A stretch of DNA of 34,512 bases from Halorubrum halophilum (GTDB lineage Archaea > Halobacteriota > Halobacteria > Halobacteriales > Haloferacaceae): assembly GCF_000739595.1 (NCBI RefSeq), contig NZ_BBJP01000067.1, positions 1 through 34,512 on the forward strand. Direction: 5' to 3'. The notes under the pieces were generated by a model. That model was given only the letters and a program-made list of their open reading frames with translations. It searched no databases and had not been told where the DNA came from. The number at the start of each line of letters is the position of its first letter. The stretch's first letter is position 1. The position numbers were made by a program, and so were the translations under genes. Below, piece by piece: positions 1 to 34,512 of this stretch.

Positions 1-13
1 GACTTCGGGGTAA

Positions 14-2074
14 ACTCATACTTCGATTTTAACAAGGGATAGGCTCTTACAGTTCATTTCAATACCGGAAGGAGAACGTGGTGATAAACTAAACGAACTA
101 TTTCAAATTCAGGATATCGATGACAAGCGAACCGCACTAAAGACTACATACAAGAAATACCAAGATATAGTTACTACACGTAAGGAGGATAGTAAAGATG
201 CTGAAAAAAGATTTTTCGAGTTATTCGATGGTGAAGTGTCCACGTTAGAGAGAGCGCTTGAGATTGTTAACGAACACAGGAAGAACCAGCAAGTGGACAC
301 GGTTGACTCACTAGACGAAGATCTAACAAAAGGACTATCTATAGAAAAAGTAACAACACCAGCTCTTCTTCAGCCTGGTACCCAGGAAGTTCTAGCAGAC
401 ATTGACGATTGGATTCACCACCGCTCCTCAGAACTGTTTGATATTGAAAAGGACTTGCGAAGAGATGTAAAAAACGTTGAAGAACAAGAGCATGCTAAGC
501 GTGATCTTGATACAGTTGACCTCATTTCACGTGGGAAAGACCTGATTGAGGAATACGAAAATCAGTGTCCATTATGTTTGAAAGAGTGGGACAACGATGA
601 CTTACAGTCACATCTCGAAGACCGGCATCAACGTATCCAAGGTCTTCAATCACTCCGGGACAGCATCACATCAAAAAAGTCCGAACTAAGTACATCTCTC
701 ACGAGGTTTCAAAGTTTGTTAGAGCAGCTTGTGGCTGATATCGACGATGAACATCCTGAAGAGGCGACAACTCTCAACAAAGTCATTTCCGACATTGAAG
801 AGTGGGAGTCAGACTTACAGACTGGATCCATGTCTGGGGTACCAGAGACACCAGAAGGTGCGGAGTACTCAATGCCACAACTATTTCCTAACAGACTAAC
901 TAAAGCTGTAAACAAGTTACAATCAAAGTCTGCCTCAAGTGAATCTACTACCGGACAACAAGATATTGAGTTCCTATCCCGAGCAGACGACCGTTACGAA
1001 ACTGTAGTTAAAAAAGAGACTAGTTATACAGTAGCTAAACGCCGGAAGGAAGTTGCGGAATTGGTTTACCAAAACTTCCTGGATGCCCGTGAGCGGGTAT
1101 TAGAGACTGTTTTTAATGAGATTCGTGATAAATTTGAGGATTACTATTCACAGCTTCACTCTGATTCAGAAGCAGAAGATTTCAATGCCCTTATCGAACC
1201 TACGGACACAGGTGTCCGTTTTGAAGCCACATTCCACGAAGAGGGCACACATGATCCCGACGCAATCCATAGTGAGGGGCACCGTGATAGCATGGGATTA
1301 GCCCTGTTTCTAGCAATATCCCATGTTGGGGGTGAAGCGATGGATATTCTGCTTTTGGATGACGTCGTAATGTCGATTGATTCGGGCCATCGTTCTGACA
1401 TCGCATCCTTTTTATCGGATGAAATATCAGACAAATATCAAGTTTTGATCACTACACATGATAAAACGTGGGATCGACATCTTACCCAAACGCAATCCTT
1501 TAACAAGCAGGTCCGTTTCTCTAAGTGTTCGTTAGAAGCAGGCCCTCTCCCGGTTGGAGACATCAGTAATCCTTGGGAGCGCATTCAGCATCATATCGAC
1601 GAAGACGATGTACCAGCTGCAGCAGCATGGATCAGAAAGACAGTCGAATGGTTTTCGCGAAAATCATGTCAGCACCTAGAAGCAGAAGTCCCATATCATG
1701 ATCTGATCGAAGATGATCTGAATCCAGGATTCATCTTTGGGAAAGCAATTACCACCTACCGAAGTCGATTAGAAGATGGTCAAATCACACAGAGAACCGA
1801 CTGGACTCAGAGTGAGATCGATGCCGAAAAAGATCGCCTCACCGATACCCTTCGAGATCGACAGCGTCACCTCCAATTTCTCAATTCTAACATCCACCAT
1901 AATGAGCCAGAGGCGTCATTCTATACCGGAGAAGAGCTAGCCCACCAGAGAGAGGTATTTAAAAAGGCATACGAGTTACTCTACTGTACCGACTGTGATA
2001 GTTGGATCAAACAAGGTGACTGGGGAGTCTACTGCGGATGTGCGACTCGTGTTGAGGTAGAGCCCAATCACTAA
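14..2074 (+). CDS. SMC/RecN-like ABC ATPase with zinc finger, 5' incomplete
   Basis: The frame is open from base 14 and has no ATG before the GTG at 236, so the N-terminal Walker A part is missing from the window. The first residues (SILTRDRLLQFI) resemble the segment after the ATPase head in RecF/SMC-like proteins. A long charged, probably coiled-coil middle follows. Near bases 565-630 there is a CxxC...HxxxxH zinc-finger-like motif (CPLC, then two His). The C-terminal head has an ABC signature-like SEGHRDSMG (about 1269-1296), Walker B LLLDDVVMSID (about 1346-1380) and an H-loop THDK (about 1451). The extreme C-terminus has a CTDC...CGC cluster. An in-frame TAA lies at 11-13; bases 1-18 read in frame 1 would join after a one-base shift, so a frameshift is possible. 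The gene is more AT-rich than the helicases that follow. Role inferred: DNA-end or foreign-DNA handling together with the downstream helicase-nucleases. Confidence 0.75.
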   Translation, partial: THTSILTRDRLLQFISIPEGERGDKLNELFQIQDIDDKRTALKTTYKKYQDIVTTRKEDSKDAEKRFFELFDGEVSTLERALEIVNEHRKNQQVDTVDSLDEDLTKGLSIEKVTTPALLQPGTQEVLADIDDWIHHRSSELFDIEKDLRRDVKNVEEQEHAKRDLDTVDLISRGKDLIEEYENQCPLCLKEWDNDDLQSHLEDRHQRIQGLQSLRDSITSKKSELSTSLTRFQSLLEQLVADIDDEHPEEATTLNKVISDIEEWESDLQTGSMSGVPETPEGAEYSMPQLFPNRLTKAVNKLQSKSASSESTTGQQDIEFLSRADDRYETVVKKETSYTVAKRRKEVAELVYQNFLDARERVLETVFNEIRDKFEDYYSQLHSDSEAEDFNALIEPTDTGVRFEATFHEEGTHDPDAIHSEGHRDSMGLALFLAISHVGGEAMDILLLDDVVMSIDSGHRSDIASFLSDEISDKYQVLITTHDKTWDRHLTQTQSFNKQVRFSKCSLEAGPLPVGDISNPWERIQHHIDEDDVPAAAAWIRKTVEWFSRKSCQHLEAEVPYHDLIEDDLNPGFIFGKAITTYRSRLEDGQITQRTDWTQSEIDAEKDRLTDTLRDRQRHLQFLNSNIHHNEPEASFYTGEELAHQREVFKKAYELLYCTDCDSWIKQGDWGVYCGCATRVEVEPNH

Positions 2075-2211
2075 TTCAAGTCTCATTATACTCATCGGTT
2101 AGATTCGTTAGAAAGATTTCACCAGTTTCGCTAAGAGATACTTGAGGCGGTAGAGGATGTAGAAACAGCTCTTGAGAATCGCTGATAATCAGAATATAGT
2201 ATCCTAACAAA

Positions 2212-2220
2212 GATTTAACC
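2212..2220 (+). promoter_or_regulatory. TATA-like box for the helicase-nuclease pair
   Basis: GATTTAACC lies about 27 bp before the GTG start at 2243, the spacing expected for a leaderless haloarchaeal transcript. The 168-bp gap after the ATPase gene has no other convincing gene. Confidence 0.4.
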
Positions 2221-2242
2221 GATACCGCCGACTCCACGTGTT

Positions 2243-4828
2243 GTGCCATTTCCCCGCGCAAAATCAGCACGTCAACTCTACGACGAAGTCAAATCGTACG
2301 ACCGAGTGATTACCCCAGACGGACCGCTCGCGAGTGCCCTCAACCGCCAGCTTGATCGGTCACACCTCGGTCCGTTTGCTATACCCCCACGTCGCCTTGC
2401 GGTCGGTCGCCGACAAGAATCCGAGGACCGCCTCGCGTTTCTCGGCATGATCGCAAATGAAGATATTTCGTGGAAACGGTGCGCCTACGCAGTCGGGAAT
2501 ATCCTCCAGTGTTGGGAACACCAAGGATCCCACGAGGCTATCTTCGAGTACGACGCCTACATCGACGAGGCTACCGAACGAGCTGTTGAGCGAATCGGTG
2601 ACCTTGAGACGGCCTCGATGAAGCTCACAACCGACACTATCGATTCAGATCTCGATGTGGTCGTCGTCGAGCCGAAGATGCTTACACAACTCGAACGGGC
2701 GTATCTGCCTACTGAGTACGATACGGTCAGTCTCTTTGCCGACACAGAGTTTGAGCTGCCGCCGTTTCGCATTCATGATTCACCAACAGCGATCATCGAA
2801 ACAGTGGTGAATGCGGTCACCGAGACAAACGCCGAAAACGTCGGGATCGTTCTCGATCAGGAAAGCGAGTACTCACCGCTCATTGAGTCCGCACTCGAGG
2901 CAGCCGACATCCCATTCTTCGGCGGACCGGGCTTTACTGATCGCAGCGAACACCGCTTGTTCCTTCATTTCCTCCGGACTGCCCACCGTGGAACTGACAC
3001 TCGGATCAGCGAGATTCGGTCGCTGCTGACGGCCTTCGACTGTGATGTGGCCGACCGTGAGGCAGACAAGCGCCTCCACGAACTTGATAATGATGACCTT
3101 TCGTGGCTGATCGACTTCTGTCACGAGATCCAGGAGCACACGTTTTCAGACGCGCTCTCGGCGTTCGAACACCGTGCCGACGACACACTTGATGCCTTTC
3201 GAACGGAGCTAGAAGAGCTTGGGATCGCCGACGAGATCGTTACGGAAGCGCGCCTCGACGAGTTGTCGTTCTATCTTCAGACGTATGAGGTACCTGTCGA
3301 CCGAGACAATGAAGGCGTCCTGCTCGCCGACGCGAAGTCGGCATCATACGTCGGCCGTGAGGTCGTCTTCTACCTGGGTCTCGATGATCGGTGGACTCAC
3401 TCGGCACCGCGTCGTCCGTGGGTTGATCAGGATGCTCAGTTCACGCGGAATCTCAAGAGCTTCCAGTTGCTGTTACAGAGCGGGAGCCAGCAACACTATC
3501 TCGTTCAGGATGCGACCGGCGGATCGCCGGTTACCCCGTGTCTGTACTTCGAAGAACTCCTCGAGCAAGAGTACGATCGTTTCTCAGAACTCCCGTCTAC
3601 CACCCATCAACTCCGATCTGAACCACATGATGGGGCTGTATTCAACACAGAGTCAGTTGACGTGTCTCCTGAACCAGTCGAGACGATCAGTAAGTCGAGT
3701 CTCAACACCTACGTGAACTCACCGCGAGATTACTACTTCAGCCGGATCGTCGACGGCCCAGAGAAAGAGTATCTCACTGAAGGCAACCTGTTCCATGACT
3801 TTGCGGAGTTCTACGTCACCCATCCTGCGGTCGTCGACGACGCGGCGCTGACAGAAGTCGTTGACCTCATGCTTGATGAAGTCCGTCCGCTGATCCGCTC
3901 CGTTGATGAACAGACTCGCCGCACTGAGTACCGTGTTAGCCTCGAAACAATCGTCTCGTACCTCGACGACAACCCCCCGAAAGACGGAGCGTTCCTCACG
4001 CCCTCCAGCAGTACTGAGAACGCTATTGCCGACTACTTCGGGTGCGATATCGAGTCGCCGGTAACTGAACGCCGGTTTGTTGATGAGGATCTTGGTATCA
4101 ACGGAATGATCGACCTTGTCCAGTCGCAAACCGAGCTGCTGGATTACAAAAGCGGGAGTGAGAACGACGCCAATTCAATTGTCCAAGACGCCGCGATTGA
4201 CGAACCATCCGACGAACCGGATTTCCAAGCATTGCTATATCTCACCTACTGGCGCTCACAAACGCCCGCTCAACAGCTCTCGTTCACGTTCTTTTACGTC
4301 ACTGAACTCGTCGACGACGCCGTCGCCGGTGACATCGATATCGACGACGCGCTGACGACAGTGACATACTATCCCGGATCTCTCACAGATCACGTCCGAA
4401 CAGAGGAGTTCTTCGAGTACCTTCGTGAGGAGGGGGCGAACAAGTGCCAGAAGATTCTCTCGAAGATCGACTATCAGACGTACGCTGCTCTCTTCGATGC
4501 CGCACCACTCGTTGAGACAACTGACAGCGACGAACTCATCGAGTCAGAGTTCGGCCGGACGATGATTGAACGATTCGAGGCAGAGATTGGAGAGTACAAG
4601 TACGTAAAGACGGGGAGCAAACAGGTTATGCGGGAAATCGCCCGCCAACAGAAAGGTGCGTTCTTTAAACCTGACCTGGATGCGTTTGAGTCGTTTGTTG
4701 AGGAGCGACTGACAGAGCTCAACCGACGTCGTACGGGTGACGAGCCGTTCCCCATCGAGGGGCTTGCCGGCGAGCCGAATTACCGGCGGGTGGATAATCG
4801 TGATTTGCTCTTGGAGGGTGAACAATGA
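2243..4828 (+). CDS. AddB-like PD-(D/E)XK nuclease with inactive helicase-like region
   Basis: 861 residues from a GTG start. The N-terminal two thirds resemble an SF1 helicase fold without a Walker A loop: segments like VGIVLDQESEYSPLIESALE and VGREVVFYLGLDD correspond to UvrD-type domain 2 and motif V/VI regions, as in AddB/RecC. The C-terminal third is a RecB-type nuclease: NLFHDFAEFY (about residue 514), GMIDLV (about 619), LLDYKSG (about 632-638) and a Q-x-x-x-Y segment QALLYLTYW (about 662). The gene ends in an ATGA overlap with the following UvrD-type helicase, so the two are translationally coupled and probably form a heterodimer like AddAB. Family membership is seen from motifs; the AddB analogy is inference. 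The expected activity is processing of double-strand ends. Confidence 0.8.
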   Translation: MPFPRAKSARQLYDEVKSYDRVITPDGPLASALNRQLDRSHLGPFAIPPRRLAVGRRQESEDRLAFLGMIANEDISWKRCAYAVGNILQCWEHQGSHEAIFEYDAYIDEATERAVERIGDLETASMKLTTDTIDSDLDVVVVEPKMLTQLERAYLPTEYDTVSLFADTEFELPPFRIHDSPTAIIETVVNAVTETNAENVGIVLDQESEYSPLIESALEAADIPFFGGPGFTDRSEHRLFLHFLRTAHRGTDTRISEIRSLLTAFDCDVADREADKRLHELDNDDLSWLIDFCHEIQEHTFSDALSAFEHRADDTLDAFRTELEELGIADEIVTEARLDELSFYLQTYEVPVDRDNEGVLLADAKSASYVGREVVFYLGLDDRWTHSAPRRPWVDQDAQFTRNLKSFQLLLQSGSQQHYLVQDATGGSPVTPCLYFEELLEQEYDRFSELPSTTHQLRSEPHDGAVFNTESVDVSPEPVETISKSSLNTYVNSPRDYYFSRIVDGPEKEYLTEGNLFHDFAEFYVTHPAVVDDAALTEVVDLMLDEVRPLIRSVDEQTRRTEYRVSLETIVSYLDDNPPKDGAFLTPSSSTENAIADYFGCDIESPVTERRFVDEDLGINGMIDLVQSQTELLDYKSGSENDANSIVQDAAIDEPSDEPDFQALLYLTYWRSQTPAQQLSFTFFYVTELVDDAVAGDIDIDDALTTVTYYPGSLTDHVRTEEFFEYLREEGANKCQKILSKIDYQTYAALFDAAPLVETTDSDELIESEFGRTMIERFEAEIGEYKYVKTGSKQVMREIARQQKGAFFKPDLDAFESFVEERLTELNRRRTGDEPFPIEGLAGEPNYRRVDNRDLLLEGEQ

Positions 4829-7674
4829 GCGACGTTACGCCAAACCCGGAGCAACGCGACCTCATTGAGTCAACCGACGGCCTGTACCTCGTCGACGCTG
4901 GTGCTGGCACCGGGAAGACCTTTACTGTCACCCGGCGGTATGCGAACATCGTCGATCAGGACGGGATCGATCCGTCTGATGTCCTGTTGGTCACATTCAC
5001 GAACAACGCAGCTGAGGAGATGCGAGAACGGATCGTGCGGAACAGCGAGTACGGAATGCGGGAGCTCTCGAACGCCCCGATCCAGACGTTCCACTCGTTG
5101 GCACACGATATCCTCGATGAGCACGGCCATGATGCTCCGACATATCTCGGCGTGGAGGAGACGATTACCGGCTCGACGCGGATCATCGAAGACGATATCA
5201 TCGAACAGGCGCTGTTTCGAGAGTTCATCGGCCAGTTCATCGACTCGCACCCTGAGTACAACGAGTTCTTCACAGCGATCTCAGAAACGAAAGAACTGCT
5301 CGATCTCATCAAAGAGCTTTCTGCGAAGGGTGTCTTTCCCACCGAAACCGGCTGGTACCGCGACGGTGAATCACACCTTGACGGTGACTTTGCGGCGTTT
5401 GAGACGCTGTTCGCCGATATAAATCAACCTCGAAACGGCGGCAGCAAGCAGTCGAAGCTCCGGTCGAAGCTCAGCAAATATGGGAAAGAGAAGACCTACC
5501 TCCCAGAGGCACCTGAGAGATGGGAGCTTCGCGGGAACGGCAAACAGATTCCAGCGGATGTCGCTGGACGCGTTTTCGAGGACGATCGAACAGCACTCAA
5601 GCAGTTCGTCCACGATGTGTATCACGCCTACCTTGAGTTTGCGCTTCGACGGAACTACCTGAACTTCGGGTTCCTTCAGCTGTTTGCGTTCGTCCTTCTG
5701 TGTGAAGACCACGATCTTCGAGAGCGACTGGGCTACGAGTATGTGATGGTCGACGAGTTTCAGGACTCCAGTGAGATCCAGTTCAAACTCATGCTTCTTC
5801 TGGCCGGCACAGAGAATATCTGTGTGGTCGGTGACTGGAAGCAAAGCATCTACAGCTTCCAATACGCCGACGTCGACAACATCCGAGAGTTCGACGAGCG
5901 ACTCGACCAGTTCGCCGAAGAGCTGAATCGGGACGCAGATCGCGTCACATTCCCGACGACGATGGTTGCCAGCAAACAACTGACACGGAACTACCGGTCG
6001 ACCCAATCTATCCTAAGGTTCTCGACACAGGCGCTGACGGCTCGTGCGACGAACAGTGAGTTACTCGATGTTGAGGCAATCTCCGAGGCGGTCACACGGT
6101 TGAAGGCGGACACAGACCATGACGAGAGCCGTATCGAGGCGCTCACGAGTGAGGATGAACACGAGGCGATTCTCGCGAAAATCGACGACATCGTCGACAA
6201 TGATGACTACGCCGTTGAGGGTGACGATGGCGAGTACCGCGCGCCGACGTACGGTGATATCGCCGTATTGACCCGAACCCGCGATTTCGGACGGGACATA
6301 CTCGACACGGCAAGCGAATACAACCTGCCGATGGCCTACGAGGGAGGGATCGAGGTCTTCCGAACCGATGCTGCGAAATTGCTGTTAGCGTGGCTCCGCA
6401 TCCTCGAACGTGACGCCGACCGTGGTTGGGCACTCGTCTTAGAAGAGGCCGGATACACAATCGACGAGGTGAAAGCGATCACCGATCGCGGGGCGTACCC
6501 TGAAGCGATGGTTACCTTCCGTGAAAACCTTCGGGAGATGGAGACATTCGGGGGTGTCGCCCGTCGCGTGTTCGATCGGTACGACCGGAGTGGTCCAACC
6601 GCGGACGTTGTCCTTGACACTATTCAGTCGGTCCACGGGACGACAACGTTCACTCGTGGAGAGCTCATCCAGTTTATCGAAGCCGCGATCGAAGACGGCA
6701 GCACCCATGAGGTCGACGCTGGTGCGGGAACGAATGCGGTGACTGTTCAGACCATCCACGCAACGAAAGGGCTCGAATATCCGATTGTCATCCTCGCGAA
6801 TATGAACACGAACAAGTTCCCATCAACCGGTGGCAGCGGGAGCGATATCGCGTACACAGACCCAATCGGACTCCGACAGCGAAAGGTGTACTCTGCGGAG
6901 GCTCACGATGTCCCACACGTCTACGACAACTGGCAGACAGACGTTCTCAATAAGTGTCTCTCCCAGAACTACGATGAGGAACGCCGACTGCTCTACGTGG
7001 CTATTACGCGTGCTGAGAGCCACGTCATTCTAACCGGCGGTGAGAATCCAAATGTGTTCCTCGACGAACTCCCCGTTAATATCGAAACAGTCGATCCAGA
7101 TCTGTCGTCCTTCAGCGCAGTAGATGACGAGTCTTCACCATTTACGGTTGACATTCCAGATCCAGATGGGCCAGCAAGCTATTCCCCGCATACGTTCATC
7201 GACGATGCCGTTTTCGAAGGGGACACCGGTGGTCGAGGAATGGAATTTGGGTCGGAGGTCCACGAGTTCGCAGAGCGATATGTGCTTGATGAGGGTGTCG
7301 ACACCGGCGGCGACCCTGATAAGGAGAATGTGAAGGAATTCTTAGATTCACTTGATGGTAAGAAAATCGCCGAGATTGACGCGTTCCTTCCGCTTACTGT
7401 CGATGACAAGGAGGTGACGATCGGTGGGGTCGTCGACTTGCTCCATATTACGCCTGACCAGGTTGATATCATCGACTACAAAACTGACCTCACTACCCAC
7501 GCCGAAGACGAGTACGAGAAACAGCTCAGTATTTACTACCACGTCGTCGCCGACCAATATCCAGATCGGTCGGTCTCTGCTTCGATCTTCTACACCGATG
7601 GTGCTGACCGTCGCAGGGTCAACCATCTCAGCAAATCGGAACTCAAAGACCTGGTCCGAACACACCGTGCGTGA
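4825..7674 (+). CDS. UvrD/AddA-like helicase with C-terminal RecB nuclease domain
   Basis: 949 residues with a full SF1A motif set: Walker A GAGTGKT (26-32), motif Ia VTFTNNAAEEM, Ib QTFHSLAHDIL, motif II DEFQD (about 310), motif III VVGDWKQSIY (about 333), motif IV NYRST (about 388), motif V QTIHATKGLEYP (about 641) and motif VI YVAITRAESH (about 724). The C-terminus has a PD-(D/E)XK nuclease: GSEVHEFAERY (about 810), GGVVDLL (about 867), IDYKTD (about 883) and KQLSIYY (about 899). All key residues are present, so both activities look intact. The start ATG overlaps the stop of the AddB-like gene by four bases. It is longer than plain UvrD and has the AddA layout. With the upstream ABC ATPase it may form a three-gene DNA repair or defence unit (inference). 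Confidence 0.9.
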   Translation: MSDVTPNPEQRDLIESTDGLYLVDAGAGTGKTFTVTRRYANIVDQDGIDPSDVLLVTFTNNAAEEMRERIVRNSEYGMRELSNAPIQTFHSLAHDILDEHGHDAPTYLGVEETITGSTRIIEDDIIEQALFREFIGQFIDSHPEYNEFFTAISETKELLDLIKELSAKGVFPTETGWYRDGESHLDGDFAAFETLFADINQPRNGGSKQSKLRSKLSKYGKEKTYLPEAPERWELRGNGKQIPADVAGRVFEDDRTALKQFVHDVYHAYLEFALRRNYLNFGFLQLFAFVLLCEDHDLRERLGYEYVMVDEFQDSSEIQFKLMLLLAGTENICVVGDWKQSIYSFQYADVDNIREFDERLDQFAEELNRDADRVTFPTTMVASKQLTRNYRSTQSILRFSTQALTARATNSELLDVEAISEAVTRLKADTDHDESRIEALTSEDEHEAILAKIDDIVDNDDYAVEGDDGEYRAPTYGDIAVLTRTRDFGRDILDTASEYNLPMAYEGGIEVFRTDAAKLLLAWLRILERDADRGWALVLEEAGYTIDEVKAITDRGAYPEAMVTFRENLREMETFGGVARRVFDRYDRSGPTADVVLDTIQSVHGTTTFTRGELIQFIEAAIEDGSTHEVDAGAGTNAVTVQTIHATKGLEYPIVILANMNTNKFPSTGGSGSDIAYTDPIGLRQRKVYSAEAHDVPHVYDNWQTDVLNKCLSQNYDEERRLLYVAITRAESHVILTGGENPNVFLDELPVNIETVDPDLSSFSAVDDESSPFTVDIPDPDGPASYSPHTFIDDAVFEGDTGGRGMEFGSEVHEFAERYVLDEGVDTGGDPDKENVKEFLDSLDGKKIAEIDAFLPLTVDDKEVTIGGVVDLLHITPDQVDIIDYKTDLTTHAEDEYEKQLSIYYHVVADQYPDRSVSASIFYTDGADRRRVNHLSKSELKDLVRTHRA

Positions 7675-7788
7675 CTCCTTCCACTCTTGAACGCTGAGAA
7701 AGCGTAGCTACCGACAAGAACGGACTCGTGGCCCTCTTAAGGAATTACTCGAGCGATTCGATGAGCGCGTCACTTCTACTGTTGAAGC

Positions 7789-8463
7789 CTACCTTTGGGC
7801 CCGTTCCGTCTCCCGGTACGTGACGCCGAGGTCGATGTCCTCGTACATCCGGTCGAGCATCGCCAGCCCCGACTGGAACTGGACGTAGTTCTCGCGCATA
7901 TACTCGATTGTCTCTGTTCTCGGGATCACTGGGTACCCTTCGACGTGCTCGATATCGAGGGACGCGCGTGGCTCGAGGACGATCTGTAGCGGTCCGTCCA
8001 ACTCGTCTCGGGGCTGTCGGTCAAATGCGGTCGAGAGGCCGAACCGCTCGAAAAACGCCTCCCAGGCGTCAACTTCCTGCTCACGAACAGCGAGGAATAG
8101 TGGATAGTCGTCGGGCTCGCGACCGACTTGGTAGCCCCCCTGAGTCCACACGTAGACGGCGTCGATCCGCGTGAACGCGAACGGCCAGTCGCCGAACTGC
8201 GGGATGACATAGGTCTCGTCGATGGAGGGTGGACTGACCCCGGCGCTGGCAGCGACGAGCTCGAGGGCTGCGTCGCGTACGCGCTCGTCGACGACAGTGA
8301 GGCCGTCGTCATAGGAGACGTAGCCTGCGTCTTCCAGCCGATTGACGGCCTGTCTCACCGTCTCGTACGGTGTGTGGAGGTGTTGGGCGACACGGCGGAT
8401 GGAGTCACCACTCTCGATGGCGAGGATAATCTGCGCCGCCGTGTCGTCGAGCACTTCGTACAT
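7789..8463 (-). CDS. Winged-helix regulator, AbiEi-antitoxin-like layout
   Basis: 224 residues if translation starts at the ATG at 8461-8463; an open frame continues upstream to 8568 but crosses the probable promoter, so the inner ATG is preferred. Residues 1-60 form a winged-helix DNA-binding domain (IILAIESGDSIRRVAQHL, then TVRQAVNRLEDAGYV). The C-terminal two thirds (VYVWTQGGYQVGREPDDYPL and on) is an alpha/beta region that I do not recognise with certainty. The layout recalls AbiEi-type antitoxins or haloarchaeal MarR-like proteins that sit beside a nucleotidyltransferase toxin, but no such partner is present here. A perfect 6+6 palindrome lies 8-25 bp before the start, consistent with autoregulation. 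Confidence 0.7.
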   Translation of the reverse strand: MYEVLDDTAAQIILAIESGDSIRRVAQHLHTPYETVRQAVNRLEDAGYVSYDDGLTVVDERVRDAALELVAASAGVSPPSIDETYVIPQFGDWPFAFTRIDAVYVWTQGGYQVGREPDDYPLFLAVREQEVDAWEAFFERFGLSTAFDRQPRDELDGPLQIVLEPRASLDIEHVEGYPVIPRTETIEYMRENYVQFQSGLAMLDRMYEDIDLGVTYRETERAQR

Positions 8464-8470
8464 CTGGTAG

Positions 8471-8488
8471 TTACCGATAATACGGTAA
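8471..8488. promoter_or_regulatory. Palindromic operator candidate
   Basis: TTACCG-ATAATA-CGGTAA is a perfect 6-bp inverted repeat with a 6-bp AT spacer. On the minus strand it lies between the ATG at 8463 and the AT-rich stretch at about 8491-8500 that could hold the TATA box. A winged-helix dimer made by the gene itself would block transcription from here. Confidence 0.5.
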
Positions 8489-8621
8489 CAGACAAAAATC
8501 TCACTCGGCTGGTGATAATGACGATCCCTCCATCCGTCTCGAAGGTAGTCTTGAGCCCTGAAAAACAAAGATAACTGAAGTCACCACCCCGCCGGTACGC
8601 TTTTACCAGAACTGTAAACTA

Positions 8622-8670
8622 CCCTACCCTACTCCCTCGGCGCTGTGCGCCTCGGTCCTTGAGGGTAGGG
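8622..8670 (-). ncRNA. TnpB right-end hairpin / probable 3' part of omega (reRNA)
   Basis: CCCTACCCT (8622-8630) pairs perfectly with AGGGTAGGG (8662-8670), with an inner GGCGC/GCGCC stem-loop. It starts 22 bp after the tnpB stop on the minus strand, the place where TnpB guide RNA scaffolds and element right ends lie in this family. The guide would be the sequence just outside the element. Confidence 0.55.
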
Positions 8671-8692
8671 CTTTGATGTGGACTCCTGGCAA

Positions 8693-9940
8693 TCAGTCGC
8701 CAGCAAGAGGCTGGTAACTCTCACCGTTCAGCGTCCCACCATTCACACGCACGTCTACTGGTGCGTCTCCGCTCCCCGACTTGGGCGAGGAACGGAGTTT
8801 GTGTTGTCGCTTCCGAGCGTACCGCACGCCAATATTCTTTGCCGCGTTGTAATCCGCGTTCACCTCGTACCCGCATTTCTGGCACTCGAAGTGTTCGCCG
8901 TGGCGGTTCCCGTCGTGCGTAAACCCACAGTCCATCCGAGAACAGCGTTGGGATGTGTGGGTCGGCTCGACCTGCTCTACGGAGACCCCCTGTTCAGGGG
9001 CTTTGTAGGAGACGTATTCAAACAGGCGTCGGAACGCCCAGACGTGGTGCCACTTCGCGTATGGAAGCCGCTCTCGAATGTCGCTCAAGTCCTCGAACGC
9101 GATTACGTCGCAGTCGTGTTCAACGGCTTCTGAGACGAGTTCGTTGGCGATTGTGTGGATGTACTGTTTGCGCCAGGCTTCTTCACGCTTTCCGAGGCGA
9201 AGCAGGGCCTTGTGTGCGGCCTGCGTGCCGCGCCGTTGCATCTCGCCACGTCGCTTCTCGAACTCACGACACCAGTGGTCGTAGTCGTCCCCCTGCCAAA
9301 AAGTGCCAGTTGAGGACACAGCGAGGCTGTTGACGCCGAGGTCGATACCGAGGACTGTTTGGTCGGAGTGCCCGGTATCTTCCGAAACCTCATCGTCACT
9401 GTGTATCCGCCGCGTCGAAATGTTGAGGTAGAACTCATCAGTGGTCGCGTCGTACCGAAGCGTACTCTCACGGAATTCGTAGTTCTCGGAGAGTACGTAC
9501 CGCTCGTAGGGTGTCGGACTATCTGCCGGGAGAACGAACGACGGTTCGACTCGGCCCTCAACAGTTGCCAGCGACACCTTGTTGCGGTAGAAGGTCGCGC
9601 TCCGCGTGTCGTAGTCGATCGTTTCGGCGGTAAACGTCGGTTGAGAGACACGCTGTCCCTTCTTCCACCGTTTGACACACGCTTTGACGGCTTCGACAGC
9701 GCGTTTGATAGCGGCTTGAACAAGTTGGGCCTGTAGGTCTGTCTCCTCTCGAAGGTCGGCGTAGAGCGCGTCACGAACCTCTCGCTTGTTGGTCTTACAC
9801 TCGGCGTAGGAGGTGTCGGACCAACAGTAGTCGGCGGTTCGGTTCGCGCAGTACAGGTATTGCTCGGCGGTTCGGTGGAGTGCATCGCGTTGCTCGTCGG
9901 AAACGACGAGTTTCACGACGGCAGTTCGACGCACACCCAT
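8693..9940 (-). CDS. tnpB: TnpB RNA-guided nuclease (IS1341-type OrfB)
   Basis: 415 residues. The RuvC-like triad is present: D200 (GIDLGVNSLAV), E283 (FEDLSDIRE) and D363 (NADYNAAKNIG). The zinc finger has C333, C338, C353 and C356 (CSRMDCG...CQKCG). The N-terminal helical region contains YLYCANRTADYCW, typical of haloarchaeal TnpB. A TATA box TTTATAAG 25-32 bp upstream suggests a leaderless transcript starting at the ATG. The protein looks catalytically intact. It is related to, but clearly diverged from, the second tnpB at 15017-16315. TnpB proteins of this family are guided by an RNA from the element's right end to cut the donor or target site. Confidence 0.92.
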   Translation of the reverse strand: MGVRRTAVVKLVVSDEQRDALHRTAEQYLYCANRTADYCWSDTSYAECKTNKREVRDALYADLREETDLQAQLVQAAIKRAVEAVKACVKRWKKGQRVSQPTFTAETIDYDTRSATFYRNKVSLATVEGRVEPSFVLPADSPTPYERYVLSENYEFRESTLRYDATTDEFYLNISTRRIHSDDEVSEDTGHSDQTVLGIDLGVNSLAVSSTGTFWQGDDYDHWCREFEKRRGEMQRRGTQAAHKALLRLGKREEAWRKQYIHTIANELVSEAVEHDCDVIAFEDLSDIRERLPYAKWHHVWAFRRLFEYVSYKAPEQGVSVEQVEPTHTSQRCSRMDCGFTHDGNRHGEHFECQKCGYEVNADYNAAKNIGVRYARKRQHKLRSSPKSGSGDAPVDVRVNGGTLNGESYQPLAGD

Positions 9941-9964
9941 AGTTTCAGAGAGTACCCGACGGTA

Positions 9965-9972
9965 CTTATAAA
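9965..9972 (-). promoter_or_regulatory. TATA box of tnpB
   Basis: TTTATAAG on the minus strand, centred about 28 bp before the ATG at 9940; the spacing fits a leaderless transcript. Confidence 0.55.
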
Positions 9973-10027
9973 CATGGGAGTCGGTCGGTTGCAGTGTGGC
10001 GGTTGTGTCGTACCATGTCGGTTTCCT

Positions 10028-10070
10028 CCCCGACCTACTCGCTCACTCCGTTCGCTCCTTGAGGTCGGGG
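10028..10070 (-). repeat. Orphan TnpB-type right-end hairpin
   Basis: CCCCGACCT (10028-10036) pairs perfectly with AGGTCGGGG (10062-10070). The loop sequence (ctcgctcactccgttcgctc) is the same type as in the other right ends of this window and points the same way, but no tnpB belongs to it. It sits on the 5' side of the intact tnpB and is best read as the remnant of another element. Confidence 0.55.
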
Positions 10071-10104
10071 GCTCCACCTCGAAGATAACTGAGTCGGCTT
10101 TTCT

Positions 10105-11034
10105 ATGCTCACCACACCGAACAGGGGACCAAGGCAAATTGACGACGGGGCGGTTTCCCAGCCAGCGCTGGATCTGCTGTACGCGATTGGCGAGTGGTAC
10201 AACGGCGCTGAGTTCCATCGGGATGGGCAGTTGCTCTCGATCGCGACCTCACAGCCGCCGAAGCTTCAGACACTAATCGAATGTGGCGACAATTTTTGGG
10301 ACTACCGCTACGCGGACGCGTTCCATGAGTTAGAATTTCTCGGCTGGGTTTGCGGGAGTGAGGACCCCGAGTGGATCCTGTCCAAGCCCGTGAAGTGGGC
10401 TCCGACGCGCCAAGGTCAGGCGGCGATTGGTGATTTCTTCCGCGAGGAGTTTATCGAGAAGTACGAAGGAATCATCCGCTCTGGCGGCGGGCTCGTCGGG
10501 TACTTGGACGAGATGCTGACGCACCGGACGGGCGTGGAGCTCTGTCACTTTGCTGGTGGACACGAAAGCTACGCAACAGGATACTTCAACGATCACCCGT
10601 GGGAGAATATTGAGGTGTACTCAGGCGATCGCAGACACGCTCGGCCGGATGTCGCCACTGCTGACAAGTGGACCAGCTGGGAAGTCATCACTAGCGACGA
10701 CGATCTCGTCGAGACCGCCGAGAAGTTGATGCGGGTTCGCGGCCAGTACGAATACGTTCGCTGGCTCTTCGACACGCGAGAGACTGCCTTCCGTGTGCTG
10801 TCGTTCTTCCATGAATCGGACATCACCGACATCCAGATCGTGAACGCGCCGTACGACAATCCCGAGAACTACTCACTCCAAATCGGTCAGGACTTTCTCA
10901 AGCGCAGTCGCGAGGACGATGCGTACTGCGTGAACGGTATCGACCAACTCGAAACGCTCCAGTCCCTCTGGGACCAAAAAGAGCACTTCGCCCAGACCTA
11001 CAACCAAAAATCGCCGACCAAATCCACCCTGTGA
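10105..11034 (+). CDS. Haloarchaeal hypothetical protein, winged-helix plus possible nuclease-like fold
   Basis: 309 residues from ATG. The N-terminal part (LDLLYAIGEWYNGAEF..., then a W/TRQGQAAI segment near 100-108) looks like a winged-helix region. The middle part has ARPDVATADKWTSWEVIT (about 179-196), an arrangement that recalls the PD...(D/E)xK strand pair, but the usual lysine is not obvious, so nuclease activity is doubtful. The C-terminus continues with a helical region (TAEKLMRVRGQYEYVRWLF). The gene lies between two TnpB right-end relics, and its TGA stop falls inside the conserved GTGAACTACCC start of the downstream relic, so the true C-terminus may have been cut by an insertion. 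I do not recognise a named family. Confidence 0.6.
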   Translation: MLTTPNRGPRQIDDGAVSQPALDLLYAIGEWYNGAEFHRDGQLLSIATSQPPKLQTLIECGDNFWDYRYADAFHELEFLGWVCGSEDPEWILSKPVKWAPTRQGQAAIGDFFREEFIEKYEGIIRSGGGLVGYLDEMLTHRTGVELCHFAGGHESYATGYFNDHPWENIEVYSGDRRHARPDVATADKWTSWEVITSDDDLVETAEKLMRVRGQYEYVRWLFDTRETAFRVLSFFHESDITDIQIVNAPYDNPENYSLQIGQDFLKRSREDDAYCVNGIDQLETLQSLWDQKEHFAQTYNQKSPTKSTL

Positions 11035-11235
11035 ACTACCCTCTCCTACTCGCTCACGGTTGGGGCTGTTCGCTCCTTGAGGGATAGGCTTCCTGCTTTC
11101 ACGACGCTCTTTGTGGACCGCCTCGGGGTCAAGCCCCGAGGCACTCGGCCTGCTCCGCCTGTAGACATAACTGTGTCCGTAGGGAGTGCAGTCTCCACAG
11201 ACGTTCCTTCGGAGTGTCCCACTCCTAGTTGTCAA
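11032..11235 (-). pseudogene. tnpB 3' remnant with right-end hairpin
   Basis: On the minus strand this reads as a degraded TnpB C-terminus (RRNVCGDCTPYG..., RPSASGLDPEAVHKERRES) leading into a right-end hairpin near 11036-11090 (CTACCCT against AGGGATAG with one bulge). A second perfect hairpin, GCCTCGGGG/CCCCGAGGC (11120-11142), lies inside the coding remnant. The N-terminal and catalytic parts are gone. It directly abuts the stop of the preceding plus-strand gene. Confidence 0.6.
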
Positions 11236-11423
11236 CTACCCCACCCTACTTCTCTCAGTCTCTCGACTTCGCTCGTTGAGAGAAGGGCTTGTCCGTGAGA
11301 TCGGCCTCGAACCTGTCCGGGTGGGCGGTGAATCCGAATCGGGATGTCCGCGAGTTTCGAGAGTGACAGCACAGTTTGACCGCCCTTCTTGTCGAGCTTG
11401 AAGCCAGCCTGACTGTATTTCAT
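11236..11423 (-). pseudogene. Internal tnpB fragment joined to a right-end hairpin
   Basis: On the minus strand a reading frame starting at 11423 gives KYSQAGFKLDKKGGQTVLSL and SKLADIPIRIHRP, which match the middle beta-strand region of TnpB proteins. It then runs straight into a right-end hairpin, CTTCTCTCA (11249-11257) with TGAGAGAAG (11277-11285). The catalytic RuvC and zinc-finger parts are missing, so this is an internally deleted, MITE-like derivative. It comes from a different tnpB subgroup than the two intact copies. Confidence 0.6.
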
Positions 11424-11498
11424 ATAATTGTCTATTTCTCGGTTCTTCCAGACTAGACCCTGTTCCGGAATCCAGTTTTGGTATAGGAGGGGGTGTGG

Positions 11499-11519
11499 GG
11501 GGGTCTATGAATAATGGAA
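11499..11519 (+). repeat. GGTCTATGAATAATGG repeat, copy 1 (inverted with copy 2)
   Basis: A 21-bp sequence here is found in perfect reverse complement at 11849-11869, and the similarity extends into the G-rich flank. The pair could be the ends of a roughly 370-bp MITE-like element. A third, slightly altered copy lies upstream of cetZ (26572-26590). Confidence 0.65.
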
Positions 11520-11848
11520 GCGGCCGAAAGGTGGGGGTGGGGGGGTCGCGGAATCGTCCCGTTAGACTCCGCCAAACCACGATATTAGACACGAGAGGCT
11601 CTCAAACACTCATATTCAAAAATCTATCTTTAAAACCAAGGTTTTTTATAGAATACACGCGAACAGTATCCGTGATGAGTTATAATCGGGTTGTATAGCC
11701 AACAACACGATTAGTGTGTGACAGAACCACATCACCGTGAGATCTAAGTCGGTCTTCTTCCGAGTTCTATGGTTGTGGCGTCTCTCCCGTGGAATCGTCC
11801 GCGTTATCTGAGTCGCATCTGCCGAGAGGGGGGTACCTTCTCAGCCCG

Positions 11849-11869
11849 TTCCATTATTCATAGACCCCC
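11849..11869 (-). repeat. GGTCTATGAATAATGG repeat, copy 2
   Basis: Exact reverse complement of 11499-11519 over 21 bp. On the plus strand it reads CATTATTCATAGACCCCC and lies about 120 bp before the TATA-like box of the lipoprotein gene. Confidence 0.65.
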
Positions 11870-12021
11870 TCCCCCACCCTTACCCATCTTTGATCTGTTT
11901 CGAGAATATCTCCCGGACAAATTCTCTCAAATATTCTGTCGAGGATCTGTGAGTTAGTGTGAAATACAACCTCATCGAGAGAGTCGCGTAGCTTTACACC
12001 CCACCAGCGTCGACTGTGACC

Positions 12022-13452
12022 ATGGAATCGCCACGAAAACTCACTACTCTTCTTATCATCGCCGGGATGGTCGTCCTCGCCGGATGTACCGGCGGGATAT
12101 CTGGTGACCCAGCTCCTGCTGATCCGGAACCAGCCAACGGTTCGCCAACCGTCACAACCAACGGGAGCGTTGAGGTCCACTACATCAACGTCGGCCAATC
12201 GGTCAGCACGCTCATCACGAGCCCAAACGGCGACACGATGCTCGTCGATACGGGCCACTATAACGACGACGGCGAGCACGTCCTGGCGTATCTCCAACGT
12301 CACGATATTTCCCGGATCGACCACCTCGTAACATCGCATAGTGACGCGGATCACATCGGTGGAAACGCTGCTATCATCGAGTACTACGAAACGGAGGCCG
12401 ACGGGATCGGGGCGGTGTACGACCCCGGTATCGCGTCAAGCACACAAACCTACGCCGAGTATCTCGACGCGATCGAAGCACACGACGTGACACTGTACGA
12501 AACACGCGAAGGCGACACGATCGACTTTGGCGATGTCGACGTCGATGTCCTCGGCCCACCGGACCCGTACCTCGAAAACGAAGATCGCAACGAGAACAGC
12601 ATTGTCCTCAAGCTCACCCACGGCGAAACGAGCTTCCTGCTCTCAGGCGATGCCGAGGACGATCAGGAAGCATATCTCGTCGACGAATACGGGTCAGAGC
12701 TGGAGTCGACAATTCTGAAAGCCGGCCACCACGGCTCTGCGAGCTCGTCAAGTGGAGCGTTTCTTGATGCGGTCGATCCGCAAGCAGTCGTAATCTCGAG
12801 CGCGTATGATTCCCAATACGGACATCCCCACGAGGAGGTCCTCGAACGACTCGCTGAGCGTTCACACCCAGCGTATTGGACCGCCACGCACGGCAACATC
12901 GTCTTAACTAGCGACGGACAGAACGTTACTGTCCAAACCCAGCGAGACGCCCCGACTGATCCGAGTACGCTCCGTGAGGGCGATCCGATCGACGTTGGAG
13001 TGCCTGACGCTGTTAATGACCGTGCCCGCATTGAGAGCGATGGGACAACCAGTATCGACACTGGTAGCAACGACACTCCCGATGACACGGACAGCGAGAC
13101 AGATGAGACGACAGCTGAAGCCGCCCTGACAGTCGCCGATATCCATGCGGATGCGGCTGGTGATGACCGTGATAATCTGAACGACGAATACGTTGTCTTC
13201 GAGAACACCGGTAACGAGACGCTGGATCTGTCTGGCTGGACGATCGAAGACGAAGCAGGTCAGAGTTATACTGTTCCCGAGGGGTTCGAGCTTGCTGCCG
13301 GTGAAACAGTGACACTACACACAGGAAGTGGAACAAGTACAACTACTGAGTTGTACTGGGGTTCTGGCTCACCGATTTGGAACAACGACGGGGATACCGT
13401 GATCGTCAGTACTCCTAACGGGGAGCGCGTCCTAGAGGAGACATATTCATGA
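12022..13452 (+). CDS. Lipoprotein with metallo-beta-lactamase fold and lamin-tail domain
   Basis: 476 residues from ATG (a GTG six bases earlier is less likely). Residues 1-22 are a lipoprotein signal with lipobox LAGC (C22), so the protein is exported and anchored outside the cell. Residues about 50-310 are a ComEC/Rec2-type metallo-beta-lactamase domain: YINVGQ, then the metal motif HSDADH (106-111), SGDAEDD, and GHHGS. Catalytic metal ligands look complete. A Thr/Asp-rich linker follows, then a C-terminal lamin-tail domain (about 370-476: VVFENTGNETLDLSGWTIED... IWNNDGDTVIV). This combination suggests an extracellular nuclease or hydrolase (inference). The stop overlaps the next gene by ATGA. 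A fragment of the same lamin-tail domain occurs again at 17025-17180. Confidence 0.85.
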   Translation: MESPRKLTTLLIIAGMVVLAGCTGGISGDPAPADPEPANGSPTVTTNGSVEVHYINVGQSVSTLITSPNGDTMLVDTGHYNDDGEHVLAYLQRHDISRIDHLVTSHSDADHIGGNAAIIEYYETEADGIGAVYDPGIASSTQTYAEYLDAIEAHDVTLYETREGDTIDFGDVDVDVLGPPDPYLENEDRNENSIVLKLTHGETSFLLSGDAEDDQEAYLVDEYGSELESTILKAGHHGSASSSSGAFLDAVDPQAVVISSAYDSQYGHPHEEVLERLAERSHPAYWTATHGNIVLTSDGQNVTVQTQRDAPTDPSTLREGDPIDVGVPDAVNDRARIESDGTTSIDTGSNDTPDDTDSETDETTAEAALTVADIHADAAGDDRDNLNDEYVVFENTGNETLDLSGWTIEDEAGQSYTVPEGFELAAGETVTLHTGSGTSTTTELYWGSGSPIWNNDGDTVIVSTPNGERVLEETYS

Positions 13453-13748
13453 CCGATTTAGTTGATCTGGACAAGGGAGAATACACAGCCGTTGTGGACT
13501 CGATCGAAGATGGGTTCGCTACCGTGTTTTTCGAACGAGACGGCGAGGAGGTGGGGAATGCTATCTTGGAAGCTGATCGGCTCCCTGAGGACGGGAACCA
13601 CGCCGATGCGATTCTCACAGTCACCGTCGTCGACGGCGATCTGGATACAGCGCAGTATGAACCCGAGCGAACCACAAAGCGATCAGAGGCAGCACAGAAC
13701 CGATTTGATCAGCTCTCAAAACGCCCGCCTTCGGAGGATGAGTCGTAG
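13449..13748 (+). CDS. DUF3006 protein
   Basis: 99 residues, starting in a four-base overlap with the lipoprotein gene. The sequence (GEYTAVVDSIEDGFATVFFE... ADRLPEDGNHADAILTVTV) matches the small beta-barrel DUF3006 family, which often accompanies ComEC-like metallo-beta-lactamases. No signal peptide is seen, so it probably acts in the cytoplasm. Its molecular role is unknown. Confidence 0.8.
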   Translation: MTDLVDLDKGEYTAVVDSIEDGFATVFFERDGEEVGNAILEADRLPEDGNHADAILTVTVVDGDLDTAQYEPERTTKRSEAAQNRFDQLSKRPPSEDES

Positions 13749-13749
13749 A

Positions 13750-14634
13750 TCACTCAGGTGATGTCCCGAGGTGGTTGCCCGGTTTCTCAGTCGATCGCTG
13801 GCCGACGTACTCCGCGATGAGCCCGAGTACAGTAACGATCATGCCGGTCGCAAACCCTGTTCCATGAGCGATCACGCTGACAAATCGCCCCGTTTCATCC
13901 AGTTGGACTTGGAATAGCTGCGAAAGGAGTACGACCACTACTACACAGCCAACTACGATAGGCAGGAGTCCATCACGCTGTGACCAGGCCCATGCCCGCC
14001 ACGTCGGAATTTTTGGCCTGTTTCTGACAATCCGGATTCCGATCGCGAAGGCTGCAATCGTACAAAGGACGACAGCTACAGACGGAGACAGCACAGCAGA
14101 CGTTATTGCGAGCGCGGAGAGCGCTCCGAGGACAATTGTTCCCGTCGTCGCGACGCCGGCGGCATAGCCATACATGGCGGTCGCTGTGCGGGCCAGTGAG
14201 ACGTACAGCAATCCACCGAACGCACTCACGACCCCGGAAAATCCGCGTGCCGTCGTCGCGTCCGCAACAAGATTCCACTGAAGCTTCAACAGCCAGTAAT
14301 CCACGAGTTTTGTCATCGGCGGCACGAACACGAGACACCCGACTACAGCGAACCAAAACGGACGTCGACGCCTCCAAGTCGTGGTGAGTGCGTACGCTGA
14401 TGCTATCACGATCGCGTACCACGCTACGCTAGACGCGAGATGTGAAACGCTATCGTGGAGGATCGCCGCAGTCCAGGCCGAGACAACAGTGGGCTCGCCG
14501 TACGTGAACAGGAACTGCGAGCGGAGTGGTTCGGGGAGGAAGAAATGAACAACGATGAGAACACCAGCAACCCCAGAGAGTAGGGCAATCTCCATCGCGT
14601 CGGTTGAGGTTAGGGCTCCCTGTCGTCGAGACAT
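13750..14634 (-). CDS. Rhomboid-like intramembrane protease
   Basis: 294 residues with about seven hydrophobic segments. Rhomboid-like features are visible in order: H60-D-S-V-S-H65-L in an early segment (family pattern HxxxxHLxxN, but the Asn is missing), GFSG with Ser133 in the expected catalytic position, and His257 (AHGTGFATG) in the last membrane helix. The Ser/His pair suggests an active protease in the cell membrane, although the low similarity elsewhere leaves room for an inactive homologue. It ends two bases after the convergent DUF3006 gene. An inverted repeat TTAACCAACA...TGTTGGTTAA lies about 100 bp before the start. Confidence 0.65.
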   Translation of the reverse strand: MSRRQGALTSTDAMEIALLSGVAGVLIVVHFFLPEPLRSQFLFTYGEPTVVSAWTAAILHDSVSHLASSVAWYAIVIASAYALTTTWRRRRPFWFAVVGCLVFVPPMTKLVDYWLLKLQWNLVADATTARGFSGVVSAFGGLLYVSLARTATAMYGYAAGVATTGTIVLGALSALAITSAVLSPSVAVVLCTIAAFAIGIRIVRNRPKIPTWRAWAWSQRDGLLPIVVGCVVVVVLLSQLFQVQLDETGRFVSVIAHGTGFATGMIVTVLGLIAEYVGQRSTEKPGNHLGTSPE

Positions 14635-14731
14635 TCACGCTGGGTTGTCTAGGAGCAAACAAAAAGGGACAGATCGGTCCACTCGTGGGGAGTTCGAATC
14701 TTTGGAAGTTGGGTGGCGATCGAGCACAATC

Positions 14732-14769
14732 TTAACCAACAAAGTAGAGAAAGGGCGCATGTTGGTTAA
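14732..14769. promoter_or_regulatory. Inverted repeat TTAACCAACA, copy 1
   Basis: TTAACCAACA (14732-14741) and TGTTGGTTAA (14760-14769) are a perfect 10-bp inverted repeat with an 18-bp spacer. The same arms occur at 18546-18587 with a 22-bp spacer. Both lie about 90-100 bp upstream of minus-strand membrane-protein genes; a shared regulator is likely. Confidence 0.55.
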
Positions 14770-14890
14770 TCGGACTAGTAGCCTACATCCACCGGAAACC
14801 TAGTGTGTTTGGCCCGCAAAGCCGCCAAAGGCTTAGGTTCAAGCCGGGTGAAATTCATTTGGAAGGAATACTGTCACAGAGGGTCAAGGA

Positions 14891-14920
14891 GGAAGCCCCG
14901 ACTTCAGACGTGGGAGGAAT
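14891..14920 (+). repeat. Orphan TnpB-type right end
   Basis: GGAAGCC-(imperfect hairpin around CCCCG...CGTGGG)-GGAGGAAT has the same layout as the right end of the third tnpB read on its own strand (GGAAGCC-hairpin-GGAGGATG, at 34175-34206). No tnpB precedes it, so it is a solo end left by another element. Confidence 0.45.
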
Positions 14921-14984
14921 CCGACACCCCCGAAACATACAGCGAGCGATAGCAGCCTGACTCCCCGGCACCAGCCGCAGAATA

Positions 14985-14990
14985 TATAAA
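14985..14990 (+). promoter_or_regulatory. TATA box of second tnpB
   Basis: TATAAA in an AT-rich run (14981-14995), 27-32 bp before the ATG at 15017. Confidence 0.5.
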
Positions 14991-15016
14991 TAAACTGTTC
15001 TACATGTGAAATACAG

Positions 15017-16315
15017 ATGGAGGATATGATCCGTACCGTCAAAGTCAAACTCGACGTGCCAGACGGGCGGTACGACGACCTCCATCAGACAAAAGACCAG
15101 TTTCTCTACTGTGCGAACACGACCGCAGCGTGGGCGTGGCGACACCCGGACGAGCACTGCGTCACGTCGAAACAACAAGCCGAGAACGCGCTTTACGACC
15201 GGCTTCGGGACGAAACAGCGCTGACAGCGAACGTCGTTCAGAAGGGGATTCGACGTGCTATCGAGGCCACGAAAAGCGGTGTCGCCCGACTCAAAAAGGG
15301 CGAAACAACCAGCCAACCACAGTTCGACGCATGGAGCGTCGTTTACGACAAGCGCAGCGCAACGTTCCACCGCGACCACGTCTCCCTTTCAACGGTGAAT
15401 GGGCGCGTCGAGTGTGAGTACGTACTTCCTGACGATCCTGAGGAGACACCGATCGGCGAGTACCTGCTGAACGAGGAGTACGAGTTCCGGATGTCCACGC
15501 TCCAGTACGACCGCTCTAGCGAGGCGTTCTATCTCCACGCGCGAATGCGCCGCACCACAGACAAGCATGAGCAGTCCACGACTGCTTCTAACGCCGAGCA
15601 CAGAACAGTCCTTGGCGTTGACCTGAACGTGGACGGCTCGCTCGCCGTGACGTCGACCGGTGCGTTCATCGGGAACGCCGACGAGATCAACCATCGACGC
15701 CGCGAGTTCGAGAAGACGCGTGGATCGATGCAGCAGACAGGGACACGGTCGGCACACCTGTCGATCCAGTCGATGGACGATCGCGAACACCGCTGGATAC
15801 AGGACGAACTCCACCGTGCTTCGAACCAGATTCTCGACGAAGCTCGCGATCACGGATGTACGCACGTCGCGTTCGAGAACTTGACCGATATCCGTGATCG
15901 GATGGCTGGTGCGAAGCGATTCCACGCGTGGGCGTTCCGACGCTTGTACGAGTACGTCGAGTACAAAGCCGAGCTGCTCGGTGTCGAGGTCGAGCAGGTG
16001 AGCCCGGCGTACACGAGCCAGCGGTGTTCGAAGTGTGGCTTTACACACGAGACGAATCGGGGGTCGAAACACCAGTTCACGTGCCAGAAGTGCGAGTACG
16101 AACTGAACGCGGACTACAACGCGAGCAAGAACATCGCTCGGAAACTCCTCAAACGACTCCATTCGGAGCAGAAGTCTTCGGATGGAGGCGCACCCTGTCA
16201 GTATGCGCTGAAGTCAGGGACGCTGACCCTGAATGGCGGATTCACCGCCACCGTCGATTCGACGGCAGAAGGGGAGTCCACTGACAAGCCCACGACTTCA
16301 GTCGTGGGTTACTGA
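15017..16315 (+). CDS. tnpB: TnpB RNA-guided nuclease (IS1341-type OrfB), second copy
   Basis: 432 residues from the ATG at 15017 (an ATG at 15026 is also possible). Catalytic residues are intact: D202 (GVDLNVDGSLAV), E287 (FENLTDIRD) and D366 (NADYNASKNI). The zinc finger has C337, C340, C356 and C359 (CSKCG...CQKCE). It shares the YCANTTAAWAW and SQP(Q/T)F landmarks with the first tnpB. The last codons (DKPTTSVVGY) overlap the right-end hairpin CCCACGACT/AGTCGTGGG at 16289-16308, so the coding frame runs into the RNA-guide region. No tnpA is present. The element ends about 23 bp before the start codon of a small zinc-ribbon gene. Confidence 0.92.
   Translation: MEDMIRTVKVKLDVPDGRYDDLHQTKDQFLYCANTTAAWAWRHPDEHCVTSKQQAENALYDRLRDETALTANVVQKGIRRAIEATKSGVARLKKGETTSQPQFDAWSVVYDKRSATFHRDHVSLSTVNGRVECEYVLPDDPEETPIGEYLLNEEYEFRMSTLQYDRSSEAFYLHARMRRTTDKHEQSTTASNAEHRTVLGVDLNVDGSLAVTSTGAFIGNADEINHRRREFEKTRGSMQQTGTRSAHLSIQSMDDREHRWIQDELHRASNQILDEARDHGCTHVAFENLTDIRDRMAGAKRFHAWAFRRLYEYVEYKAELLGVEVEQVSPAYTSQRCSKCGFTHETNRGSKHQFTCQKCEYELNADYNASKNIARKLLKRLHSEQKSSDGGAPCQYALKSGTLTLNGGFTATVDSTAEGESTDKPTTSVVGY
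16289..16308 (+). ncRNA. Right-end hairpin / omega RNA 3' part of second tnpB
   Basis: CCCACGACT-TC-AGTCGTGGG is a perfect 9-bp hairpin inside the end of the tnpB frame, in the usual position for the 3' end of the TnpB guide RNA scaffold. Confidence 0.55.
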
Positions 16316-16337
16316 CACGCTCCTTCCACCCCTTCGC

Positions 16338-16490
16338 ATGAACGCTGACGAATCGTCCCTCGGTCGGTGCCCGGAATGTGGTGAGGACATCTCGGAAGCG
16401 TGGATTCTTGTTGAGTACGAGAAAGAAGACGGCACCGAGGGGGTGTGGGCCGAGTGTCCGGCTTGTGAGGACGTTGTAGCCCCGGAGTAG
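16338..16490 (+). CDS. Small CPxCG zinc-ribbon protein
   Basis: 50 residues from ATG. Two knuckles, CPECG (about 11-15) and CPAC (about 40-43), would bind one zinc. The core ISEAWILVEYEKEDGTEGVWAE is nearly the same as in the second copy at 19027-19194, which defines a haloarchaeal small zinc-protein family. Such proteins are often regulators or RNA/protein binders, but the function of this one is unknown. The second tnpB element ends about 23 bp upstream, so the original promoter was probably replaced. Confidence 0.75.
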   Translation: MNADESSLGRCPECGEDISEAWILVEYEKEDGTEGVWAECPACEDVVAPE

Positions 16491-16543
16491 AGAGACAGCA
16501 GAGTAATGTGTGATTCGCCGCGTATGCGGTGTACGGTCTAAAA

Positions 16544-16957
16544 ATGGATATTTCAGATCAACTTCAGTGTCTGTTCTCAGGGAAAGTCGAAGAGCGTAAC
16601 GGGTCATATATGATTGAGATACCGGAACAAGAGCTCCTGCTGGGGAACCTAGAGGCGGACGAAACGTACCGTATCGCTGTGTTGCCGTCACCCACGACCA
16701 GCGAGTCCACCACTACTGGCGCCGATCCACAGCCCGAGCAAGCGTCACAGACGCCCCCTGTTGAGAAAGGAGAACAACGCACAGTCGAGATCGAAGACAT
16801 TGGTGACCAAGGCGACGGCATCACCCGAGTTGAGCGCGGGTTCGTCGTTATTGTTCCCGATACCAAACAGAGCGAGCGTGTCACTATCGAGATCACCGAT
16901 GTCCGGGAGAATGTCGCCTTCGCGGAAGTTGTCGACCGCGTTAGCTACTACGAGTAG
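16544..16957 (+). CDS. TRAM-domain protein
   Basis: 137 residues from the ATG at 16544 (a GTG 15 bases upstream is less likely). The N-terminal segment (MDISDQLQCLFSGKVEERNG) is typical of haloarchaeal TRAM proteins. After a Pro/Thr-rich linker the C-terminal TRAM domain (VEIEDIGDQGDGITRVERGF... VTIEITDVRENVAFAEV) forms an OB-fold that binds RNA. Expected role: cytoplasmic RNA chaperone or RNA binding. It is the second gene after the tnpB insertion and lies 53 bp downstream of the zinc-ribbon gene. Confidence 0.82.
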   Translation: MDISDQLQCLFSGKVEERNGSYMIEIPEQELLLGNLEADETYRIAVLPSPTTSESTTTGADPQPEQASQTPPVEKGEQRTVEIEDIGDQGDGITRVERGFVVIVPDTKQSERVTIEITDVRENVAFAEVVDRVSYYE

Positions 16958-17024
16958 TTTACAGCGTCCATTCTCTTCGTCTGAGGACGTGGTCCGGGTG
17001 AGCGATACAGGAGATTCACTTATG

Positions 17025-17180
17025 TTGTTCCGTGGGGTTTGAGCTTGCTATCGACGAAATAGGACACTTCACACAGGAAGAGGTATGAGTACAACTACAG
17101 AGTTGTACTGGTGTTCCGTGTCGACAATTTGGAACAATGACGGAGATACCGTGATCGACATCAATGTCTATGGTGAGCAG
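17025..17180 (+). pseudogene. Relic copy of lamin-tail domain
   Basis: The bases run parallel to 13271-13426 of the lipoprotein gene. Shared landmarks include GGGGTTyGAGCTTGCT, CACACAGGAAG, GAGTACAACTAC against CAAGTACAACTAC, GAGTTGTACTGG, and ATTTGGAACAAyGACGG followed by GATACCGTGATCG. Frameshifts and stops break the frame, and no metallo-beta-lactamase part remains. It is a fragment of a second gene of this family, about 3.6 kb from the intact one. Confidence 0.75.
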
Positions 17181-17183
17181 TTC

Positions 17184-18071
17184 TTAATTGGTGCGAGGCG
17201 TTGGCCAGTCGGGTGTAATGCCGACCAGCTCGGCACTCATTTCCCAGAGCCGCCGTCGAACTACTTGGTTCGTCGCCTCGGGTGCGGGATCTGTGGGGCC
17301 ATCGCTGCCAATATATTGCCCACTCACAGAGCCATACGTCGGCTCCAGCAGAAGCGTTTGGAGGCGTTCGGCGGCCGCCTGCTTCGAGGTGGCGACACCC
17401 GGAACTAGCCCGGCGATCCGAACAAGTAGCCGCGTTCGGAGCGATGCCTCACGAAACAGGTTTGTCGACGGAACGAACCCCGGATGAACGCAGTTGACCG
17501 TGACCGCAGAGTCATCTGGGAGCCGGTCATCAAGTTCGACCGTGAACGCGATGTTCGCCAGCTTCGAACGGGCGTAGGCTTCGAGTGAATCGTACCCGTC
17601 CGTCAGCTGGAGGTCGTCCAGATCGAGTGTCGCCCGCCGATGGATGTCTGAGGCGGTAATGACAACACGCGGATCGGGTGCGTCACGGAGGTGATCGAAC
17701 AATTCGTACGTCAAGAGGTAGGGAGCCAAGTGGTTCACTGCGAGCGTGATTTCGATTCCGTCCGGACTCTCACGACGTGTTCCAGCCGAGAGTCCAGCAT
17801 TGTGAGCGAGGACGTCGATCCGATCGTACTCGCGTTTCACGGTTGTTGCGAGAGACCGGATGGTGGATTGGGAGGCGAGATCAGCCTGATGGAACGCGAT
17901 GGTTCCGGCAAGGTCTTCGGACTGTTCTGTGAGGGTTACCCCCTTCGACTCGTCGCGGCCGACGACTGCGACGGTCGCACCCCGTTTTGCGAGGTTGACC
18001 GCTGCCACCCGCCCGAACCCGCTTGTTCCGCCGGTGAGAAGGATTGTGTGGGCGGAGAGATCGTTGGTCAT
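17184..18071 (-). CDS. Short-chain dehydrogenase/reductase
   Basis: 295 residues from the ATG at 18069-18071; upstream in-frame sequence belongs to the neighbouring gene. Rossmann motif TGGTSGFG (13-20), NAG (91-93), catalytic Ser141, and Y166-x-x-x-K170 (YARSK) are all present, so the enzyme looks active with NAD(P)(H). Similar to the retinol-dehydrogenase/WWOX-like branch, but the substrate cannot be told. The start overlaps the stop of the upstream membrane-protein gene by ATGA, so they form an operon. Confidence 0.88.
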   Translation of the reverse strand: MTNDLSAHTILLTGGTSGFGRVAAVNLAKRGATVAVVGRDESKGVTLTEQSEDLAGTIAFHQADLASQSTIRSLATTVKREYDRIDVLAHNAGLSAGTRRESPDGIEITLAVNHLAPYLLTYELFDHLRDAPDPRVVITASDIHRRATLDLDDLQLTDGYDSLEAYARSKLANIAFTVELDDRLPDDSAVTVNCVHPGFVPSTNLFREASLRTRLLVRIAGLVPGVATSKQAAAERLQTLLLEPTYGSVSGQYIGSDGPTDPAPEATNQVVRRRLWEMSAELVGITPDWPTPRTN

Positions 18072-18460
18072 GCCCTGTTTCGACGTCGACGGTCCAAAAG
18101 CGCGAGGAGCACGTACACAGCGCCGATCACGCGGACACCGTCGGTGAGATGCTCGTTCCACTCCACCGATTCCGGGTTCTCGTACACGAGCGCCCCCGCG
18201 ATTTGCTCGTACAGTCGCGGGACGAAAAGCAAGACGGCACCAAAGATACCGGTGACATTCATTAGCCACGCGTATAGGCGACCGTCACGAAGCGCCGCGA
18301 GCGTAATGACGACTCCTTCCACCCGAATCAGGGGACTAAACCACGAATGGACGGTGTTTTCTTCAGGGTTCTCAACCGCAATCGCCTCGAATACGTCCAC
18401 GATCCAGTCTGGAATGAGCGCCGTGAGAACGCCGAGCGCACCGAGGAACTGCCGTAGCAT
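18068..18460 (-). CDS. Small membrane protein
   Basis: 130 residues with three to four hydrophobic segments (LGALGVLTALIPDWIVDVF, GVVITLAAL, VTGIFGAVLLFVP, VIGAVYVLLALL) and a basic C-terminus (DRRRRNRA). No family is recognised. It is translationally coupled to the SDR gene. CGAATCTTAACC about 29 bp before the ATG looks like BRE plus TATA for a leaderless transcript. The inverted repeat at 18546-18587 lies further upstream, between this gene and a divergent PadR regulator. Confidence 0.65.
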   Translation of the reverse strand: MLRQFLGALGVLTALIPDWIVDVFEAIAVENPEENTVHSWFSPLIRVEGVVITLAALRDGRLYAWLMNVTGIFGAVLLFVPRLYEQIAGALVYENPESVEWNEHLTDGVRVIGAVYVLLALLDRRRRNRA

Positions 18461-18545
18461 ACGTATTCATTCGGTCTGGGGTAGGTTAAGATTCGGTGTC
18501 GGCGGGATAGATGTCTCACATTATCATAGCGGCCGGTGAATGATC

Positions 18546-18587
18546 TTAACCAACAGAATTGGGGGAACAAGAGTGGGTGTTGGTTAA
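18546..18587. promoter_or_regulatory. Inverted repeat TTAACCAACA, copy 2
   Basis: TTAACCAACA (18546-18555) and TGTTGGTTAA (18578-18587), 22 bp apart, between the divergent membrane-protein/SDR operon and the PadR gene. Arms are the same as at 14732-14769. It is a candidate operator for PadR. Confidence 0.55.
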
Positions 18588-18709
18588 TTCAGATGTCGTG
18601 GTCCCCTGAGCTACTACTCCAGTATGTTCGATGATGGCTGTAAAATAGTCATCAGAATATCATCTCGAAAATCAATAGTATTTCAAAACCCGAATACGTA
18701 AGAGAGGGT

Positions 18710-18991
18710 ATGTATGATCTCACAGGCTTTCAGCGCGACTTGCTGTACGTAATTGCCGGCCTCGATGATCCACATGGGCTCGCAATCAAAGACGAACTCG
18801 AAGACTACTACGAAAAAGAGATCCACCACGGTCGCCTCTATCCGAATCTCGACACACTCGTTGAGAAAGGACTTGTCGAGAAAAGTCAGCGCGATCGGCG
18901 AACTAACGAGTACACAACCACTCGTCGAGGCACCAGAGAAATCGAGGCGCGAGCTGAATGGGAAGCCGAGTATATCAACCACGACGGCTGA
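18710..18991 (+). CDS. PadR-family transcriptional regulator
   Basis: 93 residues. The sequence (FQRDLLYVIAGLDDPHGLAIKDEL... GRLYPNLDTLVEKGLVEK) is a typical PadR winged helix with the recognition helix followed by the L-Y-P-x-L-D-x-L-V-x-K-G-L wing. The acidic C-terminus lacks a long dimerisation helix, as is common in small haloarchaeal PadR proteins. It faces the membrane-protein/SDR operon across a 10-bp inverted repeat, so it probably regulates that operon and itself. Confidence 0.85.
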   Translation: MYDLTGFQRDLLYVIAGLDDPHGLAIKDELEDYYEKEIHHGRLYPNLDTLVEKGLVEKSQRDRRTNEYTTTRRGTREIEARAEWEAEYINHDG

Positions 18992-19026
18992 ACCCTCGCG
19001 ATCGAGAACAGTCTAGCTTCGCCGCT

Positions 19027-19194
19027 TCATTTTGGCTTGTCGTGTATCGGATCTACGATCGTTTCGCAGTTGGGACACTCTGCCCAGACTCCCGCCTCAC
19101 CCTCGGTAGTCTCGTATTCGATCATCACCCACGTCTCACTAATCTCATGGCCACACTGCGGACAACTACCCAGCACGGAATTGTTTGTGGTCAT
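19027..19194 (-). CDS. Small CPxCG zinc-ribbon protein, paralogue
   Basis: 55 residues from ATG at 19192-19194. CPQCG (11-15) and CPNC (40-43) form a zinc ribbon; the core HEISETWVMIEYETTEGEAG, then VWAECP, matches the protein at 16338-16490. GAAATAC about 26 bp before the ATG is a fair TATA box, so unlike its paralogue this gene has kept its own promoter. Function unknown. Confidence 0.78.
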   Translation of the reverse strand: MTTNNSVLGSCPQCGHEISETWVMIEYETTEGEAGVWAECPNCETIVDPIHDKPK

Positions 19195-19402
19195 GAGTTC
19201 ACGTGACGCGTATTTCTCGACTCGCTATGTGCCACTACGACTGGCAGTCATCTAACTCTTTGTCAGACACTCACGTGGTCTATTAACTGAGCGAGATAAA
19301 CGAAACAACTCTCCAGAGTAGGGATTCTGTCACCCACGAATGTCTCCCGGAAACATTGGCAGCGTTATCAGACCCCACCCAAGTAGGGCAGCGACGACGC
19401 AG

Positions 19403-21622
19403 CTACACCCCGAGGAACGCTGGGTCGACATCGTTCAGGCGGCCGGTCGATTCGAAGTGATCCCTGAAGTCGCGGTAGAGTTCCGTACACTTCCCATCGG
19501 TGTCGTATCGAAGGGTGTGAAAATCACCAACGACGGCACAGTACCGCTTGGCCCGAGTGAGAGCAACATTGAGCCGGCGCGGTCCGTCGTTGGATCGGCC
19601 GAGAAAGCCGATGTCACCGTCGGCGTTACTCCGAACAAGCGAGATAACGACTGCAGTCTTCTCGCTCCCTTGGAAGGAATCGATAGTGTCGACAGTGATT
19701 GCGGTCGCGTGGTCGACATGATCTTGGAGGAGGTCACGGAGTAGTCGAGAATGAGCAGCATACGGTGTGATGACTCCGATTTCTTCCGCCGGAACATCTT
19801 CGAGAATGGTCTGGACAAGGTGGACGACAAGACGTGCCTCAGCTTTGTTAGCCCGAGAATGGTCGACGACGTCAACCGAACCACCGATATTGTACCCTTC
19901 GATCGCTGGTGTGTCATCAAGTGGGGTGACGACTCGGCCGGTTCGGAGCGAGTCGTCGTAGAACTCCCGGTTGGAAAAGTAGGCAATGTCGGGGTGCATC
20001 CGATATTGGGTCTTCAGTTGGAGGCCAATCCCTTCGTAGACGCCGCCGTCAGCGTAGAGGTGTTCAAACAGTGAGAGCCCATACCCCGAATCGGGTGGAT
20101 CTTCTGTCGCCGTGAACGGAGGGAGTTGCTGGTGGTCACCCGCGAGAACAGCTCGATCGACGCGGGCAAGCGGAATACACGACGCGGTACAGGTCGACTG
20201 CGTCGCTTCATCGAGGACGAGGAGGTCAAACTCACGGGCGAGCGTGGCTGCACTGCTGTTGGTCGCAGCGACAACCTGCGCTCGCTCAGCAACATCCCGG
20301 TAGTTCTCTCGGAGGATATCATGCGTCGACCGCTCGGCATTGACGCGATCAAGAGTGAACTCGCCGGTTCCGTACTGTCCGTAGGCGTGGAGTGACCCAG
20401 CATCGGGATCACCCTGTGTCGAGTTGCCGGCGACAAGGTTGTCTAACGCCTGGTTCGAGTCTGTACAAACAAGCACATCCTCGCCGGCGTCGACGGCCCG
20501 ACGGATGATTTCGACGAGCGTCCTCGTTTTCCCCGTTCCCGGCGGACCGTGAATACAGAAGAGCTCATCGGCGAGAAGGGCATACTCGACAGCAAGCTGC
20601 TGCTCTTGATTGAGATCCTCATCAAACGATTCGCTCACTGCGGCAGCCTCATTCGAGAACGTAAGCGGGCGATCGCCGACAAGCACCTCGTGGAAGGAAT
20701 CATCCTGTAAGGACTCGATGGCGGTGCGCTCGCGATCAAAGGGAACTGGATTGAGCCGTTCGGAACACCCGATCGTATGGTCACCCTCCAGATACGCGCT
20801 GACTGTTCCCGTATTATCAACAGTCTCCCATTCAAGCGCGAGCCAGATATTCAACCCACGGATGCGTTCGACCTCAGCAGCGACTGGGAAGGAGCCAGGT
20901 GCGCCGTCAGCGTCGGCATGAATCAAGACCTCGTTGCCTTGGTAGATGCCGAACTCGCTCTCGACGAAGTAGGCCCAATCGTCATCGCGACGGTCTTGTA
21001 GACGTGGATCAAGATCGACTCGAAAGCGGTACTCACCATTTTCTTCGCCACGACACGTCAACTGGGGGATGGCAGACTCGCCACGTTCGTATAGCGCCCG
21101 TGCTGAGAGATTGCGAGCTCGGGTCTCGTTTCTTGCTCGTGTCGCCGCACGCTCATTGGCAACATAGTTCTGGAACTCTGTGAGTAAGTCGGCGTCTTCG
21201 ACTGGGTGCGTCGGATCTTCGTGGTCATCAATTGGGGCATCATACCCTGGTGGGTACGTCTCTGGGAGATAATCCGAATGCCAGAATCGAATGCGATTTG
21301 CAAGTTGTGTTCCGCCAAACTCGTCGGCAGCAATTGGTTTCACATCACCGTCTTGCTCGACAAGGAAGATCTCGCCACGCACCTCGTGGTCGGTGTAGGC
21401 AACGAACTCATCGGTTGGCGTCGCGGTATCGAGCTCATGTAGCGGGATACAGGTCCACTCTCGGTCGGGGTGAGCGAGTTCATCGTGATGGCTCGCAAAT
21501 GTGGCGATAGGGCGGACGGGAATATGGTCATCTGTCTCAGAAAGCGTCGTTTCGGAGGCAGTATGGAGGATAGCGTCAGTAAACGAGAACTGATCGACGG
21601 CATACTCAAACAGCAGAGACAT
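19403..21622 (-). CDS. Dna2/Upf1-like SF1 helicase
   Basis: 739 residues from the ATG at 21620-21622; an ATG 33 bases upstream is less likely. SF1B motifs: Walker A GPPGTGKT (about 357-364), motif II LDEAT (about 467), motif III GDHQQLPP (about 495), QYRMHP, motif V SFQGSEK (about 650) and motif VI NVALTRAK (about 687). The N-terminal 350 residues are a separate region (beta-rich, with an OB-like segment around EVLIHADADGAPG) of unknown role. The last gene of a minus-strand operon, 54 bp after the Mrr-like nuclease. The pairing suggests joint unwinding and cutting of DNA or RNA-DNA structures (inference). Confidence 0.87.
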   Translation of the reverse strand: MSLLFEYAVDQFSFTDAILHTASETTLSETDDHIPVRPIATFASHHDELAHPDREWTCIPLHELDTATPTDEFVAYTDHEVRGEIFLVEQDGDVKPIAADEFGGTQLANRIRFWHSDYLPETYPPGYDAPIDDHEDPTHPVEDADLLTEFQNYVANERAATRARNETRARNLSARALYERGESAIPQLTCRGEENGEYRFRVDLDPRLQDRRDDDWAYFVESEFGIYQGNEVLIHADADGAPGSFPVAAEVERIRGLNIWLALEWETVDNTGTVSAYLEGDHTIGCSERLNPVPFDRERTAIESLQDDSFHEVLVGDRPLTFSNEAAAVSESFDEDLNQEQQLAVEYALLADELFCIHGPPGTGKTRTLVEIIRRAVDAGEDVLVCTDSNQALDNLVAGNSTQGDPDAGSLHAYGQYGTGEFTLDRVNAERSTHDILRENYRDVAERAQVVAATNSSAATLAREFDLLVLDEATQSTCTASCIPLARVDRAVLAGDHQQLPPFTATEDPPDSGYGLSLFEHLYADGGVYEGIGLQLKTQYRMHPDIAYFSNREFYDDSLRTGRVVTPLDDTPAIEGYNIGGSVDVVDHSRANKAEARLVVHLVQTILEDVPAEEIGVITPYAAHSRLLRDLLQDHVDHATAITVDTIDSFQGSEKTAVVISLVRSNADGDIGFLGRSNDGPRRLNVALTRAKRYCAVVGDFHTLRYDTDGKCTELYRDFRDHFESTGRLNDVDPAFLGV

Positions 21623-21676
21623 TATGGAACATGTATTATTGCTACCATATAACACTTCGTCGATATCTTTGACTAA

Positions 21677-22720
21677 TCAGTGCCCGGCTGCGGGATGCGT
21701 ATCGTCGTCTCGGTCGGTATCGATCGGTTCGTAGTCGTAATCCATCCCCACAGGAGTGAAGCCAGGAACGTAGCTGAACCGTTTGCCAGGTTCTCTGTAG
21801 AACATCAGGGGGAGACTCCCCCGATCCTCACGTACCCCATACTCTGGAGGCCATTCGTTGAGTTCAGCCGACAGGCTATACACTTGAGGGGCAGGAAGCG
21901 CTCCACGTTCAAGATCGCGGAGATCGAGGACCCGAACTTCGAAGTGACGGGCGAGTTTCTCAGCCCGAGGTGTGAGCTCGGTCGTATGACAGAGGACCGG
22001 CATTGCCCGACAGGCAAACGCTATCGTACACAGCCGGAAGATCTTCGCCGGGGTGATCGTATCGCTCGTCCAGTCTTTACATTGGGCAACGATCCAATCG
22101 CTCGGCTTGTGCTGTTTTGTCTTTCGGGTGGCGACGACGTCAACCTCGAGATTGAACAGTTTCTGTCGAGTCGCTGCTTGGTATCCCCACCGAATCAACG
22201 CCCGCTGGAGTTGATACTCAAGCCACCGCCCATCGCCAACCCCACGCCCAGCCACGTCTGCATAGACAGATCGGTGACTGGAGAGTTTCTCAAGCAGCGT
22301 GGAGTTGTCCGTCGACCCCTCAGAAAGTGCGTCCTGAAGAATGACGATGTGGTCTCGAATCGTTTCGAGTGTTTGCTCGATCGAATACTCTTGTGAGGAG
22401 TGGTCGTACCCCTGAATGGAGAGATCCTCAAGCAGCCGATCGAGACGTAGTTTGATGTGATACAGTGCCTGAGCAGGGTCGTCCCACGTCACCACCTCAT
22501 GATCGCCTTGGGACGGGCGATGCTCTGTATCCGCAAGCTGTCGACGGATCGCTTTGAGCGCGTAAAGCGCGAGGAACAACCGCCGCCGTGTGGTGACAGC
22601 TTGGACGGTCGAAAGTGTCTCCTCGTCTGAGAGAGCGTCCCGGAGCGTCTCGATCGCGTCGATAAGCTGGGTGAGTCCACGATCGAATCCCGGTGGAAGC
22701 GAGAGTGTTTCGTCCGTCAT
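21677..22720 (-). CDS. Mrr-like restriction endonuclease
   Basis: 347 residues from the ATG at 22718-22720, which overlaps the upstream stop. The N-terminal half is helical with repeated Leu/Arg (RDALSDEETLSTVQ, LFLALYALKAIRRQLAD). The C-terminal half has a PD-(D/E)XK restriction fold: LEYQLQRALIRWGY (about 165-180), EVDVVA (about 190) and VAQCKDW (about 210-216), giving E...D...QxK as in Mrr/type IV enzymes. Such nucleases usually cut modified or foreign DNA. Its coupling to a helicase and two small proteins points to a multi-part system. Confidence 0.78.
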   Translation of the reverse strand: MTDETLSLPPGFDRGLTQLIDAIETLRDALSDEETLSTVQAVTTRRRLFLALYALKAIRRQLADTEHRPSQGDHEVVTWDDPAQALYHIKLRLDRLLEDLSIQGYDHSSQEYSIEQTLETIRDHIVILQDALSEGSTDNSTLLEKLSSHRSVYADVAGRGVGDGRWLEYQLQRALIRWGYQAATRQKLFNLEVDVVATRKTKQHKPSDWIVAQCKDWTSDTITPAKIFRLCTIAFACRAMPVLCHTTELTPRAEKLARHFEVRVLDLRDLERGALPAPQVYSLSAELNEWPPEYGVREDRGSLPLMFYREPGKRFSYVPGFTPVGMDYDYEPIDTDRDDDTHPAAGH

Positions 22721-23400
22721 TGAGAGAGCGGGCTGGGAGTGAAGTCGTGGCGAGTCAGTGCGGTTTCTGAGAGCGGTAGGAGCGTTGGCTGTCCGTGAGT
22801 GCGAAGGTGGTGGTAGAACTCGTCTGTCGTCGCAGGATACCACTGTGGGCTATCGCGCTCCCGGTAGCGGAGGTCCCCGTCGACGGAGACGACTACACCC
22901 TGCTCGGTGGTGGCCGTCTTCGCGAACACGAGCGCAGGCGGATCCGGACGAGCCCAACTGTCGCGGGTCCACTCGAGCATCGTTTCGATCGGTGTGGGAT
23001 CGACTGGCTCTGGATACCGCGCCGCTGCTGGAGCACGTATCGCGACGTTGTCGAGGCGGTCACTCCCACAGGTACGCCACTCAGCGCCAGTCCACTCCCA
23101 TTCGCGACGGGTCCACGTCTCGCCAGTGCTGTCGGGCTCGAACCGGAGGCGGCGAGGCGGAGCACTCGGTGGGTCCCACTGGAGGATACATGTCCCGTCA
23201 TCAGCGAGTGTAGCGTCCTCAGTTCGGCGACGATACGCGAACAGTGCGGCGTCGATCTGTGACCGTGCCCGCCGTAATGTGGAGAGTGGGTCATCTCCCG
23301 GCATGGTAGGGGCCTCAGAGTCGTTGACTGTCTCGAACAGCCGGTGGAAACTCGTGTCGATGTCTCTGAGCGTCTCCAGTTCTGGCTGATACTCGGTCAT
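22717..23400 (-). CDS. Unknown protein of the Mrr-helicase operon
   Basis: 227 residues from the ATG at 23398-23400, which overlaps the stop of the winged-helix gene by four bases; its own stop overlaps the nuclease start. It has a helical N-terminus (LRRARSQIDAALFAYRRRTE) and a Trp-rich middle (REWEWTGAEWRTCGSDRL, ILQWDPPSAPPRRLRF) that looks like a beta-rich binding module. No family recognised. Tight coupling on both sides suggests it is a structural or specificity part of the system. Confidence 0.7.
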   Translation of the reverse strand: MTEYQPELETLRDIDTSFHRLFETVNDSEAPTMPGDDPLSTLRRARSQIDAALFAYRRRTEDATLADDGTCILQWDPPSAPPRRLRFEPDSTGETWTRREWEWTGAEWRTCGSDRLDNVAIRAPAAARYPEPVDPTPIETMLEWTRDSWARPDPPALVFAKTATTEQGVVVSVDGDLRYRERDSPQWYPATTDEFYHHLRTHGQPTLLPLSETALTRHDFTPSPLSQ

Positions 23401-23783
23401 TGGGACTCCTCCGAATCTGGCTTGTAACACGCAGTCTGGAGTCGGCGGATGTGTTCGGCGAGGGGTTCGGTCGCGTCTGTCGGAGAGACGGACTTCGATC
23501 GGTCATCAAACGCGATTGCGCCGCACTCATCGAGCGTCTCGAGATGCGATTGGGTCAGCGAGATGTAGACTGAGGTGCGTTCGTTGCTCCTGATTTTACT
23601 GGGGTCAATCGCATTCTCGATGGCGGCGATTTCGACGGCCAGATCACCTGCGGTAGTTGCTCCATGCGACTGTGAGAGTGAGAGCAAGACGCGCCGGCGA
23701 CGACTGTTTGCGATCGCGTTGAACGCACGGTCTGGATCCATCGGGATGGCGAACGATGTCGGATCGTCGGTGGCTTCGGTCAC
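23397..23783 (-). CDS. Haloarchaeal winged-helix protein (DUF7344-like)
   Basis: 128 residues from a GTG at 23781-23783 (a TAA lies directly before it; an internal ATG at 23741 is the alternative). The segment DRAFNAIANSRRRRVLLSLS, then VYISLTQSHLETLDECGAIA, is the haloarchaeal ArsR-like winged-helix pattern called DUF7344. Predicted DNA-binding protein, probably the operon's regulator or DNA-contact subunit. Its GTG overlaps the stop of a 56-residue upstream ORF. Confidence 0.75.
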   Translation of the reverse strand: MTEATDDPTSFAIPMDPDRAFNAIANSRRRRVLLSLSQSHGATTAGDLAVEIAAIENAIDPSKIRSNERTSVYISLTQSHLETLDECGAIAFDDRSKSVSPTDATEPLAEHIRRLQTACYKPDSEESQ

Positions 23784-23950
23784 TTAGACCGCCCCACGAT
23801 CATTGTTCGACCGGCGTTTCGCTGGCGACGGTTCGGCGGGATTTTAGAACTGGACTGTGCGACGCGGTGTGTCTGTAGGTCAGTGTCGAGTGAGGTACTC
23901 TGGAGACCAGAGTTATCACTCCTGACCCTGTTTGGGTTGGTTGCTGTCAT
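23780..23950 (-). CDS. Small basic ORF leading the Mrr-helicase operon
   Basis: 56 residues from ATG (23948-23950) to a TGA that overlaps the next GTG start as GTGA. The following two junctions of the operon (23397/23400 and 22717/22720) have the same four-base overlap, which supports this ORF being translated. The sequence is basic and polar (PPNRRQRNAGRTMIVGRSK at the end), unlike most haloarchaeal proteins. Function unknown; it could be a leader peptide or nucleic-acid binder. Confidence 0.4.
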   Translation of the reverse strand: MTATNPNRVRSDNSGLQSTSLDTDLQTHRVAQSSSKIPPNRRQRNAGRTMIVGRSK

Positions 23951-23967
23951 TGGGTGGCAGCACGACT

Positions 23968-23991
23968 CCTCCGGCGTCTCAGCGCCGGAGG
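23968..23991 (-). repeat. Hairpin in operon leader, similar to a TnpB right end
   Basis: CCTCCGGCG-TCTCAG-CGCCGGAGG. The flanks (CACGACTCC before, GTTCC after) resemble the minus-strand right end at 34171-34206 (GACATCCTCC-hairpin-GGCTTCC). It lies 18-41 bp before the first ATG of the operon. It may be a solo element end or a leader RNA hairpin. Confidence 0.5.
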
Positions 23992-24516
23992 GTTCCGTCA
24001 GGAATCGTGCGTGAGTTGAAGAGAGTCGATTGTGACTTTTATATGAGTGTCACAAACTGAGGGTCGAGTATTTGGCCGCTTGAACGCCTCTAAGGCAGAT
24101 ATTAGCTTGTGTTCTTAATCACCTCTTAAATCACGCACCACCTCAACTGGTGGTTAAAAATAATCCTTCACTACGGCGGCTCTTCTCTATCTACGCGATT
24201 GAGATGGGGTGATGAATAGGACCGCGGCCACAAGACCGCTGACAGCGCCGTGAGAAACAGTTGACTTCCCAAATGTGGAAACGGACTCAGTCATCTATCA
24301 AATGGCACAGCGGGTCCAGCAGGCGGGCTCACCAACGGTGGTCGAACACCAGCAAGTGGTGAACGTCTCCAATATGTTTCCACGATATCCTCACCCAAGT
24401 ATTCGTTCGTGCTCGTAACTGTGGAAGACCTCAAGAGAGACGCTTTTGAAAGGTGGCAGCTACAAGTGTGACGAGAGTACCGAGGTCCCAATAGAGTGAT
24501 TTCGGACGAGTTCCGC
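23992..24516. other. Divergent intergenic region
   Basis: About 525 bp without a convincing gene. It includes a strong TATA-like box (24037-24044) flanked by GTGAC (24032-24036) and GTCAC (24049-24053), which may be the regulated promoter of the nuclease-helicase operon, and a small ACCACC...GGTGGT hairpin near 24137-24154. Confidence 0.5.
24032..24053 (-). promoter_or_regulatory. TATA box flanked by GTGAC/GTCAC
   Basis: ATATAAAA on the minus strand is framed by a 5-bp inverted repeat with a 12-bp spacer. It would give a leader of about 65 nt for the small ORF of the operon, including the hairpin at 23968-23991. Confidence 0.4.
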
Positions 24517-25317
24517 ATGAACATCGATACAGAAACCATCCAGCACCGATGTACCGATCCCGTGTTTGAGCGGGGGCAAACCTATCGCAGGGAGGGACGG
24601 ATCCAGCAGCTCGACCGGTTCGACGATCTCGTGTCAGCCGTTGTCAGCGGATCGAACCCGTACGACGTGACTATCAAATTCAGTGGCCGAAGTCTCGAGA
24701 CTCAGTGTACCTGTCCATACGACGGCCAAGGCGACTGCAAACACGTTATCGCGGTGCTCCTCGCTATCGCAGACGACCCGCCAGAAGATGAGAGTGAGCG
24801 TATCGAGGCTCTCCTGGCGGACGTCCCTGTCGAAGAGCTGCGTGCGTTCGTCCACGAGATTCTTGCCACTCACAGCACGGCTCGAGAACAGTTTCTCGCG
24901 CAGTTCGGCGACGAACACAAATCGGTCGGTGAGTACCGTGAGGAGATCGGTCGCTTGTTTGAGCAACATGCCGATCCGGTGGTGTTCGAGGCGATCGACT
25001 TCTCCCGATTCTTCGACATTGCCGAACAGTACCGTGAGCGCGATCGATACCTCGCCGCTGCGACCGTCTATCGGGCAGTGTTCGAGGAAGTCGATGAGAA
25101 TTTTAATTGGATCGACGGGTCCTACGACCACTACGCACAGACTCTCCAGACAGCTCTCGATGGATACATCGACTGTGTCTTGGCGACCGATCCCAGTCCC
25201 GAGGACTTCGACGCGTATGCCGGCGTGTTAGAAACACGGGCAGCAGCAGAGTCAGAGATTAACAACAGGCAGTTCTGGCGAGCACTCGACGACCTCGAAG
25301 ATCGATACGACGAATAG
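24517..25317 (+). CDS. SWIM zinc-finger protein
   Basis: 266 residues from ATG at 24517 (a GTG 21 bases earlier is less likely). The SWIM motif CTCPYDGQGDCKH (CxC-x7-CxH, about residues 62-74) binds zinc and usually DNA or protein. The start (TIQHRCTDPVFERGQTYRREGRI) is the usual N-terminal lead of stand-alone haloarchaeal SWIM proteins. The C-terminal 190 residues are helical, acidic and TPR-like (YLAAATVYRAVFEEVDE). The gene converges on cetZ with a 12-bp gap. Role unknown; in other organisms SWIM proteins act with helicases or recombination factors. Confidence 0.8.
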   Translation: MNIDTETIQHRCTDPVFERGQTYRREGRIQQLDRFDDLVSAVVSGSNPYDVTIKFSGRSLETQCTCPYDGQGDCKHVIAVLLAIADDPPEDESERIEALLADVPVEELRAFVHEILATHSTAREQFLAQFGDEHKSVGEYREEIGRLFEQHADPVVFEAIDFSRFFDIAEQYRERDRYLAAATVYRAVFEEVDENFNWIDGSYDHYAQTLQTALDGYIDCVLATDPSPEDFDAYAGVLETRAAAESEINNRQFWRALDDLEDRYDE

Positions 25318-25329
25318 ACCACTACGATC

Positions 25330-26502
25330 TCAAAACAGCGACTCCAACTCCCCATCGCTATCCATCAGCTCCGAGAAACGGCCCTCGCTCTCGTCAGTGA
25401 TCTCCCCGAGATTCTGTTGTGCTTCGATTGCGACTTGCTGGAGCTCTTTCACTCGCGGGACGTTCGTCACGCCACCGAGCAGTACGAGTGCCGCGACCGT
25501 TCCCTCACCACGTCGTGGATAGTCACCACCGCGGACTTCCATCGATCCGGTCTGTTCTTCGAGCCACTTGCGACCGTGCTCGATTCCCTTCCGGTTGAGA
25601 TACTCTGGCGGGCCGGCAACCACAAGCAGCGCTCGCTCTGTCCCGCTCACCTCACAGGGTAAAGTGAGCCGACCGAGCGTTGCCTTTCGGACGAGACTCG
25701 TAATTCGATTCGTCGCCTCTGTACTGTCGATCCCGTTATCTGTATCGCCACGGAGTCGCGAGAGCAATCCCTTCCGCTCTGGCTCGTCCACCTCGACATC
25801 GGCATAGCCCAGCGAGGAGATCCCACCGCCTTTGAGCGTATTGATGATCTCCGAAGAGTCAACCACGCTTTCGGCGACATCGCTTCCCTCGGTTATCTCG
25901 CCCGCACTGAAGAGCACGCCGAACCGCTGGACGAGCTCCTCGTTGATCGCGTCGAACCCTTCCTCCACGGATTCACCCGAGCTGCGCCAGGCGTCGTTGT
26001 CAAACAACATGAGGTTGTCCACCTCGTCGACGAACGTCTTGAGCGATCGAGCGGCGTTCAGCGTGTAGATCCCACCCTCGTCACTGCCGGGCAGAATGCC
26101 GAGCCCGTACACAGGTTCAGTGTAGATCCGCTTGAGGTTCTTGGCAATCACGGGCGCCCCACCTGACCCCGTCCCGCCACCAAGCCCCGCAACGACGAGG
26201 AACGCATCGATCTCGTGGACCGGCACTGAGTCGAGCGCGCCCTGAACCTCGTCGATGTCTTCTTCGGCCACCTCTGCGCCGAGTTCGTTATCTGCGCCCA
26301 CACCGTGTCCCTTCACTCGCGATTGACCGATCAGGATCCGGCGGTCTTTCGAGAGGTGGTCGATTCCCTGGAGATCTGCTTTCGCCGTGTTGACGGCGAT
26401 CGCTCCCCGAACGATATCAGCGCCTGTCCGTGCGTCGTAGGCCAGGAACTCGTCGACCACCTTCCCACCCGCCTGTCCGACCCCGATCAATGCGAGTTTC
26501 AT
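25330..26502 (-). CDS. cetZ: CetZ tubulin-like GTPase
   Basis: 390 residues from ATG at 26500-26502. The N-terminal nucleotide-binding start MKLALIGVGQAGGKVVDEFL, the CetZ-type GQSRVKGHGVGADNELG segment (59-74) and the tubulin signature GGGTGSG (108-114) identify it. CetZ proteins polymerise with GTP under the membrane and control haloarchaeal cell shape and motility. Length fits the family. A TATA box CTTTATACG lies about 38 bp before the ATG, and an inverted repeat CATGTG...CACATG overlaps the start. Whether it is a CetZ1, CetZ2 or an accessory-element paralogue cannot be settled by eye. Confidence 0.92.
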   Translation of the reverse strand: MKLALIGVGQAGGKVVDEFLAYDARTGADIVRGAIAVNTAKADLQGIDHLSKDRRILIGQSRVKGHGVGADNELGAEVAEEDIDEVQGALDSVPVHEIDAFLVVAGLGGGTGSGGAPVIAKNLKRIYTEPVYGLGILPGSDEGGIYTLNAARSLKTFVDEVDNLMLFDNDAWRSSGESVEEGFDAINEELVQRFGVLFSAGEITEGSDVAESVVDSSEIINTLKGGGISSLGYADVEVDEPERKGLLSRLRGDTDNGIDSTEATNRITSLVRKATLGRLTLPCEVSGTERALLVVAGPPEYLNRKGIEHGRKWLEEQTGSMEVRGGDYPRRGEGTVAALVLLGGVTNVPRVKELQQVAIEAQQNLGEITDESEGRFSELMDSDGELESLF

Positions 26503-26518
26503 GTGAACATACCACATG
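26500..26518. promoter_or_regulatory. Inverted repeat at the cetZ start
   Basis: CATGTG-AACATAC-CACATG overlaps the ATG of cetZ. It may be an operator or an accident of short length. Confidence 0.3.
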
Positions 26519-26571
26519 TGACTACGCAGGTTAGACGTATAAAGCTTGGAAGAACACTGGAAAACCGGTGT

Positions 26572-26590
26572 GGGGGGTCCATGAATAATG
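26572..26590 (+). repeat. GGTCYATGAATAATG repeat, copy 3
   Basis: GGGGGGTCCATGAATAATG matches the inverted pair at 11499-11519 and 11849-11869 with one change (C for T). It lies about 30 bp upstream of the cetZ TATA box. Confidence 0.6.
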
Positions 26591-26702
26591 TAATCGACCC
26601 AGAGCACTCGCAAAATGGTCTGGTCAATGAGAGACAAGACAAAATGGAGTGAACAGCCCCGCCAAAAGTTGCGTGTCGCTACTCGTCAGCCGTCCGGTTC
26701 GC

Positions 26703-27062
26703 TTACTGATTGTAGGGGTGGTCTTCCGGATCGTGGTACCATCCGTCGCCGCCGAAGTACGGGTGCGGTGTGACGAGGTCGACGCCGGTCGTTCCCTCTG
26801 GCAGTGGTATGTTCCCGATCTTCTCGCTCTGCGCTTCGATCTCCTCGCCGAACTCGCCATCCGAGTTGACACCTATCTCTCGAAGCAGCCGCTCGACCTT
26901 GATGTTGATCTGTTCCATCTTGATCCGCTGATGGCGGTTGTTCACTCCTTCTCGAAGCAGCAGTTCGATCGTTCGGTTCCGAGAAATGTTATCGTGCTCT
27001 GCGACATCGTCGATGAGCTCGGCGAGTTCATCAGCAACGTATCCGGTAATGTGTGTCGGCAT
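26703..27062 (-). CDS. Ribbon-helix-helix DNA-binding protein
   Basis: 119 residues. Residues about 3-45 (HITGYVADELAELIDDVAEH, then ISRNRTIELLLREGV) follow the CopG/Arc-type strand-helix-helix pattern, with S/R-N-R-T at the turn. A helical segment (KMEQINIKVERLLREIG) and a Gly/Pro/Tyr-rich tail (PHPYFGGDGWYHDPEDHPYNQ) follow. RHH proteins bind short operator or centromere repeats as dimers. It sits next to the long repeat region and is the best local candidate to bind it (inference). Confidence 0.75.
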   Translation of the reverse strand: MPTHITGYVADELAELIDDVAEHDNISRNRTIELLLREGVNNRHQRIKMEQINIKVERLLREIGVNSDGEFGEEIEAQSEKIGNIPLPEGTTGVDLVTPHPYFGGDGWYHDPEDHPYNQ

Positions 27063-27139
27063 CGGGAGGTCCCTTTGCCGGTGAGTTATGAATGTATCTG
27101 GTTGGTAACAACATGTGATAATCAGTCAGAGCATCCACT

Positions 27140-27702
27140 ATCACTACAGAGTTGGTTCCCCCCAATCGCGCAGTTGGCTTCCCTTCGCATCGTCGTCAGC
27201 CCGACTGTGTTATCGGTGGTCGCTGGACGTCCCGTTGTATCTGCCCCGCCCGCGGCTCGTTGTGCCTATCCCCACACCAAAGGGTGGGTATTGTGTTGAC
27301 GCGACTGCCTCTACTAGACATAGGTCGGCTAGTCTTCGTTGGTGTGCTCGCCGGGACGTCTACTCGCTTGGTTGCGATAGCCACTCTGTCCGGACGGACC
27401 ACCCTCTCACTCGCTGCCTGTCTAGACTTCTAACCAACTCGTCTTTCCTCGCCAATCCAGTATCTGATTTCTGATATACGTTCTGTGATATCTCGCTCGA
27501 TTTCTCGACTCTCTATTCTTCTCCCGGCTCCGCCCTGTTCCCTCGCTACGCGACCGACCATCTAGTCGATCTGCTCTCTAGCCCCCTAACATTGTGAATT
27601 TGCGGAACCTAACCACAGGGGAGGAGAGATATATTAGAGGATCTCTAAAGCCCCCTCAGGCCGTTAGAACCTAACCAGCGACATTAGAGGGGAGGGTAGT
27701 GT
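27140..27702 (+). repeat. Non-coding block A (first copy of the duplicated module)
   Basis: Pyrimidine-rich block without a convincing gene. It pairs with block B at an offset of 1450-1453 bp. Clear shared stretches: GTGTTGACGCGA (27293), GGTTGCGATAGCC, CCAATCCAGTATCTGATTTC (27452), CCTCGCTACGCGACCGACC (27541) and the core 27583-27680. The core has ACATTGTGAATT, GCGGAACCTAACC, hairpin TTAGAG-GAT-CTCTAA (27634-27648), CCCCCTCAGG and hairpin GTTAG-AAC-CTAAC (27663-27675). Array 1 follows at once. Confidence 0.75.
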
Positions 27703-28200
27703 TACATTGAAATGCCTCAAACCGGTTCACGTACCCTTGTTTTCGGTGATGACATTCATATTATAATTTTTACACTGAATCATGTCTAAGTTGCTTCCGT
27801 CTAATTATATGGACTGGGTATCAGACTGGAATATTGTATTATACAAAACCCACCCAATACCGTTGCCGTATACTTATTCTTCTACTTACATAGACACACC
27901 CGAATCAGGCTACCGTCTAGTTATTCATGGTTATCGGATAGTATGTAGGAATTCTAAGACTATGCTAGGGCTCTCTTACATGAGATGGTACTAATTGTGG
28001 TCTCGTCTGCTTGTTTCGGTTTTTACACTGTTCAGGAAGTATCGTGCCACCATCTACTTATTTTTGAATTTCGTCGTAATGGCCGATGACGGATCTCAGT
28101 ATTTCACCATGTTACATAAGGAAGCACTAGATCCTGTCCTGTCTGCTTATTCAATAATATACATCCACATGGGCCAAATCCACCGCAGTCTGCTTATTCA
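27703..28200 (+). repeat. Phased array 1: eight 41-bp units, TACAT...CTTATTCA type
   Basis: Units start at 27703, 27771, 27840, 27887, 27977, 28024, 28113 and 28160. Seven of eight start with TACA (the third is shifted two bases, TATACA). The right part is close to CCGTCTGCTTATTCA at unit positions 27-41; most units keep GTCT and TTATT. The middle is variable, with ATC near position 19 in four units. Start-to-start distances are 68, 69, 47, 90, 47, 89 and 47 bp, the same as in array 2. Confidence 0.8.
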
Positions 28201-28589
28201 TGTGCCTGCTTATGCGAGTTGTGAAAAGAAAGTGAGATATGTTTAGGTTCTTGCCCTCAACTCAGAGAGTGGTGATGGGTGAAGATCACTGGCTGAGTAT
28301 CGTCTAACTCTAGCAGGAGAAAGGATTTCCAATAAATCTGTTTTTGCGATCGTAGTCGAAACAGTCTCTCTTTTCAAACCGCCTGTCGACTTCTGCCCGG
28401 CCTAATATTGCTCTCATTTCCGCTTCTGCCCGGATCGTTTTCGACTGTTTTCTGTCCTACCTTAGTATGATTTTAGGAATGGGCCTGGCTGTAGGTGTAT
28501 AGGATTGTGGCAGTACGCTGATCCAGGATGAGTCGTGCCTACCGGCAACCGGGGGGAGTTCCACTGCCTCTCACCACTACTCCACCCGC
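28201..28589. other. AT-rich intergenic spacer between modules
   Basis: No convincing gene. It contains one extra half-motif GCCTGCTTATGCG just after array 1 and two direct copies of CTTCTGCCCGG about 40 bp apart (28391 and 28431). Confidence 0.5.
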
Positions 28590-29153
28590 CCTCTACTGAG
28601 GTTCTCGCTTGCCCTCCGCGTATCGATTACCCCTCGCGTGATTGCCCGTCGTACTTTGCTGTCGCTGGCTGCTGTTCGCTCCGATTGTGTCTGCCCCTGC
28701 TGCGACTGCTCGTCGGTGTCCGCCTCTACATCGAACGGAGTGGAGGTGTTGACGCGAGTATCTGTGTCGGACGTCGGTTGTTGTCTCTCCGAGAGTGATC
28801 CCTAGGTAGTGTCTCATCTCGGTTGCGATAGCCGACTTCTCTGAATGGGTCACTCTCTCGGTAGCCGTTTGTCCCGCCTCCTGGTCGACTCAATTCTCCC
28901 CCACCAATCCAGTATCTGATTTCTGATACACTCTCTGCGACATCTCGTTCGATCTCATCATTCTGTCCTCGCCCCTTGGCTCCGCCCCGTCTCCTCGCTA
29001 CGCGACCGACCTTCTGGTCATTTTTCTCTCTGAGCCCCTAACATTGTGAATTCGCGGAACCTAACCTGAGAGGTTGAGAGAGATATTAGAGACTCTCTAA
29101 AGCCCCCTCAGGTTGTTAGAACCCAACCAGCGGGATTATCGGGTGGGGTGTGT
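28590..29153 (+). repeat. Non-coding block B (second copy of the duplicated module)
   Basis: Second copy of block A. The core 29035-29132 keeps ACATTGTGAATT, GCGGAACCTAACC, TTAGAG-ACT-CTCTAA (29086-29100), GCCCCCTCAGG and GTTAG-AAC-CCAAC (29115-29127). The 6-bp stem of the first hairpin is unchanged while its three-base loop differs from block A (ACT for GAT). Short open frames on both strands are not conserved in the two copies. Confidence 0.75.
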
Positions 29154-29650
29154 TAATTACACAACGCACCAAATCGACCGCCGTCCTGTAATTATGGTGT
29201 ATGTCAAAGAGATATGGTTTTTAATTAAGTAATGCCTCTATCGGACCCACGTCTATTAATTATTTTGAATAGGCGGCTAATATTGCTGCTAATTACGAAC
29301 CAACGGAATCACGGAGCAGTCTTGTGATTACACGGGTGATTACAACACCCCTGTATCAGCCTTGCGTCTTGTAATTAGAGAGCGGAAGACAACATGTCAA
29401 CTTCTGCGAATTCTGGATTTTTGCTGTAATTAGAATAGTGCTCTATCTGCTTCTCTTCATGTGATTATAGAATTAATTACCGACCCGGTATATCCGCTTG
29501 CCGTCTTGTAATTAGGAAATTCAGATTTTCTCCTTAGAAGATCTGAGCCACGGCCTTACAAATAATTACGAACTCCATTGAATCGCATCCCGTCTTGTGA
29601 TTACAATTTTAATTAAAGAGTGCCTGTTATCGGTCGCAGTCTGGTAATTA
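29154..29650 (+). repeat. Phased array 2: eight 41-bp units, TAATTA...TAATTA type
   Basis: Units of exactly 41 bp start at 29154, 29222, 29290, 29337, 29427, 29474, 29563 and 29610. Every unit starts with TAATTA (TGATTA in the fourth) and ends with TAATTA or TGATTA. ATC is at positions 19-22 in all eight. CGTCTTGTAATTA is the consensus of positions 29-41. Distances are 68, 68, 47, 90, 47, 89 and 47 bp, which also gives a period of 136-137 bp for every second unit (first, third, fifth and seventh units). The ends TAATTAC/GTAATTA are inverted repeats. Confidence 0.85.
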
Positions 29651-29679
29651 CCAGACCACGATTGGCAGTACTTGTCTGA

Positions 29680-29886
29680 TTATGTATAAATTGAGAATTC
29701 TGTTGTGGTCGGCGGTGGGATTGTCTGGAGGTGAGCCGGTGGGATCGGTGACATCGGTGGAGTTGTGTGTTGGACGATATCCTTCAGTTGAGTTGTGGAT
29801 ATCTCTTGGTTCGGGTGACTGTTTAGATTGGCTCCAAGAGGATTATATCGATACTGCTTCGGCTTACTTTGTATCCTTTTACACAT
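29680..29886 (-). CDS. Doubtful small ORF
   Basis: 68 residues, Pro/Thr/Gln-rich and not acidic (TTPPMSPIPPAHLQTIPPPT). It follows the 91-residue ORF on the same strand, but an overlapping open frame of the same length exists on the plus strand and I see no family. It may be a tail gene of the ATPase operon or merely chance. Confidence 0.2.
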   Translation of the reverse strand: MCKRIQSKPKQYRYNPLGANLNSHPNQEISTTQLKDIVQHTTPPMSPIPPAHLQTIPPPTTTEFSIYT

Positions 29887-29928
29887 GAGTTAGTCCACCC
29901 TATGACGCCGTTATCTACCTGTTTTCAG

Positions 29929-30204
29929 CTAAATTTTTATTGCTGCTCTTGCTGAGATCGGTTGAATATTGACTGTTGCTCCTCCAGATCTCCGTGGAAT
30001 ATTGACAGTTGCTCCCCCTGATATCCGTGGAATATTGACTGCTCGTCTTTCTGTTATTACTTTAGTTTCCTCAAAATAACCCACGTTCTGCTTGATTGTG
30101 GGCGCATATGCTTGCGGCTGGACCTTAATTCTGGGTAAGTTGATTTGCTCAGGGTTGCCGATACGGATGTTGGTTTTGAGATTCACTCGGAGGTCGATTA
30201 TCAA
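29929..30204 (-). CDS. Small protein with 11-residue repeats
   Basis: 91 residues from ATG, 33 bp after the stop of the HerA-like ATPase gene on the same strand. The C-terminal third has three in-frame 11-residue repeats (VNIPRISGGAT, VNIPRRSGGAT, VNIQPISARAA), encoded by 33-bp direct repeats at 29942-30040. The rest (RVNLKTNIRIGNPEQINLPR, IKVQPQAYAPTIKQNV) is basic and polar. The period that is a multiple of three and the operon position support a real gene. Function unknown. Confidence 0.45.
   Translation of the reverse strand: MIIDLRVNLKTNIRIGNPEQINLPRIKVQPQAYAPTIKQNVGYFEETKVITERRAVNIPRISGGATVNIPRRSGGATVNIQPISARAAIKI
29942..30040 (-). repeat. Three 33-bp direct repeats
   Basis: Units at 29942-29974, 29975-30007 and 30008-30040 share the plus-strand core GGAATATTGAC(A/T) and (G/A)TTGCTCC-type starts; the first is more diverged. 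They encode the 11-residue repeats of the 91-residue ORF. Confidence 0.7.
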
Positions 30205-30237
30205 AAAAAGGAGTGCTCGGTAGAGATGGTTTCGTCG

Positions 30238-33200
30238 CTAGTCGTCTCTCAGGTCCTTCCTGAGTTTGTTGATGCCGAAGATTTTCTGAGCGCCGTCCGC
30301 GTCGAGTTCGTCGCTGACCTTCTTGAAGTTGTCCGATTCTCTCGCCTCGATATACCCAATGTGGGCTGTTAGCGACGACAGCAGCTTTCGCATACCTTCG
30401 GCGTTTTTGACGACCCAGATGGCGTCGGCGTCCGCATCCTTGAGTTTGTAGTAGTCGCCTACAACGTGTCGCCGCTTCTCCGGGGACAGCTCAACTTCGA
30501 TGACTTTGTCCCGATCGTCGGGAGATTCCTCTGTCGCCTCGACGTAGAGATCGAATTTGAGTTCGCTGCCCTCGGGGGTGTAGTACATGTGCGTCTCGTA
30601 GCCGAGCCCGTCGTAATATGCGTCGATGAGCCTGACGCCGACCCGGTGTTCCGGGCTTTCCCGGCCGTACTCACCACCGTCTCGTGGCGCGAGATTCTTC
30701 CCGGCGACGACGTTTGCTTCGTCTGTCGGCCAGTAGTACGCCTGTCTGTTTCCGAGTTCGAACTTCTCTAAGAACCCCCACTCGATGAGATCGGGTGCCG
30801 TCTCGCTGTACGGCAGGACGTTCATCGAGTCCTTGATGTGGTAGCTATTGAGGCCGTCTGTGAGTGCGTCAAAGACCATTCCGAGGAACGCCGAGTGGTC
30901 GCTTGTGAACTCCTCAGAGTCTTCTGGCGCTTCGTCTTCATCGTCCGAGTCCCCGTCGTCATCTCCACCAGATTTCACGCCGCTGTCCATGTCGATCGCT
31001 TCGTGTTCGCGGTTGACGCAGTGGCGATCTCGGCTTCGTTCGCGGACGAGGTCTTCACGCGAGCTGACGTTGAACGGTCCCGCACTATGCCCTGGTGGGA
31101 TGGGAAGTGGCCGGAGCGTGAGTATCTCTGGCTTCTGTTTGTGGAAGCCTGTCGACGGTAGTTGGACGAGCCACTCCCCCCGCCGGAGACCTGCGATACG
31201 GTCTTTGATCTCGTCGTTTTCGAGATCTTCGTGGAACAGCGACTCCGCTAAGAGGTCGTCCGTCGCGACGTTGCCGATGATCTTCGTGTTGATGTTGTTG
31301 AGGATTTCTTTGTACGCCCGACGATTGTCCTGTGGATTCTCTCCGAGTACCTGCTCGGGATACTGCATGATGAGCCCGAGCGAGAGGTTGAACTCGCGCC
31401 CTTTCGGGAGGAGCTCTCGGTAGACGATTTCGTTGCGAGCGATGTTCGCAGACTCTTCGATGATGACGTTCGTGATGTATTCATCATCGTCTGGCGTCCA
31501 GATTGACTGCGCCGAAGTCCACAGATGAGACAAGAACAGGACGGTGAAGACTTCGCTGCTGGCCCCGCGGAGACTCCCTGTGTCGATGAGGACGACCTTG
31601 TTCGAGTTGAGGATGCTCTTCATGTCGAGCATCGGAATCTGCTCTTTGTTGTACCAGTTTGTGTCGTCGTTCCAGTACTCGTCGTCGACTGTGTACGACA
31701 GCATATCCCAGATGAAGTCGCGCTCTTTCAGCTTCCGGATCCGGTTGAGAACCGCGTCGGTGGTGTTCATGAACTGGCGTGCGTCCTTCTCAAGGTGGGA
31801 CTCGAGGATGGACGTCACCTGCGTGTCGACCGTTCGCGGGATCGCCTTGAGAACTGTCTCGTAGTCCTCGTCGATGTCTTCGACATCCTTGCCGTACTTC
31901 TGGAATTCCTGTGCGGCTTCCATGAGTTCGCCGATCGAGAAGTAATCCTTCCCGTGTTCGCGGTCGAACAGCGCCTTGATCAGGTTGGTGAGGATTTCGT
32001 TTGCGACGAACGCCTGCTCGACTGTCTTCTTCCCGAGGACGAATCTGAGCAGTTGGAAGTAGTGGTCGATGATGTCCTGTTTGGCTGTCTCTCGGGTCCG
32101 CCCGGCACCCTCTGTGAGCGGCCGGAGGTCGAAGAATGGCATCCCTGGAACCTTGCCCTCTGCTTCTGGGATTTGGATGTATTCGACGTCCGCGAGGTTC
32201 CCGAACAGCGTCCGGTGACACCGCAGGTAGTTCTCACACATCTCGCCGTCCTTGGGATCGATGAGGATTGTCGGCCCCTCGAGGTTGTGGTGGGTGGTGA
32301 GCATGTCGTTGATCGTCGCGACCGTTTTCCCGCTCCCAGTCGTTGCTGCGCGGATGTAGTGCTGGGTGAGATGATCTGCTGACAGCGACAATGCATCCCG
32401 CTTCGCGAGGTGGTCCCACCACTCGTTTTTGCTCTGGATGGTGCTGATCTTGTCCGGCTCCTCGGAGTTATCTCGGAGTGCGGTGACGGCGTGACCGATC
32501 GTCATGCCGGTCGAGAACTCCTTGAATACTTCCTCGTTGGGCGAGGTGAGCGGTGATTGAGCTGTCGGTCTCCCGCCGGTCCCACCTCGACTCGCTTTCG
32601 GCAGCGTGTCGATTGACGGGACCGTGATGAAGTTTGAGAGCTCGTCAATGTTACAGACGAGAATCGGCTTTTGTCGCGACCAGGACTCGAGCCCGTTCGG
32701 GTAGGTGATCCCGTGGCTGAGCATCCGCTTGTACTCAGGTTCGTTCGTACCGAGGTAGTTCCCCTCGATGGAGTAGAACTTCCCACTGAGCTGGTTGAGT
32801 GAATCTTGGAGATTCCGGGCGCACTCGGTGTCTGAGGTGGCCGCTCGGAGCGTGACGTTGTACGTGTGAGATGGATCTTTCAGGTCGATCTGACCCATCC
32901 GTCCCGTGCCTGAGCGGTAGCCTGCGGTCTGTGAGTCGTGGATTGAGCCGCCGATTTCGTGGGGCGTGTCGCTCCGGTGGCGCTCTTGTTTTTCCTCATT
33001 AGAGACGCCGAGGACCCCGTCGAGAAGTGTCCGAAGGAAGAGCCCGCCGGTCGTGTGGACGCCTTGCTTGAGGTTTCCTTTCTGCCGTTCGGCTTTCGGA
33101 GACCAGTCTGCGCGTGGCTCGAAAACCGCTTGAAAGACGACCGAGCCCTCTGTTTGGATGATGGTTTCGAGGAGATTGGAGAGCGGCGAGCGTTCGATCG

Positions 33201-33804
33201 TTTCGTTGTCGAACGACGAGAGCGTCGTCATCCAGTCCCGTCGTTTCTCCTCAACACCCTCCCACCGCACCATCTCGGGGACATCATCGAAGACGTTCGT
33301 GATGTCAAAGTTTTCCCGTCCGAATTCGAAGTTCTCCGGATACTGCGATCGCGTAGTGCTTTCGAGTCGGTCACAGGTGACTTCGCCGCGCTCTCCCGGC
33401 CCGATGAAGAACTTGAACTGGGCTTCGTCTTCTGGCTTGTAGATGATGAACTCGAAGTTTGAGACGGGCTCGATACCAGCGACATGGAGTTCCATATCGA
33501 GCGGGAGCTTACGCCCGTTTCCGTATCGATGGAGTCCGTAGAGTTCTCGTTTGACCGTCTCTGAGTTCACCTCCTCACGCACGGGGATTATCTGAATGTA
33601 TTCTTGTTCGGATTCGATCTGTTCGATGAAGTCTTCCGCTTCGTCAGTGTCGATCTCCCCGCTGAGTGAAGCACTAGCGGAGGTCTCGTCAGCATCAGAT
33701 TTTGGTGTGGAGTCCGCTTCTTCCGCATCAGGTGATGCATCCGGATTTGTTGGTTCACCGGATTCCGGAGGCCCTTTATCAGGTTTATTTTCTTTTTTAC
33801 TCAC
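30238..33804 (-). CDS. HerA/VirD4-like ATPase with C-terminal nuclease-like domain
   Basis: 1188 residues from a GTG at 33802-33804 (39 more if the ATG at 33921 is used; that extension is not acidic and overlaps a promoter-like stretch and a hairpin, so I prefer the GTG). An acidic N-terminal tail and a beta-rich domain come first. Then the motor: Walker A AATTGSGKT (near base 32330), VVLIDTGS, and Walker B-like NVIIEESANIA (near 31460), as in HerA/TraG/VirD4 DNA-pumping ATPases of haloarchaeal plasmids. After an acidic linker (SGGDDDGDSDDEDEAPED) comes a winged-helix-like part and a C-terminal PD-(D/E)XK-like region (KFDLYVEA... KVIEVELS). It may pump or transfer DNA in conjugation, segregation or packaging. 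The nuclease domain may give site recognition (inference). Confidence 0.8.
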   Translation of the reverse strand: MSKKENKPDKGPPESGEPTNPDASPDAEEADSTPKSDADETSASASLSGEIDTDEAEDFIEQIESEQEYIQIIPVREEVNSETVKRELYGLHRYGNGRKLPLDMELHVAGIEPVSNFEFIIYKPEDEAQFKFFIGPGERGEVTCDRLESTTRSQYPENFEFGRENFDITNVFDDVPEMVRWEGVEEKRRDWMTTLSSFDNETIERSPLSNLLETIIQTEGSVVFQAVFEPRADWSPKAERQKGNLKQGVHTTGGLFLRTLLDGVLGVSNEEKQERHRSDTPHEIGGSIHDSQTAGYRSGTGRMGQIDLKDPSHTYNVTLRAATSDTECARNLQDSLNQLSGKFYSIEGNYLGTNEPEYKRMLSHGITYPNGLESWSRQKPILVCNIDELSNFITVPSIDTLPKASRGGTGGRPTAQSPLTSPNEEVFKEFSTGMTIGHAVTALRDNSEEPDKISTIQSKNEWWDHLAKRDALSLSADHLTQHYIRAATTGSGKTVATINDMLTTHHNLEGPTILIDPKDGEMCENYLRCHRTLFGNLADVEYIQIPEAEGKVPGMPFFDLRPLTEGAGRTRETAKQDIIDHYFQLLRFVLGKKTVEQAFVANEILTNLIKALFDREHGKDYFSIGELMEAAQEFQKYGKDVEDIDEDYETVLKAIPRTVDTQVTSILESHLEKDARQFMNTTDAVLNRIRKLKERDFIWDMLSYTVDDEYWNDDTNWYNKEQIPMLDMKSILNSNKVVLIDTGSLRGASSEVFTVLFLSHLWTSAQSIWTPDDDEYITNVIIEESANIARNEIVYRELLPKGREFNLSLGLIMQYPEQVLGENPQDNRRAYKEILNNINTKIIGNVATDDLLAESLFHEDLENDEIKDRIAGLRRGEWLVQLPSTGFHKQKPEILTLRPLPIPPGHSAGPFNVSSREDLVRERSRDRHCVNREHEAIDMDSGVKSGGDDDGDSDDEDEAPEDSEEFTSDHSAFLGMVFDALTDGLNSYHIKDSMNVLPYSETAPDLIEWGFLEKFELGNRQAYYWPTDEANVVAGKNLAPRDGGEYGRESPEHRVGVRLIDAYYDGLGYETHMYYTPEGSELKFDLYVEATEESPDDRDKVIEVELSPEKRRHVVGDYYKLKDADADAIWVVKNAEGMRKLLSSLTAHIGYIEARESDNFKKVSDELDADGAQKIFGINKLRKDLRDD

Positions 33805-33825
33805 GGTGACATTTCCAACACAACC

Positions 33826-33850
33826 CCCCCAAATAGCTCTTTTTTGGGGG
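33826..33850 (-). promoter_or_regulatory. Leader hairpin before the HerA-like gene
   Basis: CCCCCAAA (33826-33833) pairs with TTTGGGGG (33843-33850) with a 9-base loop. It lies 22-46 bp before the GTG at 33804 and downstream of a TATA-like AATAGTATAC (33871-33880). It supports a leader transcript and the inner start. Confidence 0.4.
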
Positions 33851-33921
33851 TCTACAAACTGTTCAATGTGTATACTATTCCGGGAATTATCCAGATTGAC
33901 TACGGTAGCACGTATACTCAT

Positions 33922-34231
33922 TTGAACACGACCCAGTTAGGTTCGCCGACACGAAGGAAATGACTGATAGCGACGACGAGACCAATGACGACTCACACCG
34001 CAACTGCGTCGTAGCGACTGGGGGTTAGTGCCGAGCGGACCGAGGTCACAACTGGTGAACTCGGTAATACGCTGCACCAGTTCTTCGATTTCAGCTTGGA
34101 TTTCGGTTGTGTCTTCGTCGGCACCAGCTAAAGGTTCTGACCATACCTACCGATTCCGACCGCTCGGTGGTGACATCCTCCTCGCCGTAAACGGCGAGGC
34201 TTCCCGTACCGCAGGTGGGATATTTGCTGGT
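33922..34231. other. Intergenic region with TnpB right end
   Basis: No convincing gene. A 22-codon frame at 33960 (MTDSDDETNDDSH...) and a minus-strand stretch (TTEIQAEIEELVQRITEF) look protein-like but are very short and may be remnants. The tnpB right-end hairpin lies at 34180-34199. Confidence 0.45.
34180..34199 (-). ncRNA. Right-end hairpin of third tnpB
   Basis: CCTCGCCGT-AA-ACGGCGAGG, framed by GACATCCT and CTTCCC, 33 bp after the tnpB stop on the minus strand; the expected place of the guide-RNA scaffold. Confidence 0.6.
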
Positions 34232-34512
34232 CTACGACACGACCTGTTCTCTCGTGTGAAACGTCCCGCTCTCGCGGTCGAACAAGTGTGTCGATGGCTG
34301 TGCCACACAGCCGTTACTCCTATCCTCGCCGTGAGGACTCGGAGTTATCTTCTGACGCATATTCTCCGCCCCGTTACAGTCCGCGTTGGCTACCAACTCG
34401 CACGACGAGCAGACGTACAGGCCACGTTCGACGCGATTCGATTTCGTCTCGTCTCCACAGCGGGAACACGTTTTCGAGGTGTTCCACTCGTTTTCTTTCA
34501 GCACCTCCACAC
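34232..34512 (-). CDS. tnpB: TnpB, C-terminal part (gene runs off the window)
   Basis: The last 93 codons are visible. VEVLKENEWNTSKTCSRCG and YVCSSCELVANADCNGAENM are the zinc finger (CSRCG, CSSC) and the last RuvC aspartate (NADCNGAEN) of a TnpB. The subgroup differs from the two other intact copies: NADC instead of NADY, and a different C-terminal tail. The start is beyond base 34512, so completeness cannot be judged. Its right-end hairpin lies at 34180-34199. Confidence 0.85.
   Translation of the reverse strand, partial: VEVLKENEWNTSKTCSRCGDETKSNRVERGLYVCSSCELVANADCNGAENMRQKITPSPHGEDRSNGCVAQPSTHLFDRESGTFHTREQVVS

Follow-up and report, generated by a model that had tools for sequence, protein, structure and literature searches.

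The contig of Halorubrum halophilum analysed here (contig C37, taken in its entirety as a window of 34,512 nucleotides) carries two copies of a previously unreported non-coding DNA element, about 0.75 kb long, which is found on large haloarchaeal plasmids. Each copy is made up of a conserved left block followed by an array of eight 41-bp units. The element is probably an address tag that would be gripped by the plasmid's own proteins for its inheritance or movement. More precisely, with a probability that we put at roughly one half, it would be a replicon-specific, cis-acting DNA site on which a nucleoprotein complex forms, serving plasmid segregation or transfer via an adjacent motor. The element, its conservation, the whole-turn phasing of its units, its two independent variable words and its conserved neighbours can be read directly from the sequence. 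A description of the element was not found in the open-access literature; subscription work may have been missed.

Two elements in the window

The two elements of the window comprise the following features:

27454..27690, + strand: left block 2, which precedes array 2 (nhmmer E = 9.7e-36 over 27454-27670, training member)
27702..28199, + strand: array 2, eight 41-bp units of box class TTACAT/TTATTC, found via the box-free core
28906..29133, + strand: left block 1, non-coding sequence of ~230 bp, conserved over 28906-29128, which precedes array 1 (nhmmer E = 6.7e-35, training member)
29056..29066, + strand: word 1 of the left-block pair, GGAACCTAACC, recognized by its within-element match to word 2
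29084..29102, no strand assigned: dyad TATTAGAG-N3-CTCTAAAG between both words, preserved by paired changes in the alignment
29116..29132, + strand: word 2 of the left-block pair, TTAGAACCCAACCAGCG, recognized by its within-element match to word 1
29154..29650, + strand: array 1, eight 41-bp units of box class TAATTA/TRATTA, exact matches

The units of array 1 start at 29154, 29222, 29290, 29337, 29427, 29474, 29563 and 29610, all on the + strand, which corresponds to start-to-start spacings of 68, 68, 47, 90, 47, 89 and 47 bp and to gaps of 27, 27, 6, 49, 6, 48 and 6 bp. A preliminary description of this DNA had reported eight such units and these gaps, and pattern matching recovers all of them in place. 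The pattern TRATTA-N29-TRATTA matches the window 12 times, each strand being counted, whereas 100 dinucleotide-shuffled versions average 0.01 matches and none of them approached the observed count. A looser unit pattern retrieves only these 8 units, on one strand, from the 3.68-Mb genome, and the reversed-pattern control retrieves 0. The internal structure of the unit differs in part from the preliminary account. An ATC is present in the centre but occupies positions 19-21 or 20-22 instead of 19-22, and the sequence reported at the right end is seen, although its full form CGTCTTGTAATTA is exact in just 2 of the 8 units. The remainder of the unit, which had been thought to vary, carries at positions 7-36 a family-wide consensus of about CGAACCCCC..AATCC.GC.GCCGTCTG.

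The earlier view that the array is not a CRISPR or a simple repeat is supported, and neither is it coding sequence, as no ORF conserved across loci covers it. With respect to CRISPRs, the units are diverged, the gaps range from 6 to 49 bp, CRISPR-adaptation genes are missing and the sole Cas-type Pfam matches in the window are TnpB transposon proteins. Two TnpB-like genes are found at 8693-9940 and 15017-16315. The window also has a defence-like cluster at 236-13452, with an SMC-like (LmuB-like) protein, a PD-(D/E)XK nuclease, a UvrD helicase and a metallo-beta-lactamase with a lamin-tail domain (LmuA-like matches), as well as a sot0042 RNA match at 34179-34350 (- strand), near the contig end.

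Array 2, which the preliminary description had missed together with both left blocks, sits 1.45 kb to the left of array 1. Its units start at 27702, 27770, 27839, 27886, 27976, 28023, 28112 and 28159, and their spacing (68, 69, 47, 90, 47, 89 and 47 bp) reproduces that of array 1 within one base. Its pattern, at 1 mismatch, is found 8 times against 0.4 expected by chance. A third element of the same genome (L041), on contig C56, has TATATA/TATTTA boxes, with its left block at 8303-8532 and an array.

A left block precedes every array, and the first of the eight units starts about 18-19 bp past it. The left block contains GGCTGAAC twice, each time followed by a variable word, with a dyad in between that reads TATAG-N4-CTATA in the relatives. 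It also holds a hairpin-like dyad, CTATCA-N6-TGGTAG, and the constant stretches CGGCTCCGCC, CGCYACGCGACTA and CCCTAATTGTGTGAATTC. To its left lies a leader of about 1 kb with a pyrimidine bias (mean 60-65% C+T, maximum about 80%, compared with about 50% elsewhere), which is weaker in this window. The pyrimidine-rich tract, ~1 kb left of most left blocks, has no conserved ORF (for example at 2600-3730 of L014). At one locus (L037, 6618-8512), an ISH30 insertion splits the left block while the array and the following gene, c12 (see below), are intact, which makes it a natural mutant.

Distribution across haloarchaea

Pattern and model searches at the levels of family, order and class found homologues of the 41-bp array in about 4-5% of the haloarchaeal genomes searched, and a sequence search with the left block was positive in 18 of 391 genomes. 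Among 85,000 prokaryote genomes the exact left-block motif has haloarchaeal matches only, and a scan of a viral collection gave no exact match to it. Direct DNA similarity between the window array and plasmids gave no match either, the array being too diverged. The genera concerned include Halorubrum, Haloplanus, Halobacterium, Haloarcula and Halopiger. Halobacterium salinarum R1 carries the array on the well-studied pHS2 (at about 77,576-78,051 of NC_010369.1), and Halorubrum ezzemoulense Fb21 has two elements on a 607 kb and two on a 57 kb plasmid. Further carriers are p117 of Halorubrum BOL3-1, pHsi204 of Haloarcula sinaiiensis, pHALXA01 of Halopiger xanaduensis, pSTJ001 of Halobacterium hubeiense and a 54 kb plasmid of H. 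noricense. All elements with named complete records are thus borne by plasmids, of 54-607 kb; these span several families and frequently hold two elements each.

The count of units is nearly constant: 28 of the 32 elements have all eight, and the units always share one orientation. The exceptions are an array broken off after the fifth unit, where the following bases resemble inserted sequence (L003), a five-unit copy (L014a), an array at a contig end (L017) and one with a single deviant unit (L039). A 33rd element (L055), found afterwards via a closer homologue of c12, has eight units with CTATAT boxes, called by eye and with an unconstrained repeat finder. No related array was found beside the distant homologues of P0001 (L021-L023).

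Helical phasing of the units

In the 32 elements, start-to-start spacings are confined to 47-48, 67-70, 79-80 and 89-90 bp. The 33rd element (68-70-48-101-48-101-48) adds a 101-bp class, one turn more. Slots 3, 5 and 7 are always 47-48 bp, and slots 2, 4 and 6 vary among elements by about 10-11 or 21 bp only. The phase coherence is R = 0.95 at a period of 10.6-10.7 bp. The dynamic-programming fit had windows around the spacing classes; the classes themselves rest on unconstrained scans, which gave the same values. A straight-line fit to the five classes has a slope of 10.7 bp per step and an offset of 4.4 steps, the offset being near n + 1/2 if a turn is taken as 10.5 bp. Neighbouring units therefore face roughly opposite sides of the double helix. 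Seldom can the geometry of a putative protein-DNA complex be derived, as it is here, from genome comparison alone.

Phasing by whole turns points to a constraint on DNA rather than on RNA or protein coding. It thereby bears on the idea that the left block and array give rise to a non-coding RNA, either structured or with repeats. The high conservation of a region that has no ORF and the strand-biased composition of the leader would agree with such an RNA. Nevertheless, RNAalifold gave a consensus fold of only -5.45 kcal/mol for a 280-column alignment of 23 left blocks, Rfam scans had no match at the left block or array, and insertions and deletions come in whole turns, which makes an RNA the least probable of the explanations considered here. 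The RNA reader of the units envisaged in the preliminary description loses ground for the same reasons. The alternative that it offered, a protein reading both ends and the centre at a fixed geometry, fits the conserved length, boxes, centre and phasing well.

Two independently exchanged words

The boxes at the unit ends fall into classes that differ by element: TAATTA, TTACAT/TTATTC, TATATA/TATTTA, TCATGA/TCATTA, TAAACA, GTATAC and TGAATA. Left and right boxes change jointly and differ by replicon, as would be expected of a site that tells self from non-self; they are candidate binding words. What is conserved across plasmids is the 41-bp length, the presence of both boxes, the central AAT(C/T), a CCGTCTG core and the whole-turn spacing. 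In several classes the boxes are direct repeats 35 bp apart (TGAATA/TGAATA, TCATGA/TCATTA, GTATAC/GTATAC). The inverted look of TAATTAC...GTAATTA is therefore a special case, due to a near-palindromic word.

The left block has a variable word of its own. In 26 thinned elements, the copies that follow GGCTGAAC agree within an element at 4.46 of 6 positions, whereas shuffling yields 2.08 (p <= 5e-5). Box distance and left-block word distance are uncorrelated (r = 0.06). Each of the two words is thus exchanged without the other on a common scaffold, which is what reading by two factors would produce.

Neighbouring genes

In the usual order, a three-gene set (388, 237 and 128 aa) is followed by the RHH gene, the leader, the left block, the array, c12 and a HerA/TraD-like ATPase. 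The conserved neighbour genes are all on the minus strand in the orientation of the element. The genes of the window that matter here are:

21677..23783, - strand: three genes (388, 237 and 128 aa), left of many elements; the 388-aa product is Mrr-nuclease-like by eye only
25330..26637, - strand: gene of the tubulin family (CetZ), adjoining the RHH gene (CetZ_C, E = 1e-80)
26703..27062, - strand: protein of the RHH type (119 aa), on the left of left block 2; one family member matches RHH_5 at E = 0.0013
30238..33921, - strand: HerA/TraD-like ATPase, 1227 aa, with its 3' end towards array 1 (sub-threshold Pfam-type matches)

The most constant neighbour is c12, a small acidic protein, or a remnant of its gene. 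In PLSDB, c12 occurs on 6 plasmids and the element on 6 of these 6. It has been lost beside both window arrays, which suggests either supply in trans or decay here; the only copy in the genome (6540-7001) adjoins the C56 element. Array 1 and the ATPase gene are separated by a stretch that in relatives holds c12 and here has three short 33-bp tandem repeats (AATATTGACTGTTGCTCC...), at 29932-30041. No DNA-binding domain was recognized in c12, and no array was found near its distant homologues (L048-L054, L056); several of these are on chromosome-sized contigs, and c12 represents a wider uncharacterised family.

In roughly a dozen of the 32 elements the ATPase gene flanks the array on its right, and it also adjoins the arrays of the closest plasmid homologues. 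It is missing beside many elements, which suggests that the ATPase is supplied in trans or stands outside the system. Its family assignment relies on motifs read by eye and on sub-threshold matches (SXT_TraD, TraG-D_C and TrwB, weak and all below cut-off; HerA DUF87, weak and in distant homologues). The RHH family adjoins about half of the elements. AlphaFold models of c12 (pLDDT 43) and of the ATPase (pLDDT 31), based on shallow alignments, are unusable.

The covariation of these proteins with the two words was evaluated by Mantel tests, which are approximate since the elements are mutually related. The divergence of c12 correlates with the boxes at r = 0.63, and still at r = 0.52 (p = 4e-4) once the left block is partialled out, but shows no correlation with the left-block words (r = 0.01), making c12 a candidate box reader. 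Two elements (L009 and L001) break this link, and physical linkage could mimic such coadaptation. The preliminary description had named the adjacent RHH protein among the candidates for binding to the units. As box reader this candidate was rejected on covariation: the divergence among RHH proteins parallels the left block (r = 0.90) and, given the left block, hardly the boxes (partial r = 0.08), and RHH proteins that are 91% identical adjoin TCATGA and TATATA boxes. RHH proteins that are 99% identical adjoin different left-block words. The ATPase behaves likewise, its divergence correlating with the left block (r = 0.9) but not with box class.

The position of the genes also bears on another interpretation, in which the array would serve as a cluster of operators or enhancers for the transcription of c12, the ATPase or the RHH gene. 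The element is non-coding, it sits between conserved genes and its sites are phased, as is usual in enhancers. Nevertheless, the array lies past the 3' ends of c12 and the ATPase gene, whose transcription runs towards it, the start of the RHH gene is 0.3-1.6 kb away from the left block, and elements persist after gene loss. A role in transcription control thus appears very unlikely.

Comparison with known plasmid sites

The closest known architecture is that of the sopC (parS_F) centromere of the F plasmid; the element would be built alike without being a member of that class. sopC consists of twelve 43-bp direct repeats (PMC6238139; PMC9178275). Both have units of 41-43 bp that are repeated in the same orientation, each with a short recognition word, in the non-coding DNA of a low-copy plasmid. 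Contrary to sopC, the units of the element are not head to tail, their count is fixed at eight, their spacing varies by whole turns, and they are accompanied by a left block of 230 bp that contains a second pair of words. Multiple short direct repeats, with a putative binding role, are thus common to both, but the element has no adjacent ParA/ParB: ParA genes are about 3 kb or more away, at varying places, and Pfam scans of the window gave none.

Repeated sites that are helically phased, replicon-specific and possible determinants of incompatibility are also known as the iterons of theta plasmids, whose units are about 17-22 bp long. The element could accordingly be a replication origin or an iteron copy-number locus, whose units would be iterons for Rep or Orc and whose boxes would set incompatibility groups. 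Its direct repeats are iteron-like, its sequence is replicon-specific and plasmid-borne, and the left block has a dyad and repeated words. On the other hand, the unit is 41 bp long with boxes at both ends, no known rep family is found next to the element (the neighbours c12 and ATPase are uncharacterised), two elements per plasmid are common, and orc1/cdc6 is located elsewhere on the plasmids whose annotation was read. The orc genes of the relatives are 2-12 kb from the element, and Pfam scans found no orc in the window. Haloarchaeal ORBs end in a G-string, flank an AT-rich element in inverted orientation and stand next to orc/cdc6 (PMC3528665). They share with the element a repeated organization in the intergenic plasmid DNA of the same organisms. 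The units of the element, in contrast, have one orientation and lack the G-string and the inverted ORB arrangement, both hallmarks of haloarchaeal origins (PMC3528665), as well as an adjacent orc/cdc6. An origin or iteron locus is therefore an unlikely explanation.

In type III partition systems (TubZRC), the small DNA-binding protein is the winged-helix TubR (PMC9178275). This window resembles them in having a tubulin-family CetZ gene and a small DNA-binding protein beside repeated sites, but here the small protein is of the RHH type. CetZ was absent from the other element loci searched, and among those loci the CetZ-RHH pair is unique to this plasmid-like window. A CetZ/TubZRC-like partition was rejected, CetZ not being a conserved neighbour.

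The last comparison concerns mobilisation. Conjugative oriT regions are multi-site platforms with boxes for accessory proteins and a coupling ATPase, and the element is likewise a multi-site platform, beside an ATPase that may be of the coupling type. The array and left block could thus be an oriT-like site, holding the transfer apparatus while the neighbouring ATPase does the coupling. The weak similarity of this ATPase to TraD, TraG and TrwB, the pyrimidine-biased leader of about 1 kb and the presence of such plasmids in several families would be congruent with this. Yet no relaxase was recognised and no nick site was identified, several elements have no ATPase, and in PLSDB MOB-suite classes 7 of 7 element plasmids (from a DNA search) as non-mobilizable, a tool that may miss archaeal systems. 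We consider an oriT improbable, to about the same degree as an origin.

Proposed function

The reading that we prefer remains a replicon-specific site for segregation or transfer. Copies of a replicon-specific DNA-binding protein would bind the end boxes and the central motif of the eight units, and the whole-turn steps between units would allow these copies to pack together as a single nucleoprotein body. The paired word of the neighbouring left block would be read by another factor. The complex could then mark the plasmid as 'self' and hand it to a DNA motor, of which the adjacent HerA/TraD-like ATPase would be the likeliest. The preliminary description had also named a HerA-like ATPase as a candidate for binding; roughly a dozen of the 32 elements do have it as a neighbour, and a role of the enzyme on the complex is suggested by its position only. 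ParA and orc1/cdc6 genes are present elsewhere on the element-bearing plasmids, so that partition and replication may already be served, which speaks somewhat against an origin or a ParABS centromere.

A more specific version of this hypothesis, which we hold tentatively and think rather doubtful in all its parts together, is that the element represents a new class of identity elements in archaeal plasmids, with eight half-turn-phased units, two independently exchangeable words, c12 as reader and a HerA/TraD-like motor. If true, segregation or transfer would here rely on a system with no relation to ParABS, ParMRC and TubZRC, and the fold of c12 would be novel for DNA binding. The identity, inheritance and movement of large haloarchaeal plasmids and secondary chromosomes are poorly known, and the element offers a concrete, recognisable site for their study. 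Since its two specificity words are separable and a candidate reader is available, incompatibility, partition and transfer are now open to direct tests.
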